A stretch of DNA of 64,000 nucleotides, taken from Natrialba magadii ATCC 43099 (GTDB lineage: Archaea; Halobacteriota; Halobacteria; Halobacteriales; Natrialbaceae). The notes under the pieces are model-generated. The model worked only from the letters and a program-made list of their open reading frames with translations, searched no databases and was not told where the DNA came from. This document shows positions 1 to 64,000 of the stretch, one piece after another; position 1 is the first letter of the stretch; each line of letters opens with the position of its first letter. The stretch covers positions 124,001 through 188,000 of the forward strand of contig NC_013922.1 in the NCBI RefSeq assembly GCF_000025625.1, in the 5' to 3' direction. The position numbers were made by a program, and so were the translations under genes.

Positions 1-945
1 CCCGGTGATTGGTTTACCAATCTCCAGTCGAATCCGGAGAATCACGGAATCGATCAAATCGGTGCCTTCTCCGAATGGCAGTATCGGGCCGTTGAAGAGG
101 ACCTGTTAGAACCGATTCCTATCGATATGATGCCGAACGTAGAGATTCCCGACCAGTACCTCGACGTCCACCGGGAGCAGTTCTGGAGCGACGACGGTGC
201 AGGTGGACTCTACGGTATCCCTCACTCAATCGTGATCAGCCCGATCGTCATGTACAACACGGAGGAATTGCAGGACCCAGGCGAATCGATCGACATCCTC
301 TGGGACGAGGAGTTTGCCGACGAAATCTCCATGATCGCTCACCAACCAGCGATCCTCTGTGAGGCTGGTGCACTTTACACCGGTCAGGATCCGACCGATC
401 CGGACGATTTCGAAGAGATTCAGGAGGTACTCGAACAACAGCGCGACCTCGTGTTCACCTACGCCGATGACCACCAGACACAGATGCAACTCGTGATGAG
501 CGGTGATGCAACGCTCGGTTCACACATGGACGGCCGAGCGTTCAGGGCGATATACAACCATGGCGGTGACGTCGACTGGTTTATTCCGGAGGAGGGTGCG
601 ACCTGGGGGACGGATACGCTCGTTATCCCGAAAAACGCGCCAAACCCGGTTACGAGCACGATGTATCTGGACTACCTCTTCAGCGACGAAGGGATGGAGC
701 AGCTGATCGACACGTCCCTGTATCGTCCACCGGTTGCCAACGACGAATTCACTGACGGTGAACTCGGAGAGATAATTCGCGAAAACTGGACCGACGAGTG
801 GGAGAAAGAAGGCGATGCCGAGGACTTCATCGACGACCTCGTGTTGACAGAAGAAACAATGGACAATCTGTACCACAACTGGCCCCGTTCAGACGAAGTC
901 ATCGAGCGATACGACGAGATCTGGACGGCAGTTACCGCGGGATAA
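1..945 (+). CDS. ABC transporter substrate-binding protein, PotD-like (5' partial)
   Basis: This is the last 314 residues of a periplasmic-type binding protein for a spermidine/putrescine-class importer; the open frame runs from base 1, so the Tat signal and N-lobe lie outside the window. It aligns along its whole length with the proteins at 3961-5154 and 6330-7523, sharing motifs such as DWFTN, LEPIP, ILWDEE, CEAGALYTGQDP and DVDWFIPEEG. The ATPase gene starts 38 bases downstream, so it probably heads the operon. The substrate cannot be read from sequence; polyamine is the family default, but other small organic cations or sulfonates are possible. Confidence 0.9.
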   Translation, partial: PGDWFTNLQSNPENHGIDQIGAFSEWQYRAVEEDLLEPIPIDMMPNVEIPDQYLDVHREQFWSDDGAGGLYGIPHSIVISPIVMYNTEELQDPGESIDILWDEEFADEISMIAHQPAILCEAGALYTGQDPTDPDDFEEIQEVLEQQRDLVFTYADDHQTQMQLVMSGDATLGSHMDGRAFRAIYNHGGDVDWFIPEEGATWGTDTLVIPKNAPNPVTSTMYLDYLFSDEGMEQLIDTSLYRPPVANDEFTDGELGEIIRENWTDEWEKEGDAEDFIDDLVLTEETMDNLYHNWPRSDEVIERYDEIWTAVTAG

Positions 946-983
946 ACATTAATGCCCCACGACAACAAATAGCAAAGAGAGCC

Positions 984-2084
984 ATGTCAATTGTATCAAT
1001 TCAAGACCTACGGAAGGAATTTGGCGACGTTATCGCCGTCGAGGGTGCCAACTTCGACATCGAAGAGGGTGAGTTCGTCTCTGTCCTGGGACCGAGCGGT
1101 TCAGGCAAGTCGACGATTCTTCGAATGATCGCCGGATTCGAGTCGCCGACGAGTGGTTCGATCGAGATTCTCGGAGATGATGTCGTCGGGATGGCACCGT
1201 TCGAACGTGAAGTGAACATGGTGTTCCAGGATCTGGCGCTGTTTCCCCACCTGACAGTTTCTGAGAACATCAGATACGGGCTGCAACAGCGAGGTGTCCC
1301 AAAGGACGAACAGCAGCGTCGAACCACGGAGATGCTCGAAATCGTCGACCTCGTGGGCTACGACGATCGAAATATCGACCAGTTGAGCGGCGGGGAGCAA
1401 CAACGTGTTGCGCTCGCGAGGGCACTGGTCAACGAACCGAGTGTCGTGTTGTTCGACGAGCCGCTTGCCTCGCTCGACCGCAAACTCCGCCAGCGGATGC
1501 AGTTCGAACTCCAGCAGATCCAGGAGGAGACCGGCATTACGTTCCTGTACGTGACCCACGACCAGGAAGTGGCGATGTCGGTCTCCGACCGCATGGTCGT
1601 CCTGAACGAAGGACAAATCGAGCAGATCGGAACGCCCGAAGAGATCTACCGCGATCCAGAATCGCAGTTCGTTGCGCAGTTCATCGGCGACCTGAACTCG
1701 GTGTACTCAGAAGTTGTCGCAATGGACGACGATGCGGTCGAAGTGCAACTAAACGGGCGACCGATTCAGGTGCCAGTAACTGAAACGGAGGACGTCGCAC
1801 CCGACGTCGAGACGGTCGACATCGGCGTTCGACCGCAGAACGTCCAGCTGCAGCAAGCCTCCTCGACTGGAGACGGAACCGCGTTCGAGGTGGGCGGGAC
1901 AGTGAGAAATCGGATGTACCGTGGAGACAACATCGCATATATCGTCGACACGGAGGACGAAGAGTTCCTCGTGATTGAACAACAGGAACACGAGACAGGA
2001 TCCGAGTTCAGTATCGGGGAGGATGTCTACGTGCAGTGGAAGACCGACGACTGTCTCATATTCCCTGGAAAGGAGGCTGTGTAG
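984..2084 (+). CDS. potA: ABC transporter ATP-binding protein, PotA family
   Basis: This 366-residue ATPase should power the importer encoded around it. It has a Walker A GPSGSGKST at residues 36-44, a Q-loop (MVFQDLALFPHL), the signature LSGGEQQR, a Walker B VVLFDEPLASLD and an H-loop THDQ. A C-terminal TOBE-like region follows from about residue 240. The open frame extends upstream to 798, but ATG 984 is chosen because homology begins there and the longer version would overlap the binding-protein gene in another frame. The stop is one base before the permease ATG. Confidence 0.93.
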   Translation: MSIVSIQDLRKEFGDVIAVEGANFDIEEGEFVSVLGPSGSGKSTILRMIAGFESPTSGSIEILGDDVVGMAPFEREVNMVFQDLALFPHLTVSENIRYGLQQRGVPKDEQQRRTTEMLEIVDLVGYDDRNIDQLSGGEQQRVALARALVNEPSVVLFDEPLASLDRKLRQRMQFELQQIQEETGITFLYVTHDQEVAMSVSDRMVVLNEGQIEQIGTPEEIYRDPESQFVAQFIGDLNSVYSEVVAMDDDAVEVQLNGRPIQVPVTETEDVAPDVETVDIGVRPQNVQLQQASSTGDGTAFEVGGTVRNRMYRGDNIAYIVDTEDEEFLVIEQQEHETGSEFSIGEDVYVQWKTDDCLIFPGKEAV

Positions 2085-2085
2085 G

Positions 2086-3006
2086 ATGGCAACAAAAACC
2101 GAACAGTCGACGATAAACGAATACTCGCAGTCGGTCCTCAAGTACATCCGTGACCGACCACGGCTGCGAGTGTTGTTACTGGTGGGACCGACGGTCGGGC
2201 TCCTGGTGGCGTTCGTCATCGTCCCAGTGCTAATCATGCTCTGGTATGCGTTCCTCACTGGGCTGCCGCCGGCCGACTACACACTGGAGAACTTCGCCCG
2301 GATCTTCGATCCGCTCTACCTCGGGATCATCTGGGATACGTTCCTGATCGCCACGGGGACGACAATTTTCACCGTGGCGCTCGGCTACACGCTTGCGTAC
2401 AGTATGGTCCGATTCTCCACAAAGACGACGGTACTGCTGTTGCTCGTCATTCTTCCGTTCTGGACCAACTACATCGTTCGCATGTATGCCTGGATCAACA
2501 TCCTGCAAGCGGATGGTGTTCTCAACTGGGCGTTGAATAGCGTCGGCATCGTCGAGGGTTCCCAGCGATTCATGTTCTCGCATGAGGCTGTGCTCGTCGG
2601 ACTGATATACGTCTGGCTGCCACTGGCGGTCCTGCCGTTCTACGCGTCGATAAAGACGATGGACGAGGACCTCATCGAAGCAGCGAAAGACCTCGGTGCC
2701 GGGCCGCTAAAGGCGTTCTTCACCGTCACGCTGCCGATGACAAAGAACGGTATCTACGCTGGCCTGATTCTGGTCGCTGTGCCGGCGTTCGGTGCGTTCG
2801 TTACCCCGGCACTGCTGGGTGGAACGGGATCGGTGATGATCGGTATGGTGATCGATAACCAGTTCAACCAGGCTTTCAACTGGAACTTCGGTGCGGCACT
2901 CGGTGTGTTCCTCACGCTCGTCGTGCTCGCATCACTGCTGCTCGCCGTACTCGCTGGTGTTGAAGACAAGATCCTGAAACGCCCCGAAACTGAAGGTGAG
3001 ACATAA
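2086..3006 (+). CDS. potB: ABC transporter permease, PotB family
   Basis: This 306-residue inner-membrane permease has about six hydrophobic helices and the EAA cytoplasmic loop (EAAKDLGAGPLKAFFTVTLP), which docks on the ATPase. The start at 2086 follows a GGAGG-type ribosome site inside the end of the ATPase gene (about 2070-2075), and the stop overlaps the next ATG by one base. It should form the PotB half of a PotB-PotC channel. The longer open frame from 1975 is rejected because it lies inside the ATPase gene. Confidence 0.92.
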   Translation: MATKTEQSTINEYSQSVLKYIRDRPRLRVLLLVGPTVGLLVAFVIVPVLIMLWYAFLTGLPPADYTLENFARIFDPLYLGIIWDTFLIATGTTIFTVALGYTLAYSMVRFSTKTTVLLLLVILPFWTNYIVRMYAWINILQADGVLNWALNSVGIVEGSQRFMFSHEAVLVGLIYVWLPLAVLPFYASIKTMDEDLIEAAKDLGAGPLKAFFTVTLPMTKNGIYAGLILVAVPAFGAFVTPALLGGTGSVMIGMVIDNQFNQAFNWNFGAALGVFLTLVVLASLLLAVLAGVEDKILKRPETEGET

Positions 3007-3833
3007 TGAATATTAACACTGTGATCGGTCCAGTCGAACGGTTCCTCGAAGACCACGGGAAGCGGGTCGGATTCCTCATCTTGCTCCCGCTGTTCCTGTT
3101 CCTGTGGCTCCCGATCATCGTCGTTGCGTTCATGTCGTTTGCAGATAGTGTGTTGGTCTTCCCACCGGAGAATTTCACGCTCGAGTTCTACCATATCTTC
3201 CTCGATAACAGCCAGGCGTGGTCGGCGATCTTCACCTCGCTACAGGTGAGTCTCGTTGCGACGCCGATCGCCGTCGCGTTGGCGATCATGTACTCGTACG
3301 CGTTCTCCAAGTACGACTTCCCGGGGAAGGGCGTGATCACAGTCCTCATCGCCTTCCCACTGGTCGTTCCGCTGATCGTCGTCGGTATCGCACTGACACT
3401 GTTGTTCGGTATGTTCGGCGGCACCGGCTCGTACTGGGAGGTCGTTATCGCACACGTCGTTCGTATCCTGCCGTTCGCGGCGCTCATTATCCTCCCGTCG
3501 TTCCTCTCGTTCGATACGACACTGGAGGAAGCATCGAAGGATCTCGGAGCGAACTCGATTACGACGTTCCGTCGGGTGACACTGCCCAATATTCTGCCGG
3601 GGGTCATCGCCGGCGGCTTGCTCGCGTTTACGATGTCGTTCAACGAGTTCGTCTACACGTACTTCGTCCGCGGTACCGGTATGGAGACGCTTCCGGTGTA
3701 CCTCTGGGGTCGAATCGAACACACCATGTCACCAGAAATCAACGTCATCAGTATTGTGTTCCTGGCGGTCGCATTGCTCATGGTTGCAGTGGCAGTCCTG
3801 ATTACCGACGTCGAACGGATTGCGATCCGCTAG
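3006..3833 (+). CDS. potC: ABC transporter permease, PotC family
   Basis: This 275-residue permease has about six membrane helices and the second EAA motif (LEEASKDLGANSITTFRRVT). It overlaps the upstream permease by one base (TAATG), which indicates translational coupling and equal dosage of the two channel halves. No second ATPase or permease accompanies the two further binding-protein genes downstream, so this channel probably serves all three binding proteins. Confidence 0.92.
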   Translation: MNINTVIGPVERFLEDHGKRVGFLILLPLFLFLWLPIIVVAFMSFADSVLVFPPENFTLEFYHIFLDNSQAWSAIFTSLQVSLVATPIAVALAIMYSYAFSKYDFPGKGVITVLIAFPLVVPLIVVGIALTLLFGMFGGTGSYWEVVIAHVVRILPFAALIILPSFLSFDTTLEEASKDLGANSITTFRRVTLPNILPGVIAGGLLAFTMSFNEFVYTYFVRGTGMETLPVYLWGRIEHTMSPEINVISIVFLAVALLMVAVAVLITDVERIAIR

Positions 3834-3841
3834 CAGCGGTC

Positions 3842-3855
3842 TCCTCTTTTTTCGG
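3842..3855 (+). terminator. T-rich archaeal terminator after the permease operon
   Basis: A C/T-rich run with six consecutive T residues (3847-3852) follows the permease stop by 14 bases. Archaeal RNA polymerase terminates on such T tracts without a hairpin. The next gene has its own 127-base leader region, consistent with a separate transcript. Confidence 0.4.
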
Positions 3856-3960
3856 CTCGACGATCCTCTTTCATCACTCCTGGTATGTACTTACGGAGTG
3901 AGTGTCATTCTCACCCGAATGCTTAACTGATGATGGGAGAAACGTAGTCATGGTTACAGC

Positions 3961-5154
3961 ATGGTACACCGACGGAACGTACTGAAAGGAGCTGGGGCGA
4001 TCAGTGTCGCGGGTATGGCCGGTTGTCTCGGGGGAGACGATGGAGAGTATACGAGACCGGTGGAGATCGATTTCGACGACTGGCCACCGGAGGAGTACGG
4101 CGACAGCCTTCACGCCTGGAACTGGTACGGTGAGTGGAACGAGTGGGGGGCAGAGAATTTCGCCGAGGAGTACGATCTCAGCAGTTACGAGACAGAGGTG
4201 TACGCAACGCCATCGGACTGGTTTACGAATATCCAGGCAAATCCTGACAATCACGGGATTGATCACGTCGGACTCAGCACCGAGTGGATTCACCGCGTGA
4301 ATCAAGAAGATGCCCTCGAGCCGATCCCGGTCGACGAGTTACCGAACGTCGACGTGGCCGACCAGTATATGGATCTCCACCGGGAACACTTCGGGAGCGA
4401 CGACGGCGTCGGCGGCGTGTATGCCGTCCCGCATGCCATCGTGCTCGGTCCGGTCGTGGTGTACAATACGAACGAAATCCAGGACCCGCCGGAGTCGATC
4501 GACATCCTCTGGGACGAGGAGTACGCTGATGAAATTTCGATGATGGCACACCTCAGCGGCTTCCTCTGTGAAGCCGGAGCCCTCTATACCGGCCAGGATC
4601 CGAACGATCCGGACGACTTCGAAGAGATCCGGGAGGTACTCGAGCAACAGCGCGATCTCGTCTTCAACTACGCCGACGAACACGAAACACAGATGCAGTT
4701 GCTCATGAGCGGCGACGCGTCTCTCGGCACGCATACCGATGGCCGGGCGTTCAGGGCAATGTACAACCACGGCGCCGACGTCGACTGGTTTATCCCCGAG
4801 GAAGGGACCGTTGTCGGTCCAAACGAAGTCGCGATTCCGACAGGTGGTCCGAATCCAATCACGAGCACGATGTACACGGACTACCTGTTCACAGACGAGG
4901 GCATGGAGAAACTCGTCGAGACGACCGTCTATCGGCCGCCGATGGAGAACGAAGCGTTCACCGACGGCGAGTTCGGCGATACCATTCGCGACAAGTGGGA
5001 CGACGAGTGGGAGAAAGAAGGCGATGCCGAGGACTTTATCGACGACCTCGTCATCACTGAAGACGAACTCGAGCGCTCCTATGATGCCTGGCCACGGTCG
5101 GACGACGTCATCGAACGGTACGATGAAATCTGGACGGAGATCACGACGGGCTAA
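3961..5154 (+). CDS. Tat lipoprotein ABC substrate-binding protein, PotD-like (copy 2)
   Basis: This 397-residue extracellular binding protein starts with MVHRRNVLKG, a twin-arginine signal, and has a lipobox ending at Cys22 (GMAGC). It should be exported folded by Tat and anchored by a lipid on that Cys. The mature part begins with an acidic Gly/Asp spacer and matches the other two copies closely, including WNWYGEWNEWGA and GRAFRAMYNHG. It stands alone between T-rich sequence and a 1.2-kb spacer. Differences cluster in short patches such as the segment after WFIPEEG, so the copies may differ in ligand preference or in when they are expressed. Confidence 0.92.
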   Translation: MVHRRNVLKGAGAISVAGMAGCLGGDDGEYTRPVEIDFDDWPPEEYGDSLHAWNWYGEWNEWGAENFAEEYDLSSYETEVYATPSDWFTNIQANPDNHGIDHVGLSTEWIHRVNQEDALEPIPVDELPNVDVADQYMDLHREHFGSDDGVGGVYAVPHAIVLGPVVVYNTNEIQDPPESIDILWDEEYADEISMMAHLSGFLCEAGALYTGQDPNDPDDFEEIREVLEQQRDLVFNYADEHETQMQLLMSGDASLGTHTDGRAFRAMYNHGADVDWFIPEEGTVVGPNEVAIPTGGPNPITSTMYTDYLFTDEGMEKLVETTVYRPPMENEAFTDGEFGDTIRDKWDDEWEKEGDAEDFIDDLVITEDELERSYDAWPRSDDVIERYDEIWTEITTG

Positions 5155-6329
5155 TGAAATCCCGGGCTGGAACCACGATAAAACACCACCGCCTCACAGC
5201 AGCCACGACCGGAGAGTGTTCTCCCACCCAACGGAGCCTTCCCACTACTCCGCCAGGGGCCGACGGAATCGAACACGTGACGCTGCGTTTTCGAGCGAGT
5301 TGGTCAGACATGTCGGTTACAGCTCTTCGTGCGGTCCCTCGGGAATCGTTCGGAGGCGCTCCTCTCAGCAGTCCGTCTCGAGTGCCACCCATAGTTGACC
5401 GGCAGTAGAGTGAACTTCTGAATGGTATTCAAGCTGAATGCTTCGCTGACAACTCACAAAGTAGATGTATCGGTAGCGCGGTTCGTTCCCCCGTCTGTGT
5501 CTCGAAGTCGGATCCCGTGAATAGAGCGGGCAGCTTCGAACGATAGTGTAGCATCAGTGAAAAACACGGTCGCATCGGCGTTGGGTTTCTCTTGCAGTCC
5601 CGTACAGAGCGCCGTGAGATGTGCAGTTATTCGCGCCAAATGATGCTGATTATTCGCATTTGGATCGGTTCCAGCGTCCAACAGTAACGCCAATTGTCGA
5701 ATTGGATCACGGCTTCGTCGACCACGCTGTGACTCGATCGTTTGTTCGTCATCAGTTGTGGCTCCGTTTCGCATCCAGCACTGAGTGATCGAATACGCCA
5801 CTCGATGCCGAGCTTTCTATGAGAAAAACAGTATGTGGATCTGGTAGTTTGTTGGACGGAGCTGGATGACCGTCTCGGTTTGATCGACGTTGGTTCTCAC
5901 TCTCCACACTTTCTTGTGCCTCTCTCCTCCCCTCCGAAAGGCGGGTACATTCGGGTATGGAAACCGTGATACTACCGCCTCGTTCCTTCAGGGTCCAGCC
6001 GAACGGCGAGGGATGAACGGCAGGTCGTCGTTTACTGGCAGATGTCAATCTATCCACGTAGTGCGGCTCCAGATGTGGGGAATTATATGGTTATTGTTAC
6101 TCATACGCCACTTTAGACTGCAGTCCTATTCCCGCCGGATACGTGGTTATGACTGTCTGCTGTCGACTCGACGACGCAAGAAAGCTATTGGTTATAGCCT
6201 TCAGTGTCAGACATCCGACTATGACTGTATTCGTATTCTGTATACGACACCTTGACTTCACCCATGTACTATGGTAACATTCACCTCAATTCTAAATAGA
6301 TGCACCGAAAACCACCGATGTGGATACCC
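5155..6329. other. 1.2-kb intergenic region, mostly without recognisable genes
   Basis: This spacer separates binding-protein copies 2 and 3. Several overlapping open frames exist, but none has recognisable motifs. The most gene-like is 5454-5801 on the minus strand (listed separately). The last 150 bases before copy 3 are AT-rich (around 6205-6300) and are the natural place for its promoter. Confidence 0.5.
5454..5801 (-). CDS. hypothetical protein, possibly a gene remnant
   Basis: This 115-residue frame reads RQLALLLDAGTDPNANNQHH, then an amphipathic helix-like stretch and FFTDATLSFEAARSIHGIRL near the end, which has a protein-like composition. No family is recognised and no partner gene adjoins it. 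It lies in a region otherwise free of genes and may be the tail of a decayed gene or a chance frame. Confidence 0.3.
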   Translation of the reverse strand: MAYSITQCWMRNGATTDDEQTIESQRGRRSRDPIRQLALLLDAGTDPNANNQHHLARITAHLTALCTGLQEKPNADATVFFTDATLSFEAARSIHGIRLRDTDGGTNRATDTSTL

Positions 6330-7523
6330 ATGGTACATCGACGCAACATACTCAAAGGTGCAGCAGGGGTTGGGTTAGCTAGCCTTGCCGGTTGCCTCGG
6401 CGGGGACAACGGCGGTGTAGACACTCGCCCGATCGAAATCGACTTCGACGACTGGCCGCCGGAGGAGTACGGCGACAGCCTTCACGCCTGGAACTGGTAC
6501 GCCGAGTGGAACGAGTGGGGTGCCGAGGCGTTCGCCGAGGAGTACGACCTGAACAACTTCGAAACAGAGGCGTACTCGACGCCAGCGGACTGGTTCACGA
6601 ACATCGAAGCGAACCCGGAGGGCCACGACATCGACAACGTCGGCCTCAGCACGAACTGGATCCACGAGGCGAACGAGCAGGATATGCTGGAACCGATTCC
6701 GGTCGACGAGATGCCGAACGTCGACGTCATCGACGACTATTTCGACCTCCACCGGGAGGAGTTCTGGAGCGACGAAGGAGTCGGCGGCGTGTACGGCGTT
6801 CCCCACTCGATCGTGCTCGGGCCGGTCGTGGTGTACAACACCAACGAAATCGAGGACCCCACGGAATCGATCGAGATCCTCTGGGATGAGGAGTATGCCG
6901 ACGAGATGTCGATCTTCGCCCACCAAGCGGGGTTCTTCTGTGAACTCGGTGCCCTCTACACCGGCCAGGACCCGAACGACCCCGACGACTTCGAGGAGAT
7001 ACAGGAGGTACTCGAGCAACAGCGTGATCTCGTGTTCAACTACGGCGACGAACACGAAACGCAGATGCAGTTGCTCATGAGCGGCGATGCAGCCATCGGG
7101 ACGCACACGGACGGTCGAGCGTTCAGGGCGATGTACGACCACGACGGCGACGTCGACTGGTTCATTCCCGAGGAGGGATCGGTTATCTCGCCGAACGAAC
7201 TCGCGATTCCGAAACATGCCCCACACCCCGTCGTCAGCACCATGTTCACCGACTTCATGTTCCGAGATGAAAGTCTGGAGAAGATGGTCGAGACGACGGT
7301 GTACCGCCCACCGCTGGAAAACGAGGAGTTTACCGACGGCGAACTCGGCCAGGCGATTCGCGAGAACTGGGACGACTGGGGCAAAACCGGCGACCCGGAG
7401 GACTTCATCGATGATCTCGTGATCACCGATGACGAGATGGATCGCCTCCACCCCAACTGGCCCCGTTCGGACGAGGTTATCGAACGGTACGACGAGATCT
7501 GGACCGCGGTTACCGCGGGGTGA
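6330..7523 (+). CDS. Tat lipoprotein ABC substrate-binding protein, PotD-like (copy 3)
   Basis: This 397-residue protein has the same length and layout as copy 2: MVHRRNILKG twin-arginine signal, lipobox Cys22 (SLAGC), acidic spacer, then a bilobed binding domain. The frame extends ten codons upstream to 6300, but ATG 6330 matches the start of copy 2. It lies 1.2 kb from copy 2 and has no permease of its own. Divergence from copy 2 includes a one-residue deletion near the C-terminus (WDDWGKTG versus WDDEWEKEG) and a changed loop after WFIPEEG, which argues for an older duplication rather than a very recent one. Confidence 0.92.
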   Translation: MVHRRNILKGAAGVGLASLAGCLGGDNGGVDTRPIEIDFDDWPPEEYGDSLHAWNWYAEWNEWGAEAFAEEYDLNNFETEAYSTPADWFTNIEANPEGHDIDNVGLSTNWIHEANEQDMLEPIPVDEMPNVDVIDDYFDLHREEFWSDEGVGGVYGVPHSIVLGPVVVYNTNEIEDPTESIEILWDEEYADEMSIFAHQAGFFCELGALYTGQDPNDPDDFEEIQEVLEQQRDLVFNYGDEHETQMQLLMSGDAAIGTHTDGRAFRAMYDHDGDVDWFIPEEGSVISPNELAIPKHAPHPVVSTMFTDFMFRDESLEKMVETTVYRPPLENEEFTDGELGQAIRENWDDWGKTGDPEDFIDDLVITDDEMDRLHPNWPRSDEVIERYDEIWTAVTAG

Positions 7524-7777
7524 CCCGTCACAGGGTACGCCACTTGGTTGGCCCAGGATAGGCGGTCGTGGAATAACTGTGGCTCGAACTGAACGAGCGA
7601 ACACGACCGTCTCGAGTGACTGCTGCACGCGAGTACGCAGGCGCTCGAACAGACTCGCCCCACTCGGCCATCGCGCAGCGAACGATTGAGGACCGCGGGA
7701 CGCCGGTCAACGGCGACGATGTGTGTCTGTGACATCACTACACTTATACGCATCTCGACGAACGTGGCGGACGAGTA

Positions 7778-8950
7778 ATGCGCTGGCAGTATCGAACGAC
7801 AGTTCTCGTTCTCTGCCTGCTCGCGTTCTTCGTGACCTATTTCGCGCGCATGGCGATCAGCCCGGTCATCCCGTTTATCGTCGAGGACTTCGACGTCTCA
7901 AACACACAGATCGGATTCGCCCTGTCCGGCATGTGGCTCGCCTACGGCCTCTCGCAGTTCCCGAGCGGCGTCCTCGGCGACCGGTACGGGGAGAAACCGG
8001 TGATCCTCCTCGCCGTTGGCGGCACGGCGATCGCGAGCCTGTTGCTGGCGTTCGCACCGGTGTTTCCCGTGTTCGTGCTCTTCGCTGTCCTCCTCGGGTT
8101 GGTCGCTGGGCTTCACTACGCCGTCGCGACGACGCTCCTGTCGCGAACGTACGACGAACTCGGACGCGCGGTGGGAATCCACTCGATCGGCGGTCCGCTC
8201 GCCGGCCTGGTCGCGCCCGTCGCGGCGGCCTGGGTCGGCGTCCGATTTGGCTGGCGGCCAGCAGTCGCGCTCGCGCTCGCCGTCGGCCTCCCTGTCTTCG
8301 CAGTGTTCGCCTGGCGGGTGCGCCAGACCGAGCCACGACGGCCCGACCAGCCGATGCGCGAGCGGTTTGAACCCGGTGCGCTTCTCGAACTCGTCTCGCG
8401 ACCGGCGGTCGCCTTTACGCTCGTGATCGCCATGCTCGGCACGTTCATCGTCCAGGGTCTGCTCACGTTCCTCCCGACGTTTCTGATCGAGTACCACCGC
8501 TACTCGGCGACAGTCGCCAGCGCGGCCTTTTCGGCGTTCTTCGTCGTGCGCGCCGTCGGCCAGTTCCTGCTTGGCGAACTCTCCGATCGATACGGTCGAG
8601 ACCTTGCAATCGGGACGGCGATGCTCGCGGGAACCGTCGGCCTTTTCGGACTGGTAGCCGGCTCGGAACGAGTGGCGATCGGCGTCGGACTCCTGCTGAT
8701 CGGTCTCGGCTCGAGCTTTTTTGCGGCGCTCGATCCGCGATTCCTCGATCAGTTCGATGCCACCGAACAGGGCGCCGGCTTCGGGCTCGTTCGAACGTTC
8801 TACACCGTCATCGGCTCCGCCGGCTCTGTCGGCGTCGGCCTGTTAGCCGACCTGTTCGGCTGGGGACCGTCGTTTCTCGTCCTCGCCGGACTCTTCTCGA
8901 TCACGTTTCTCGCGCTCGTCACGAACTGGGCGTTCGATCTCGGGTACTGA
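7778..8950 (+). CDS. MFS transporter
   Basis: This 390-residue secondary transporter has 12 predicted hydrophobic helices. MFS motif A appears between helices 2 and 3 as GVLGDRYGEK (residues 64-73), and a second copy is in the middle loop (GELSDRYGRD). The N-terminus has an Arg-rich cytosolic start followed directly by helix 1. A TATA-like CTTATAC lies about 35 bases upstream, suggesting a nearly leaderless message. The substrate is unknown. Confidence 0.88.
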   Translation: MRWQYRTTVLVLCLLAFFVTYFARMAISPVIPFIVEDFDVSNTQIGFALSGMWLAYGLSQFPSGVLGDRYGEKPVILLAVGGTAIASLLLAFAPVFPVFVLFAVLLGLVAGLHYAVATTLLSRTYDELGRAVGIHSIGGPLAGLVAPVAAAWVGVRFGWRPAVALALAVGLPVFAVFAWRVRQTEPRRPDQPMRERFEPGALLELVSRPAVAFTLVIAMLGTFIVQGLLTFLPTFLIEYHRYSATVASAAFSAFFVVRAVGQFLLGELSDRYGRDLAIGTAMLAGTVGLFGLVAGSERVAIGVGLLLIGLGSSFFAALDPRFLDQFDATEQGAGFGLVRTFYTVIGSAGSVGVGLLADLFGWGPSFLVLAGLFSITFLALVTNWAFDLGY

Positions 8951-9123
8951 TTTGTGGCACGACGTACTCGCCGAATCCCAGCATGATCTCCGACGGGTGT
9001 GAGTCTGCAGGTGCAGGCACTCGCCCGTCGTCGATGCTCTGCTCTCTCCGTCACGATGCGTTCGCCGACACCAACAAATGTTAACTATCATCATGACATG
9101 TGTTATCATAGGTGGTGGAACGT

Positions 9124-9228
9124 ATGACTCCGTTCGAGTACGTGTTGCTAGGGCTTGCAATCACCCTCCTCATCGGGTACCTGATGGCGATCGTAACCAG
9201 CCGACTCGATCGACGGCGTGCCCACTGA
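9124..9228 (+). CDS. small single-helix membrane protein (34 aa)
   Basis: A 34-codon frame encodes MTPFEYVLLGLAITLLIGYL, then MAIVTSR and a basic tail RLDRRRAH. It is one hydrophobic helix with a positive-inside C-terminus, similar in architecture to KdpF- or CydX-like small subunits. No partner complex is encoded next to it. The high GC and clean helix pattern favour a real gene. Confidence 0.5.
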   Translation: MTPFEYVLLGLAITLLIGYLMAIVTSRLDRRRAH

Positions 9229-9376
9229 GCACCGCTGGATCCAGGGCAACCGAACAGGCTCTGCTAGAATCGGTTTCGGTTGCCATCACTGACGACCGTC
9301 TCGACAGCCGCTGGTACGAATGCTCGAGCGACGATCACGAGTTCGGACGCCGCCCGGGTTGATTTCGACGCGAGTT

Positions 9377-9478
9377 TCACTCCGATTTGACGATGCTCTT
9401 GAGTCGCGCGAGTAGTCCACCGTCTTCCTCGGTGGACGTGGGCTGTTCCGACTCGGTAATCGCCTGCTGTTTCTTCAT
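9377..9478 (-). CDS. small soluble protein (33 aa)
   Basis: A 33-codon frame on the minus strand encodes MKKQQAITESEQPTSTEEDG, followed by GLLARLKSIVKSE, an acidic N-terminal half and a short amphipathic helix. It lies in a gene-poor gap, and its composition is typical for a haloarchaeal small protein. Function is unknown. Confidence 0.45.
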   Translation of the reverse strand: MKKQQAITESEQPTSTEEDGGLLARLKSIVKSE

Positions 9479-9539
9479 GGGCGCGTGTTCTCACTCCACA
9501 TGGAAAAGGGTGTAGCCTCTGTGCTGCGGTGTGGGTCGG

Positions 9540-9612
9540 ATGCGGTTGTGGGGGTTACAGAAGGTACAGGCGAAAGCCCACGGCGTTAGCTGTGCGGATG
9601 AAACCGTCACGA
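9540..9612 (+). mobile_element. IS200/IS605 (TnpB-type) right-end relic
   Basis: The bases around 9556-9600 read as an imperfect hairpin with the arm CCCACGGC, a GTTAG loop and a degenerate return arm, followed by GATGAAACCGTCACGAGCGG. From memory, this resembles the 3' end and terminal hairpin of haloarchaeal TnpB-only elements. No tnpB gene is present. A second degenerate copy of the same sequence lies at about 18760-18830. Confidence 0.45.
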
Positions 9613-9954
9613 GCGGGTTCGGCGATCCGTGACGAACGCGGTGTGCAAATAGAGGTCGAGGACGTTGAGGACGACGATCGCGAGCGGGATCGCGAACTCG
9701 TGGAACGCGAGCGCTTCGTGTCGGAGCGAGGTGACGACGAGCGGCTCTGCGAGTCCGCCCTCGAGTAGCGCGCCGCCGCTGAGAAAGACGAGGGCAGTGG
9801 CACAGAGCAGGGCCCAGCTACAGCCCCGCGCCCACTGGCGGCGGACGCAGTGGCCAGCACCCGGCCAGCAGATGGCGAGGAGGTAGGCCGGCCACCGTTT
9901 TGCGCGCGTCCCGAGCGTCGGCAGTCGACGGGTCCTGGAGCGTGTTGCGCCCAT
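9607..9954 (-). CDS. small haloarchaeal membrane protein
   Basis: This 115-residue protein has a basic N-terminus, then helix 1 (WPAYLLAICWPGAGHCV), helix 2 (WALLCATALVFLSGGALLEG) and a third hydrophobic segment (AIPLAIVVLNVLDLYLHTAF). The layout resembles small TM2-like or DUF proteins common in haloarchaea. The stop abuts the TnpB-type terminal relic, so the end may have been altered by insertion. Confidence 0.55.
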   Translation of the reverse strand: MGATRSRTRRLPTLGTRAKRWPAYLLAICWPGAGHCVRRQWARGCSWALLCATALVFLSGGALLEGGLAEPLVVTSLRHEALAFHEFAIPLAIVVLNVLDLYLHTAFVTDRRTRS

Positions 9955-10368
9955 GGATTAGCAGCTCTCGGCCGCTGGCAGTTGGGACACGGTTCCGACC
10001 GATCCGACTGTCGCGTCTCTGTGCATACCAGCGACCTCCACACAGTCCTTCAAAAAGCTCAGTCAGACGCTCGTGTGACGGGGTGTCGCGGCCGTGCGTG
10101 AACTCACAGGAATGCACGGAGGACGCCCACGACTCCAGTCGTAGGAGGAATCAGCAGCTACCTGTGTCGTCCCTCAGTGTCTGAATAGCCGTTTGAAGCT
10201 TGGTGACGCCGTCGGTGCACCCGGACGGAAGCGAACCGACGTTCATCAGTCCCGTTCTTTTCTCTCACCCAGAGTATGTCTTTTAGAGTACAGTATACGT
10301 TCCAGAAACAAACGATCACGAATAAATGTCAAATACATCATCACAATGGGAGTGGCGACAAGTGGTGT
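9955..10368. other. 414-bp gap upstream of the sugar transferase
   Basis: No gene-like frame with recognisable motifs is present. The last 100 bases (10260-10368) are AT-richer and are the likely promoter region of the glycosylphosphotransferase gene. Confidence 0.4.
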
Positions 10369-11802
10369 ATGGTGACAGGATGGCGGTATCGGATCGTGAG
10401 CCTCTGTGGTGTCGTTCTCCTGACGATGCTCGCAGTGCTGGTGGCGAACCACGAACTCCCACAGTCGCTGTTTACGACGCACGTCCCCGTGTTCAACCGC
10501 CTCGACGTAACCGTTCTCTCGGGCAGTTCGCTCTACTGGGCGATGGGGTTGAGTGTCGCTGCCGTCGCTGGTGCGCTCATTCCGTTGTACAAACCGCAAC
10601 CCCGGCGCGTGCTCGATACGATCTTTCTCGCTCAAAAGCGTATCATCGTCGGTGGCCTCGCGCTCTCGACGCTCGGGTATTTCAACTGGTCGTACCGCCT
10701 TCCGCGAGCGACACTCGTTATGACGATTGGCCTGCTACTGGTCATGATCCCGGTGTGGTTGATCTGGATCCGACACCGACCGGACGAGTCGGCCAAACGG
10801 GCGCTGATCGTGGGCGATGACCCCGGACAGATCGACCGGATCGCACCGGCCGTCACCTCGCCCATCTTTGGCTATCTCTGTCCGACCGGCGACATCGACG
10901 AATTTCGCGGGGGGTCATCGTCCACTACCGCCGCAGACGGCGGGGTCACCGACTCGTCACCTGCCACTGGCACTGATATCACGATGCTCAACCGCCTCGG
11001 CGGCCTCTCCCGCCTCGAAGACATCCTCGTCGAGTTCGATATCGACACCGTCGTGCTCGCATTTCGCCAGCCCGACCGCGCCGAGTTCTTCGGGACACTC
11101 GACGTGTGCCACGAACACGGCGTCGACGCGAAGACACATCGGGAGTACGCCGATAGCGTCCTCGTCTCCGAACGCGCCGTCGGCGATATCGTCACCGTCG
11201 ACATCGAGCCGTGGGATCCGCTCGATCATCTGTTCAAACGCGGCTTCGACCTGCTGTTCGCGACTATCGGTCTCGTCCTGTTTGCACCACTAATGCTCGT
11301 CATCGCGCTGGCGATCACACTCGACAGCCCCGGGCCAGTCCTGTACAGTCAGGATCGCACCGCCGGTTTCGGCGAGACGTTTCCCGTCTACAAGTTCCGG
11401 ACCATGGTCCCCGAGGGGGAATCTGCCGTTCCGTCATCCGATACGGAGAACGACCGGATTACGCGCGTGGGGCGTTTCTTGCGAAAAACACATCTCGACG
11501 AGTTGCCCCAACTGTGGTCGATTCTCTGCGGCGACATGAGCGTCGTCGGGCCACGGGCCGCCTGGACCGAAGAGGAGGTCTTGCTGGAAGAGGACGCACC
11601 CGCCTGGCGCAAGCGCTGGTTCGTCAAGCCGGGGCTGACCGGACTGGCACAGGTCAACGGCGCGAAAAGCACTGCTCCGCAGATGAAACTCCGATACGAC
11701 CTCGAGTACATCCGCCGCCAGTCGTTCTGGCTGGATCTGAAGCTCGTGATCCGCCAGTGCTGGGGCGTGGTCAGGGATCTGTGGCTGGCGGTGTGGCGGT
11801 GA
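10369..11802 (+). CDS. polyprenyl-phosphate sugar phosphotransferase (exopolysaccharide type)
   Basis: This 477-residue membrane enzyme should transfer a sugar-phosphate from a nucleotide sugar to a dolichyl/polyprenyl phosphate carrier, the first step of a lipid-linked glycan. The N-terminal half has about four helices and a Rossmann-like central part (ALIVGDDPGQ). The catalytic bacterial sugar transferase domain fills about residues 285-477, with a membrane helix, PVYKFRTM, DELPQLWSILCGDMSVVGPR and KPGLTGLAQVNG. The frame is open to 10276, but ATG 10369 precedes helix 1 directly. It lies 12 kb from the main glycan island and could prime the same or another polymer. Confidence 0.9.
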   Translation: MVTGWRYRIVSLCGVVLLTMLAVLVANHELPQSLFTTHVPVFNRLDVTVLSGSSLYWAMGLSVAAVAGALIPLYKPQPRRVLDTIFLAQKRIIVGGLALSTLGYFNWSYRLPRATLVMTIGLLLVMIPVWLIWIRHRPDESAKRALIVGDDPGQIDRIAPAVTSPIFGYLCPTGDIDEFRGGSSSTTAADGGVTDSSPATGTDITMLNRLGGLSRLEDILVEFDIDTVVLAFRQPDRAEFFGTLDVCHEHGVDAKTHREYADSVLVSERAVGDIVTVDIEPWDPLDHLFKRGFDLLFATIGLVLFAPLMLVIALAITLDSPGPVLYSQDRTAGFGETFPVYKFRTMVPEGESAVPSSDTENDRITRVGRFLRKTHLDELPQLWSILCGDMSVVGPRAAWTEEEVLLEEDAPAWRKRWFVKPGLTGLAQVNGAKSTAPQMKLRYDLEYIRRQSFWLDLKLVIRQCWGVVRDLWLAVWR

Positions 11803-11826
11803 GTCGGTAGTCGACGAGGAAGACTG

Positions 11827-12309
11827 TTAGTGCGATCGGTAGTCGACAAGGAAGACTGTTATTGCGAGAAGTCCGGTAACGAGGAGGACGCTCTGGTCGG
11901 CAGAGACGTACAGATTCGGCGTCGGATGGCGATACCACGTGAACGGATAGAGCCAGGCACCGGCCTCGGCGTCCGCGTAGGCTTTGAGGCCGTCCGTGAG
12001 GAGATGGGTGAGTGCGCCTGCGAGGAGGACGCCGAAGGCGCGTCTGTGGGCTTCCGTGAGGACCAGTGCGCCGATGCCAGAGAGGAGGATAACACCGCCG
12101 AGCGTGTGGAGGGCGTCGATCCCGAAGGGAACGCCCAGGGCCGTCTCGATGGTCGCGTCGTCGACGAACATCCCGATCCGGTTGAGGTCCGGGAGGAGCG
12201 CACCGATCATCCCGATTGCAACCCAGCGTTTCGTGAGCCACTCGAGTCGCCAGCTCGCGATGGTGAATAATGCGTAGGCGATGAGGACGTGTGAGAGGAG
12301 TTCAGCCAT
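11827..12309 (-). CDS. membrane-bound metal-dependent hydrolase, YdjM/DUF457-like
   Basis: This 160-residue membrane protein has the His/Asp pattern of the YdjM/DUF457 family: LLSHVLIAYALF, LLPDLNRIGMF, DALHTLGG and THLLTDGLKAY, spread over about four helices. Those residues would bind metal at the membrane. The start at 12309 gives an 8-base overlap with the upstream gene, so the two are likely cotranscribed. The substrate is unknown. Confidence 0.75.
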   Translation of the reverse strand: MAELLSHVLIAYALFTIASWRLEWLTKRWVAIGMIGALLPDLNRIGMFVDDATIETALGVPFGIDALHTLGGVILLSGIGALVLTEAHRRAFGVLLAGALTHLLTDGLKAYADAEAGAWLYPFTWYRHPTPNLYVSADQSVLLVTGLLAITVFLVDYRSH

Positions 12310-12808
12310 CGTGTGTTTCCTCTTTGTTTGGTCGTGGTTCGAAGCCGAATTTGTCGAGGGAGGGGTTCCAATGGCGGAAGAAGTAGGCGATTGCGAGGAG
12401 GACGCCGGCGACGGAGGTGAGGAGCTTGTACTGCTCGGCTGTGTTGTCCTCGTTAACGACAACCAGTTCGTCGGCCGTCATTGTGCGGTCGGACTCGAGT
12501 ACACCGTAGACCTGGACCAGCCCGTCGGGGTCGACCTGGTCGGTGGCGTCGTGGTCGTGGATTTCTAGTTCGGCCGCGACCTCGTCAGCCGAGTCGGTGA
12601 CGTGAATCGTCATTGTGTCCTCGGAGATGGACTGCACCTCGCCGAAGACGAGCTGGTGGTCGCCGGTGAACTCGTCGTAGTCGTCCTGTAGCTGGTCGCC
12701 GGTGGAGTGGGGCCAGTTCTCGTCGTAGGTGGCTCCGTAGTGGATGCCGAGGCCGAAGAGGGCGACGACTAGGACGAGGGAGATACCGAGTCGAACTGCG
12801 AAGCGCAT
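12302..12808 (-). CDS. membrane protein with OB-like extracellular domain
   Basis: This 168-residue protein has an N-terminal signal-anchor helix, an acidic beta-rich domain (LVFGEVQSISEDTMTIHVTD through VQVYGVLESD) that resembles an OB-type nucleic-acid or ligand-binding barrel, a C-terminal helix (LLTSVAGVLLAIAYFF) and a short cytosolic tail. It overlaps the hydrolase gene by 8 bases. A decayed relative of its central domain is visible at 23195-23310. Function is unknown. Confidence 0.65.
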   Translation of the reverse strand: MRFAVRLGISLVLVVALFGLGIHYGATYDENWPHSTGDQLQDDYDEFTGDHQLVFGEVQSISEDTMTIHVTDSADEVAAELEIHDHDATDQVDPDGLVQVYGVLESDRTMTADELVVVNEDNTAEQYKLLTSVAGVLLAIAYFFRHWNPSLDKFGFEPRPNKEETHDG

Positions 12809-12984
12809 TCGTTTTTGTGAAATCAGATATTACTACTTGGAGATTGTGTTCGAGCCTCCGCGAGCACTGCCGTCTCGACCGCGATGAACGTCTCAACGGA
12901 GATTGAACTCCTATTCCAGCGGATTAACGGTACCTATCTCGACCCCGAGAAGAACACACGTTCATCTGAGCTGATGGGTGACAA

Positions 12985-13105
12985 CTATCGACAGCTTTCG
13001 TGGGTGACGCCAGGAATCGACTCGAAGTGACCGTCGCCAGCACGGACTGGCTCGTCACGCTCCAGCGCAGTTGCTGCGATCGCTGCGTCGCCTTTCTCGA
13101 TACCA
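12985..13105 (-). pseudogene. VapC (PIN) C-terminal remnant
   Basis: The minus strand reads GIEKGDAAIAATALERDEPV, followed by a segment containing GDGHFESIPGV and a stop. That is the typical third and fourth motif region of a PIN-domain toxin (GD-AIAATAL, then V-AGDGHF). The N-terminal half is missing and the 3' end of another vapC abuts it, so this is a truncated toxin. Confidence 0.6.
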
Positions 13106-13120
13106 GGTCCCACACCACAC

Positions 13121-13618
13121 TCACCGCTGCAGCGGTGGATGAACAGACACATCGAACATTTCGAGGTCCGAGTCGAATGACATGATGTGTTCGAATCCGC
13201 GACATTCCATCTGTACGCCAATCGTGAAATCCGTAAACGAGGCAGAATTGTCGTCCCAATTCAGGAACCGCTCCCGGACACGCTCAAACGTTTCCGCATC
13301 GATGGACACGATATCGAAGAACTCGCTCGTTTCGACTGCCGAAAGAAACGACGTCACGCACGTCATATCAGCTCGTTTCTTGAGCCGAGTTGCAGCCTCA
13401 TCGATACTGTGTTCGTTGACGACAAACCGACGATACGGGAGTTGTTCTTCGCGGACGAAGGTCAAAAAGGCGTACGAAACATCGTGGAACGCTTCATCGG
13501 GGTTGTACAGCGCGTACAAAAACTTCGGCCCAAGAACACACGTTCGCGGGACTGTTCCATCGACACTATCGAAATGGCTGGGTGTGACTGTCCCAATCGC
13601 TGTTTCGACCCCTGTCAT
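13121..13618 (-). CDS. vapC: VapC-type PIN-domain toxin, catalytic Asp altered
   Basis: This 165-residue PIN-domain protein should be a metal-dependent RNase toxin paired with the upstream antitoxin (4-base overlap). It has the PIN layout KFLYALYNPDEAFHD, VVNEHSIDEAATRLKKR, SASFTDFTIGVQM and a C-terminal MSFDSDLEMF. In place of the usual strand-1 Asp (V-x-D-A-x-F) it has VLGPKF, so the first metal ligand appears to be Gly. The toxin may therefore be weak or dead. An N-terminal extension of about 25 residues precedes the core. Confidence 0.75.
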   Translation of the reverse strand: MTGVETAIGTVTPSHFDSVDGTVPRTCVLGPKFLYALYNPDEAFHDVSYAFLTFVREEQLPYRRFVVNEHSIDEAATRLKKRADMTCVTSFLSAVETSEFFDIVSIDAETFERVRERFLNWDDNSASFTDFTIGVQMECRGFEHIMSFDSDLEMFDVSVHPPLQR

Positions 13619-13899
13619 TTATCAGGGTCCAGAAGCGTCACACTCTCAGCATCGCCCTCCCACTCTTCGACGAGATCAGTTTCGTCACGGAGGGTCGTCT
13701 GATTCCGACCTGCTGCCCGTTCTCGGGTCTTTTCAACAGACCGGAACAGTTCATCAGTCTCATCTACTGTTTCCTGTTGGTCGATCCACGTTGCTGTGGC
13801 TTCCCGAAGCGCCTCTCGGATCGAGAGATCTCGTTGCTCTGCAATTTGGCGAAGTCGTTCGTACTCCTCATCCGGAACCTCGGTCTGGATATAGGTCAT
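13615..13899 (-). CDS. vapB: VapB-type antitoxin
   Basis: This 94-residue protein starts with a short DNA-binding segment (MTYIQTEVPDEEYERLRQIA), then an amphipathic helix and a flexible acidic tail ending DAESVTLLDPDK. It overlaps vapC by 4 bases (ATGA), the usual antitoxin-first arrangement. A relic of the same antitoxin tail with a vapC start occurs at about 17285-17370. Confidence 0.75.
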   Translation of the reverse strand: MTYIQTEVPDEEYERLRQIAEQRDLSIREALREATATWIDQQETVDETDELFRSVEKTRERAAGRNQTTLRDETDLVEEWEGDAESVTLLDPDK

Positions 13900-14110
13900 C
13901 CGCTCTCATGAGTTCCTTCGAGGTCATGGATGAAAACTCTTTCATCACTTCTGGATTGGACATGACGTTTTCGGTCCGGTGCTGGTTCATCACACGATCG
14001 GTGACTTGTGGGTCCCGGTTCTCACGGTGGCCGATCGCTTGTTCAGTGTCCTCGACGTTAGTCATTCACGTCGAGGCGATCCCGAACGTCGTCGGCTAAC
14101 ACAACGCCAC
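13868..14110 (-). pseudogene. RHH antitoxin tail plus RelE toxin head, degraded
   Basis: Reading the minus strand, an antitoxin tail (LADDVRDRLDVND, stop near 14059) overlaps an ATG that begins MTNVEDTEQAIGHRENRDPQ and continues VTDRVMNQ, the start of a RelE/ParE-type toxin. After about 30 residues the similarity ends, and the frame runs on to 13868 over the next antitoxin. The 65-residue frame is unlikely to be an active toxin. The same junction occurs at 20740-20830 and, damaged further, at 22750-22830. Confidence 0.6.
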
Positions 14111-14245
14111 ACAGTATGGCGATTCACCAAACTCGGCCATTGGCAAAGCCGTCAAGACCTACGCTGGTCTATAGGCGGAACAGGCCGAGAACCCCGACCC
14201 TGCGGTTGGGGTTATTGACGGTCTCATACACACTCGAGGCGACAG

Positions 14246-16792
14246 ATGAAACTGCGCTACTACGCCGAGGCGGACGTCGAGGTCGATCACCGACGAACAC
14301 TCGAGTTACTCGAGTCGATCCACGAAGAGCACGCGATTCCTGTGGAGGTCATACAAGTCGATCCACAGCGAGCACCACCAACAGATTTCGTCGGCCATGC
14401 GGAAACGCGGTCACTCGCGAACGCCTGGGACGACTTTACGTACAACAAACTACTGCAGGAAGGACTCGGCGGTGCGCCGTCCAAGCGGTATCGCGACCGG
14501 GAAGATATCGTCGGGAACGTCGGTATCGTCGTCGACGGCGATCTCGTCTGGGCAACGGAGTTCTGGGGGACCCACCACGGCTGGGGAGCTGTTGACCCGG
14601 CGGACACTGCCATCGGATTTCTCGAGGAAGTCCACCGAAGAGGGACGGCTGCAGTGGCTGACCGTGTGCCACTTGCGGACTGGTCGTGGTCGCCTCCGTC
14701 GCCCGATACTGATTCCGAATCTGAATCCGAATCCGATTTTGAGTCTGTGTCTGTGTCTGCGTCTGAGACTCACGCCACCACAAGCACCGACAGTCCGGTC
14801 GAGGAACTTCGGAAACCAACCCGCGACGCGATTCGTGAGCGCTGTACCGCACAGTCGTTCCAGCGCGGCGTCTCCTATTTCGAGGAGGGGCGTCTCCGAG
14901 CGTTGCGCCTCGAGGGCAGGACGGTGACTGCGACAGTACAGGGCAGTCGAGAGTACCGGACAACCGTCGACCTCTCGGCTGCGGACTTCGATAGCTGGTG
15001 TTCCTGTCCGTACGACTACGCCGGCGACTGCAAACACATCGTCGCGGTGTTGTTGGCCGTGCGAGACCGATACGACGAACTACTCGATACCGCTCACCCG
15101 GATTTGTCCTCGGACGAGTCGTCAAGTACGTCGAGTTCTGGGGGCCTGGAACCGTCCGCAGCGGATGACGACCTCGAGTCAGCACTCGAGACGACAGACG
15201 CCGGAACACTTCGGGAGTTTCTGCGTGATGTCCTCGCCGCCAACAACAGCCTTCGAGAGCGGTTTCTCGCCACGGCCGGCCACCCGGTCGAGAAACACGT
15301 GGCCGACTACAAGCGCGATCTCAACCGCCAGTTCGAGACGGCGACTGGCCGCCACGGAATCGTCGAGTACGATACTCGCCTCGAGTTCGACGAGTACGAG
15401 GAACTTGCAGCGACCTACCGGGAGAGTGGCGCACACGAGCGCGCACTCGATATCTATCGGGCTCTCTCGGAGGCGATTCACAAAAATCTGGAACGGATCG
15501 ACGACAGCAGTGGTCACTACGGGCGGCAACTCGAGGCTACCATTGATGCCTACGCCGCCTGTGTTCGCGAGGCGGGCTTCGATCGTGAAATGGCGTGTGA
15601 ACACATCGAGTACCTGTACGAACAGTTTCTGCGTGCGGAGTTTCGCTTCGTCAGGAACGCCTACGACGACGCCCTCCGCGAGGTCTGTTCGACGGCCGAC
15701 GAACTCGAGTACCTGCTCTCGCTCGTGCAATCGGATCTCCCGGCGTTGGAGGGCATCGGCACTGACGAGACAATGTCGCAGACGGGAACTGAGAGCAGCG
15801 CAGCGGCCGAACCATCACAGGGAGGCGATGAGGCTGTCGAGACGGACGCAGGGCTCCCGGATCCGACCCAGTGGCGACTCGACGTCGAACTGTTCACCGG
15901 CGGCGAACTGGATATCGACCATCTGAGTGTCGGCCCGCTCGACGTGACCGACTTCATCGGCGACCAGCTCACAACGATCCTCGAGGAGACCGAATCACGG
16001 CCGGACGGGAACGCGGCGGCCAACGCTCGGGATCGCACTGTACGACAGTCGACGCTCTCTATGGACGCACAACAGCGTCTTTCGATGTATCTGTGGGTCC
16101 TCTCAGAACTCGAGGATCGCGAGCAGCGACAGGCCGTCCTCGAGGAGGTATACACCGAGCGAAGCGAGTTCTACTGCCAGTACGTCGACGTGTTGCGAGC
16201 CGACGGACAAGATCAGCGAGCACAGGCAGTTCTCGAAGCTGGGCTCGAGGAGTTTCCACACTCCGTTGCTGTCTACCAGCAGGCAGCCGAGTTCTATCAC
16301 GGCCGCGACGACGAGCGCTACCGTGACGTGCTGCGGACCCTGTTCGTTCGGTTCGAGGACTGGGATGCCTACGACGACTTACGGTCGGTCTGTTCGGCCG
16401 AGGAGTGGGAGTCGATTTCGCATGGACTGCGGACGCAACTCGGGCGACTCGATCCTGATCGGCTACTCGAGTTATACGTCCGTGAGGATGCGCTGGAGAA
16501 GGGCCTCAAGAAGATCCTGGAGAGCGACGATCTCGAGACGTTTCGGGAGTATCGCGAGCCTGTCGCCGCAGTCGATCCGGAGGCGTACTTCGAGGCGTAT
16601 CGAGAGTCGCTGGACGCGCAGTTAGCTGCCGATACTGGCCGTGACCACTACCGGACCATCATCGAACACCTCGAGGAACTAGACCGGCTCGAGTGTGACG
16701 AGGAGGTTGCGGTATTCGTTGAGCACCTTCGAGAAAAACACTCGAACCGGCCGGCGTTTCTGGACGAACTCGAGCGTGCTGGCTATCGGTGA
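14246..16792 (+). CDS. SWIM zinc-finger protein with N-terminal fused domain
   Basis: This 848-residue cytosolic protein has three parts. Residues 1-135 form an alpha/beta domain with a thioredoxin-like feel (strand-helix-strand, no CXXC). An acidic Ser/Glu/Asp linker follows. A SWIM zinc finger at about residues 250-268 reads CSCPYDYAGDCKH (CxC-x(7)-CxH). The remaining 550 residues are helical and TPR-like. SWIM domains usually mediate DNA or protein binding. A shorter paralogue at 51086-51886 has only the SWIM and following helical part. The gene stands alone between TA remnants. Confidence 0.82.
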   Translation: MKLRYYAEADVEVDHRRTLELLESIHEEHAIPVEVIQVDPQRAPPTDFVGHAETRSLANAWDDFTYNKLLQEGLGGAPSKRYRDREDIVGNVGIVVDGDLVWATEFWGTHHGWGAVDPADTAIGFLEEVHRRGTAAVADRVPLADWSWSPPSPDTDSESESESDFESVSVSASETHATTSTDSPVEELRKPTRDAIRERCTAQSFQRGVSYFEEGRLRALRLEGRTVTATVQGSREYRTTVDLSAADFDSWCSCPYDYAGDCKHIVAVLLAVRDRYDELLDTAHPDLSSDESSSTSSSGGLEPSAADDDLESALETTDAGTLREFLRDVLAANNSLRERFLATAGHPVEKHVADYKRDLNRQFETATGRHGIVEYDTRLEFDEYEELAATYRESGAHERALDIYRALSEAIHKNLERIDDSSGHYGRQLEATIDAYAACVREAGFDREMACEHIEYLYEQFLRAEFRFVRNAYDDALREVCSTADELEYLLSLVQSDLPALEGIGTDETMSQTGTESSAAAEPSQGGDEAVETDAGLPDPTQWRLDVELFTGGELDIDHLSVGPLDVTDFIGDQLTTILEETESRPDGNAAANARDRTVRQSTLSMDAQQRLSMYLWVLSELEDREQRQAVLEEVYTERSEFYCQYVDVLRADGQDQRAQAVLEAGLEEFPHSVAVYQQAAEFYHGRDDERYRDVLRTLFVRFEDWDAYDDLRSVCSAEEWESISHGLRTQLGRLDPDRLLELYVREDALEKGLKKILESDDLETFREYREPVAAVDPEAYFEAYRESLDAQLAADTGRDHYRTIIEHLEELDRLECDEEVAVFVEHLREKHSNRPAFLDELERAGYR

Positions 16793-16854
16793 CATCCTCC
16801 CTGTCGTGAACAGTAGACACCGAACCTAATTTGTGGCGTTGTTGGGAGGGTAGC

Positions 16855-16978
16855 TATACTAGCCACTGCACGTCACTGCACACCAGATCGCACGACAGCA
16901 GCGCGGTTCGGAGCGAGCGTGGCGAGCGAGAACCGCGGAAGTGCGATCAGCGTGTCACTAGTTGCAGGTGTTACTATC
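16855..16978 (+). repeat. palindromic dispersed element (MITE-like), long form
   Basis: The sequence starts TATACTAGCCACTGCACGTC and ends with the near-complementary AGTTGCAGGTGTTACTAT, giving imperfect inverted ends. An internal hairpin CGCGGTTC...GAACCGCG lies in its middle. A shorter copy in the opposite orientation lies at 52120-52203, and a one-ended match is at 33008-33037. It carries no gene. Confidence 0.6.
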
Positions 16979-16988
16979 TTGTCGACGA

Positions 16989-17210
16989 TCAGTCGAACCG
17001 CTCCGCAACCTCCCTGACTTCGTCACGGTCTGCTTGCTCAGCGGCCTCGATTGCGTCTCGCATCTCGTCCACCTGGTTGTCATCGAAGACATCGCGGAGC
17101 GACCGTCCGCCGATGAGCCTGTCCACGGCGTCACTGAACGACTCGTCATCACGCTTGGTCGCTTTGAGGCGTTCGTAGACATCGTCCTCGAGACGGATCT
17201 GGTGTGACAT
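16989..17210 (-). CDS. VapB-like antitoxin without toxin
   Basis: This 73-residue protein begins MSHQIRLEDDVYERLKATKR, a ribbon-helix-helix start, followed by DESFSDAVDRLIGG and an acidic C-terminal helix. This matches archaeal antitoxins of the VapB/DUF217 type. Where a vapC gene would follow there is only the palindromic element at 16855-16978, which may have replaced the toxin. Confidence 0.65.
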   Translation of the reverse strand: MSHQIRLEDDVYERLKATKRDDESFSDAVDRLIGGRSLRDVFDDNQVDEMRDAIEAAEQADRDEVREVAERFD

Positions 17211-17269
17211 CCCTGACAACGTTGCCGCTCTACGAGAATTACGGTTGGGGTGCGGTGGCTATCGAGATG

Positions 17270-17370
17270 GCTATTATGACCGTCTCGGTTGCTGTTTTGA
17301 TCTCTGTCATTCGTCAGGTTCCAGACGCGTCACACTCTCAGCATCGGCCTCCCACTTTTCCCGCGGGGGC
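17270..17370 (-). pseudogene. vapB-vapC junction relic
   Basis: The minus strand encodes an antitoxin tail EKWEADAESVTRLEPDE, a stop, and an overlapping ATG that gives MTEIKTATETV before diverging. The intact pair at 13.6 kb has the same layout (DAESVTLLDPDK, then MTGVETAIGTV). Both genes are truncated here. Confidence 0.6.
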
Positions 17371-17557
17371 GCAGGCTCACCCACCTCAGTTTTGGAAATT
17401 ACGATTTTGGAAATCGTAATTTCTGTCTACACCCCAAGAACTGTCTCACACGATGTGACTGAGTATGGTGTTCCGAGAACCGATGTGCTTACATCAGTTA
17501 CATAGTGACACTGGTGGCAAGAGTACAGTTATGACTCAAAATATCTTAGTGACACGT

Positions 17558-17902
17558 ATGCCGATCGATATCGAGACGTTCAACGAACACTCTGACACTG
17601 AACTCAGAGGAGAGACGAACGCAGAGCGGGTTATCACGTATCTGGCCCGAAACGATGACAAGGCGTTCACACCCTCCGAAATAGCTGCTGGAACAGGAGT
17701 GAAGAAGGGCTCAGTCAGTACTGTCCTGAGTCGTCTGGAGGATGCAAACCTGGTTCGGCATAAGGGGGAATACTGGGCGATTGGGGATATGGATCGCGTC
17801 CGTGATGCGTATGACTTCCACAAGACCGTTCAACGACTAAACGAGCAATATGGTGCCGAAGATCCCGAAGAATGGAAGGAGTACGCGGTTACAGGCGAAT
17901 AG
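17558..17902 (+). CDS. winged-helix antitoxin, MarR-like (toxin truncated)
   Basis: This 114-residue winged-helix protein starts MPIDIETFNEHSDTELRGET and has a recognition-helix region SVSTVLSRLEDANLVRHKGE. It is a close paralogue of the antitoxin at 18065-18415. ATG 17558 is preferred over the 17465 frame start by comparison with that paralogue. The next gene begins immediately after its stop and is a beheaded PemK-like toxin. Confidence 0.75.
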   Translation: MPIDIETFNEHSDTELRGETNAERVITYLARNDDKAFTPSEIAAGTGVKKGSVSTVLSRLEDANLVRHKGEYWAIGDMDRVRDAYDFHKTVQRLNEQYGAEDPEEWKEYAVTGE

Positions 17903-17995
17903 ATGGACTACAATCGAGGCGATGTCGTCATCGGCTACGATACGTTCAGCGCAAGCTTCCATGGTCACCATTTGTGGAGAACTACGACCGGATGA
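17903..17995 (+). pseudogene. PemK/MazF-like toxin, N-terminal fragment
   Basis: A 30-codon frame, MDYNRGDVVIGYDTFSASFH and on, starts right after the antitoxin stop. Its beginning matches the RGT-IVYG-D start of the intact toxin at 18412. It then runs into a stop, with no further toxin sequence visible up to 18060. Confidence 0.55.
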
Positions 17996-18064
17996 AACGA
18001 TTGATGGGGGCGTACGTTCCATACAGTGCCTAGATATAATACATTGGATCCCTAGCATTCACCT

Positions 18065-18415
18065 ATGTCGATCGACATCAACCAATTCAACGAACGCTCT
18101 CCGGAGGAACTCGAGGAACTCAGCAATCCGGAGTTAGTCCTTCGATTCCTCTGGGAGAACCGAGACCGTGCCTGGAAGGCCAAAGAAATCAGCCGTCGAA
18201 CAGAGATCAATGAGAACTCGATTCATCCGGTACTGTCCCGCCTCGAGGACCGCGGCCTCGTCCGGCACAAGGGGGCCTATTGGGCACTCACAGACGATCT
18301 TGAACGCCTTCGGCAGGCGTACGACGTCCACCGAGCCAATCAGCTCTTTAACGACCTCTACGGAGCGGAGAATCGTGACGAGTGGATCGAAGCGAGTGAG
18401 AACGGAACCGAATGA
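18065..18415 (+). CDS. winged-helix antitoxin of a PemK-type TA pair
   Basis: This 116-residue protein, MSIDINQFNERSPEELEELS and on, has a winged helix-turn-helix (KEISRRTEINENSIHPVLSR) and a wing (GLVRHKGAYWALT). It overlaps the toxin by 4 bases (ATGA). It would both repress the operon and neutralise the toxin; that role is inferred from context. Confidence 0.75.
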   Translation: MSIDINQFNERSPEELEELSNPELVLRFLWENRDRAWKAKEISRRTEINENSIHPVLSRLEDRGLVRHKGAYWALTDDLERLRQAYDVHRANQLFNDLYGAENRDEWIEASENGTE

Positions 18416-18756
18416 CGCTCTCACGAGGAACAATCGTGTATGGAGACGATCCGTTTAAGGGTGACGACGCAGCCCGACCCTGGGTTGTGATTAGCACGAC
18501 GGAGATGCCGTTTCATGGCGATCAATACATCGCTCTCACGCTCACAACACAGACATGGTACGACGACCGCATTCCGATCAACGAGACTGACCTGATCGAC
18601 GGGGGCCTCCCAAAACAGAGTTCGATTCTTCCCTGGGCTGTCGCGTCTCTCAGTCCCGATCATATCGACCGCGAACTCGGAACACTCGATGCCTCCGCCG
18701 TCGACGACGCAGTACGTGAATTGGTATCGTATCTTGGTGTCTCTCTCTTGGAGTAG
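18412..18756 (+). CDS. PemK/MazF-family toxin
   Basis: This 114-residue protein has the PemK beta-barrel pattern: SRGTIVYGDDPF, RPWVVISTTEMPFHGDQYIA, GGLPKQSSILPW and a C-terminal helix ending LVSYLGVSLLE. Family members are sequence-specific mRNA endonucleases. It is full length, and its start overlaps the winged-helix antitoxin, so the pair is probably active. Confidence 0.78.
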   Translation: MTLSRGTIVYGDDPFKGDDAARPWVVISTTEMPFHGDQYIALTLTTQTWYDDRIPINETDLIDGGLPKQSSILPWAVASLSPDHIDRELGTLDASAVDDAVRELVSYLGVSLLE

Positions 18757-19111
18757 TTACAGTAGGCAGGCGAACACCCACAGTTTTGGCCGTACAGGTG
18801 AAATCGTCACGGCAAGGGTTCTCCGATCACTTCATTATGCACAGGATCATATTATCGCGTGTATACCGATCGACCGCGACGAAAAATTGCAGTAAATGCA
18901 CGTCGTGTATGGCCGGGATTGTGTAGGGAACACGACGTTGGTGACTGCGGTTCTGGGTCAGGTTTGTCGCCCCAAATAGGGAAGCAGTAGAGCAGGGACG
19001 AACAGCGGCAGTTCGAGACTCGTTTCCCGATGTGCTCCCGGACCATTTACGCAGCGAGGGAACCTCGACCTTTAGATTGACCAGCGAGATCCCTCAGAGG
19101 ACATATCCTTC
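18757..19111. other. 355-bp gap with mobile-element and PIN relics
   Basis: From 18760 to about 18830 the sequence GCAGGCGAACACCCACAG and on parallels the TnpB-type right end at 9556-9612 with many substitutions. At about 18996-19040 the minus strand encodes HRETSLELPLFV, the start of a PIN toxin also found at 20275, which then loses similarity. No intact gene is present. Confidence 0.45.
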
Positions 19112-19540
19112 TCATTCCCAAAACGACTGAATTCGCTCATCTAACTCGGATAACACATGTGAAATTAGTTCCCGCCAATCACCGGCAAATGTCGCATCTT
19201 CTCCAGGCGTTGGTGCATCTGGTGGCGGATGAAAATGTTCCCGGTCGTTGTGATCGTTTGGATGCCTGTCCCACCGACATTCCCATGTCTCCCCGTCACG
19301 ATACTGCTCTGAATAATGGACATTGAAATCATCCGTCTCGAACCAGCGAATACGAAGATACGCACGCTCCACATCTGCCGGAAAATATCCCATATCGAAA
19401 TCAGCTACCACAGCGTTCGGTGCATAAGATGGGCGAAACTCAACACTTGAGAACCGGGCGCTGCTGCGTACCCGTCGACCAATTCGTTCCAAGACATCAC
19501 TATCGATGCCGCCAATGTCATCCGATTCGCCCTCAGGCAT
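19112..19540 (-). CDS. TumE/DUF6516-like toxin
   Basis: This 142-residue protein is rich in conserved aromatic and His positions (HYSEQYRDGETWECRWDRHP, HFHPPPDAPTP, ELISHVLSELDERIQSFW), a pattern that recalls TumE/DUF6516 proteins. ATG 19540 is chosen because it overlaps the antitoxin stop by 8 bases, although the frame is open to 19588. The partner upstream is a helix-turn-helix protein, as in known TumA-TumE pairs. The family assignment comes from motif reading. Confidence 0.6.
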   Translation of the reverse strand: MPEGESDDIGGIDSDVLERIGRRVRSSARFSSVEFRPSYAPNAVVADFDMGYFPADVERAYLRIRWFETDDFNVHYSEQYRDGETWECRWDRHPNDHNDREHFHPPPDAPTPGEDATFAGDWRELISHVLSELDERIQSFWE

Positions 19541-20099
19541 CGACTTCCCCAGCGCGTCCACCCGACAGAGTATCACGGCGTGCCGCATCTAGCAACGCTG
19601 CTCGTTTCTCGAGTGTCTTCCACGTCGATACCGCCTCCCAGATGTCCTCAATAGCATCGTCACGGCTCGCATCAACCAACGATACCTCACTCGGAGACGT
19701 CGTATCGAAGCGTTGCTGGTACTCCTCAGTTGCGTTAAGCGTGTCTTTGAGTTGCTCGACGATCTCCGCTTCCGAATACTGTTTGCGGATCTGCTCGACT
19801 CGACGCCACTTCAGATACGACTCATTTCGCTCGTACCGCACAGGTCGACCAGACAGTTCACGAACGATTCCCATCTCCGTAAACCACTCCAGATAGTCAC
19901 GCGCGGTCTCCGTATCACACTCCGCACGCTCAGCAATCTTCGACACCTTCGTCGGCTCTCGCAACTGCATGACGACATCAAGCAGCCGCTCTCTCGTCGG
20001 CTTCCCCGTTAGCAACTCCTCAGGAGACTCCCAGGCATCGAAATCAGGCGGCTCTTCGTCCTCACCGGGTATCCCGTCAGGCGTATCAGTCATTTCCAT
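19533..20099 (-). CDS. helix-turn-helix antitoxin, DUF7342-like
   Basis: This 188-residue protein has an acidic N-terminus, a winged helix-turn-helix (TKVSKIAERAECDTETARDY) with a wing at RELSGRPVRYERNESYLKWR, and a long helical C-terminal half ending in RDTLSGGRAGEVDA. It overlaps the toxin start by 8 bases and is the presumed antitoxin and repressor of the pair. Confidence 0.65.
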   Translation of the reverse strand: MEMTDTPDGIPGEDEEPPDFDAWESPEELLTGKPTRERLLDVVMQLREPTKVSKIAERAECDTETARDYLEWFTEMGIVRELSGRPVRYERNESYLKWRRVEQIRKQYSEAEIVEQLKDTLNATEEYQQRFDTTSPSEVSLVDASRDDAIEDIWEAVSTWKTLEKRAALLDAARRDTLSGGRAGEVDA

Positions 20100-20122
20100 A
20101 TACCTACTAACGAGTTATTCTG

Positions 20123-20275
20123 TCATATATCTACTGCCCGCAGAATTATTTCAGCATCCGCTTCGTTCTTAACTCGGCTTGCGAGTTCACGGTTCTCCTC
20201 GCGATCGTCCAGGTGGACGGAGTAGGCACCAGTATCGACGAACAGCGGCAGTTCGAGACTCGCTTCCCGATGCAC
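20123..20275 (-). pseudogene. VapC (PIN) N-terminal remnant
   Basis: From a GTG near 20275 the minus strand encodes HREASLELPLFVDTGAYSVH, then LDDREENRELASRV, the first PIN motif with its Asp intact. It stops after about 50 residues at 20123, next to the winged-helix antitoxin gene. The C-terminal two-thirds are missing. Confidence 0.6.
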
Positions 20276-20282
20276 TCCCAGA

Positions 20283-20654
20283 CCGTACGAGTCAGACGTT
20301 CGAAGACGTGTGTCGCAGGCAGTCCAGCAGGCGTCGTTTCCGGTTGACTGCTCGCGTGTCGGTCGGTGGTGGTACAAGGAAGCAGAAATCGACATCGTCG
20401 GACTCGATCCACAAACGGAGACGCTACTGCTCGGCGAGTGCAAGTGGACTACGACGCCTGTCGGACCCAGTTTGCTCGCTGCTCTCGAGGCACTCGAGGA
20501 AGACGTTCGGTGGAAGGGGGCTGATCGCACTGTTGTGTATGCGCTGTTTTCGCACTCTGGGTTCAGCGCCGAACTGAGACAGCTTGCGGACGACCGGTCG
20601 GATCTCTCTCTGTATACTCCTCCGGACCTCGCTACGATCTTTGCGTTTGCGTGA
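20283..20654 (+). pseudogene. C-terminal fragment of a DUF234 ATPase
   Basis: The frame encodes RVGRWWYKEAEIDIVGLDPQ, then LLLGECKWTTTPVG and VVYALFSHSGF. This is the endonuclease-like DUF234 domain at the C-terminus of archaeal DEXX-box ATPases (E-x-D, then G-E-C-K-W). The AAA+ domain is absent, and the 5' side joins the vapC remnant. It is very likely a truncated remnant. Confidence 0.65.
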
Positions 20655-20734
20655 TCCACACGTCGTTGGTCAGTTCGAGGCACCCACTCGAGACGCAGAC
20701 TTCCTGGCTGCAGACGCAAACGTGGCTGTAGACA

Positions 20735-20796
20735 GTTCGGCTTACACGCTCGGCGACTTATCGGTATGGCCGATCGCTTGTTCAGTGTACTCGACG
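20735..20796 (-). pseudogene. RelE toxin N-terminal remnant
   Basis: An ATG overlapping the antitoxin stop opens a frame reading MTDVEYTEQAIGHTDKSPSV and then a stop. The first 13 residues match the RelE-like start at 14065 (MTNVEDTEQAIGH). The rest of the toxin is gone, leaving the upstream antitoxin orphaned. Confidence 0.6.
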
Positions 20797-21078
20797 TCAG
20801 TCATTCAAGCCGAGGCGATCACGAACGTCATCAACTGATTGCGTTTCACCCTGCCCTCGCTGCTCACGGCTCTTTACAAGTTCCTCGAGCGTTTCATCGG
20901 AAAGTCTCGTTGGTGGATCAATCCAGTCGCGGAGTGCGTCGCGGACCGCCTCCGACCGCGAGGTGTCCCCCCGACGCTCGTACTCCTCGTCGATCTTCTC
21001 GAGGAGCCTGCTTGGAACCCGGACATCGATTTTGGTAGTCCCGTTGCCGTTACCGTCACCACTGGTGTCAGTGCTCAT
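20797..21078 (-). CDS. ribbon-helix-helix antitoxin (orphan, intact)
   Basis: This 93-residue protein has a Gly/Asp-rich start, then TKIDVRVPSRLLEKIDEEYE and SRSEAVRDALRDWID, a ribbon-helix-helix DNA-binding fold, and an acidic C-terminal tail ending VDDVRDRLGLND. It is the undamaged member of three copies in this region. Its cognate RelE toxin is reduced to 20 codons. Confidence 0.75.
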   Translation of the reverse strand: MSTDTSGDGNGNGTTKIDVRVPSRLLEKIDEEYERRGDTSRSEAVRDALRDWIDPPTRLSDETLEELVKSREQRGQGETQSVDDVRDRLGLND

Positions 21079-21149
21079 TACTGTGTGAGACGTCTGTCTC
21101 ACGAATAACTGTTTTTCCTACTGTGAAGGTGCGGATATGCGCTCGCACG

Positions 21150-21290
21150 TATGCATCACTGCTGTCTGGGTGACCACACTCGCCGTCGGAGACTGCCTTG
21201 AGCGCTGTCCTCGCCGCGTCGCGTCTCGAGGCACCCAGTTCCTGCTCCGCATCGAGAAGGCTGGTACCGATACAGATCGTTATCCGTAGA
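21150..21290 (-). pseudogene. VapC (PIN) remnant after an antitoxin
   Basis: The minus strand reads TSLLDAEQELGASRRDAART, then ALKAVSDGECGHPDSSDAYV, which resembles the N-terminal third of a PIN toxin but lacks a proper start and the strand-1 Asp. The end GHPDSSDA recurs at about 23104-23130, marking a duplicated block. Confidence 0.45.
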
Positions 21291-21555
21291 GCACGTCGTC
21301 GATGTCGCTCTCGTCCGTTTCGACGCCTGATCGGAACCGATCACGACGCATCGCTTCTTTCTCGTCTTCCGAGAGAGGAACTGATAGCTCCCGGAACGAA
21401 TCGATCACGTCACTGCGTGATTCGTACGCCTTGTCGATGAGGTGAGCCACCAGTACCTGTTGCGTGACGTTCCGTCCCGTCTGGAGTCGGATCTCCGCCT
21501 GGAGTTCCTCGAGCCGCGATTTCGCGTCCTCGGGTATCATTATTTCCGTGGTCAT
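21280..21555 (-). CDS. antitoxin-like protein, toxin decayed
   Basis: This 91-residue protein, MTTEIMIPEDAKSRLEELQA and on, has a helix RNVTQQVLVAHLIDKAY and an acidic tail DESDIDDVLYG. This matches VapB-like antitoxins of haloarchaea. The downstream toxin gene is only a remnant. Confidence 0.6.
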   Translation of the reverse strand: MTTEIMIPEDAKSRLEELQAEIRLQTGRNVTQQVLVAHLIDKAYESRSDVIDSFRELSVPLSEDEKEAMRRDRFRSGVETDESDIDDVLYG

Positions 21556-21734
21556 ACGCTATCGTTTCATCTGTAACTGGATACCCGTTTCTACGCACTC
21601 TTCGCTGGTGGATATTGTTTCATACGCTCTGCACAAGCGGTCTCGAGTGCTATTCTCGTTATTTGTAGGGAATCAACATCACTCACAACGCGGCGTTTCA
21701 ACCCTGCCAACCGTGGGGCGGGGAATCCGCCTCG

Positions 21735-22157
21735 CTACCTAGTTTGAAACCACGTTGCAACCTCCTGCTGAAACCGGTCGAACCACTCGAGATCCTCCTG
21801 CAACACATCGTACACGAGGTCGTGGTCGATATCCCCGTACCGATGGGCGAGGTGATTTCGAAAACCGACAGCTTCCGCGAGCTTCGACCCAGTTTCGGCC
21901 GCAATAATATCGGCCTCAACGAGCGCTTCGATTTCCTCACGTGAGGTTTCGGCGGTCCCGAGGTTCTCGGAAGCCCGGATATGACTCGCCAGATCGATAC
22001 AGGATTGGATCGCGTTCATCAATGACCGTTCGACAGCACGCTGAAGAACGACATCTTCGAGATACTCCGTTCTGGAACCATCGCTCATCTCCTTGCATTC
22101 GTTCGTGTATTGATTGATCAACGCAAGCCGGTCTCCAACTACTTCCTCGTCGACCAT
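21735..22157 (-). CDS. hepT: HepT RNase toxin
   Basis: This 140-residue all-helical protein belongs to the HepT/DUF86 family of HEPN RNases. The catalytic RX4HXY motif is intact at residues 100-107 (RNHLAHRY), followed by DIDHDLVYDVL. In characterised pairs the partner MntA adenylylates HepT at the motif Tyr and inactivates it. The start overlaps the MntA stop by one base. Confidence 0.85.
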   Translation of the reverse strand: MVDEEVVGDRLALINQYTNECKEMSDGSRTEYLEDVVLQRAVERSLMNAIQSCIDLASHIRASENLGTAETSREEIEALVEADIIAAETGSKLAEAVGFRNHLAHRYGDIDHDLVYDVLQEDLEWFDRFQQEVATWFQTR

Positions 22158-22600
22158 TAGACATCTCCCGCAGCGAGTCGGTCGATGAACTCGCGTCGCT
22201 GTCGCGTGCGCTGTTCGTGGGAGTCCTCGACGCGCTGTGTAAGGCGTCGTTCGTCTGCCACTTTCGTTTCCTCGTCGCCGTACACCAGCCACCCATCTCG
22301 AAGCGCGTTCAGCGCGACGGTATCGGGTACCGCCTGTCTATCACTGACATCGACGAACATCTCGGCGTACGACTGGAGCTGGCTATCGATTTGATTGCGC
22401 CGCCGAAATCGTTCGTGCCGAGTACAGTCGTCTGGAAACCGAACGCAAACGTCGAGGTCCGACGCCGGTGACGCTGTTCCGCTCACGTGCGATCCGAACA
22501 GCACAGCATACTGTACGTCGGCATCAGCGAACACCGATTGAAAGCCCTCGATATCGACGCCAGTGAGGCTACCATCTGACTCCGGAGCGTCGCCTCGCAT
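22157..22600 (-). CDS. mntA: MntA nucleotidyltransferase antitoxin
   Basis: This 147-residue minimal nucleotidyltransferase has the GSX10DXD signature intact: GSHVSGTASPASDLDV with Ser37, Asp48 and Asp50. It should modify HepT with AMP. ATG 22600 is chosen because residues upstream of it (frame open to 22672) do not look conserved. The pair looks complete, unlike most TA genes around it. Confidence 0.85.
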   Translation of the reverse strand: MRGDAPESDGSLTGVDIEGFQSVFADADVQYAVLFGSHVSGTASPASDLDVCVRFPDDCTRHERFRRRNQIDSQLQSYAEMFVDVSDRQAVPDTVALNALRDGWLVYGDEETKVADERRLTQRVEDSHEQRTRQRREFIDRLAAGDV

Positions 22601-22749
22601 ACGTTGGGGTACGTGTTGGACCGCCTTATACTGTCTGCCAAGAGAGTACTGTGTCGTCCATTCGTGATGCATTGGTCAGCACACACCCACACTCGCGGCA
22701 CCTGTCGCCCGATCTGTACGTTTCGCCCGGTTGCACTCGAGTACACCCT

Positions 22750-23032
22750 CTCTGACTCGTTGTATTTAGAGACTCGACGTCAGTCGTTCACGCAGCGGCG
22801 GTCGCGAACGTCAGCAGCTGCTTGCGTTTTCCCTGCGTTCACTGCTCTCTACAAGTTCCTCGAGCGTTTCGTCGGACAGTCTCACTGGTGGCTCAATCCA
22901 GTCGCGGACCGCCCCCGACCGCCAGGTGCCCCCCCGACGCTCGTCCTCCTCGTCGATCTTCTCGAGGAGCCTGTGTGGAACCCGGACCTCGATTCTGGTG
23001 GTCGCGTCGCCGGTATCACTGGCTGTACTCAT
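22750..23032 (-). pseudogene. ribbon-helix-helix antitoxin, third copy, damaged
   Basis: The frame 22811-23032 encodes TTRIEVRVPHRLLEKIDEED and an RHH helix shortened by four residues (GAVRDWIE instead of SEAVRDALRDWID). A frameshift after LVESSERR then destroys the tail. Out-of-frame remains of VRDR..VND and a RelE start (TDVES) continue to about 22760. It is a decayed duplicate of 20735-21078. Confidence 0.65.
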
Positions 23033-23039
23033 TACTGTG

Positions 23040-23457
23040 AGGGGTATCTACTCCACGACTAACCGTTTTCCTCTCTCCTGTGAGTGGGTCTGCACGCGGA
23101 CGGATGCATCACTGCTGTCTGGGTGACCGTACTCGAGTACCCCGTCGATCTGGGCAACGCCATCGAGTTGCTCTCGTCGGTGGCGTGGCGGTTGCACTCG
23201 AGTTCGGCTGCGACCTTGTCTGCCGAACTGGTGACGTGATTATCGTGTCCTCGGCGATTAACTACACCTCGTTTTCGGCGAGCTGGTCGCCGGTTGCATA
23301 CGTCCAGCCTCGAACTTCCAGCTTCTCGAGTGTCCCTTCAGACGCAATCTGTTGTGGGCCCGTGAACGCCCGATAATTCGTTTCGAGCGCTCGTCTCTCC
23401 CTGTAGGACTCCGTTTGTCCTCGTTTCGAACCGAATAACATAACAGGCAACTCGAGT
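23040..23457 (-). pseudogene. relics of a PIN toxin and of the OB-domain membrane protein
   Basis: At 23104-23200 the minus strand repeats the GHPDSSDA segment found at 21150. At 23195-23310 the plus-strand bases GTGACGTGATTATCGTGTCC and the following CGAGCTGGTCGCCGGT match the coding region of the 12302-12808 gene with indels (ATGDQLAENEV against STGDQLQDD). A further frame on the minus strand (23262-23450) looks protein-like but has no start. No intact gene is visible. Confidence 0.45.
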
Positions 23458-23469
23458 ATGCGAGTACCA

Positions 23470-24549
23470 ATGCGGATTCTACGGGTCGCACAGAAGATCT
23501 ATCCCGATGCGAAAGGCGGTGGACCGTATCACGTCCACGCGATGAGTCGAGACCAGGCCGCGATGGGACACGACGTGACGGTCGTCACGGTTCGAATGGA
23601 TCCCGACCTGCCCCACATCGAGGAACGAGACGGGTATACAGTGGTTCGGTACGATCCCACGGTAAACTTGCTGGGGAACGATATCAGCCACGGGATTGCA
23701 CAGTATCTCTCCCAGGCAGAGGCGTTCGATGTGATGCACGCGCACTCGCATCTGTACTTCTCGACGAACCTGGCTGCGATGAAGCGGTTTCTGGGCGATA
23801 TTCCGCTTGCGATTACGAATCACGGACTGTACTCGCAGAACGCACCAGAGTGGGCCTTCGACCTGTATCTCCGGACACTCGGTCGGTGGACGTTCAATCA
23901 GGCGGACGTGGTGTTCTGTTACACGGAGACCGATAAGGAGCGGGTTCGCGAATTTGGTGTCTCGAGTCGGATTGATGTGGTTTCGAACGGGATCGATACC
24001 GAGCGGTTCACGCCCGATGGTCCGGAGAGCGAGTTGATTGATGCAGAGGGGCCCGTGGTGTTGTTTGTCGGGCGGTTGGTGGAAGGGAAGCGTCCAGAGA
24101 GGGTTCTCGACGCTGTCAACCGACTTTCGGACGACTACGATATCAACCTCTACTTCTGTGGGGACGGACCGCTTCGATCGAAGCTTGAGGCAAACGGCGG
24201 ATCAGAAGCCGAATTCCTGGGTTCGGTTCCGTACGACGAGATGCCCGAGATATACCGAGCCGCAGATCTGCTCACCCTCACGAGTCGGGCAGAGGGTGTT
24301 CCGCGAACGATCATGGAAGCGCTCGCAGCGGAAGTCCCAGTAGTGAGTTCAGATCTGCCGCAGGTGCGGGCTGCCTTCGGCGATGACGTTGCATACGCTC
24401 CGCAGGAGGATGCGAATGCGTTCAGTGAACAGGTTCGTGCGATCCTGGAGTCAAAGACGAACCCACAGCTTCACGAGCAATTCAGTTGGGAACGTACTGT
24501 TACAGAGACAACAGCAGCATTGAACCAACTGGTCGAAGAGACAGACTAG
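23470..24549 (+). CDS. glycosyltransferase family 4
   Basis: This 359-residue GT-B enzyme should transfer a sugar from a nucleotide donor onto a lipid-linked or surface glycan. It starts MRILRVAQKIYPDAKGGGPY with the Gly-rich acceptor loop. The C-terminal domain has FVGRLVEGKRPE and the donor-binding E-x7-E motif (EGVPRTIMEALAAEVPVVSS). ATG 23470 is preferred to ATG 23458, which adds MRVP. It is the first plus-strand gene of the glycan island and still has the GC-rich host composition. Confidence 0.88.
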   Translation: MRILRVAQKIYPDAKGGGPYHVHAMSRDQAAMGHDVTVVTVRMDPDLPHIEERDGYTVVRYDPTVNLLGNDISHGIAQYLSQAEAFDVMHAHSHLYFSTNLAAMKRFLGDIPLAITNHGLYSQNAPEWAFDLYLRTLGRWTFNQADVVFCYTETDKERVREFGVSSRIDVVSNGIDTERFTPDGPESELIDAEGPVVLFVGRLVEGKRPERVLDAVNRLSDDYDINLYFCGDGPLRSKLEANGGSEAEFLGSVPYDEMPEIYRAADLLTLTSRAEGVPRTIMEALAAEVPVVSSDLPQVRAAFGDDVAYAPQEDANAFSEQVRAILESKTNPQLHEQFSWERTVTETTAALNQLVEETD

Positions 24550-24608
24550 GACTGTTTCTGTTTATTGAGTAATTTTCCAACTCCCTGGAACCATCATTGA
24601 GGCTGTAG

Positions 24609-25301
24609 TTAACTATCTATGCGTTGAATCTCGTCTGCAACGAGAGTTGTGTTCTGCTGAAGCGCTTCTCTAGTTTTGTTTTTGAGAACAATTGATCGAG
24701 GGCCATCTCTACCCGTTTGTACATGTGCTTTGAGTCGTTCGTAACCAGCGCGTCCTCGATCAAAGGTTTCTGTCCCTGGCTCGAAACGTGTGTCGCCATC
24801 GCTACGCTTGCGGAGTCGGTCAGCGATCGTTGCTTCATCAACTTCAAGGAATACAATGAGGTCGGGACTTAGCCGTTGAAGTATATTGTCGAATCGATCG
24901 AGAATCTTTGCCCACTTGTGATGTGAGCGAAATCCAGCGGACCAGATCCCCTGATAGACTCCTTGATCGAGAAGGCATGCACCACCGGCTGATCTGCGTT
25001 TGGTTATGGTCCCGGTGATATACAGCAGATTGAACAGTACGCGGATGTAGTCGGTGAGCGATTGCTGATCGGTATTGAATACAGCTCGTGATGCCGAAAG
25101 TCCAGCCGAAGGATAGCGTCCAAATCCGACCGCTGCGGTTCGTGATTTCAACGCAACCCGACGAACTGTTGAGCGCGTTTCCAGTTCATACGTCGGTTCG
25201 GTAACGTGAACTCCTCGAGTCGTGAGTTTCTTAGCGACTCCCCGAGAGAGCGTTGTCTTACCGGTTCCTGGCAGTCCGACAAATTCGACGACCGTCGTCA
25301 T
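24609..25301 (-). CDS. P-loop kinase, adenylate/thymidylate-kinase-like
   Basis: This 230-residue protein has an N-terminal Walker A GLPGTGKTT (residues 9-17), a DQG motif in the middle (CLLDQGVYQGIW) and a LID-like Arg pair (IADRLRKRSDGDTRF). These are features of small-molecule kinases. Its ATG overlaps the stop of the upstream methyltransferase by one base, so the two form an operon. Similar kinases occur in glycan islands; the substrate is unknown. Confidence 0.72.
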   Translation of the reverse strand: MTTVVEFVGLPGTGKTTLSRGVAKKLTTRGVHVTEPTYELETRSTVRRVALKSRTAAVGFGRYPSAGLSASRAVFNTDQQSLTDYIRVLFNLLYITGTITKRRSAGGACLLDQGVYQGIWSAGFRSHHKWAKILDRFDNILQRLSPDLIVFLEVDEATIADRLRKRSDGDTRFEPGTETFDRGRAGYERLKAHVQTGRDGPRSIVLKNKTREALQQNTTLVADEIQRIDS

Positions 25302-25978
25302 TATTCGACTGGCTGCAAAAGATAGACACGTTCTTGGGATAAGACCGGAAGCACCCTTTTCGACGAGATGATCTCAAACCCATCAGAGAAAATTTCTTGA
25401 GTTGTTTCTGGCGACTCATAGCAATGATCTCGTTCGTCGCCGCCGAGGACGGACTGTCTTACGTCACGGCGGAAGGAGTGGAACTGGGTTTCAATGGCGG
25501 TTGATGCGATCACGTAATCGGCAACCCTCCCGAGTTCGGTTAGGATGTTTCGCTTCACCTCTGTCGGAACTCGGTGCAGCAGTCGTAATGAGACCGCAAC
25601 ATCGAACGATTCGTCTATCGTTTCGGTGATCTCCTCTGCATCACAGACTTGAAAACGGGCATCCGATATTCCAGCCCGTTCGTATTCTGTCTCGGCTATT
25701 TGAAGCATATTCTCGGAGATATCGCAGGCTAGTACGTCAGAACCAGCGTCCGCAAATACAGGCGCGAGTTTTCCAGTCCCTGTCGGAATATCTAGTACGG
25801 TCTCGTGTGGGACCTTTCTGAGTAGCGTTTCAATCGCATTTCGTTCACGCTTCGCTATCAACTTGTGTCGCCAACTTCCATCGTCAGAAAACGCTTCGTG
25901 GTATTTCGTGGCCACATTGTCTGACTTATAATACTCTTTCATTTCTGAAGAATATTCAAAGCCGTTTTCGTCTTCCAT
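25301..25978 (-). CDS. SAM-dependent methyltransferase, class I
   Basis: This 225-residue enzyme has the SAM-binding motif I VLDIPTGTGKLAPVFADAG, motif II ACDIS and VCDAEEI, then VAVSLRLLHRV. It would methylate a small molecule or glycan residue. It is transcribed with the kinase at 24609-25301 (one-base overlap). GC content begins to fall upstream of its start. Confidence 0.78.
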   Translation of the reverse strand: MEDENGFEYSSEMKEYYKSDNVATKYHEAFSDDGSWRHKLIAKRERNAIETLLRKVPHETVLDIPTGTGKLAPVFADAGSDVLACDISENMLQIAETEYERAGISDARFQVCDAEEITETIDESFDVAVSLRLLHRVPTEVKRNILTELGRVADYVIASTAIETQFHSFRRDVRQSVLGGDERDHCYESPETTQEIFSDGFEIISSKRVLPVLSQERVYLLQPVE

Positions 25979-26168
25979 TACGCGGTTAGACAGGCTATGG
26001 TCACATACTACTTGTGGTTGGTACTAATGACGATGACACTACTAAATCAATAAAATAGGAATGTCAATGGTATGCGTAAATGAGACACCACACTATTTTA
26101 GACAAGATGTTTATATAACAATCATCTATTAGTTATGTGTGGTGGAATATAATTAATAACAATATGGA

Positions 26169-27383
26169 TTACTCATTTTTATTCTCCCTTATCACTTGAT
26201 TATATATGTCTTCTACCAGGTCTGATAGTACTCCAAAGTTCCTATTATTTCTAATGTAATCTCTTCCTCTCTTCCCCATTCTATTTCTTCTCTCTTCGCT
26301 GGACAACAGTTCATCAATTGCATCAACAAATGATTTTACTTTGTAGTCAACGGCAAGTCCCGCCCTCGATGTTTTTAATACATCTTGTTGATCTGGGGTA
26401 GTTGACGCCACAACGGGTGTTCCAAGGCTCATATATTCAAGTGTCTTTATTGGTGCATTAGTGCTAAGAACACTATCTGTGGGTAGTGGTGAAAGGCCCA
26501 CATCAGCTGTTGCGATCGCGCTCTGGATCTGAACCCGGTCCGAAACCCAACCTGTGAATTTGACAATATCAGAGACACCTTTTTTGTTTGCTGCCTGCTT
26601 CAGGCGTTCTCGATTCGATTTTAATCTTCCCCCGACCATTACAAGATTAACATCATAGTCTATTTCAAGCACATTTAACACATCAAACAGAAACTCTAAT
26701 TTTCGAGACGGGGACATAGATCCCATATATAACAATACGTATTCCTCATCGATTCCATATTTCTCTCGTAAAATATTCTCAGTAGGTATATCTCCCACAA
26801 CTTCAGCCCCAGTCGGGAGAGTTTGCATTGGGGTGGTGTAACTATTATTTTGCAAATATCGTTTCATGGCGTCGCTAATTGGTAGAACCATATCTGAGGA
26901 GTTAGCTACGTACCGGCGTAATTTTTTACCTAGATGCCCCTTAATCCAAGAAGTGCGGCCATTAAACCCTTGCTTCGCCTCTTCAATAAGTGAGTTTGCT
27001 TTCAAATGAGAAATCTGGTGGACATACGGTAACTCAAACTCATTAGCTAGATAACATGCGGCTAACCCCATTGAGAGGTCGTTTCGAACATGGACAAGAT
27101 CAAACTTAGTAAAATCGATATCGGTCTTGAATAGTGGATTAGATTGAATTCGACCAGTGAAGAATCGTGCAGCATCTCGGCCAGGATTATAGGCTGAAGA
27201 GGGTAGTATGTATACCTCAGAATCGTTCCAATTCTTATACTCTATTGTTTGGTGGTTGGGGTCCTGCGGTCGCATGACCCAAGTCAGCTCGTGCCCCTTA
27301 TCAATAAAATTCTTAGCATAGACTTCAGTGAGAAATTGGTGATCACAGGGATACGACCAGTCGACTAAGAGAAGCAACTTCAT
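26169..27383 (-). CDS. glycosyltransferase family 4
   Basis: This 404-residue GT-B enzyme has VHVRNDLSMGLAACYLA in the N-lobe and, in the C-lobe, LLYMGSMSPSRKLEFLFDVL, VKFTGWVSDR and YMSLGTPVVAS. The gene is markedly AT-rich compared with the chromosome, using codons such as ATA and TTA freely. It is flanked by AT-rich spacers and marks the start of the foreign-looking section. Confidence 0.85.
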   Translation of the reverse strand: MKLLLLVDWSYPCDHQFLTEVYAKNFIDKGHELTWVMRPQDPNHQTIEYKNWNDSEVYILPSSAYNPGRDAARFFTGRIQSNPLFKTDIDFTKFDLVHVRNDLSMGLAACYLANEFELPYVHQISHLKANSLIEEAKQGFNGRTSWIKGHLGKKLRRYVANSSDMVLPISDAMKRYLQNNSYTTPMQTLPTGAEVVGDIPTENILREKYGIDEEYVLLYMGSMSPSRKLEFLFDVLNVLEIDYDVNLVMVGGRLKSNRERLKQAANKKGVSDIVKFTGWVSDRVQIQSAIATADVGLSPLPTDSVLSTNAPIKTLEYMSLGTPVVASTTPDQQDVLKTSRAGLAVDYKVKSFVDAIDELLSSEERRNRMGKRGRDYIRNNRNFGVLSDLVEDIYNQVIRENKNE

Positions 27384-27467
27384 GCTCTACTCAAATTAAT
27401 TGGTCCATCAATAAAAAACCTCATCACAACACCGAACAATTGGCAAAACATCAGTTTTGACACCCAT

Positions 27468-28544
27468 CTATATGGATTTGCCAGAAGTATACTCAATTAA
27501 TAGACCTTCCGTAACCTCTGAAAAGCGAATGTCTGATTCATAGGTTGTCTTATTTCGCAAGAATGGCTCAGCAGTATAGACATCCAAATCATAAAATGCA
27601 CTTATTGTTAATAGTGCTGTACTGTTATATCCAATAACTGCATGAGCATCATATTTCGCAATTTGTCTTTCTATCGGTTCTCCTTTTTCGTTTCCAAGAA
27701 TTTCCACGTCATTCCGTCCAATTAGATTTTTATACTTATTAGCATGTTCGCGTGGATGTGGCTTCAATAGGATCTGATACCCAAGGTCACCCAATTCACT
27801 AATTAGGTCTGAGACTATTCTGTACTCTTCTTCTTGTGTTATTTGTCCTGTTTCCGAGAAGGGTTGTGTTAACATAACTATAGTGTCTGGGTCATACGAT
27901 ATGTCAGTTGACAGATATTCTTGATGGGTCTTTGCTACGTCTTCGTCTATTAAAATATTCCCACTCTCCCATTTATATAGGTCTTTCTTAGTTATTCTTA
28001 GACTCGGAGATAGATAATGCTCTACTTTTGTCTTTGAGGTTCTGGATCTGTCATCATATTTTAAAATGGTATTCAAGGATATAAATTGTGGAGAGTATTT
28101 TTTGTTTTTGGATATGAAAAACAATGGCATGAATGCTTTGTACCAATCCCCGGTCGATATTATGTCAATTGGATATCGGTCCTGGTCTCTCCGTAGTGCA
28201 CAACCAGCGGCCGCTATTGGCTTAGCTATTTGTGTAATAGATGGCCACTTGAACCCAAATTTGCTTTGGTCTTTGTTCCCACCGCCATTTTGCGTATATT
28301 TAACCATCTCAACATTACAGTCTTTTGTTGCTTGAAAATCATCTTCTCCAATCAAGAATTCTCCACCTTTGTCCCTTAGGACAATTATTCCATTGTTGTA
28401 TTCTCTGCGGGAACTCAATTCGGCATCAATTGATAGGGCATTCAACGGCATTCTGCCGCTAGCAATAAAATCAATATCTCTAGTGGCGATAAGTTTATCA
28501 CAGTGACTTAACAAGCCCTTTAGGGACGAGAATTCTGCGTGCAT
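27468..28544 (-). CDS. polysialyltransferase-like glycosyltransferase
   Basis: This 358-residue protein has a GT-B C-terminal half resembling the alpha-2,8-polysialyltransferase/GT52 group: TIVMLTQPFSETGQ, YQILLKPHPREHANKY (the HPR motif), then DAHAVIGYNSTALLTISAFY (the ST/SS motif region). With a sialic/legionaminic acid gene set 8 kb away, transfer of a nonulosonic acid from its CMP-donor is the natural inference. The gene is AT-rich. Other GT-B capsule enzymes share the HP motif. Confidence 0.6.
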   Translation of the reverse strand: MHAEFSSLKGLLSHCDKLIATRDIDFIASGRMPLNALSIDAELSSRREYNNGIIVLRDKGGEFLIGEDDFQATKDCNVEMVKYTQNGGGNKDQSKFGFKWPSITQIAKPIAAAGCALRRDQDRYPIDIISTGDWYKAFMPLFFISKNKKYSPQFISLNTILKYDDRSRTSKTKVEHYLSPSLRITKKDLYKWESGNILIDEDVAKTHQEYLSTDISYDPDTIVMLTQPFSETGQITQEEEYRIVSDLISELGDLGYQILLKPHPREHANKYKNLIGRNDVEILGNEKGEPIERQIAKYDAHAVIGYNSTALLTISAFYDLDVYTAEPFLRNKTTYESDIRFSEVTEGLLIEYTSGKSI

Positions 28545-28619
28545 TCTCAGCTAGGATAAGCAATCATTTGTGAGTTGGCTATTTATTAGTACCGCTACAA
28601 TCAGGAATGATGGTACTGT

Positions 28620-29030
28620 TCAGTTCAGCGACCTCTCAGCTGGCGTTCGTCCTTTCAATGCCTGATTCGGTTGCTTATGGTTGTAGTGTTGTCTGAAACA
28701 TTTGAGCCAGCGGCGTGCGTTGGCTGGGTTGCTCCGCCAACAGTAGTGAAAGTGCGGACTTATATCGGGATAGTCTGGGACAATTTTTGATGGCGTTTCG
28801 TGCGTTACAGTCAAGACAATCGATCAACTCGTGGAGGTCTTTTCATAGAGATTGGCGACTATCTAACTGCCCAAGCTTTGCCTCGTCGATACCGTGTTTC
28901 CTAGGGAGTCAGTGCACACCGTTGGGGAGTCGATCACGTGGTGGCTGAAGATATCAACTTCAAGCAGCAACTTCGATTTCAATCTGTTTCTCAAGCACTG
29001 CGATGCCCTCTCAAACTGCTAATCCTATTG
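28620..29030 (-). mobile_element. IS6-like transposase relic
   Basis: The minus strand encodes ARRWLKCFRQHYNHKQPNQA, then LKGRTPAERSLN and a stop. This is the C-terminus of the same transposase family seen at 33038-33640 (RRWLKRFSHQYNHDRPNQAL). Upstream only scraps remain, such as LEKQIEIE around 28970, with stops between. Confidence 0.6.
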
Positions 29031-29039
29031 AATAAAGTT

Positions 29040-29375
29040 GGCACCCGGCACTGTTTAGTAGCCTAGTCTGAGAAGCGAGCATGGGTCGTAGAGCTAATTT
29101 GGCTATGTCACTTGTAGACCTGCTCAGCGAGTCCTACGCGGCGGAATTTGATGAAGCTTGGGAGAGTGAACGGACGGCGACGCCCATTGGGTGTTCGCTT
29201 TGAGAGATACAAGTAATTCTTCGCTTGGTCGGCGGTCGAACGCTCTCATCAAGCAATCTGTCACTGGGTACATTGGTTGGCTGATAGCGTTCCGGACCCA
29301 CCGATGGCAAAGCCATCGCGGGTCGCAGTTGATGAGACCCTCAGCAGACAAACACCAACCGAGGTTCTAAACTAG
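29040..29375 (+). mobile_element. transposase N-terminal relic, opposite strand
   Basis: One plus-strand frame reads VERSHQAICHWVHWLADSVP, followed by DPPMAKPSRVAVDET. This is the helix-turn-helix and first catalytic region (VAVDET) of an IS6/ISH-type transposase. Frameshifts precede it and it ends abruptly at about 29370. It lies head-to-head with the relic at 28620-29030. Confidence 0.55.
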
Positions 29376-29686
29376 ACAGTGCCTCCCTGAGAAAGTTGAC
29401 GAGTTGATGGGAACTCCTCACCACCGCGTTCTTATCCCTCAACACTCATTCAGACAGTTTTCTAAGCTTGGAAGATTAAGATCATGAGAGCACAAATTCG
29501 TGTATGCTGATATGCAGCACGTCGTTAATTCGATGATTTTCTTGCAGTTCCACTGCCATAGTATCCGTCTGAAGATTGACCTTTAAACCACCCCGGCCAT
29601 TATTTCAACTTGTATGGGGTAATTAAATGGCACCAACGCTCTACTGGAAACAATTCTTTTATTGATTGGTCTGTTAAAAGGCAGGT
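29376..29686. other. intergenic remnant upstream of the asparagine-synthetase-like gene
   Basis: The stretch 29395-29460 (GACGAGTTGATGGGAACTCC and on) resembles the sequence at 33690-33760 beside the other IS6-like relic, so it is probably element flank. The remaining 200 bases are AT-rich and hold no gene; they probably contain the promoter of the next gene. Confidence 0.35.
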
Positions 29687-31294
29687 ATGGAAGATCGTTT
29701 GCCTGATGTTCATATTTCTAACCATAATGATTGGACCCAAAAAAATGGGGTCTCATTCAGTGGAACAATAGTTTATAACGGTGATATCATATCTGGGGTA
29801 GATGCGTGTGAGTTATTTGGGGGTGTGCAGACATCAGATGACCTCAAAAAGATAGTGGGGAATTCAACTGGCTTTTTTGCGACTATTATAGAGTCAAGTA
29901 ACGAGTTGATGTTAACCGTTGATCAAGCCGGGAGCCGGCAAATTTTTTACACAAATTTTGGAAATAGGCTACATATTTCTGATGAGTATAAGAAATTACA
30001 ACATAACTTGGAGAATGAAGAACCTCCATCAGGAGTTAAAAAGGAGTTGTTAAAATCGGGTTATATTTCCCAGAATGACACCCTGCACCCAAAGATCAAG
30101 AAAACCCAAGCAGGGGAAATACATGCCTTCAATCAGATAGGTAATACGACCGAGGTTAAAATATCAAGCCATTATAAATACGAAGTGGGGGGTGAAATCA
30201 AAAACAACGAAAATGCGTTAGAAGAATTAGAGAATAAGCTGGATATTATCACAAAACGCCTAATATCATTTGCTGATGAATCCCCAATTATACTTTTTCT
30301 AAGTGGTGGATACGACTCCAGGTTATTGGCTTATATGTTACATAAGCATGAGGCTGACAATGTGTATGCAGTTACGGGGGATCAGCAGAACGACGAATTC
30401 AACCATGCGGGAAGAATTTCAAAAGAACTGGGGTTCAATTGGACAAAATTGAGGGTATCTCATGATGATCTGACCCGAATTTACCAATCTAATCACTGGG
30501 AACCAGTGGAAAAGCATGTCGAAGGCCATCGAGCACCAATGCCAGAATTAAACACCATTGCTTATTTGCAAAAAATAAAAAACGATAAGACGTTACCAGA
30601 CAGCGGCGTCATCGTTAAGGGTCATACAATTGCTGAAGCAGGAAAACGTATCCCTACCAATTTTTTAAATAAGGCTGAAATAAACTCTGAAGAAGTGGTC
30701 TTCGACATTCTTTCACGTCATTATACAGGAACGGATCGCTATTCAAATCAAATTCCGAATGGTGAACTCCATGATAGAGTTTCATCTTGGCTGGAAGAAG
30801 ATAATAAAATTTCTCAAACAACTGCCATCCAAAAGTGTGAAAGTTGGTACTGGAGTCACCGCATTCCGCATTATCTAATGTGTGACTCGTCAGTTTACAA
30901 CAACTTTGGATACGATTATTGGCACCCTTTCCTTGATAGGGAATATTTGGAATTTTACACCCATCTACCGGTTGAACACCGCTATAAACGGAAATTACTA
31001 GAATCATACACAGATAGGCTAGACGAAAGGAGAGGTGTTTCAGTAGAAGATTCCGACAAGATACAATCAGTCTTAAAGGATATCCTTTCTGGTGGTGAAA
31101 TTGAATCGTTAGCACTCAAAATAAAAGACACAGTAGAACAGTCAATCGAGAGTCCGATCAATGTATATGAAGGTGATAAAAGGTATGGGTATATGGGGAA
31201 AGAGGAATTTCTTAATCGATACTCCGGTTCAGAACGCTATAATTACTTTTTAGCCGAAGACACTCTCCAGAACGCTATTACCCATAATGAATAA
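29687..31294 (+). CDS. asparagine-synthetase-like amidotransferase without glutaminase Cys
   Basis: This 535-residue protein has the two-domain layout of AsnB. The N-terminal Ntn-like domain lacks the catalytic Cys2 (it begins MEDRLPDV). The C-terminal PP-loop synthetase domain has ILFLSGGYDSRLLAYM at about residue 203, then AVTGDQQNDEF. Without Cys2 it cannot take ammonia from glutamine in the standard way. Such proteins in glycan islands are thought to amidate sugar carboxylates or use free ammonia. It is AT-rich and sits between IS relics. Confidence 0.75.
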   Translation: MEDRLPDVHISNHNDWTQKNGVSFSGTIVYNGDIISGVDACELFGGVQTSDDLKKIVGNSTGFFATIIESSNELMLTVDQAGSRQIFYTNFGNRLHISDEYKKLQHNLENEEPPSGVKKELLKSGYISQNDTLHPKIKKTQAGEIHAFNQIGNTTEVKISSHYKYEVGGEIKNNENALEELENKLDIITKRLISFADESPIILFLSGGYDSRLLAYMLHKHEADNVYAVTGDQQNDEFNHAGRISKELGFNWTKLRVSHDDLTRIYQSNHWEPVEKHVEGHRAPMPELNTIAYLQKIKNDKTLPDSGVIVKGHTIAEAGKRIPTNFLNKAEINSEEVVFDILSRHYTGTDRYSNQIPNGELHDRVSSWLEEDNKISQTTAIQKCESWYWSHRIPHYLMCDSSVYNNFGYDYWHPFLDREYLEFYTHLPVEHRYKRKLLESYTDRLDERRGVSVEDSDKIQSVLKDILSGGEIESLALKIKDTVEQSIESPINVYEGDKRYGYMGKEEFLNRYSGSERYNYFLAEDTLQNAITHNE

Positions 31295-31405
31295 CAATTG
31301 GATTCCAATACATTAGTTTTTGCCAACTCCTATAATTCCATTTTCGCTCTTCTGTAGGAGATTGTTGATACTGCTCAGCTGTCGCTGTGGAATCGAAGAG
31401 AGCAA

Positions 31406-31427
31406 GGACACCGCGTCAGCGGTGTCC
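31406..31427. promoter_or_regulatory. perfect hairpin before the IS1595 transposase
   Basis: GGACACCGC and GCGGTGTCC form 9-bp perfect arms around GTCA, ending 8 bases before the transposase ATG (31435). A degenerate copy is found at 32958-32979 in the same position relative to the second element. It could be a terminal structure or a hairpin that blocks readthrough translation. Confidence 0.55.
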
Positions 31428-31434
31428 GTTAGGC

Positions 31435-32169
31435 ATGATTCCGCTAGATGTGTTTGGGTCGGAATCGGTCGCAGCGGACCTGTTAAAGCAGGTTCGCTGG
31501 CGTAACGGTGTTACTTGCCCTCGCTGCCGTTCTGACCTGACGGTCAAGAACGGCAGCTATGGCCACTTTCAGCACTATCTCTGTAAGAATTGCGACCGCA
31601 CGTTCAACGACAAGACCGGCACGATCTTCGCCCATTCGAAAGTCGCGCTCAGGAAGTGGCTGTTCTCGATTTACGCGTTTCTCCGGTTTAACACGAGTCT
31701 TCACCAACTTCAGCTAGAGATTGACCAGTACAAAACGATCTACCAGCACATCGAACGTTTCACGAAGGCGCTCAACGCGCCTTCGCTCAACCTCGTTGGT
31801 CCCGTCGAAATCGACGAAGTCTACGTTTCTGCAGAGTTGAAAGGCCGCGAGCGCGACCAAGAGTCGCGCTCGCGTGGCCTGTCCACGCGTGGGCGAGGAT
31901 CATACGACCAGGATAAACCGCCGGTGTTCACGATCGTCGATCGCGGCACCGGCGAGCGATACGTGATTGCCGCGAAATCAGCCGACGAAGACGTTCACGT
32001 CAATACCTGCGAGAGCCACGGATCGCTGCTGCGACCGTGGCTCTCGCCTCATCGAGGCATCTCAAAAGATAAACTCACACAGTATCTCCGAACGTTCCAA
32101 CTTCGAGGAAAGTTACTGCGAAAACCAGGGAGAAAAGCGCTCAAACACGCTGTCAAAGCTACGCTGTGA
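31435..32169 (+). mobile_element. IS1595-family transposase, internal deletion
   Basis: This 244-residue protein has an N-terminal zinc ribbon (CPRCRSDL and CKNCDRTF), DDE start VEIDEVYVSA, and the C-terminal SPHRGISKDKLTQYLRTFQL. Family members of this type carry roughly 45 more residues between the AAKSADE segment and HVNTCES, including the second acidic catalytic residue. Here the two segments are fused (KSADEDVHVNTCES), so the protein should be inactive. The frame itself has no stops, which suggests a recent deletion. Confidence 0.75.
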
Positions 32170-32265
32170 AATCAACAAAGTGCTATACAAGGGCGTCTTC
32201 AATTGTCCCTCTAATATTCCATGAAAACCCATAGCTACTTCCTCAATTAGGTCTATCTGCCTTAT

Positions 32266-32931
32266 ATGCGCACCATTGAAATAATTGGACCGTCTGGGGC
32301 TGGGAAAACAACATATGCAATGAAAACATCAGAAAGGGAGAATTTCCATCGGAACTTAATGGATTTATTAGATTCAAAGACGCCAATTAGGTCTCCTTTC
32401 AGACGAATTCCAAAAAGAGATGAAATTAACCACATATTTTTTTCTATTATGGGGCATTATTATGGTAAAAAATTCACTACTCAATATCCTGGTGTTCTTG
32501 AGACGACTGCAGAAATCATACGTAATTACAACGACAAACATAATGTATTAGATTTTGTATTCCGCGAAGCAGCTCAGTTCGAGTTCTTTTCATGTAAACT
32601 GGGCCACGATGATATCTATCTATGTGATGATGGACTGTATCAATTCCATCTTCGGTTATTAGTTCTTGATAAATGGGGTGCGAAAGATATTATGGACAGA
32701 CTCCCGATTCCTGACAAACTGATTTTTGTGGATGCCCCCCCAATTCAATGTCTTGAACGTCAAGAAACTCGGCCGAGGGGACGGACTTCTCGATTAGAAA
32801 ATGTGGATGAATCAACAGCAATAACTGAACTTGATAAAATGCGTTCTGCTTCTCTAGACTTTATTTCTGAAGCTAAAAGAAGAAATGTCAATGTGGAAAT
32901 TATTGATAATGGGGAGGGAAGCTTCATTTGA
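32266..32931 (+). CDS. P-loop kinase-like protein
   Basis: This 221-residue protein starts MRTIEIIGPSGAGKTTYAMK with a Walker A at residues 8-16. It has CDDGLYQFHLRLL in the middle and LIFVDAPPIQCLERQETRPR later, the pattern of thymidylate/adenylate-type kinases. It is AT-rich and belongs with the foreign section of the island. Its relation to the other kinase at 24609 is architectural rather than close. Confidence 0.68.
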   Translation: MRTIEIIGPSGAGKTTYAMKTSERENFHRNLMDLLDSKTPIRSPFRRIPKRDEINHIFFSIMGHYYGKKFTTQYPGVLETTAEIIRNYNDKHNVLDFVFREAAQFEFFSCKLGHDDIYLCDDGLYQFHLRLLVLDKWGAKDIMDRLPIPDKLIFVDAPPIQCLERQETRPRGRTSRLENVDESTAITELDKMRSASLDFISEAKRRNVNVEIIDNGEGSFI

Positions 32932-32944
32932 CCTTCACTATAAG

Positions 32945-33012
32945 ATTAAAGACATAAGGACACCACATCAGCGGTATCCGTAGGCATAACACCTTCCGTG
33001 CGATTGGTGTGT
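32945..33012 (+). mobile_element. IS1595 left-end relic
   Basis: AAGGACACCACATCAGCGGT and the following bases parallel 31404-31440, the hairpin and start of the IS1595 element, with several substitutions. The rest of this second copy resumes at about 33770, after an IS6-like relic, so one element has been inserted into another. Confidence 0.5.
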
Positions 33013-33037
33013 AAACAGTTTTAGTTGTTACTATAGT

Positions 33038-33645
33038 TCAGTACCTCCTCAGTTGGCGTTCGGCCATTGAGCGCTTGATTCGGTCGATCGTGGTTATATT
33101 GGTGACTGAACCGTTTAAGCCAGCGTCTTGTGCTGGCCAGACTGCCCTGACAGAACGAGTGAAACGGTCGATTCGCATTGAGACAGTCTGAAACCACTCT
33201 TCGACGTGGTTTCGCCCGCTGTAGTCGAGCTGACCGCTTAATTCATGGTGCGTGAGGGCAGTCAGATAGCCGCTAGCATCGACGAGAAACTCTGTCTCGT
33301 CGGTTTCGTGTTTCTCGGAGAGTCGGTGCAGGAACGCCGCCGCGGGACCAGTCCCGCGACGGCTGAACACGTCGATCCCGGGCAGTAGCTTCGATTCTGT
33401 GTCGATTGCAGCGTACAACCATTTTTATCGCCGTTGACCTCGATCTGTTTCTCGTCGACCGCGACCCGCGACGGCTGCGCCGTCGGAGGGTCGCTCTGAG
33501 CCTCTGATAATTTGTGCGCCCAGTTCCAAATTACGCTGTGAGAACAGTCAATATCGAATAATTCGAGGGCTGCAACGACCTCCCGAACTGACAATCCCAT
33601 CGAATGCAGTCGTACCCCGAACACCCTGACGGGTGTTTGGGTGCG
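33038..33645 (-). mobile_element. IS6-like transposase pseudogene
   Basis: Two minus-strand frames together give nearly the whole protein: SVREVVAALELFDIDCSHSV, VAVDEKQIEVNGD, YAAIDTESKLLPGIDVFSRR, FLVDASGYLTALTH and the C-terminal RRWLKRFSHQYNHDRPNQAL. Frameshifts near 33420 and 33150 break the gene. It lies inside an IS1595 relic (32945-33012 and 33770-34085). Confidence 0.7.
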
Positions 33646-33769
33646 CTCGTTCTCCCAACCTCATCACAATCCACGTCTAAGGTCTCTCTGAGCAGATTAG
33701 CGAGTTGCATTGGACACTTCTCGCCACCACCTGTTCTTTCCTCAAGCTCTCATCTAGCCAGTGCCGTGA

Positions 33770-34085
33770 TTAGTGATATATTTAATTGCAAGACCGATAT
33801 GATCTTCGATCATTCGAAAGTCTCACTCAGAAAGTGGCTGTTCTCAATCTACACGTTCTCCAATCACGAGTTTTGTCAATCTAAGTGTGAATTCGTGTCT
33901 ACGTCCCATTCGATGGGGACGTCGCATTTGACCGCGAATACGTCGCCCACATCGACGGGGAATTCGCTGACGAAGACGTTCACGTGCACACTTGTAAGAG
34001 CGTGCGAGTCGCTGTTGCGACCGTGGCTCTCGCCCCATCGAGGCACTTCAATTGATATGCTCACTTAGTATCTCCAAGGGTGGAC
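33770..34085 (+). mobile_element. IS1595 right-part relic
   Basis: The plus strand reads DHSKVSLRKWLFSIYTFSN, then in other frames GEFADEDVHVHTC and LLRPWLSPHRGTSIDMLT, all matching the transposase at 31435-32169 with frameshifts. It retains the HVHTC segment next to GEFADED, part of the middle region that is missing in the deleted copy upstream. Confidence 0.6.
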
Positions 34086-34095
34086 CTGGTGGCGG

Positions 34096-35313
34096 TTAGT
34101 CAGTAGTTTTCTGCTTGATGATTATTCTATTACTAATTTCACTCTCCTTAATCAAGTACCCAAAACACATAGATAAGATTATTGTACTGAAGCCGGTTCC
34201 AATGATCATAACATCTTCTACAAAAGATTCGGTTAGGATTGAGATGGAAACAGACATCATTAGGACGTTTGACTCATCTCTAGCAATGGACAGAAGTAAA
34301 ACCTGGTATATAATGGAGAGGTATGAAATGAGTCCAATTATACCAGAATACAGTAAAATTGATAAATACCCATTATGTGGATTCACCCCCATTATTTCTG
34401 GTGTATAAAGATATGGGGCTATCAATTCGCTCCGGGGTACTAATCCGTTTCCTAAAATGATATTATTTGAAGAGGCGTTCAGGGTAGCATCCCATATCTC
34501 AAATCTATGACTGAAATCAATGCTTTTGATTGTATTTGGCCAAGGTATTAGTCCAAAAAAGAAAAGAAGTGCTGACGAGTATCCAAAGAGAACTATTGCA
34601 TACACTTTCTTATAAATCTCCTTATTGTAAAAATAGTATATTAAGTAAATAGAGAAACCTATAGAAAAGGCAGCAAGACTTCCTCTGCTACCAGTCAAAT
34701 ATAACCCAAATATGTTTATAGCTACTACTCCCCCCCAAAGTGTATTGCTTGTGTTATGATACTCTGAGAAGGCGAATATTGAACCAATCATTAAAAACCT
34801 GCCTAGTGAATTTTGACTACCTTCGAAGATTGATCTCAACCGGGTTACAGAACTATATTCAACTGCCTGGACTTGAAACCAAAATAAATCATATGTTCCG
34901 ATTATGAGTGCTGGCAACCCAATGATTACGACCACTGACGAAAACACTGCGATAGCCTTTGATATCACTCTGTAATTTATGTAATTGGGGAAGATAAACA
35001 TGAATATAACTGGGTAAAGAACGCCATAGATTGGATAAAATGCATTGTGCGCGAGGTTGTAACGCCCATTATGTATGTGATACAGCAACACAAGAAATAT
35101 TATGAAAAAAGCAATTCCGATGGACTTAACATACTCAACAGCCACTCCACCATATATTGAATATATTATTATTAGGAACAAAAAGGTTAGAATTATAGAT
35201 GATGCGTTCCCTATTGTTGTATTAACAACTACCGTACTAGGTAATAATATAATAATCAATAGAAATACAAACAAGATATTTACTATATATCCTTTCCAGT
35301 CATTTTGATCCAT
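34096..35313 (-). CDS. O-antigen polymerase/ligase-like membrane protein (Wzy-like)
   Basis: This 405-residue integral membrane protein has about eleven helices and a large loop containing NNIILGNGLVPRSELIAP, ending in the Wzy_C signature VNPHNGYLSILLYSGIIGL. Such proteins polymerise or ligate lipid-linked glycan repeats outside the membrane. It is AT-rich with abundant ATA codons. Its presence argues that the island makes a repeat-unit polymer or transfers a finished glycan, not just short N-glycans. Confidence 0.8.
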   Translation of the reverse strand: MDQNDWKGYIVNILFVFLLIIILLPSTVVVNTTIGNASSIILTFLFLIIIYSIYGGVAVEYVKSIGIAFFIIFLVLLYHIHNGRYNLAHNAFYPIYGVLYPVIFMFIFPNYINYRVISKAIAVFSSVVVIIGLPALIIGTYDLFWFQVQAVEYSSVTRLRSIFEGSQNSLGRFLMIGSIFAFSEYHNTSNTLWGGVVAINIFGLYLTGSRGSLAAFSIGFSIYLIYYFYNKEIYKKVYAIVLFGYSSALLFFFGLIPWPNTIKSIDFSHRFEIWDATLNASSNNIILGNGLVPRSELIAPYLYTPEIMGVNPHNGYLSILLYSGIIGLISYLSIIYQVLLLSIARDESNVLMMSVSISILTESFVEDVMIIGTGFSTIILSMCFGYLIKESEISNRIIIKQKTTD

Positions 35314-35584
35314 GATTTTGGATGGCCCTCTTAGGGTGCTACGGAAAGTAATAAGTTAAATAGTCTGGATCAAGCCAGACACGGTATAAATGACTATTGT
35401 CGGTTTACGTGTCCGACTGATCTAACACAAGCCTTCTCCAACTTTAGTGATGAATCGGCACTCAGTACAAAAGGTGTCGTCTATAGTATGGATTAGAAAA
35501 ATAATACTCTTCGAATCAAACGAAAAAGCGATAACCATCTTGGGTAATCACACCCAAGAGACACATCCAGTCACGTTGACCAGA
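35314..35584. other. intergenic region upstream of the Wzy-like gene
   Basis: About 270 bases separate the polymerase start from the IS630 relic. The first part is AT-rich and is likely promoter. No gene-like frame is visible. Confidence 0.35.
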
Positions 35585-36165
35585 TAATTTGACAGACGAC
35601 CCCATCCTGCGGGAAAACCACGCGGCACGCGACTCGGCTTGGACGGATTTCTTGGTTTGGTCAATACAGACTACTGTGGCGTCCATTTCCTTCTATTTTA
35701 ACCTTTGCGGAACGTTTCTTGCTCGTCGGCATCGGATTCGGCAGCTGTACGGCGTGGTTTTTGATAGCTCAATCCCACTTTTTGAGTAACCGCTGGCAAC
35801 TTGGGATTGAATATTTGACATCGTACGTCTCGCCAAGATACTGCTGGACGAGGGCTGGCGTCCATGCCGGCGCGTCAAGCCCAACCTTCTCAGGTGGTTC
35901 GTGGACAGTTGCTTCGAACTGTTCTTGTTCTTTTCTCTAAATTTTCTGAGTTTTCCCAGATCGATAAGATCAGAAACAGCCTGCTCAAGCGACACATTAG
36001 TATCAAGTCGCTTGAGCCAACTATAGATCGTCCGTCGCTCTACGCTGAACCACTTGGCTAGTTCTGTCTTCTAAACACCGCTTTGTGAGAGATTGCGGCT
36101 CAGAGCCGTTGTGTCGGCTTCTTTCTACCGACCTTGTCAAGAGCATTTTGTAACTCTCCCATCGA
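35585..36165 (-). mobile_element. IS630-family transposase relic
   Basis: In several minus-strand frames the pieces LAKWFSVERRTIYSWLKRLD, VGLDAPAWTPALVQ-like DNA, and MDATVVCIDQTKKS can be read in the right order. These are the helix-turn-helix and first DDE motif of an IS630-type transposase. Stops and frameshifts interrupt them, and the C-terminal half is missing. Confidence 0.6.
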
Positions 36166-36350
36166 AAACCCGTTGAGGTAGTCACTGTCTCTTGCAACAC
36201 CCTACGAGCAAATAATTATGACAATCGATACAGATGGTAGAATAAAACATATGTGGGATTTTGGATTTATTATATGGGTTCTTCAAATTCCAACCCGGAG
36301 ATACTCATCTATATCCCAATCACTATTATAGTGCTCAATCTAATAACGAT

Positions 36351-37487
36351 ATGACCTTAGAAGCTAATCCAATTCCGTTGTTTAAAATTGACTGGGATCA
36401 GTCTGACATATCAAATGCAATTGAGTCGATAACTCGCGGTAGCTATTGGGCAAAGGGTCCGTTTGTCTCTGAATTCGAATCTAATCTTGAGAACGTTCTT
36501 AACGTGAAGCACGCGCTTGTCGTCAACTCTGGAACAACAGCACTCGTAGCTGCCCTCAAGGCGCTCGAGATTGGTCGTGGCGACGAAGTGATTGTGCCAT
36601 CGTTCACATTCATCGCAACGGCAAATGCCGTCAGGCTTGTTGGAGCTGAACCGGTGTTTGCAGATATTGAAGCAGACACCTATGGCTTGGACCCGGATCA
36701 TGTCCGGTCACAAATTACCGACAAAACTGCAGCGATTCTTCCGGTCCACTGTTACGGAACTAGCTGTCGGATAGACAAGCTCTGCGAAATCGCCGACAAA
36801 CATAACCTCTACCTGTTAGAGGACGCTGCTGAAGCACTCGGTGCAGAATACCGTGGGCAGAAACTGGGGACATTTGGTGATATAGGAGTTCTGAGCTTCT
36901 GCCAAAACAAGATTGTCGCGACCGGCGAAGGAGGTGCGGTGATTACTGATGACGATGATATCGCTCAACGTATCCGTCTATACCGGTCTCATGGTCGTGT
37001 CTCCGAGAACTACTTTGAGAGTGCATCATCAGGTCAGTATGCCGATGTAGGAACGAATATTCGAATGGGTGATTTGCCTGCGGCAATTGGATGTTCACAA
37101 CTGGATCGCCTTCCTGACCTGATCACTGGCCGTCAACGGGTTGCATCTCAGTACACTGAGAAATTCGAAAATCTTGAGGGGGTGCATCCCCACACACCAA
37201 TGAGAGAAGCAACACATGTTCATCAACTATATACAATTGAACTTGGAAATACAGTCAATAGATCAAACGTAATAGAGACCCTCGCTGACCGTAATATTTC
37301 CTCTAAGGTTTATTGGGATCCTGCCGTTCATGGGACTTCGTATTACAAAGAATCGAAAGAGACGATCCCCAACCTACCAGTCACCGAAGAAACATCTCAA
37401 CAGGTACTCAGCTTACCAATGCATCCAAATTTATCATCTTGTGAAATTACCAGAGTCGTTAATGCAGTTAAGGACGCAATCCAGTAG
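36351..37487 (+). CDS. DegT-type PLP sugar aminotransferase (LegC-like)
   Basis: This 378-residue enzyme of the DegT/DnrJ/EryC1 family should add an amino group from glutamate to a 4-keto sugar nucleotide. It has HALVVNSGTTALVAALKALE, DEVIVPSFTFIATANAV, LLEDAAEALGAEY and the Schiff-base Lys in CQNKIVATGEGGAV. ATG 36351 is chosen over 36261 because the extension is AT-rich and unlike protein. It heads the nonulosonic-acid gene run and would act after the dehydratase encoded next. Confidence 0.85.
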   Translation: MTLEANPIPLFKIDWDQSDISNAIESITRGSYWAKGPFVSEFESNLENVLNVKHALVVNSGTTALVAALKALEIGRGDEVIVPSFTFIATANAVRLVGAEPVFADIEADTYGLDPDHVRSQITDKTAAILPVHCYGTSCRIDKLCEIADKHNLYLLEDAAEALGAEYRGQKLGTFGDIGVLSFCQNKIVATGEGGAVITDDDDIAQRIRLYRSHGRVSENYFESASSGQYADVGTNIRMGDLPAAIGCSQLDRLPDLITGRQRVASQYTEKFENLEGVHPHTPMREATHVHQLYTIELGNTVNRSNVIETLADRNISSKVYWDPAVHGTSYYKESKETIPNLPVTEETSQQVLSLPMHPNLSSCEITRVVNAVKDAIQ

Positions 37488-37542
37488 CTTGTAGAACGAT
37501 ACTCCGAAAACTGTTTTACTCCTTTAGTATAGCTAGATATCA

Positions 37543-38565
37543 ATGACCTCTCTCACTGGAAAGCGGGTTCTTGTTACTGGCGGGTGTGGATCCATCGGAT
37601 CTCATCTTGTGCATGAAGTACTCTCTGAGGATCCCGAAATAATCCGGGTACTTGACACAGACGAAGAGGGACTATTCAAACTTCAGAAATCTCTTGGAGA
37701 TGATGCCCCAGTACGATACCTACTAGGGGATATCCGTGATAAAAATCGGCTGGAGTTAGCGATGGAAAATATTGATGTAGTCTTTCATGCTGCCGCATTG
37801 AAACACGTCACATTAAATGAGTATAACCCCTTCGAGACGGTACAGACGAACGTTGAGGGTACCCAGAACGTTATTCAGGTTGCTCTTGATGAAGAGGTTG
37901 AATCGTTTGTCGCCGTAAGTACCGATAAAGCATCAAACCCGACATCGGTTATGGGAGCTACAAAGTTATTGTCGGAACGGCTCGTTATCGCTGCAAACAC
38001 CTATAAAGGTGATCGCGAAACCCGATTCGGGTGTGTTCGATTCGGAAATGTGCTAGCTTCCAGTGGGTCAGTAGTCCCACTGTTTATGGAACAGATACGA
38101 TCTGGCGGTCCGGTAACAGTGACTGATCCAGAGATGACGCGGTTCATTATGCCGATCAGCGAAGCAGCGGAACTGGTTCTTGATGCTCATGAGCGGATGA
38201 CGAGCGGGGAGGTATTTGTTTTGAAGATGCCAGCACTCCAGATTGGAACACTCGCTGAAACAATGGTTGAGGAGTACGCGCCTACATACGGTCATAGCGT
38301 CTCAAGTATTGAAATTGACATAATCGGTGCCCGGCCGGGCGAACGTGTCCATGAGAAGCTAATCTCTGCCGACGAGTGTTCGGCAGCTCGAGAACTGGAG
38401 GACATGTTCGTACTCCTTCCTCAGATAGACGCACCTGGATACGAGGCTGTTAATTACACCAACGCTGAGCATGTAAATGGAGAATATACCTCGGTGGACG
38501 CACATTTACTCTCTGAGAACGAAATTATCGAACTTATTGGATCGATAGATGGGCTCCCTAAATAG
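37543..38565 (+). CDS. UDP-sugar 4,6-dehydratase, FlaA1/PseB/LegB family
   Basis: This 340-residue short-chain dehydrogenase-like enzyme has the Rossmann motif VTGGCGSIGSHLV, the family motif FVAVSTDKASNPTSVMGATK (Asp-Lys and Met-x3-Lys catalytic positions), and FGNVLASSGSVVPLF. It should convert UDP- or GDP-GlcNAc into a 4-keto-6-deoxy sugar, the first step to legionaminic or pseudaminic acid. It lies 55 bases after the aminotransferase. Confidence 0.85.
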   Translation: MTSLTGKRVLVTGGCGSIGSHLVHEVLSEDPEIIRVLDTDEEGLFKLQKSLGDDAPVRYLLGDIRDKNRLELAMENIDVVFHAAALKHVTLNEYNPFETVQTNVEGTQNVIQVALDEEVESFVAVSTDKASNPTSVMGATKLLSERLVIAANTYKGDRETRFGCVRFGNVLASSGSVVPLFMEQIRSGGPVTVTDPEMTRFIMPISEAAELVLDAHERMTSGEVFVLKMPALQIGTLAETMVEEYAPTYGHSVSSIEIDIIGARPGERVHEKLISADECSAARELEDMFVLLPQIDAPGYEAVNYTNAEHVNGEYTSVDAHLLSENEIIELIGSIDGLPK

Positions 38566-38573
38566 CGATTCAG

Positions 38574-39272
38574 ATGACTTGTGAAACACTCGCCATAATT
38601 CCTGCTCGCGGTGGATCGAAACGAGTCCCACGTAAAAACGTTCGTGAAGTGGCAGGAAAGCCACTCATTGCCCACACGATAGAACATGCTACGTCCGCAA
38701 ATCGAATTGACCGTACTATTGTTTCGACTGATGACAAGGAGATAGCGGAAGTGGCCAAGGAGTACGGTGCTGACGTTCCGTTCATGCGACCTGAAAAGCT
38801 TGCAACTGACACGGCGGCATTACCAGATACAGTCACTCATGCAGTCAGTAACTTACAGAGTGAAGAAACCAACTACGATTATATCTGCATACTGCAAGCA
38901 ACCTCTCCTCTCCGTACTTCGGCAGACATCGATGGAGCACTCGCTAAGCTTGATGACACAGAGGCTGATTCGTGTCTTACTGTTTCCAAGTACGTTACTC
39001 CTCCACAATGGGCTGTGACAAGAGATGAGAACGGGTCCTTGTACGAGTTCTTCGACTTCGAAACACTTTGGACTGACGAACCAGACCGAAGCCAAGATAT
39101 ACCAGAACTCTACCATCCGAATGGTGCTGTGTTCGTAACCTCTATCGAGGCTTGGCGTAAGCACGAGTCATTCTACACACCACATACGGTTGGTTATGAG
39201 ATGCCGCCAGAGCGATCCTTTGATGTCGACGAACCCTGGGAACTCAAACTCGTCCGCAGTCTTCTCGAGTAG
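38574..39272 (+). CDS. neuA: CMP-nonulosonate cytidylyltransferase (NeuA/LegF)
   Basis: This 232-residue enzyme activates a nine-carbon acidic sugar with CTP. It has the nucleotide-binding start IIPARGGSKRVPRKNVREVA, the segment ICILQATSPLRTSADIDGAL and the C-terminal FDVDEPWELKLVRSLL. It starts 8 bases after the dehydratase stop, so the genes are cotranscribed. Sequence alone does not show whether the sugar is sialic or legionaminic acid; the dehydratase and aminotransferase favour the latter. Confidence 0.88.
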   Translation: MTCETLAIIPARGGSKRVPRKNVREVAGKPLIAHTIEHATSANRIDRTIVSTDDKEIAEVAKEYGADVPFMRPEKLATDTAALPDTVTHAVSNLQSEETNYDYICILQATSPLRTSADIDGALAKLDDTEADSCLTVSKYVTPPQWAVTRDENGSLYEFFDFETLWTDEPDRSQDIPELYHPNGAVFVTSIEAWRKHESFYTPHTVGYEMPPERSFDVDEPWELKLVRSLLE

Positions 39273-39325
39273 CAAACCAACTCCTAAGTAACGGCATTAA
39301 TGTCGATGTGCACTGTTCCTTCTGT

Positions 39326-40492
39326 ATGAGCAGTACTCGACGGAAAATTCTCGTCCTGACAGGAACCAGAGCCGAATATGGCCTTTTGAGGTCTTCAATG
39401 GAAGCAATACAGAATCATGACGACCTCACCCTTTCCATCGTTGCGACAGGGATGCATCTTTCCCCTCAACACGGTATGACTGTAGAGAAAATCCGCGAAG
39501 ACGGATTTTCGATCGATCGCGAGGTACTGATGCAACTCTCTGGGGATTCTGAAACTGCTATGGCAAAATCCCTAGGAATCGGTACTGCAAGCCTTGCAGA
39601 TGCCTTTGAAAGCCTCGATCCAGATGTTGTGCTCCTGCTAGGTGACCGTGACGAAGCGCTTGCAGGGGCACTTGCTGCATCACATATGAACATTCCAGTC
39701 GCCCACGTTCATGGTGGCGATTCAGCTCACGGCGCGATGATTGATGAAAGCATTCGGCACGCAATCACAAAATTCTCCCATATTCACTTTCCAGCATCCG
39801 AGCGTAGCGCAGAACGGATCAAAAAGTTGGGCGAAGAATCGTGGCGAATAACGATCGCTGGTGCACCTGGTCTCGATGACATTCTGGCTGGGGAGTACGA
39901 AGATCCAGAATCGGTACTACAGAAGTACGACCTGGACCCGGATCGCCGATTGCTCATGGTCCTCCAGCATCCGGTGACGACGCAACCGGACGCGGCAGGC
40001 GAACAGATGGCAGCCACATTGGATGCTGTCGAGTCAACTGAAGCACAGGCCGTTATTATCTATCCTAATTCGGACGCAGGGAGCAATCAGATGATCGATG
40101 AGATCGAGTCGCGGTCATTCGGAGCTGATGTCCGAACGTTCAGGAACATGCCCCGAAAAGAATATCTCGGTCTAATGGCAGCAACAGACGTGATGGTCGG
40201 AAATTCCTCGAGCGGAATTATCGAGGCACCTTCGTTCGATTTGCCAGTAGTCGACATCGGTCCGCGCCAGCGAGGTCGAGAGCGGACACAAAATACATTT
40301 TCTGCTGAACACGAGTCCGAACAGATACGTGAGAAGATATACCAATGTCTCAACGAAGGGGTATTGGACGAAAATCAAGACAACCCGTACGATTATGGAG
40401 GTGCTGGATCCCGTATTTGTGAACGAATACGGACTATAAACATCGATGAGAACATCCTTCGAAAGAAGTTAACATTCGGAAGGTGGTTCTAA
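39326..40492 (+). CDS. neuC: UDP-N-acetylhexosamine 2-epimerase, hydrolysing (NeuC/LegG)
   Basis: This 388-residue GT-B-fold enzyme should invert C2 and release UDP, giving the hexose precursor for the synthase. Motifs: LVLTGTRAEYGLLRSSM, VLLLGDRDEALAGAL, VAHVHGGDSAHGAMIDESIR and VMVGNSSSGIIEAPSF. ATG 39326 is chosen over 39308, since the shorter form starts at the usual point before SSTRRKILV. It is collinear with neuA. Confidence 0.88.
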   Translation: MSSTRRKILVLTGTRAEYGLLRSSMEAIQNHDDLTLSIVATGMHLSPQHGMTVEKIREDGFSIDREVLMQLSGDSETAMAKSLGIGTASLADAFESLDPDVVLLLGDRDEALAGALAASHMNIPVAHVHGGDSAHGAMIDESIRHAITKFSHIHFPASERSAERIKKLGEESWRITIAGAPGLDDILAGEYEDPESVLQKYDLDPDRRLLMVLQHPVTTQPDAAGEQMAATLDAVESTEAQAVIIYPNSDAGSNQMIDEIESRSFGADVRTFRNMPRKEYLGLMAATDVMVGNSSSGIIEAPSFDLPVVDIGPRQRGRERTQNTFSAEHESEQIREKIYQCLNEGVLDENQDNPYDYGGAGSRICERIRTINIDENILRKKLTFGRWF

Positions 40493-40564
40493 ACGCTGAG
40501 TAGCATGGACTCGCTGGCTATTAGGGGATGCAATTAAAAGGGGCCTCAAGGAATAAAGACCGAT

Positions 40565-40966
40565 ATGACCGAAGATCCGCGTGATCGATTTGACGAATGG
40601 GAACAACCGGAGATCCGGGACGGCGAACTGACCGAGTATAATTGGGTTGTTCACAAGCCTGAGGGCTTGGAATTAGCTAAATACGTTGATATCGGTGCTT
40701 TCACTGTTATCAACGCACACGCAGGCATCCTCATCGAATCGGGGGTGCAAATAGGGCCTCACTGCGATATACACAGCAATTCTACAATCGATGGTGAGGA
40801 GGGCCCCATTGTAATTCGTGACGGAGCACGAATCGGATCTCATACCACTATTTTGCCTAATGTTGAAATTGGCGAGAACGCCTTAGTCGGATCGCACAGT
40901 CTTGTCTGCGAAGATGTACCACCAGGTGAGTTTGTAACAGGTGTTCCAGCGACTTTAAAAGAGTGA
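40565..40966 (+). CDS. hexapeptide-repeat acyltransferase (NeuD/LegH-like)
   Basis: This 133-residue left-handed beta-helix protein has repeats such as IESGVQIGPHCDIHSNSTI, IRDGARIGSHTTILPNVEIG and ENALVGSHSLVCEDVPPGEF. Such enzymes use acetyl-CoA to acylate a sugar amine. In this position it would N-acetylate the 4-amino group of the legionaminic precursor, or O-acetylate the product. It lies 72 bases after neuC on the same strand. Confidence 0.78.
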   Translation: MTEDPRDRFDEWEQPEIRDGELTEYNWVVHKPEGLELAKYVDIGAFTVINAHAGILIESGVQIGPHCDIHSNSTIDGEEGPIVIRDGARIGSHTTILPNVEIGENALVGSHSLVCEDVPPGEFVTGVPATLKE

Positions 40967-40996
40967 AACCGAACAAACTACCTATCTTGTATGGAA

Positions 40997-42046
40997 TCAC
41001 TCATCAAAGGAAATTGACGACTCCTGTATTGGACTCCCTTGCTCTATATCAATGAGGGTTTTGGCACCAATGACTGATTCAAATTTCCTAGGAGAGATTC
41101 CATCTGATGGCCGAATTACCTTTAGATCCGATTCCGACAAAGTTGTGCCAGCGTTAACATCTACGGCAGCATGAATACTTTTCCTTGCTGTTGAGCGATT
41201 TTCCATTTCGGCGGCAAGTGGCCGCTTCTCACCATCTCCAAGAGCAGTGGTTGCGACATCGACTTTGTCAATAGCCTCCTCTAACTCATCCGGCTCAAGG
41301 GATGTCTCATGGTCAGGGCCTGGTAGGGTGGAGTCAAGTGTGAAGTGCTTTTCAAGGATACAGGCACCAGCAGCTGTCGCTAATGCAGGTAGTTCAGTCA
41401 GCGTTGTGTGATCCGAATAGCCAACAGACACTTCCAATTCGTCTGACATTGATTGCATCGCACGAAGGTTCACGTCGCTTACTTCTGTGGGATATGATGA
41501 AGTGCAGTGAAGAAATACAATGTCTGCGCTCGGATTTTCGGCCTGAATTACAGTCTTAGCTGCCTTAATCTCCTCGAGCGTACCCATTCCAGTGCTTACG
41601 ATCATTGGCAAACCGTGTCCCGCAACATGAGTAAGCAGCGGGTGATTATCTAGGTCACCAGAACCGATTTTGAACGCACTGACGCCGAGATCAGCCAGCA
41701 TATCTGCACTCTGAATATCAAACGGTGTTGAAAGAAACGTGATGTTCTTTTTTGAACAGTAGTCGAGTAGCGTTCTATGTTCGTCCCTATTCAGCTCGTA
41801 TCGGGTCAACATTTCATATTGATCTGTTTCACCGGTGGCTGATTCCTGATACGCTGCAGTTGACGTATCTTGAGCCACCAGCCGATCTGTGCTGAACGTC
41901 TGGAACTTCACCGCATCTGCACCAGCATCGGCCGCGACATCGATCAATTTCTTGGCTCTATCTAACGAGCCATTATGATTGACCCCCGCTTCAGCTATGA
42001 AAAACGGACTACGATTGGGACCGATAACAGTTCCATCAATTTCCAT
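40997..42046 (-). CDS. neuB: N-acetylneuraminate/legionaminate synthase (NeuB/LegI)
   Basis: This 349-residue enzyme condenses a hexose with phosphoenolpyruvate to make a nonulosonic acid. The TIM barrel has FIAEAGVNHNGSLDRAKKL, VKFQTFSTDRL, LHCTSSYPTEVSDVN and LEKHFTLDSTLPGPDHETSL. The C-terminal antifreeze-like SAF domain ends with LKVIRPSDGISPRKF. It is convergent with the acyltransferase gene. Confidence 0.9.
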   Translation of the reverse strand: MEIDGTVIGPNRSPFFIAEAGVNHNGSLDRAKKLIDVAADAGADAVKFQTFSTDRLVAQDTSTAAYQESATGETDQYEMLTRYELNRDEHRTLLDYCSKKNITFLSTPFDIQSADMLADLGVSAFKIGSGDLDNHPLLTHVAGHGLPMIVSTGMGTLEEIKAAKTVIQAENPSADIVFLHCTSSYPTEVSDVNLRAMQSMSDELEVSVGYSDHTTLTELPALATAAGACILEKHFTLDSTLPGPDHETSLEPDELEEAIDKVDVATTALGDGEKRPLAAEMENRSTARKSIHAAVDVNAGTTLSESDLKVIRPSDGISPRKFESVIGAKTLIDIEQGSPIQESSISFDE

Positions 42047-42115
42047 AGCTTATCTGAATTCCGAAGGTGCTTAGAGTTGACTCCCAGTTATTCCCTACAG
42101 GAAAGAACCAGTAAC

Positions 42116-43924
42116 TTACTCTACTTGTGACTGGATTGTGTACAGTTCGGCGTATTCCCCGTCATTAGCAATAAGCTCTTCATGTTTGCCTGACTCAATG
42201 ATCTCGCCTGCCTCTACTGTGTATATCCGATCTGCGTTTTTCACTGTTGATAGACGATGTGCGATACCTACCATTGCGTACTCTCGATCCATGTTCTCGA
42301 TTGCTTCCTGTACTTGCTGTTCTAGATTCGAGTCGAGATCACTCGTTGCTTCATCTAATACGAGCAGATCGGCGTCTTTGAGCAACGCCCGTGCCAGTGC
42401 CACTCGCTGTTTTTGTCCACCGGACAATCGTACGCCATCGTCACCGAGTTGCGTTTCGTAGCCGTCTGGCATTTCGCCGAGGTATTCGTCAACCTTTGCG
42501 GTCTCACAGACTCGGTCCAGCTCCGCATCGGTCACGTCACGGTTTCCGATCGTCAGGTTGTACCGTAGCGTGTCATTGAAGATAAACGGATTCTGCCGCA
42601 CGACTGCGATTTTTGAGCGCCACTTGTCGACATCCATCTCGTGTATCGACCGACCGTTCGCCCGGATTTCCCCCGAGTCGGGTTCGTACATCCGCGCAAG
42701 CAGCGAAATGATCGTTGATTTTCCCGCCCCAGATTGGCCGACGAAGCCGATAAACTCGCCTTTCTCGAGCTCAAACGAAATGCCCGAGAGAGCCTCGTCG
42801 TCTTGACCCTGGTACGAGAAGTGAAGATCGTCGACCTCGACGTGATCAATTTCGTCCGGCACAGGTTCGCTCGCCGTCTGGGGCTCTCGACTCGCCTCGA
42901 GTTCATCAATGAACCGCTGCGTCCGAACTAGATGCGGAAGGTTGTTCTCAACCTTATAGAGCAACTTGTTTACTTGGCTGGCCTTCGGTCCGAGGCGGAA
43001 CATCGCAAAGAGGAACACACCAAGTGCGCTGAGTGACATGTCTGCAAACGCGATTGCGAGATAGATCAACAAGAAGACCGATACTGCAGTCAAGAGGTTG
43101 TAGAAGCTGTTGATTCCCTGTTCATTGCGTCGAAGCCTAATGCTTGACTGGGCGAAGTTGTTCACCGAAGTATAGAAATCATTATATAACTCTGATTTCA
43201 ATCCAAAGAGTTTGGTATCTCGGATTCCTTGCGTTCCAGCCTGGGCGGCTTCTTGCAGATGTTCGTTTGCCTCTGCAACTTGATCCCCGAGTTCGTATCC
43301 GGGCTCAAGGACGTACCGAAAGAGGACCGAAAAACCACCGAGGAATACGCCCGCAAACAGCGTGAGAAATGGGGCAAGAACGAGTGCAACGATCAAGTAC
43401 ATTAGAGCCAAGAGCGCTTGTTCAAGCAATTGCACGACGTACGTAATCGTTCGCCCGGCGTACTCTGCTTGCGTTACAATCGCGTTCAGAATATCATCGG
43501 ATCCTTCGCGATCAAAGTACTCAATCCGTGCGTCGAGCGCGTTATCGAAGGCCTGCTTCTGGATCTCGCGCGTATAGTCGATCACTAGCGCCTCTCGCAT
43601 CCAGCGAACGAAAAACGTCATTGTCCAACGGATGGCTAACACAACGCTCACACCGGTGACCACGAGACCGAGAGTGAATGGAATCCCGAGGAAGTTGTAG
43701 GCCATCACGAACAGCTCCATCACTCCATCGGCCTCCGCGGCTGGATCACCGGGAGACTGGACGATCTCCACGATGGGCATGATGAAGCCCAGTCCGACAC
43801 CTTCTAACAACGCAGCAAAGACGCCACCAAAAATAATTGCAATTACGAGCTTGGGGCGGTATTGCGCGACACGAACGAGTGCACGCAACTGCTCACGTCG
43901 ACTTATCGTCTCCCCGTCAGTCAT
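42116..43924 (-). CDS. ABC exporter/flippase, transmembrane-ATPase half-transporter
   Basis: This 602-residue protein has six membrane helices in the N-terminal half and an ATPase domain with Walker A GQSGAGKST, signature RLSGGQKQR, Walker B LLVLDEATSDLD and switch His IAHRLSTVK. A homodimer would export lipids or lipid-linked glycans. Next to a nonulosonic acid locus, a PglK-like flippase for the lipid-linked glycan is the reasonable inference. Confidence 0.85.
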   Translation of the reverse strand: MTDGETISRREQLRALVRVAQYRPKLVIAIIFGGVFAALLEGVGLGFIMPIVEIVQSPGDPAAEADGVMELFVMAYNFLGIPFTLGLVVTGVSVVLAIRWTMTFFVRWMREALVIDYTREIQKQAFDNALDARIEYFDREGSDDILNAIVTQAEYAGRTITYVVQLLEQALLALMYLIVALVLAPFLTLFAGVFLGGFSVLFRYVLEPGYELGDQVAEANEHLQEAAQAGTQGIRDTKLFGLKSELYNDFYTSVNNFAQSSIRLRRNEQGINSFYNLLTAVSVFLLIYLAIAFADMSLSALGVFLFAMFRLGPKASQVNKLLYKVENNLPHLVRTQRFIDELEASREPQTASEPVPDEIDHVEVDDLHFSYQGQDDEALSGISFELEKGEFIGFVGQSGAGKSTIISLLARMYEPDSGEIRANGRSIHEMDVDKWRSKIAVVRQNPFIFNDTLRYNLTIGNRDVTDAELDRVCETAKVDEYLGEMPDGYETQLGDDGVRLSGGQKQRVALARALLKDADLLVLDEATSDLDSNLEQQVQEAIENMDREYAMVGIAHRLSTVKNADRIYTVEAGEIIESGKHEELIANDGEYAELYTIQSQVE

Positions 43925-44051
43925 CGTATATGTGGTTCACGTAGCTGGTGTTATATCCGTTGGTCTCCAGGTATTGAGCAGAGCAGCCACTGGTGGATTG
44001 TGATCGTGTGCTGTTTTTGACGTCGAGGCGTATTTAAAATTCCACTTGTTG

Positions 44052-44315
44052 CTAACTGTCTGGCTCTTCAAGAGTACCAGTTTCCAACTCACCCTCGAGA
44101 TACGAGCTACCGATCTCTGAAAGTGTGTAGAGGCCAGTTCCAACTGTTTTGAGAAGACCAGCGTTGGCAAGAGCTGAACACCGTTTCCCGACGTATTGTC
44201 GATCGTAGTCAATGTTCGCGGCAATCACTTTTGGGGTGGCCTGGATGGGATGATCCTCAAAGAAGAGCATAATTTCGTAGTCGACAGGAGCCATCCATGA
44301 GACCCGTTCAACCAT
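44052..44315 (-). CDS. winged-helix protein, PhiH1 repressor-like
   Basis: This 87-residue protein has MAPVDYEIMLFFEDHPIQAT, KVIAANIDYDRQYVGKRCSA (the recognition helix) and LLKTVGTGLYTLSEIGSSYL, the layout of small haloarchaeal repressors related to phage PhiH1. The frame opens at 44369, but ATG 44315 fits the family better. It is divergent from the 44550 gene and could regulate it. Confidence 0.65.
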   Translation of the reverse strand: MVERVSWMAPVDYEIMLFFEDHPIQATPKVIAANIDYDRQYVGKRCSALANAGLLKTVGTGLYTLSEIGSSYLEGELETGTLEEPDS

Positions 44316-44549
44316 CTGTTCACGATATCCTGTGAAGAGAGGAGAAAAAGACGCAGTATCCGGGCACAACTAAACACCATTTGAAGTTGTATAAAAACAC
44401 CATTTGTAGTCAAGACTTATGTCAATGGAGTATATGATTTCTAGTACGGAAGCTACACGCAACTCTCTAGTGCTTTGGGTTGCAAAATTGCGGACCGGTG
44501 TTTGCCCCACCAGTCCGCGAACAGCCTCCGTAACCTCCCTACGGAAGCC

Positions 44550-45026
44550 ATGTCAAACGACGAGACACGGGGTAATCAAAGCCCCGACAGACAGGACGCA
44601 CCGATCGACCCGAACCAGCCCCTCCAGACGCACCTCGAGTACATCGACTCGATCACGCGCGCACTGCTCGCCAGGACGACCCCGCCGAACGCGAGCGCGG
44701 TCGACCACCTAGAGCCCGACCAGCGCCGTGAACTCCGCCGGCACCTCCGACAGATCAGAGCGGAGGCGAGCCGCGTCGGCCTGCTCGCGATCGGCCCCGA
44801 GGCGTCGATGCCCTACCGACCCGACACAGCGAACGTTCTCACGTACTCCGGGCCGGAAGCACTGCCTGACATCCCTGACGACCATTCGGCACCTGATCAG
44901 AGCATTGCAGAGGATCAGCCGAGCCACGACACTGCCGACGACCAGCCCAGTAACGCATCCGACGACACCCAACCCAGCAACACCTCCGACGACGACCACG
45001 ACACCCGAGGTGAGCCCGATGAGTGA
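44550..45026 (+). CDS. hypothetical acidic protein, first of a two-gene module
   Basis: This 158-residue protein has an N-terminal helical part (HLEYIDSITRALLARTTPPN, then RRELRRHLRQIRAEA) and a long low-complexity Asp/Ser/Gln tail of repeated DDQPSN-like units. Its stop overlaps the next gene by 8 bases. No family is recognised. ATG 44550 is the first Met after an implausible Arg-rich extension. Confidence 0.6.
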   Translation: MSNDETRGNQSPDRQDAPIDPNQPLQTHLEYIDSITRALLARTTPPNASAVDHLEPDQRRELRRHLRQIRAEASRVGLLAIGPEASMPYRPDTANVLTYSGPEALPDIPDDHSAPDQSIAEDQPSHDTADDQPSNASDDTQPSNTSDDDHDTRGEPDE

Positions 45027-45924
45027 CAACCCCACACTCGAGTCCCTCCACGAACGAATCGCAGCGTTGGAGTCTGAACTCGAGTGCAAGTCCAACCAAA
45101 TCGCCGAACTGAAGCGTGACTGTGATCGGCTCGAAGCGCGTCTTGAATCGGCGAGTGAGGTAGAGTCAGGCGGTGAGTCCGATACTAGAACTGAGTCCGA
45201 CACCGAACCCAAGTCCAAGCCCAAGCCAGCGTGCAACTGCACGTGCCAGTGCGACCCCCACACCGCGAAACTCGAGGCGGCCCTGAAGAAGGCCGCCACC
45301 AACAAGGCCCGCATCGAAGAACTCCAGGCGCGCGAACTCGAGAAGGGTGCCCATCTCGCCGCCGACCATATCGACCCACACGAGCTCGACGTCCCCGGCA
45401 ACCAGCTCGAACAGATCACCAAGGACGACGGCCGGACCTACGTCCGCCTGCCCGAGAGCGCGGACCCGTTAGACGATGGTCACACGACACTCGCCTTCGG
45501 CGACCTGCTGCCGATCCAGCAACTCGCTAGAATGGACGCGGACAGACGCCGGGCAACGGCAAACGCTCTCCCCACCCGACTCGCCGCGCGACTCTGGCAG
45601 GCTCGCACCGACCCGCAGTTCGGCGACGACCCCTGGCAGGCCGGCTGTAAGGATGTCCGCGAGTACGTCACGGCAAGCGACCTGAAACACTGGATCCGCA
45701 GACAGGAACCTGGCACGAGCGAGAGCTACGCGAAGAAGCTCGTCTCCAGAACGATCGACGCCCTCCTCGACCTGTCGAAGCACCGGCTTGCAGTCCACCG
45801 GACCACCCAGCGCAAGAACGGACTCGAGTACACCGAGCGTCGGCTGGTGCTCCCGGCGGATGCGGACCTCCCCGGCGAGACCGTCAGCAGCGAGCCACCG
45901 GAGACAGCTGGCGTCCACGGCTAG
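45019..45924 (+). CDS. coiled-coil protein with Cys cluster, possible DNA-binding protein
   Basis: This 301-residue protein starts with a coiled coil (HERIAALESELECKSNQIAE), then an acidic linker and a CNCTCQCDPH cluster at about residue 74, which could bind metal. The C-terminal half is basic and helical (DLKHWIRRQEPGTSESYAKK, RTTQRKNGLEYTERRLVLPA) like a winged helix. It is coupled to the upstream gene and followed by a repeat tract, an arrangement seen for replication or partition proteins of plasmids, but no such family is recognised with confidence. Confidence 0.6.
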   Translation: MSDNPTLESLHERIAALESELECKSNQIAELKRDCDRLEARLESASEVESGGESDTRTESDTEPKSKPKPACNCTCQCDPHTAKLEAALKKAATNKARIEELQARELEKGAHLAADHIDPHELDVPGNQLEQITKDDGRTYVRLPESADPLDDGHTTLAFGDLLPIQQLARMDADRRRATANALPTRLAARLWQARTDPQFGDDPWQAGCKDVREYVTASDLKHWIRRQEPGTSESYAKKLVSRTIDALLDLSKHRLAVHRTTQRKNGLEYTERRLVLPADADLPGETVSSEPPETAGVHG

Positions 45925-46343
45925 GGCTGTCCACTCGGTGAAAGCCACTCCCAGAACACAGAGCGTACACCCAACGCACCAGACGCGCCCCTAGCGTACC
46001 AGACACTACCCACACGCCCCGAAGACCCAACACGCTACGCACACGCCCCAAAGCCCCCAACACGCCACGCACACGCCCCTAAACCACTACCACGTCACAC
46101 ACCCCCGACACACCACCACCAACCGCCCCACCGACTCGAGTCCAACCACGAACTAACTCGAGTCCAGCCAGCCACCAGGGTCGAGGAGCCGTGGGTCTCG
46201 TTACTCGAGTAGCTCGGTAGCTGAGCCAGGAGACACCCACCACAGCCACCACCGGTGACGACAGGTGTCCACGGAACGTCCGCTCACCAAACGAATTCAC
46301 AGCCGGCCTCGAGTGTGGGCTACAGCGACCACGTCAGAAACGG
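45925..46343 (+). repeat. G-poor, C-rich repeat tract downstream of the coiled-coil gene
   Basis: Between about 45985 and 46135 the plus strand has almost no G. Two 24-base direct repeats with a 30-base period lie at 46026-46049 and 46056-46079, and shorter CACACGCCCC units occur before and after. No gene is visible. The strand asymmetry and iteron-like units could mark a replication or partition site; this is speculative. Confidence 0.5.
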
Positions 46344-46886
46344 TCACTCAGACCGATAGCCCGCGGTGAAGTGTGATGGATGGAGCAACGTCGAAACGGA
46401 CTGTGGAGGGGCGAAGTACACGTCGAAATCGTAGTAGCCATAGCTGGGAACGACGGCGGCTGCTGCCTGCTGTAGCGGCAGGTCGGTTGTAAACAGATTC
46501 ACGTGAATGTTTTCCGCGCGTTCGAACAGTTGCATCGTGACGCCGATGAGTGAGTGATCTTCCGCAAACACTGCGGTCTTCCCGTGCGTGATCGCCGATT
46601 CCATGACGTGTCGTGCGTCCTGAACCGTAGCATCGACGGGTTCAGAGTCAGCAACCGGCGCAGCAATATCGATCCATCCGTCACGGATTGCCTGGTCGAC
46701 GTAGTCGCTTCCGGACGGCTGCTGATCGGCGGTTGGATCACCTCCGAGTTCGGCATAAATCGGGCGCGGAAGTTGAATTTCGACGGTGTGCTCTGTGATG
46801 ATCGTCTCCAGGTCGTCGTACGCAGCACTCGGTGGCTTGCCAATTCCGTGGAAAATACCGGTATCGAGGACGTTGACGACTCTCAT
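46344..46886 (-). CDS. PIN-domain-like toxin
   Basis: This 180-residue protein begins MRVVNVLDTGIFHGIGKPPS with a strand-1 Asp, has LPRPIYAELGGDP with an acidic residue in the middle, and FAEDHSLIGVTMQLFE with VNLFTTDLPL late, consistent with a PIN-like nuclease. Its start overlaps the upstream winged-helix gene by 4 bases, as in TA operons. It is longer than standard VapC. Confidence 0.6.
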   Translation of the reverse strand: MRVVNVLDTGIFHGIGKPPSAAYDDLETIITEHTVEIQLPRPIYAELGGDPTADQQPSGSDYVDQAIRDGWIDIAAPVADSEPVDATVQDARHVMESAITHGKTAVFAEDHSLIGVTMQLFERAENIHVNLFTTDLPLQQAAAAVVPSYGYYDFDVYFAPPQSVSTLLHPSHFTAGYRSE

Positions 46887-47494
46887 TCAGTATCGGCCGA
46901 CTCGTCCGGCGTCGCGTCGTGAACAGTTGCGGCAGCAGTTTCGTCAACATCGCCGCCGTGGATGTGATTCGACTCGGGAGTGAGCTCCAGAATGTCGAGA
47001 ATTTCGCCGAGCATCTCGAAGGCTGCAGCACGAGAGATGTCGAGGCTGTCAGCGATCGCTCGGTGGGTCGTCGACCCGGTAGCGTACGCCCGAGCCAGCG
47101 GGAGAAACTCGGCGAGCGTCTCGATACCGTACTGATCGATGAACCGATCGACTTCCGGGTTCTCGTCGCGCTCGGCAAGAACACGGGCGAGTTCGGGTGT
47201 CACGGTGATCTGCTCGCCATCGATCTCGATGGTCAACTCGAAGTCACGTGTTTCGTACACCGTGCTCCCGTTTTCGCGCCCCGCCTCAGCGAGCAAGCCT
47301 GCTGCTTTGAGCAGTTCACAGTAGTCGTACGCTGCTGTTTTCCCAATGCTAACCTGCGGAAGGACAGCCGGAATCGTCGTCGGCCCGTTGCGAAGCACGG
47401 CGTAGAACTCCGCTAACTTTGGCTTTTGGAGGAGGTCGAGGACAGGACGCAGGTCCGTCACCTCAATCTCTGTCGTGTTTTGTTGTGTCGCCAT
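46883..47494 (-). CDS. winged-helix antitoxin/regulator
   Basis: This 203-residue protein has a helix-turn-helix (QVSIGKTAAYDYCELLKAAG), a central hydrophobic domain (FELTIEIDGEQITVTPELAR) and a second HTH (HRAIADSLDISRAAAFEMLG) near the C-terminus, then an acidic tail. The 4-base overlap with the PIN-like gene makes it the presumed antitoxin. Two HTH units in one chain are unusual for an antitoxin. Confidence 0.62.
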   Translation of the reverse strand: MATQQNTTEIEVTDLRPVLDLLQKPKLAEFYAVLRNGPTTIPAVLPQVSIGKTAAYDYCELLKAAGLLAEAGRENGSTVYETRDFELTIEIDGEQITVTPELARVLAERDENPEVDRFIDQYGIETLAEFLPLARAYATGSTTHRAIADSLDISRAAAFEMLGEILDILELTPESNHIHGGDVDETAAATVHDATPDESADTE

Positions 47495-47646
47495 CACACT
47501 CACTAGTTCGCACTCCGCGAACTAAAAACTACCTGCGCAACGAGAGGAGTGATGCGATTATCGGTCGAGTATTGGCACTACTCGAGTCCAGTCGATCGGC
47601 AGATCGGGAATAGCACAGTGTGACGCGAGCCTTTGGCTCACACCCC

Positions 47647-47761
47647 GACGGCAAACACCGCGCCAGCAGTGACGAGAGGTGCCCACGGAACGCTGATAGG
47701 TTCGACCGAGAGTGATGGGGTGATCGGCTGAATACGGAACTGAACCGAGGACTGTTGTAGC
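47647..47761 (+). repeat. 115-bp dispersed direct repeat, copy A
   Basis: GACGGCAAACACCGCGCCAG and the following 95 bases recur at 50391-50507 in the same orientation with roughly 80-85% identity by eye. A shorter match (GACAGGTGTCCACGGAACG) is at about 46258-46276. It is not part of a recognisable gene and precedes TA genes. Confidence 0.6.
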
Positions 47762-47781
47762 TGTCCCGCCAATCATCCCAT

Positions 47782-48030
47782 ATGCGGACGATCGATGTTC
47801 CCTCGGACGTCTACGATTCCATACCCGTCCCGGAAGACGAGCGGGAAGACGTACTCCGACGAGAGTTAGCTGTGTCACTGTATCGGGAGGGGATGCTCTC
47901 GTTCGGAACGGCGCGTGAGCTCGCCGACCTCTCTCGCAAGGAGTTCCACCAACTGCTCGGCGACCGAAACGTCGAGCGCCACTACACGACCGAGGAACTC
48001 GCAGACGATCTCGAGTATGGTCAACGGTGA
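47782..48030 (+). CDS. UPF0175-family antitoxin
   Basis: This 82-residue protein, MRTIDVPSDVYDSIPVPEDE, then RRELAVSLYREGMLSFGTAR and ADLSRKEFHQLLGDR, is a clear UPF0175 match; this family pairs with PIN (DUF3368) toxins. The frame is intact. The toxin gene that should follow is frameshifted. Confidence 0.75.
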   Translation: MRTIDVPSDVYDSIPVPEDEREDVLRRELAVSLYREGMLSFGTARELADLSRKEFHQLLGDRNVERHYTTEELADDLEYGQR

Positions 48031-48306
48031 CGGCGGCGGTGACAGTGACCTCGTCGTCGCTGACACGTCTCCGAACTCACCCTTCATTGATCGACCGGCT
48101 TGACCTCGTCCGCAAGCACTCTCGCTCTCACCTTGTGGTCCGCTTTTAGCGACCAACCGTACTCGAGTGCACGGAACGTCGAGGACTGCACCTGCCGGAA
48201 GCGTGCTGGCCACGCGAGAACCCGAGCGGAACTCGTACGCTGCGGGAATCTGGTGGGCAGGTTCTACACTCATCTGTCCTGTAGCGTACCTGTACCCAAC
48301 GTCTAA
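48017..48306 (+). pseudogene. DUF3368-type PIN toxin remnant
   Basis: An ATG overlapping the antitoxin end gives DLVVADTSPNSPFIDRPA and a stop. In the next frame the sequence continues SLIDRLDLVRKHSRSHLVV. Together they match the PIN start VVADTSPL-N-L-LIDRLDLV, so a frameshift has broken the toxin. Nothing of the C-terminal half is recognisable. Confidence 0.55.
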
Positions 48307-48335
48307 GTCGTGTCAACGCATACGTTGACGTATCG

Positions 48336-48581
48336 ATGTCGACCGCTGACGAACAGATTCGAGTTAGCGACCGGGTGAAACGGCACCTCGATCGCCGGAG
48401 ACGCGAAGGGGAGAGCTGTAACGATGTTCTCGAGCGACTCTTCGAAAAGGACGGTGAGCACGATCTCCTCGCTGGGTTCGGACGGTGGTCGGACGACCAC
48501 GCTGATCGCGTTCGTGAGGCGCGCAAGAAGGAGAAAGAGAAGTCGAAAGCGAGGAACCGCCGTCTGTCGGAGGAGAGATGA
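48336..48581 (+). CDS. vapB: VapB antitoxin
   Basis: This 81-residue protein, STADEQIRVSDRVKRHLDRR, then CNDVLERLFEKDGEHDLLAG, has the DUF217-like VapB layout: an N-terminal strand, a helix pair and a basic C-terminus. It overlaps vapC by 4 bases (ATGA). Its promoter probably lies in the AT-richer bases around 48300-48330. Confidence 0.78.
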   Translation: MSTADEQIRVSDRVKRHLDRRRREGESCNDVLERLFEKDGEHDLLAGFGRWSDDHADRVREARKKEKEKSKARNRRLSEER

Positions 48582-48973
48582 AAGTACTCGATGCGAATTT
48601 TCTCATCGATTATCTGAACGGTGTTGACGCGACTGCCGAGTACTTACTCGCAAACGAGAACGAACAATTTGTATTTCCGGCACCAGCCTATGCTGAGGTG
48701 TTGGTCGGGGAAGGAAACGCTCCGAATGGTGACGTGACTGCGGCAGCGGTCGATCTCTCGTGGGGAGAGGTCTACGAGATTACCGAACAAACCACTGTTC
48801 TCGCCGGCGACATCGCAGATGAGGTCGGCCCACAGGGACCGTTCCTGACCGGAATGGACGCGCTCATCGCAGCAGTTGGCCGAGAGGTAGACGCGCCAGT
48901 CGTTTTAGCGGACGGTGACCTTACGCACGAAGCGGTCAAGGCGGTCATTGCTGTTGAGGAATACCGGAACTGA
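48578..48973 (+). CDS. vapC: VapC PIN-domain toxin
   Basis: This 131-residue PIN RNase has all four acidic motifs: MKVLDANFLIDYLNG (Asp5), PAPAYAEVLVGEG, FLTGMDALIAAVGRE and VVLADGDLTHEAVK. It is full length and coupled to VapB, so the pair is likely active, unlike the damaged VapC at 13121. Confidence 0.82.
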   Translation: MKVLDANFLIDYLNGVDATAEYLLANENEQFVFPAPAYAEVLVGEGNAPNGDVTAAAVDLSWGEVYEITEQTTVLAGDIADEVGPQGPFLTGMDALIAAVGREVDAPVVLADGDLTHEAVKAVIAVEEYRN

Positions 48974-49160
48974 TCGACCGACAACTGGTACAATCGGAGT
49001 TCTGCTACAGCGACAGAAGACGAAAGTCCACCGGCTTCACAGTAGGTACCAGTTCAGACCTCAGGAAAACCGTTAGAGCGGATGGAAGTCACCATCCAGT
49101 ATCCGACCGAATACAAGATGGGACGTGATGTAACCAGAGCCCCGACTCTGGAAGATGGTG

Positions 49161-49604
49161 TTACTCGTCGCCAGGGGAGGGGCGCGGCATTGCTTCGATA
49201 TCTCGAATTCGCGGCGTTTTCTCTACGGATTGCCATTGACGCGTCCACGCTTCTTCAGGAAATAACCCGTTTTGATCGAATAACGCACGAGCCTCCGCAG
49301 ACAGCTCGAAAAACTGGTAGGGGAAGCCACCAGTGCGCTCTCCTGGCTCGAACTCCAGCAACTGCACAACGCCCACGTCTGCTAACGTCTTGAGGTGGCG
49401 ACGAATGGCGTCATCACTCAGTCGAGGATTCATGTACGTCAGTTCCTCAACGCTGGGCGCTCCCTTGGGGTGGCCAACGATATCAGCGATGATATCTGCC
49501 CGCTTCTTGTCAGTCGCCTTCTGGAGGGCTTTCCACGCGTCGAATCCATTACTCGGACCGACCGTCTCCCCCCTGCTGGACACCGTCTCCGTGTCGGGTC
49601 TCAT
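49161..49604 (-). CDS. winged-helix transcriptional regulator
   Basis: This 147-residue protein has a winged helix (ADIIADIVGHPKGAPSVEEL, then SDDAIRRHLKTLADVGVVQL) and a wing with ERTGGFPYQFFELSAEARAL. ATG 49604 follows the nonconserved start. It is divergent from the 49728 gene with a 123-base shared spacer, so it probably controls that gene and itself. Confidence 0.7.
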   Translation of the reverse strand: MRPDTETVSSRGETVGPSNGFDAWKALQKATDKKRADIIADIVGHPKGAPSVEELTYMNPRLSDDAIRRHLKTLADVGVVQLLEFEPGERTGGFPYQFFELSAEARALFDQNGLFPEEAWTRQWQSVEKTPRIRDIEAMPRPSPGDE

Positions 49605-49727
49605 ACGTCCTTCTTCGGGCGCTTCCGCAATAAGCATTCGCACCTGAGTGATGGTCGCTCCACAACTCGAATGAATATACTGTCATAACCATATCGACGG
49701 CAATCGCACAGTTGATATGCTTCCAGC

Positions 49728-50345
49728 ATGTATAACCACAAAATGAATGCTGACGGTTGTGACGATGAACCGCATGACGGTGGCGGTTCAACCGCACCCT
49801 CGCAGGACGAGTTGCTCGACAAGTTGGAGAACGTCAGTCTCTCACCGACAGAACACCAGCGGATCAAGGACCTGGTGAATCGAGATTTAACCGAGATCAA
49901 GGGATATGACCGGCGGTATCTAAGCGTCGGAGCGGGTGGGACAACTGGAGCAGCGACACGCCGAAAGATCGTCTACGAGCTGTTGGATGGTCGAACGGAC
50001 CCGCCCGCCGTCGCCTTTCGATTAGAGGACTACGGCCTGACGCCCGACGAAATCAGACTCTGGGCTCGCGCCTTCGATATCCTCTGTGGCCGAGCCACAC
50101 ATATCGTTGCCGTGATCGAGGACTTTGATGGCGGGTACGTGTGGGAAATGGGGCTACTGTTCGCTCCGCCGTACCGGGAAAAAGCGTGGATCCTGAAACG
50201 AAAGTACGATGATCCACAGACCGAGAGAGAAAAGTACGAAAACGGGATGGCGGCGTCACACGTCGAACTGCTCCTCACTGGTCCTCGCTGTTTTGGATGG
50301 GCAGACACGGACGACCTTCGAGACTCTGTTAGCGAGATCCCGTGA
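49728..50345 (+). CDS. nucleoside 2-deoxyribosyltransferase-like protein (DUF7509-like)
   Basis: This 205-residue protein has an acidic start, then YLSVGAGGTTGAATRRKIVY, FRLEDYGLTPDEIRLWARAF and HIVAVIEDFDGGYVWEMGLL. The last segment recalls the Asp/Gly-x-WE active site of nucleoside deoxyribosyltransferases and related base hydrolases. Some relatives act as effectors in defence systems. The divergent winged-helix gene supports regulated expression. The biochemical role is inferred. Confidence 0.55.
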   Translation: MYNHKMNADGCDDEPHDGGGSTAPSQDELLDKLENVSLSPTEHQRIKDLVNRDLTEIKGYDRRYLSVGAGGTTGAATRRKIVYELLDGRTDPPAVAFRLEDYGLTPDEIRLWARAFDILCGRATHIVAVIEDFDGGYVWEMGLLFAPPYREKAWILKRKYDDPQTEREKYENGMAASHVELLLTGPRCFGWADTDDLRDSVSEIP

Positions 50346-50390
50346 GGAGGGGTGGCTTCGTGGCGGGGCGACGCCCATGGACGAGCGCTT

Positions 50391-50507
50391 GACGGCAAAC
50401 ACCGCGCCAGTAGTGACGAGAGGTACCCATGAAACGCTGATAGGTCCGACCGAAAATGACGGGACGATCGGCTGAATACGGAACTGATCTGGGGACCGTT
50501 GGGGATG
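50391..50507 (+). repeat. 115-bp dispersed direct repeat, copy B
   Basis: This is the second copy of the repeat at 47647-47761, with scattered substitutions and few indels. It starts 46 bases after the deoxyribosyltransferase-like gene. Similarity fades after GGAACTGATCTGG. Confidence 0.6.
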
Positions 50508-50610
50508 AGCTGACGGTCGGTACGTATCGGTTCGAATCGAGTAACAGAACACAAATCTCTAACTGTGCGAAAGAGATAATGGTCCGAATAGAGACTATAG
50601 AGGTGAGAAG

Positions 50611-50733
50611 ATGGTCCTGAAGGATATTCCCACTGTCGATGAACTGGCCGAAACAACCGGCCAGTCCAAGGAACAACTTCTGAAGGACCGTGAGGCTGCG
50701 GCGAAAATGTCGAGCGCTGCTGACGACGAGTAG
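50611..50733 (+). CDS. small protein (40 aa)
   Basis: A 40-codon frame encodes MVLKDIPTVDELAETTGQSK, then EQLLKDREAAAKMSSAADDE, a helical acidic protein. A purine-rich AGAGGTGAG precedes the ATG by 6 bases, an apparent ribosome site. No family is recognised. Confidence 0.5.
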   Translation: MVLKDIPTVDELAETTGQSKEQLLKDREAAAKMSSAADDE

Positions 50734-50741
50734 CAGTACAT

Positions 50742-51005
50742 CTATTTCGATCTGTCGTCGGACTCATCACTCACGTCGAGGATTTCTGCCGCTACGTCTT
50801 TCACATGCTGCTGGTGAGAAGCAGACGTCTGGACGTCTTGGGCCGCTTCGAGTTGGTCATTGACGACGGCGTTTTGCTGTGGTCCCCACGTCTCCGGTGG
50901 GTGGGACTCGATATATTCGACCCAGCGCTTGATGCCCTCGATGCGCTGCTCGCGGTTGCGTTCGTGCTTTTCCTCGAGGTGTTCACGCACGTTTGAGTCG
51001 CTCAT
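50742..51005 (-). CDS. hypothetical small helical protein
   Basis: This 87-residue protein, MSDSNVREHLEEKHERNREQ, then RIEGIKRWVEYIESHPPETW and an acidic C-terminus, is mostly helical and soluble. It is not recognised. ATG 51005 is chosen over 51035 because the extension lacks protein-like character. It is convergent with the 40-residue frame. Confidence 0.55.
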   Translation of the reverse strand: MSDSNVREHLEEKHERNREQRIEGIKRWVEYIESHPPETWGPQQNAVVNDQLEAAQDVQTSASHQQHVKDVAAEILDVSDESDDRSK

Positions 51006-51085
51006 ACTCACTCCACGTCCAGCCGTGTTACCCATTCTTCAAGCTGAGCCACACTAAAACCATCTCCTGGGCTGCCCCCTTCTGG

Positions 51086-51886
51086 TCATCGCCGATCTTC
51101 GAGATCATCAATCGCGCGGTGAAACTGCTCGCTGTTCGGTGGATGTGCCGCCCTCGCCTGTTCTTCTAGCACACCGATGTACGTCTCGAACTCGTCTTGC
51201 TCAAGCGTAGCCGCGAGCACGCACTCGACGTAACCGTCGAGGGCAGACTGCAAGGCGCTGGCGTAGTGGTCGTATGCGGCGTCGATTCGATGCTCGTTGG
51301 CGTCGATCTCTTCGAACAGCGCGCGATAGACGGTCGCGGCTTCCAGGTAGCGCTCGCGCTCGCGATAGTGCGTAGCCACCTCGAAGAACTGCGAGAAGTC
51401 GATGGCGTCGGTGACGACCGGATACTCCTGTGTGTGCCGGTCGAACAGTTGCTCGATTTCGGCGCGGTAGTCGTCGACAGACTTTCCGGCACTGCCGAAA
51501 CGCGAAACGAACTGCTCACGGAGGTCTGGCTGTTCTGCGAGGACATCGCGGAGAAACGCTCGGAGGTCGTCGGCCGAGACGGTTTGGAGTAGCGACTCCA
51601 CCTGTTCGCTCTCGTCCCGGGGCGGATCGGCGGCGACAGTCAACAATACTGCAACAACGTGTTTGCACTCCCCAGCGCCGTCGTAGGGACACGTACATCG
51701 GGCGTCGATGGTGTCCGCTCCCCATTCGACGACTACGTCGTAGTGAGACGACCCGCGTACGACGGCGGTGACGATGTCGTCGAACCGTTCGATTCGCTGG
51801 ATACGCCCCTCGTTGTGATACCGTTGCCCCCGTTCGAACACGGCATCAGTGCACAGACTTCGGATGGTCGACTCGTCGATGATCAT
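51086..51886 (-). CDS. SWIM zinc-finger protein (short paralogue)
   Basis: This 266-residue protein has a SWIM finger at residues 64-76 (CTCPYDGAGECKH) after an N-terminal beta-rich part (FERGQRYHNEGRIQRIERFD). A helical region follows that matches the 848-residue protein at 14246 (DDLRAFLRDVLAEQPDLREQ against TLREFLRDVLAANNSLRERF). It lacks that protein's N-terminal domain and its C-terminal half. Zinc binding is likely and the partner is unknown. Confidence 0.8.
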   Translation of the reverse strand: MIIDESTIRSLCTDAVFERGQRYHNEGRIQRIERFDDIVTAVVRGSSHYDVVVEWGADTIDARCTCPYDGAGECKHVVAVLLTVAADPPRDESEQVESLLQTVSADDLRAFLRDVLAEQPDLREQFVSRFGSAGKSVDDYRAEIEQLFDRHTQEYPVVTDAIDFSQFFEVATHYRERERYLEAATVYRALFEEIDANEHRIDAAYDHYASALQSALDGYVECVLAATLEQDEFETYIGVLEEQARAAHPPNSEQFHRAIDDLEDRR

Positions 51887-52377
51887 CTATTGATCAGCAC
51901 TCCCGCCATACTGTTGTTTTGTTCCCTCGCCGTGTAGATGCCCTGTCTCACAGCCACTCGTGCCCACCCACGAGAGACGCACTCGAGTGCAGACGATTGA
52001 GAGGGACGACTCTCGCTTCTCGAGCAACAACCCGGCGTACCGCGGCTACCCGTGAGTAGTCCACCAAGGTCGACCGTTTTCCACGCCGTCGTACAACACA
52101 ACTCATCGGAGCACAGAACTATAGTAACAACTGCAACTAGTTACACACTGATCGCCGAGCAGGCTGGCGATCAGGTGTGCAGTGACTTGCAGTGGCTACT
52201 ATAACGGACGTTACCCTTCTTTCAGCAATAACTCTCACCCATGATGACCTATTGACGAACATACAATCCCGTCTCCACACAGCAGGCTGTCGATTGGTCG
52301 CTTCGATGATGCAGTGCAACTGAACGGACGAGTCGATACCAATCTGTGTCGTGATTCAGGGGGAGGCCCTCCACACT
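51887..52377. other. 490-bp gap containing the palindromic element
   Basis: Apart from the palindromic element at 52120-52203 no gene or clear motif is visible. The bases 51960-52110 contain no frame with protein character. Confidence 0.4.
52120..52203 (-). repeat. palindromic dispersed element (MITE-like), short form
   Basis: TATAGTAACAACTGCAACTA at one end and GTGACTTGCAGTGGCTACTA at the other form imperfect inverted ends around GATCGCCGAGCAGGCTGGCG (a short hairpin). It matches the element at 16855-16978 in reverse orientation; that copy has an additional 40-base internal hairpin. Confidence 0.6.
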
Positions 52378-52692
52378 TCACCGCTCGACGCAGTTCTCAG
52401 AGTGGGGCTCAAACAGCTGTACGCAACAGTTGTGGGTCACAGCCACCGTATAGCCGTAATACCGAAAGGTTACACGGACGGGTGACCCGTGACGATTTGC
52501 GTGGTCGACAAGCGAACCCAGTGCTGCCGGATCTATCCGGTCGTGCAGCGGCGGGAGGTCGGCCACCGGAGTATTGGTTCTGGCGGCAACCGCCCGCGTA
52601 ATCGCTGCTGTGAGTGAATCGGACCCCTGGACGTTGACACGGAGAAGGAGGTCCTCACTCTCCGGATTGGAGTCGCTGTTGGGGTTGGTCAT
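52378..52692 (-). CDS. HalOD1 output domain protein
   Basis: This 104-residue protein has a Ser/Asn/Glu-rich start and the HalOD1 pattern: SLTAAITRAVAARTNTPVAD, LPPLHDRIDPAALGSLVDHA and VRVTFRYYGYTVAVTHNC. HalOD1 is a haloarchaeal output domain often linked to signalling proteins. It stands alone here. Confidence 0.8.
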   Translation of the reverse strand: MTNPNSDSNPESEDLLLRVNVQGSDSLTAAITRAVAARTNTPVADLPPLHDRIDPAALGSLVDHANRHGSPVRVTFRYYGYTVAVTHNCCVQLFEPHSENCVER

Positions 52693-53181
52693 AGTAGAGA
52701 GTGTGACTATCGTCCAAAGAGACTGGTTCCAATACAGTTGGGTACCGTAACCTCTCTAAAATCACACGGTTTACACGATGGCGGCCAGTAGATTAATACA
52801 CGCCCCATACCACTGCATAGATAGCGAAGCAGGCGGCGTTGCCGATACAACCACCGTACGAGTCGACAACACCGTCCTCTTCGCGTCGCTACCGTCGTCA
52901 GACGGTAGCCCACTGCCGCTGTCCGATCCACCATCCCTGTGAATCGGACACAGGTCCGACTGCAGGGTGTACGCGTGTCCCACAACTCGCGTTGTACCCC
53001 GCAGTCGGCCTACTCATGTCTCTGTGCGCCACCCAACTGTCGTCACACCTGCACTGAGTTAGCGGTGCAGACACCGTGGCCTCTGCCTCTAATCAACGAC
53101 TACGCGACCGGTGTGCAGGAGCCACGCTTCTCTCAGCAGTGATAGCAATCCACTTTTCTTCATACACGTGTTCGTTCGGAT
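52693..53181. other. 489-bp gap upstream of the epimerase gene
   Basis: Two overlapping minus-strand frames (52707-52985, 52771-52983) exist but show no conserved pattern. The last 40 bases before 53182 are AT-richer and probably hold the epimerase promoter. Confidence 0.35.
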
Positions 53182-54168
53182 ATGGACATTTTCGTCACGG
53201 GCGGTGCCGGCTTCATCGGCGGTCACCTCGCCGAGTCGTTCGCCGCGGCCGGCCACGACGTCACGGTGCTCGATAACTACGAACCGTACTACGACCTCGG
53301 GATCAAGGAGCACAACGTCGAAGCGGTCGAAGCAGCCGCCACCGACTCCGATGGCTCCTGCGAGATCGTCGACGGCTCGGTCACCGACGCCGACCTCCTC
53401 ACCTCACTCACCAACCAAACCGACGTCATCTACCACCAGGCCGCCCAGGCCGGCGTCCGCAAGAGCGTCGAGGAACCGGACAAGGTCAACGAGTTCAACG
53501 TCACGGGCACCGTCAACGTCCTCGAGGCGGCCCGCACCAACGACGTCGACCGGGTCGTCTACGCCTCCTCCTCGAGTGTCTACGGGAAACCGGAGTACCT
53601 CCCCTACGACGAGGCCCACCCGAACGAACCCGTCTCTCCCTACGGCGTCTCCAAGCTCTCGGCCGAACACTACATGCGCGTCTACAACGAGGTGTACGGC
53701 CTCCCGACGGTCTCCCTGCGCTATTTCACCGTCTACGGGCCGCGAATGCGTCCCAACATGGCCATCTCGAACTTCGTCTCGCGCTGTATGCGCGGCGAGC
53801 CGCCGGTCATCTACGGCGACGGCGAACAGACGCGGGACTTCACCTACATCGCGGACGTCGTCGACGCCAACCACCGCCTGCTCACCGACGACAGCGCCGA
53901 CGGCGAAGTGATGAACATCGGGTCGACGGACAACATCGACATCGAAACGCTCGCGGAGGTCGTCCGCGACGAGATCGATCCCGACCTCCCACTCGAGTAC
54001 ACCGAGGCACGGGATGGCGATGCCGAACACACGCACGCGGACATCTCGAAGGCGAACGAGTTGATCGGCTACGAGCCGAGTCGGGATATCCGCGAGGGTG
54101 TCGGCGAGTTCATCGACTGGTACGAAACGAACCGCGAATGGTACGAGCCACTCGTTGTGAACTCTTAA
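53182..54168 (+). CDS. NAD-dependent sugar-nucleotide epimerase/dehydratase
   Basis: This 328-residue extended SDR enzyme has GGAGFIGGHLAESFAAAGHD at the NAD site, VVYASSSSVYGKPEYLPYDE, the catalytic SPYGVSKLSAEHY (YxxxK) and GDGEQTRDFTYIADVV. The family includes UDP-glucose 4-epimerase and UDP-glucuronate epimerases used in haloarchaeal S-layer glycans. It stands alone with host-like GC, so it may serve general glycan synthesis. Confidence 0.88.
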   Translation: MDIFVTGGAGFIGGHLAESFAAAGHDVTVLDNYEPYYDLGIKEHNVEAVEAAATDSDGSCEIVDGSVTDADLLTSLTNQTDVIYHQAAQAGVRKSVEEPDKVNEFNVTGTVNVLEAARTNDVDRVVYASSSSVYGKPEYLPYDEAHPNEPVSPYGVSKLSAEHYMRVYNEVYGLPTVSLRYFTVYGPRMRPNMAISNFVSRCMRGEPPVIYGDGEQTRDFTYIADVVDANHRLLTDDSADGEVMNIGSTDNIDIETLAEVVRDEIDPDLPLEYTEARDGDAEHTHADISKANELIGYEPSRDIREGVGEFIDWYETNREWYEPLVVNS

Positions 54169-54371
54169 TCGAGAGTCGCCGCTTGCTGGAAACCTGCCAC
54201 TACCGCGAACACGGCCTCACTTTCAATTGCAGCCACTCCACTGCCCAATAACAGATACTAATAGCTAATAACAACCCAATCAGAGACAAATAGCCTAAAT
54301 AACCGTTCAGTCGTCGACTACAAACATGTGAGGCTGAACGTTTATACGGGAGGAATAGCTAGCCCTGATGA

Positions 54372-55430
54372 ATGCCCGATTCCGACACTGCCGACGCACC
54401 GCCTATTTCTCCGTCGGCAGTTCCCAACGCCGACGTCGACTTTTTCCAGACGCTCGTCGAGAATACGTCGGACGGGCTTCTCACCATCGACCGGGACAGC
54501 CAGATCGTGTTTGCGAACCCGGCGATCGAAGACATTCTCGGCTATCCGCCGGAGGAACTGGTCGGCAGTTCGAAACTCGAGATCATTCCCGAACGGTTGC
54601 GGCCGGTTCACGAGCGACAACTCGAGGCCTACATCGAAACGGGCGACCGAAACATCGACTGGGACGGGATGGAACTGCCCGCACTCCACAAAGACGGCCA
54701 CGAGGTCCCGGTTTCGATCAGCCTCCGAGAACACGACTACAGGGGGACGACACTGTTCACCGGGGTCTTTCGGGACATCTCCGAACGAAAGGAACGAGAG
54801 GAACGCCTGCAGGAGCAGAACGAGCGCCTTACGGAGTTTGCAAGCGTTCTCTCCCACGATCTGCAGAGTTTAGTAAACGTTGCACAGGGGTACACCATGG
54901 AGCTGAGCGAGGGGTCCGACCACGACCAGGACGAACTCGAGGAGATCCAGGACGCACTGACTCGCATCCAGGAACTCCACGACGATATGCTCACACTGAC
55001 CCACTACGATGAGCCCCGGTCCGTCGAGACCGTCTCACTGGAGACGATTGCAGCCGAGTCCTGGCGCTGGGTCAACACGAAAAACGCACAGCTAGTGGTT
55101 ACAGACGACGTCCAGCCGATCCAGGCCGACGGAGCCCAGTTCAAATCGCTGCTCGAGAATCTGTTCAACAACGCAGTCGAACACGGTGGACCCGACACGA
55201 CTGTCGAAATCGGCTGGCTGGAGTCAGGAGCCGGCTTTTACGTTGCAGACGACGGCGCGGGGATCCCCGAGGAAGAGCAGGACGCCATTTTCGAGCACGG
55301 ATACACGACTCACCTTGACGGGACCGGGCTTGGCCTCTCGATCGTCGAACAGGTCGCCGCCGCTCACGACTGGGACCTCACACTCGGCGATTGTCGAGAC
55401 GGGGCGCGGTTCGAGTTCCGACTCGAGTAG
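54372..55430 (+). CDS. PAS-domain sensor histidine kinase
   Basis: This 352-residue soluble kinase has a PAS domain at about residues 22-135 (FFQTLVENTSDGLLTIDRDS through GVFRDISERKEREER). The HisKA box FASVLSHDLQSLVNVAQGY follows near residue 160. The ATPase has the N-box SLLENLFNNAVEHGG, G1 VADDGAGIPEEE and G2 GTGLGLSIVEQVAAAH. There is no membrane helix, so it senses an internal cue. No response regulator is adjacent. Confidence 0.88.
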   Translation: MPDSDTADAPPISPSAVPNADVDFFQTLVENTSDGLLTIDRDSQIVFANPAIEDILGYPPEELVGSSKLEIIPERLRPVHERQLEAYIETGDRNIDWDGMELPALHKDGHEVPVSISLREHDYRGTTLFTGVFRDISERKEREERLQEQNERLTEFASVLSHDLQSLVNVAQGYTMELSEGSDHDQDELEEIQDALTRIQELHDDMLTLTHYDEPRSVETVSLETIAAESWRWVNTKNAQLVVTDDVQPIQADGAQFKSLLENLFNNAVEHGGPDTTVEIGWLESGAGFYVADDGAGIPEEEQDAIFEHGYTTHLDGTGLGLSIVEQVAAAHDWDLTLGDCRDGARFEFRLE

Positions 55431-55548
55431 TCCATCCAATTTCGTCCTTTCGTCCCTCCGCACCACTCGCTCTCTGCGATCAGTGCAGTTCGAACGCATC
55501 AGTTTGATATCCTGCAGAGCGACGCGAAAATGTGGTCAGAAACCCTGA

Positions 55549-56412
55549 TCAGGAATCGTCAGTCCGCTCCTCAGTCGCCGAGTCCGCCGGCTCATCTCGC
55601 TGTGCCGGTGGCTCCGGCGGCTCGAACGCTGCAACCAGCCACCGACCAACGCGTGTCTCTAGTACCTCGTCGAGACTGTGCCGTGCCCGAGTCCCCACCG
55701 CTGCAATCCCCGCGCCAACGATGTGGAGCGCGATCAGTAGCTCGGACACTGCGGATTCGAGCACGACCGAGACGAGCAACGAGAGAAGGACGAGCGGCAA
55801 CAGAACGAGACTCGCCAGGCGAATCGGCTGGTCACGAACCGCCGCCCCCAGCTGTCGACCCCGCGCTGCAATGCCGGAGGACTCGAGTGCCACCTCGAGG
55901 CGTTCGATGACCCAATCGAGCAGGCGGATCACCGGCCCGACCGTCCACGTTTCGCGCAGGTCGATAACGATGACGTCGGGATCCGGTTCGGCGGTCAGCC
56001 AGCGATAGCAGTACGACTGCTCGACGTAGTGTTTCCAGGTGCCGGCGATGGATGCGAGCCGCGACTGTCGCGCGATCTCGGTCGCTCGTGATTCGGCACG
56101 CGACAGCGCCGCGCCGGCGTCGCCCAGGCGGGAGTTCGTCACGGATTTGCGAAGCTTGTTCAGTGCCTCAACACTCCGTGACGTTCCATCATCCGCACCG
56201 TCGCTGTCGGTGTTCCCGGTATCCGAACCCGGCGCATCTGCGTTTCGCGTCTCTGGATCCGTCGCATCTCCGTCCCCTGTATCCGTCCCTCCCGTCTCTG
56301 TGTCTCCAGTTCCCGCATCCGCGGTGCTGGAATCGCGAGTCCCATCGCTCTCAATGTGATCGACCGTTGTCTTGGTGGACTCTGCAGGCCGATCGGCATC
56401 AATATCGGTCAT
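55549..56412 (-). CDS. haloarchaeal membrane protein with acidic N-terminal tail
   Basis: This 287-residue protein starts with about 80 residues of Asp/Gly/Thr-rich low complexity (DTETGGTDTGDGDATDPETR). A soluble part with HYVEQSYCYRWLTAEPDPDV follows, then two adjacent membrane helices (LASLVLLPLVLLSLLVSVVL, and SELLIALHIVGAGIAAVGTR). No family is recognised. Confidence 0.6.
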   Translation of the reverse strand: MTDIDADRPAESTKTTVDHIESDGTRDSSTADAGTGDTETGGTDTGDGDATDPETRNADAPGSDTGNTDSDGADDGTSRSVEALNKLRKSVTNSRLGDAGAALSRAESRATEIARQSRLASIAGTWKHYVEQSYCYRWLTAEPDPDVIVIDLRETWTVGPVIRLLDWVIERLEVALESSGIAARGRQLGAAVRDQPIRLASLVLLPLVLLSLLVSVVLESAVSELLIALHIVGAGIAAVGTRARHSLDEVLETRVGRWLVAAFEPPEPPAQRDEPADSATEERTDDS

Positions 56413-56551
56413 CGCTGTCTCACCGCCGCGAACGACCGCCGCTGTGTCGCTTGAGCACCCGAGAGCACCGCCGCTCGCTCGACAACCAAGGGCCCGAAGT
56501 GACTGGAGATCATATCGAGAGCGAACATAGGACGACAGGCGGCAACCGGTG

Positions 56552-57403
56552 TTACTCGAGTTCGATTACGGTGCCGCTAACAGTCGTCGACTCAAGGTCG
56601 AGTGCAATAGTGCTTCCGGCCGTGAGCCGGTCACCTCGGAACTGGACGCCGGGCTCGCCATCCCGTTCGGTGGTCGCCAGGTCGACTGTGAGCGTCACGT
56701 CCTCGTTCTGTGGGTGTTCGGTCTCGAACAGCTCGCCGTCTTCGGTCTCGGCGATGACGGTTGCCGGTTCGCGCTCGACGGCGGTGACCGTCGCAATCGT
56801 CTCGCCGTGTGCGGTTTCGGTCATGTTCTCGGCGAGTTCGTCCGCGACGCTGGGGGCGACGCTCGAGAGTTCGACTTCGGCAGTTGTCGTCGTCGACTCG
56901 ATATCGAGCGTGTCGTGGTCAGTGCTAACTGCGGAGACGGTGCCGTTCGTCGCGTACCAGCCCAGATCGAGTCGCAGGCTCTCACCGAGGTGGAGCGGTC
57001 CGTCACCGACGCGGAAGACGTCTCGGTCGTACTCATCTGGCGTGGCAACCCCGTCGATCTCCGCGCGAACGAGTGCCTCCTGTGCGCCGTTCGGCGAGGA
57101 TGGTGTCACGTGGACGTCAGTGACGGTTACCTGTTCGCCACTTCCCGCAATCGTCGCGACCGTTCCGTTGTCCAGCCGCTCGGTAACGTACTCGGGCTGC
57201 TCACCCAGTTCGAGCGTGACATAGCGCGTCTCCGATTCGCCTTCCGGTTCGGACTCGGACGCGCCCTCGTCCGTTGGCTCGTCGCCGGATCCCATAACGA
57301 GCGCTGCGCCAGCGACGACGACGGCGAGCACCATGAGGATGACGAGCGCGTCGACGACGTTGACAACGCCGAAGATGTTGCCGTCCTCGTCGATCACTGC
57401 CAT
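56552..57403 (-). CDS. DUF4330-family membrane-anchored protein
   Basis: This 283-residue protein begins MAVIDEDGNIFGVVNVVDAL and has one N-terminal helix (VILMVLAVVVAGAALVMG), the DUF4330 layout. A long extracytoplasmic beta-rich domain with two repeated parts follows. ATG 57403 is chosen over 57439 because DUF4330 proteins begin close to the DEDGNIFG motif. Function is unknown. Confidence 0.75.
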   Translation of the reverse strand: MAVIDEDGNIFGVVNVVDALVILMVLAVVVAGAALVMGSGDEPTDEGASESEPEGESETRYVTLELGEQPEYVTERLDNGTVATIAGSGEQVTVTDVHVTPSSPNGAQEALVRAEIDGVATPDEYDRDVFRVGDGPLHLGESLRLDLGWYATNGTVSAVSTDHDTLDIESTTTTAEVELSSVAPSVADELAENMTETAHGETIATVTAVEREPATVIAETEDGELFETEHPQNEDVTLTVDLATTERDGEPGVQFRGDRLTAGSTIALDLESTTVSGTVIELE

Positions 57404-57757
57404 TGGTCGAGTCGGTGTCTGTCCTGTCGCCGGCGACACCGTGCCGGCGTTCTCACTTTCGGCTCGATCGGACGCACACCGGTGGCCGCCTGGGCGATCC
57501 CCGATCGCCAGCCGGTGTCGCTGCTCCGCTCACTCCCGTTCATGCCACAGTTCTGCAGACACGATGCTAAATAGATTCTCCTTCGGGAATAAGTGATCCC
57601 AACTGGCGAGTTTTTGCCGGCGACAGTCGCCCTGGTTGACAATCTTACCATTCCAGTTCGGCCAATTCGTTTATCTACTCCACCATTCGAACTCCTTCGT
57701 CCGGCGAGCGGGGCCACAACTCGGCTGCAAACCCGCGTCTTCCGTTCGCAGGTGGCC
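57404..57757. other. 354-bp intergenic region
   Basis: No convincing gene is visible; frames here are Arg/Ser-rich shadows. The AT-rich bases at 57560-57600 could be the promoter of the DUF4330 gene. Confidence 0.35.
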
Positions 57758-58366
57758 TCAACAGGATATCGACACAGCTGTGCTACTTCCACCAGTTCCG
57801 ACCGTCAGTTCCGTCACTCCCGTCTCACAGTCCTCCGGCTCCCAGTCGATGGCGCTCTCGGTCGTCCCATCTGCTGTCTCGACCGAAAGCTCGTACTCTC
57901 CAGCCGCGACGAACTCGAGTACCACGTCGCCGCGCGCGGGCAGTTCCAGGTTTCGACTCAGCAGCCCATCGCCGTCGTGTACTAGCTCCACCGTTGTGTC
58001 CACCGGTTCGTCGGTCGTGTTCGCGATCCGGACGCCGTAGACCCCGTCCGTCCCGTCCCACGGCTCGCTCTCGTCTGCGGGTCGAATTGCCGCGCGCTCG
58101 AGTACATCGTTGTCGATGGACTCGAGTTCAGTTGTGTCCGTCTCGTCTGCTTCCGCATGATCGCTGTTTGTGCCGTTTGTGCTCTCTGCCCCCTCCGTGT
58201 CTCCCGCGTTCGTCGGCGTCCGATCCGTCGACGAACTGGTATCGAGACAGCCGGCGAGGAAGGCGAGCACGCCGCCGGCGAGTGCGGCGAACGCGCGTCT
58301 GGAGAGTGCTGTTGTAACTGACAGCGTCGCGGCCAGCGCGACGACTGGACGAAGTGCTTGAATCAT
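57758..58366 (-). CDS. Tat lipoprotein, function unknown
   Basis: This 202-residue secreted protein starts MIQALRPVVALAATLSVTTA, then LSRRAFAALAGGVLAFLAGC, a twin-arginine signal with a lipobox Cys. The mature part has an acidic Thr/Ser/Asp linker and a beta-sandwich-like domain (YGVRIANTTDEPVDTTVELV). ATG 58366 is chosen since it places the signal near the N-terminus. Confidence 0.68.
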   Translation of the reverse strand: MIQALRPVVALAATLSVTTALSRRAFAALAGGVLAFLAGCLDTSSSTDRTPTNAGDTEGAESTNGTNSDHAEADETDTTELESIDNDVLERAAIRPADESEPWDGTDGVYGVRIANTTDEPVDTTVELVHDGDGLLSRNLELPARGDVVLEFVAAGEYELSVETADGTTESAIDWEPEDCETGVTELTVGTGGSSTAVSISC

Positions 58367-58635
58367 ACTGAAGGGCCACACGAGCACCGTAATGGTCATT
58401 TTTCACGACCCGGTGACTGTCCCCGTACTGAGGCCGTCGACAAGCTTCGTTCAGCGTCCGGCGCTCCGGTAGGTCCGTCCTACCAGTCAGTGGCCAGTAC
58501 TCGAGTTCGGCGCTGTCAGTCGACGAGAACACAAATACTCACTTGGAGCGACGGAAGTGGCTGGTTGTCGTGAAACGGGAACCGGGTGCTATAGTTAGGA
58601 GCCACGAGCCATCGATGCCCGCTGGGCACCGATCC

Positions 58636-58923
58636 ATGACATCCCGACTACGGTCAGATTCGATCCGACGTACAGTGACGCTCGTTGTCGTTGCCAGCCT
58701 ACTTGCGATGGCGATTTCGACGGGTGCGATGGCGAGTGAAGATGAAGAGGCCTCCGTCAACATCACCGAGACAACTGTTGAGGAGAGCCTGACGGAGGTC
58801 AGCGAGGAGTCTGTTGTCGAGGAGACAGTCGAGACGAGCTCCGACGGTGAGCCTGGCTTCGAGGTGTCGACGACCCCGACTGAGTCAGACGAATCGCCGT
58901 TCGGTAGCTGGCTCCCGTTCTGA
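58636..58923 (+). CDS. small secreted acidic protein
   Basis: This 95-residue protein has a signal peptide (RTVTLVVVASLLAMAISTGA, cleavage near AMASE) and a very acidic Thr/Glu/Ser tail. ATG 58636 is preferred over 58543. No family is recognised. It lies on the opposite strand to the adjacent 542-residue repeat protein. Confidence 0.55.
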   Translation: MTSRLRSDSIRRTVTLVVVASLLAMAISTGAMASEDEEASVNITETTVEESLTEVSEESVVEETVETSSDGEPGFEVSTTPTESDESPFGSWLPF

Positions 58924-59179
58924 CCTGCTCGGTCAGTGACGACTCGGTCTTTCGCCAGCTTTCACCAGGTTCAGGGTGACGATCCGGCGTGCAGTAACTC
59001 GGAAGTGACCGTTTCTTCGAATCAGGACCAGAAGCAGACACCGTCACGTGGTCAGAACACTGTAGCGTAGCCCGAACACGTAACGTCACTGTCGCGTCGG
59101 TGTTCACAGTACTCGCGGCGAAGAAACAAGAAAGAGTCGAATAACGGAATACGGGCGAACGTGTGCGCTGAAGCGGGAA

Positions 59180-60808
59180 TTAGGCTCCGGCCCAGACGTT
59201 CGTTGCGGAGACCGCTCCGAACTGAACGTTTTCGTTCTCCTGCATCGTCACCTGTGCGGAGTCAGCGCTGCCGTTGTCGTCGGCGACGGCGATTGCGGCC
59301 TGCTGCTCGTTGACGTTCTCCTGGGTGACGAACTGGATCTGTTCGATCTGAGCGGTTGCGTCCTGCTCAACGTCGTTGGTCTGCTGTGCGTCGGCGTCGA
59401 ACGCGATGCCTGGCGCACCCGCGACATCACCGCCACCGAGCGTCATGCTGGTGGTCTCGGAGTGGATGGTGCTGTCGTGGACGTAGCCGGGTCCGGCGTA
59501 GACGTTCAGCGCGTCAGCGAAGCCGATCTGTGCGTTGAGGTTCTGCTGGTGGGCAAGCTGGACTGCGGTGGCGTCGCTACCGTTCGTGGCCATTGCGATC
59601 GCGGAACTCTGGAGGTTGACGTTCATCTGCTCGACCTCCTGGGCCTGGGTGACGCCAGAGGTGGCAGCCTGTCGGTCACCGTCGTCCTTCTTGTGCTTCT
59701 TGTCCTTCTTATCCTTCTTGTCCTTCTTGTCCTTCTTGTCGTCGTGCTTCTTATCGTACTTCTTATCCTTCTTGTCGTACTTCTTGTCCTTCTTATCGTC
59801 GTCCGCCTTCTCATCCATCGCGCTCACTGCCTGTGCAGTGTCTTTCATCGCATCAGTGTCATCGACACCGCTCGTCGCGATGTTCATGCCGGCGAGTGAG
59901 GCGAAGACGCTCGAGGCGTCTGCGGAGCCGATCTGCTCGTTGAAGTTCGACTGTTCGGTGAACTGGATCGCCGTTGCGGTACTGTTCTCACCGACGGCGA
60001 TCGCGACTGCGGCATCCTGCTGGTTGACGTTCTCCTGGGAGGCCGCCTGCTCCTGGTTGACCGTCGCGTCAGCGGACTGGTCCATGAAGTCACCGCCACC
60101 AGCGTAGACGTTCGTTGCGTTCGCGACTCCCTGCTGGAGGTTCTGGTTCGTCTGGTGGGACTGCTGGATTGCGAGCGCCTCGCTCTCGTTGTCCGCGAGG
60201 GCGAAGGCGGTGCTCTGCTCGTTGTAGTTCAGCTGGCCGACGAGCTGGCTCTGGGTTACCTCAGCTTCAGCAGCCTGGTCGGCATCAGCGTCGACCTTAT
60301 CCTTGTGGTCCTTCTTGTCGGCGATACCCCAGCCGTCGAAGTGCTTGCCGTCACCGTTTCCGAGGACGACGTTGACGGTGCCAACGTCCTCGAAGGACGT
60401 CGTCTCACCGGGGATCGTCTCTGCGAGCGCTTCACCGAACTGCTCGTTGTCGTTGTACTGGTTCGCTTCCTGCACCGCGGTCGCTTCACCGCCGTCGATC
60501 GCGATCGAGGTTGCGTTCGACTGCTGGTTGATGTTTACCTGATCAACATCCTGGTACTGGTTCACCGTCGCGTCAGCTTCGCCGGACGCGTGGGATTCGA
60601 TGTACTCATCGAGTGTCATCCCGTCGAGTTCGGCACCGAAGACCAGATACAGTTCTTCGCCGTTCTCGAGCGCATGGACGTCTCCGTTCGATTTTACATC
60701 TTCGCCGGCCGCTGCTGCGGGGGCGCCCATTGCGATCATCGATAGGGCGACGATACACGCCATCAGGACGGTCGTATACTGTGACCGTCTCGTCGTTGTG
60801 TTACTCAT
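59180..60808 (-). CDS. secreted Gln/Asn/Ala-repeat protein, curli-like candidate
   Basis: This 542-residue exported protein has a signal peptide (VLMACIVALSMIAMGAPAAA, cleavage near residue 34) and five repeats of about 55 residues at roughly 80-125, 183-237, 248-307, 385-441 and 486-542. Each repeat contains two QxNxNxQ-type motifs and an AxAxA strand pattern, such as VNQEQAASQENVNQQDAAVA, usually ending NVxAG. Residues 333-379 form a Lys/Asp-rich linker (DKKYDKKDKK). The Gln/Asn ladders and alternating pattern suggest a beta-solenoid or amyloid surface fibre. ATG 60808 is preferred over 60856. Confidence 0.75.
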   Translation of the reverse strand: MSNTTTRRSQYTTVLMACIVALSMIAMGAPAAAAGEDVKSNGDVHALENGEELYLVFGAELDGMTLDEYIESHASGEADATVNQYQDVDQVNINQQSNATSIAIDGGEATAVQEANQYNDNEQFGEALAETIPGETTSFEDVGTVNVVLGNGDGKHFDGWGIADKKDHKDKVDADADQAAEAEVTQSQLVGQLNYNEQSTAFALADNESEALAIQQSHQTNQNLQQGVANATNVYAGGGDFMDQSADATVNQEQAASQENVNQQDAAVAIAVGENSTATAIQFTEQSNFNEQIGSADASSVFASLAGMNIATSGVDDTDAMKDTAQAVSAMDEKADDDKKDKKYDKKDKKYDKKHDDKKDKKDKKDKKDKKHKKDDGDRQAATSGVTQAQEVEQMNVNLQSSAIAMATNGSDATAVQLAHQQNLNAQIGFADALNVYAGPGYVHDSTIHSETTSMTLGGGDVAGAPGIAFDADAQQTNDVEQDATAQIEQIQFVTQENVNEQQAAIAVADDNGSADSAQVTMQENENVQFGAVSATNVWAGA

Positions 60809-61465
60809 GTTTCGTTTGATCTGAGCCGTGAGAGTCTTTTGTTTCTGCATCTCCACGGCGCAAACCTTCGTATCCCGATGATAGACTTTGTTATCTGGCT
60901 GTTGTCGAACTGATGGAAGGGCCTACTGAACGGAAGACACCGACTTCTCCGGCCGAATGGAGTGCTTTCGACGGTGGTACCCGCCGGAACAATTGGCCGC
61001 CTGCATCCGGTTAGAGCGGTATCTGGGGACGCACACCCGGCTCGTTCGAATTCGTCGCACCTGGACGGTCACTGATGGATGATTGTTACAGCGACCAAAG
61101 CAGGGCGTTACCGTTCTCAAAACAGTCAATCAGCAGTCAACCAGTTCCTGTGTCTGGCTCCACCTGTCTGTTGCAAGCCTTCAATAGCTGTTCAACGACG
61201 GATCGGGGAGATCGCTGGCATCGTCCCAGGGAAACACGCGTTTCAGCGATCTGTAGGATGGCTCACAGAGCGATAGTTTCGGCTTCAATCACGCTAATCG
61301 GAGTATTCGCCGTGAAACCGTTGTTCGGGTTGAAGTAGTCCTCACTGTTGTGTTGTGACCGGGCAACGCGCCACAGCAATCGGGGTCACCAGTGGCTTGA
61401 CCACTGAACTCGTCGTCACGAGCGGCCCCGGTTCTGCCGTGGAGCGTGCCTCAGGATTACAACAC
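60809..61465. other. 657-bp divergent intergenic region between the two repeat-protein genes
   Basis: The genes for the 542- and 127-residue repeat proteins point away from each other here, so both promoters should lie in this spacer. Small frames (60923-61129, 61075-61338) show no conserved character. The spacer is long for this chromosome, leaving room for regulatory sites. Confidence 0.45.
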
Positions 61466-61849
61466 ATGAAGCGAACACTCGCAATTACACTGACGGTAGC
61501 GCTCTTTGGCAGCCTCATGTTCATGGGGTTTGCCGGCACGGCAGCAGCACAGAATCAGGGCGACGCAAACGTCGATATCAACATCGACCAGGAAAACAAC
61601 AATGAACAGGTAGGCATCGCTGAGTCGTACTCCAGTGCGACTGCCCTCGGAGCGTCGGCCTCTGACAGCAAGTGGGGCACCTCGACTGGCGCCTCTGCCT
61701 TCAGTGCATCCAACGCTGAAGTGAACCAGAACCAGATCAGCGTCCAGACCAACGCTGCAAACGTTGAGGGTGTGACGGCCACGAGTGGTGATAACATCAA
61801 CGTCGGCGACATCGATGTCGACAACGGTAACGTCGTCAACATCGGCTAA
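61466..61849 (+). CDS. small secreted Asn/Gln-rich protein, partner of the repeat protein
   Basis: This 127-residue protein has a clean signal peptide (MKRTLAITLTVALFGSLMFM, then GFAGTAAA) and a mature part with ANVDINIDQENNNEQVGIAE and AEVNQNQISVQTNAANVEGV, then an NxxVGDIDVDNG end. The VxxNxxQxNxNxQxGxA pattern is shared with the 542-residue protein encoded divergently. It could be a minor or nucleating subunit. ATG 61466 is chosen over 61355 because the signal begins there. Confidence 0.7.
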   Translation: MKRTLAITLTVALFGSLMFMGFAGTAAAQNQGDANVDINIDQENNNEQVGIAESYSSATALGASASDSKWGTSTGASAFSASNAEVNQNQISVQTNAANVEGVTATSGDNINVGDIDVDNGNVVNIG

Positions 61850-61932
61850 ACAACTGCACCCAACCTGATCGCGGAATATTCACTACTTAATTTTGAGACG
61901 TGCAGATTCACTGTTGCCGATATTAGGTGCTG

Positions 61933-63375
61933 CTAGTTCTGGTTCCACTTCTCGGAAGCGATCTGCTCAGCTCGTTCTACGATCGTTCGAATAGATGTAC
62001 TCGCTTCAGATGCAACAGCCACAGCATTGTCGTACTCTGCACTCACGTCGTACACCGCACCGTCGCTATCGCGGGCGATTTTGACCGTCACTTCGTAGCG
62101 CTCGCCACCGAGGTCTACCGCCACCGTCTCGAACTCGCGGTCGGCGATCCAGCGATGGGTCACACCCGCATCACGAACCCCCAACGTGCCGGTCTCCTCG
62201 GCAAGCCGCCGGGCAACCCGCGTTCGATCCTCGGGCTTGCAGATCACTTTCACCAGATGGCCTGGTCGCGACTTCTTCATCGTCGCCGGGAGAATCGAGA
62301 CATCTCGCGCGCCCACCTCGGCCAGGGTTTCCTGCAGACTGCCCAGTATCTCCGGGGTTGCGTCGTCGAGGTTCGTCTCGAGTACCGCGATGTTATCCTT
62401 GTACAATCCGCCGGCTCCCTCACCGACCAGCACTCGGAGGACGTTCGGGTGGGGATCGAGGTCGTAGCCGCCCGCGCCGTACCCGGCGGCCGTTACGTCG
62501 AGTTCGGGGAGTGAGTCGACGCCGTCGGCGAAGTGCGCGAGGATCGCCGCCCCGGTGGGAGTGAGTAGTTCGGCCTCGACAGGCCCACCGCGAAGCGCCC
62601 AGTCGGCCTCTTGGGCAATTTCGACGACCGCAGGTGCGGGAATCGGGTACTCGCCGTGGGCCATCGTGGCCGTCCCGCCGCCGGTCGACAGCGGCGTGGT
62701 GACGATGCGATCCGGCGCGAGATCGTGCACCAGCGCCGCCGCCCCGACGATATCCGCGATGGCGTCGTCCGCCCCGACCTCGTGAAAGTGAATGGACTCG
62801 AGTGCCTTGCCGTGGACGCTGGCCTCGGCTTCACCGAGGCGTTTGAAGATGGCGAGTGCGTCGCGCTCGACGGGGTCGGGGAGGGCCATGGTTTCGACGA
62901 TGGTGCGGACGTCGGTGTAGCTGCGGTGGGGGCCGTGTCCTTCGGCGGGGGTGTGGGTGTGAGTGTGAGTGTGGGTGTGTTCGTGGTCGTCGTGCGTGTG
63001 CTCGTGTGCGTGGTCGTGGCTGTCAGTGTGGGAATGGGTATGCTCGTGACCGTCCTCGTCGTGGCTGTGAGTGTGATCAGCGTGACTGTGACTGTGATCA
63101 GCGTGACTGTGACTGTGACCGTGGTCGTGGTCGTGATCGTGTCCATGCCCATGCCCATCGTCACACTCACCATGACCATCGTGTTCCTCAGTCAGCACCA
63201 CATCCACTGACGTCCCCGAAATCCCGCACGTAACCGTCTCCTCGATCTGGTACGCAACGTCGAGTTCGTCCGTGATGGACTCGAGTACGTCCGGGTCGGC
63301 ACCAGCATCCAGCAAGGTGGCGAGGATCATGTCGCCGCTTGCGCCCATGCGGCCGTCGAAGGCGAGAACGTTCAT
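61933..63375 (-). CDS. larC: LarC, nickel insertion protein of the nickel-pincer cofactor pathway
   Basis: This 480-residue enzyme should insert nickel into the pyridinium cofactor of lactate racemase-type enzymes in a CTP-dependent reaction. It starts LAFDGRMGASGDMILATLLD and contains FHEVGADDAIADIVGAAALV, PAPAVVEIAQEADWALRGGP, LETNLDDATPEILGSLQETL and MKKSRPGHLVKVICK, all LarC landmarks. A His-rich insert of about 90 residues (about 65-155) probably binds or stores nickel. The frame opens 111 codons upstream through tandem repeats; ATG 63375 begins the conserved part. Confidence 0.9.
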   Translation of the reverse strand: MNVLAFDGRMGASGDMILATLLDAGADPDVLESITDELDVAYQIEETVTCGISGTSVDVVLTEEHDGHGECDDGHGHGHDHDHDHGHSHSHADHSHSHADHTHSHDEDGHEHTHSHTDSHDHAHEHTHDDHEHTHTHTHTHTPAEGHGPHRSYTDVRTIVETMALPDPVERDALAIFKRLGEAEASVHGKALESIHFHEVGADDAIADIVGAAALVHDLAPDRIVTTPLSTGGGTATMAHGEYPIPAPAVVEIAQEADWALRGGPVEAELLTPTGAAILAHFADGVDSLPELDVTAAGYGAGGYDLDPHPNVLRVLVGEGAGGLYKDNIAVLETNLDDATPEILGSLQETLAEVGARDVSILPATMKKSRPGHLVKVICKPEDRTRVARRLAEETGTLGVRDAGVTHRWIADREFETVAVDLGGERYEVTVKIARDSDGAVYDVSAEYDNAVAVASEASTSIRTIVERAEQIASEKWNQN

Positions 63376-63420
63376 ACCTAGAGGAGGGATAGCGTGCGCA
63401 AAAAGCCATGCTTCTCTGGT

Positions 63421-63610
63421 GTCTGTGGTGTGTTCGTGGTAAGTCTGTGCTGCGTTCGTGGTGTGTCTGTGGTGTGTTCGTGGTAGGTCTGTGCTGTGTT
63501 CGTGGTGTGTCTGTGCTGTGTTCGTGGTGTGTCTGTGCTGTGTTCGTGGTAGGTCTGTGCTGTGTTCGTGGTGTGTCTGTGTTGGTTCGTGCTGTGTTCG
63601 TGTTGCGTCT
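63421..63610 (+). repeat. 22-bp tandem repeat array upstream of larC
   Basis: The unit GTCTGTGCTGTGTTCGTGGT plus GT recurs with an exact 22-base period (starts at 63487, 63509, 63531, 63553 and 63575), with degenerate units on both sides. Because 22 is not a multiple of three, all frames stay open and create long false ORFs. There are no spacers, so this is a minisatellite rather than a CRISPR. It lies between larC and the Cdc48 gene. Confidence 0.75.
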
Positions 63611-63851
63611 GCGGTCTGTCTGCCGCCGTTCACCGACGTGCTGCCCGGATAATAAGTTGAATCGGATGCGCCCGCGAACCCTACTCCAGGTACGTGAGTG
63701 TCACGCAAGTTCTCTCAAATCACACCGCCGTCGACACTTCTATGTATCTACCTACCAAACATAGCTTTGGTAGCACCTAGCAAACTTTGACGAGCAAAAA
63801 ACCTATCCGATCCGGAATCGGAGTCACAGACATTGCCGTGCATCCTGAATC

Positions 63852-64000
63852 ATGAATGAAGTTCAACTGGAGGTTGCGAAGGCGTACCCGAACGACTCGG
63901 GTCGTGGTATCGCCCGACTCGACCCGGACACGCTGTTGCATTTGAAGCTCAGTCCGGGCGACATCATCGAGATCGAAGGTGCAGACACGACTGCCGCGAA
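63852..64000 (+). CDS. Cdc48-type AAA ATPase, N-terminal part (3' partial)
   Basis: The first 49 residues read [20 protein letters not shown], then [20 protein letters not shown] and IEG. This is the double-psi barrel start of archaeal Cdc48/VAT unfoldases, which act on proteins with the proteasome. The two AAA+ domains lie beyond the window. The gene is divergent from larC. Confidence 0.88.

Follow-up and report, generated by a model that had tools for sequence, protein, structure and literature searches.

A divergent gene pair of Natrialba magadii ATCC 43099 encodes a candidate two-component system of extracellular repeat proteins that may form fibres, a reading to which we would give a probability of about 0.5. 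The pair, one large and one small secreted protein with a common repeat rich in Gln, Asn and Ala, looks from its sequence like an independently evolved counterpart of the bacterial curli and Fap fibre proteins. It lies in the stretch of 64,000 nucleotides that we have analysed (the window, C1:124001-188000, on a contig of 3,751,858 bases), and the genome searched comprised 4,443,643 bases in 4 contigs. An earlier note on this DNA had described the pair as resembling a curli-like amyloid system, and that reading was partly supported.

Organization of the gene pair

The large gene is on the reverse strand and the small one on the forward strand, their starts being 657 bp apart in divergent orientation. 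The features are as follows.

59180..60808 (-): large secreted repeat protein, 542 aa; ATG at 60808, stop codon 59180-59182, N-terminus MSNTT...
60707..60808 (-): Sec-type signal sequence of the large protein, MSNTTTRRSQYTTVLMACIVALSMIAMGAPAAAA, from the sequence; conserved in the alignment of relatives
60584..60676 (-): conserved non-repeat N-terminal element, LYLVFGAxL...LDEYIE, ~residues 45-75; invariant alignment columns
60416..60574 (-): repeat 1, residues 79-131
60308..60400 (-): conserved non-repeat element between repeats 1 and 2, TxFEDVGxVNVVxGNGDGKxFDGWGxADKK, ~residues 137-167; invariant columns
60086..60265 (-): repeat 2, residues 182-241
59888..60082 (-): repeat 3, residues 243-307, adjoining repeat 2
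59672..59812 (-): variable Lys/Asp-rich linker from repeat 3 to repeat 4, differing in length among aligned relatives; 9-bp tandem array
59486..59671 (-): repeat 4, residues 380-441
59183..59365 (-): repeat 5, residues 482-542, the C-terminal end of the large protein
60809..60905 (-): conserved non-coding leader/promoter block of the large gene, ~100 bp, with a GATAACAAAG core matched at 60877-60895
61466..61849 (+): small secreted partner, 127 aa; ATG at 61466 rather than 61355
61466..61549 (+): signal sequence of the small partner, MKRTLAITLTVALFGSLMFMGFAGTAAA; start near-identical in most partners
61565..61624 (+): segment of the small partner like the second half of the repeat, ANVDINIDQENNNEQVGIAE, from the sequence
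61715..61768 (+): segment of the small partner like the first half of the repeat, AEVNQNQISVQTNAANVE, from the sequence

The description of the pair in the earlier note was accurate, save that the small protein starts later (61466) than its ORF. Both proteins carry signal sequences, as it had stated, each hydrophobic with AAA at its end. The five ~55-residue repeats ascribed to the large protein were all located (residues 79-542), and each has two Q-x-N-x-N-x-Q motifs flanking A-x-A-x-A. N-x-N-x-Q occurs 10 times in the large protein; 2000 composition shuffles gave 0.25 occurrences on average and never more than 3. A repeat profile run over the whole genome matched exactly five places, which were repeats 1 to 5. 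The small protein, said to carry the same motif once or twice, contains one full motif (QENNNEQ) and one partial motif (NQNQISVQTN), with the halves in reversed order relative to the large-protein repeat; its matches to the repeat profiles were weak (E 0.007 with the tandem-unit and E 0.07 with the single-unit profile).

A longer start of the large ORF at GTG 60856 is unlikely on comparative grounds, because several relatives have a broken frame in the extension even though its DNA is conserved. The 16 upstream codons were dropped as an N-terminal extension for these frame breaks. The large gene is under purifying selection (pN/pS of 0.24-0.32 against four relatives, with pN of 0.06-0.16 and pS of 0.25-0.49), and the YLVFGA of its N-terminal element is found in distant Tat-type members too. 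Near the large gene, positions 58636-58920 encode a 95-aa acidic protein with a signal sequence and no family match; considered as a third component, it was rejected, being absent from the shared neighbours.

The non-coding block upstream of the large gene reads CAAC-N5-GATAACAAAG-...-GGTTYGCGYCG-...-GAC--TCACG across genera. An exact GATAACAAAG was present at 70 of 91 scanned loci, 14 of the 91 being of the Tat types, all of which are without it; the block keeps a near-fixed spacing to the start and was found in unanchored and PGF types. The genome contains one exact copy of the full site and one further copy with a single mismatch. Such a block could be a core promoter with an unusually conserved leader, or a regulator site. 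The consensus fold computed for a conserved RNA structure in this leader was empty.

The repeat unit and its predicted fold

We have gathered by pattern 499 repeat units out of 106 distinct large proteins. Lack of repeat conservation in homologues had been named in advance as an observation that would speak against the reading; conservation was present in this set, and the strict alternation of Gln, Asn and small residues along the strand was seen across its 499 repeats. Their consensus is xAxVxQxQxVxQxNxNxQxxAxAIAxxGSxATAxQxxxQxNxNxQxGxAxAxNV. Conservation falls on alternate positions, shifting register once (positions 19-21) and passing through a turn at 27-30; 21 of the 22 least variable of the 55 positions lie on one strand face. 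This face 1 is 48% Q/N and 39% A/G/S, with 0.4% D/E and 0.1% K/R, and has a mean entropy of 0.6 bits. Face 2 is variable (mean entropy of 2.9 bits), with 22% D/E, and is on average 42% hydrophobic, with hydrophobic residues almost throughout at positions 15, 22 and 24. The collecting pattern itself fixes positions 6 and 12 strictly and positions 8 and 14 loosely; therefore, the alternation argument rests on other, equally strict positions (35, 39, 41, 43 and 45), which are free in the pattern yet are 99-100% Q or N. Five repeats were counted by the strict pattern in 80 of the 106 large proteins and four or three in the remainder, where diverged copies were probably missed.

This pattern strongly suggested that each repeat would be composed of two long beta-strands (~20-24 residues each) with a D/N-G-S turn between them. 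It also strongly suggested that the Gln/Asn/Ala face would be buried and the acidic, salt-adapted face exposed, because the exposed surfaces of haloarchaeal proteins are acidic and face 1 is nearly uncharged. Burial of face 1 alone would nevertheless be too simple a picture, given the hydrophobic content of face 2. With the facing strands paired antiparallel, N16 would lie with N41, N14 with N43, Q12 with Q45, and Q8 and Q6 with A49 and A51.

AlphaFold2 modelled the full-length large protein from an alignment of the window sequence and two close species only, with a pLDDT of 28.6, too low for the model to be of use. Repeats 2-3, to which repeats 4-5 were aligned as additional rows, were modelled at a low-confidence pLDDT of 58.0. 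The latter model is all-beta, with four strands of 20, 24, 24 and 22 residues; read from its strand list only, the strand arrangement being unreliable, it agrees with two long strands per repeat. A globular fold without repeats, likewise named in advance as speaking against the reading, was not seen in these models, although their low confidence leaves it some room. Foldseek searches with the same model retrieved long antiparallel hairpins of pore proteins from the PDB, with curli and FapC not among the matches, and ssRNA-phage maturation proteins from viral models. As far as this model goes, its matches have only long antiparallel strands in common with the repeats.

Distribution, export types and the small partner

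The large-protein query found matches in 99 of 125 Natrialbaceae genomes, covering 26 of 29 genera. With a family profile, 85 of the 391 genomes of the class matched, 79 of them Natrialbaceae and the other six spread over four further families (one of the six being marginal, E 7e-6), and the repeat profile matched only in Natrialbaceae among 393 genomes of the phylum. Public plasmid records add relatives of the large protein from Natronorubrum, Haloterrigena, Natrononativus, Haladaptatus and Halomicrococcus, which are named "hypothetical protein" or, for two public relatives, "PGF-CTERM sorting domain-containing protein"; in Natronorubrum bangense, "hypothetical" is the label of the large gene and of both divergent genes next to it. 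No relatives of the large protein were found in viral contigs or phage records. The family had not been recognised in the earlier note, and scans of Pfam and NCBIfam gave no match for either protein of the pair. A search of PDB sequences with the family profile returned only a chance match to PhoQ (E 0.23), and we found no description of the family of the pair in the open-access literature. One homologue of the large gene (L054, G068:C1:2023879-2025429) was reported with a single in-frame TGA, and the same genome has a TGA-free second copy.

Export types were assigned by sequence pattern, which placed the 106 large proteins into 77 of Sec type without an anchor, 15 of Sec type with a PGF-CTERM ending and 14 with a twin-arginine signal. 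On a tree of the large proteins, the Tat type forms a single clade and the PGF type arose twice. The large protein of the window is without the C-terminal PGF motif, hydrophobic stretch and basic end. The PGF-CTERM relatives (L070, L071, L100, L102, L103, L105, L106, L110, L115-L118, L130, L131 and L136) are predicted to be the anchored form of a protein that is otherwise secreted free. The Tat clade (L073-L076, L114 and L119-L127), whose members often have a Lys-rich tail and for which no partner was detected, takes in all examined relatives from other haloarchaeal families. The twin-arginine signal suggests that these proteins are exported already folded, in contrast to curli. The presence of Sec, PGF-CTERM and Tat export types supports that the large proteins would sit at the cell surface or extracellularly.

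Small partners were detected as small secreted Gln/Asn-rich ORFs within 2 kb of a large gene, and their counts are a lower bound since the detector missed at least one (L021). Eighty-seven partners were upstream and divergent, one was upstream on the same strand and none was downstream, with 0 in 180 kb of surrounding DNA. The conservation of the divergent pair, which the earlier note had proposed to check across haloarchaea, was observed across genera. A partner was found at 65 of 77 unanchored Sec-type, 6 of 15 PGF and 0 of 14 Tat large genes. Against the single-unit repeat profile, the best partner scored 54.7 bits (E 4e-16); 33 of 93 fell below 1e-3 and 40 of 93 lay above E 0.05, a level that none of 1860 shuffles fell below with the repeat profile. 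In some genera the small partner is one complete repeat (e.g. L068); in Natrialba its halves are swapped and match weakly. It is present in two tandem copies at L066, L068, L090-L092 and L094, and in three at L065. In 20 neighbourhoods, no set-wide neighbour was found beyond the partner except ordinary flanking genes and shadow reading frames.

We also considered the small partner as a substitute for a surface anchor. This failed on the tree, where the types cluster in clades and the independent pairs carry no signal: the association between the partner and the unanchored type is due to shared ancestry, and the independent-pairs test adds nothing.

Known fibre systems, proposed assembly and alternatives

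The proposed resemblance to curli stood as regards a large and a small protein with a common repeat, and failed as regards curli membership. The curlin HMM search that had been recommended (PF07012) gave no match to the large protein up to E 10; the best hit in the whole genome lay elsewhere, at 13.2 bits and below the cut-off, and the E. coli control was matched. A Pfam scan of 28 members at E 10 gave no curlin, a profile of the E. coli curlin repeat reached at best 8.4 bits on the large protein versus 6.6 bits for shuffled sequence, and hhalign of the repeat against the CsgA/CsgB repeats returned a probability of 0.6%. CsgG (PF03783), whose absence from the window had been noted, was without a match at E 10 both there and genome-wide. 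The likeness is one of logic, not homology: five repeats in E. coli CsgA as in the large protein, alternating residues with regularly placed Gln/Asn, and major and minor secreted subunits with a common repeat. Curli has an N-x-Psi-x-Psi-x-Q rung pair with rungs of ~20 residues, whereas the unit here is ~2.5 times longer, and the csgBA gene order differs from the divergent arrangement of the present pair.

The Fap system of Pseudomonas (FapC major, FapB minor; PDB 9nqd, 9u4u) also has secreted major and minor proteins with common imperfect repeats. FapC repeats are imperfect, of ~38 residues and fixed in number, with linkers very variable in length (PMC12392863, PMC12822426), and FapC combines an internal Asn/Gln network with these long linkers (PMC12392863). 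Long linkers of very variable length, a conserved Asn/Gln network and a fixed repeat number are features of the large protein as well. It differs in having five repeats of ~55 residues instead of three of ~38, in a minor component with about one repeat, and, as far as a comparison of 20 neighbourhoods goes, in having no fapABCDEF cluster or outer-membrane pore. Against three 24-residue FapC repeat cores, a short, small template of weak power, hhalign gave a probability of 2.6%. Judged by sequence, then, the pair is neither curli nor Fap. In its layout, with repeats of ~55 residues and linkers that are long and variable, the large protein resembles FapC more than CsgA, and by analogy of design Fap is the closest system.

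Among archaea, the methanogen sheath proteins MspA (Methanosaeta) and SH (Methanospirillum) are established amyloid-like proteins (PMC10593813, PMC6242892). They share with the pair an archaeal origin and an extracellular or secreted location, and they have amyloid-like structure, with beta-arches in SH. The ~40-kDa SH, which by its description showed no relation to the pair, is modelled as an alpha-helical cap with two six-stranded sheets that form hoops. Congo red and thioflavin T staining has been reported for Haloferax volcanii biofilms (PMC4180959), and HVO_1403, a proposed amyloid of that species (PMC4180959), stands on the unconfirmed list in PMC12520557. HVO_1403 was put forward as homologous to a Sulfolobus factor that is amyloidogenic and that the cited title identifies as an acylphosphatase. 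This candidate shares the haloarchaeal extracellular matrix context with the pair, whose family is concentrated in Natrialbaceae.

In the proposed fibre assembly, the two strands of one repeat would form a beta-arch, and the five arches would stack in register via Gln/Asn ladders into a beta-solenoid from which the hydrophilic linkers loop outwards. A fibre on the surface or in the matrix would then arise from large proteins joined end to end. The small protein, as a single rung, might start, cap or tether the fibre like CsgB and FapB, which we propose more weakly. Sec, or Tat in one clade, would place the subunits straight outside the cell, and an archaeosortase anchor would fix the large protein to the cell in two clades; a CsgG/FapF pore would not be needed because the archaeon has no outer membrane. 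The fuller proposal is tentative and stays somewhat short of even odds: a third independently evolved major/minor functional-amyloid system, the first in haloarchaea, with five-rung subunits, wide beta-arches (two ~23-residue strands per rung), a near-pure Gln/Asn/Ala zipper core, a setting in saturated brine, no outer-membrane machinery and a single-rung nucleator or tether.

The five repeats might instead form a non-polymerising intramolecular beta-repeat rod, that is, a surface stalk or adhesin, with the small protein as its ligand, cap or accessory adhesin. The PGF-CTERM-anchored and Tat-exported members do suggest a folded, cell-attached protein, the fixed number of five repeats could make a self-contained rod, and the conserved non-repeat elements near the N terminus could be its caps. 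We regard this as unlikely: most of the large proteins (77/106) are of Sec type without an anchor, the protein ends at repeat 5 with no C-terminal cap, and the partner carries the same rung, suggesting rung-to-rung contact between molecules. A different role for the small protein alone, as a chaperone or inhibitor against early assembly or as a second fibre subunit instead of a nucleator, seems rather doubtful. Sequence alone does not separate these roles and small partners are sometimes duplicated in tandem, but, like CsgB and FapB, the small protein has its own copy of the fibre repeat, and to our knowledge the anti-amyloid chaperone CsgC has not been described as a curlin-repeat protein.

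The strand faces bear on two further readings. Regular flat arrays of a single residue type also occur on binding faces, for example in antifreeze proteins, and the invariant Gln/Asn/Ala face could likewise be an exposed surface that binds polysaccharide, mineral or salt crystals, with the hydrophobic residues of face 2 as the core. This is improbable given that face 1 is almost devoid of charge where exposed haloarchaeal surfaces are acidic, that the acidic residues are on face 2, and that the nearly 40% of Ala/Gly/Ser on face 1 suits tight packing. A membrane pore of long beta-hairpins is hardly credible. It is brought to mind by the best Foldseek matches of the two-repeat model, which are hairpins of perforin, MAC and gasdermin type (E 5e-4 to 1e-2); yet the model is of low confidence and the matches are due to long hairpins alone (rmsd ~7-18 A, 5-13% identity). 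We rejected the pore for the chemistry of the strand faces, as face 1 is polar, face 2 is 22% acidic and neither is hydrophobic over a membrane-spanning length.

Returning to the candidate fibre system, amyloid dyes stain haloarchaeal biofilms, the protein responsible is not established, and a 2025 review has one unconfirmed candidate (PMC12520557, PMC4180959). The large/small pair offers a concrete candidate biofilm protein for one large haloarchaeal family. If fibres form, imperfect-repeat Gln/Asn fibres with a minor partner would have arisen again outside bacteria, an amyloid would fold in saturated brine, and parts of the curli/Fap machinery would prove dispensable without an outer membrane.

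Elsewhere in the window, a 22-bp tandem repeat is present in eight copies at 63419-63597, in the 5' part of a long ORF (TTG 63708) of a larC-like nickel-insertion gene. The true start of this gene is probably internal, the repeat then lying upstream of the gene. At 26000-44000, ~18 kb of markedly lower G+C (0.38-0.52 versus ~0.57-0.62 around it) is probably an integrated element or island.
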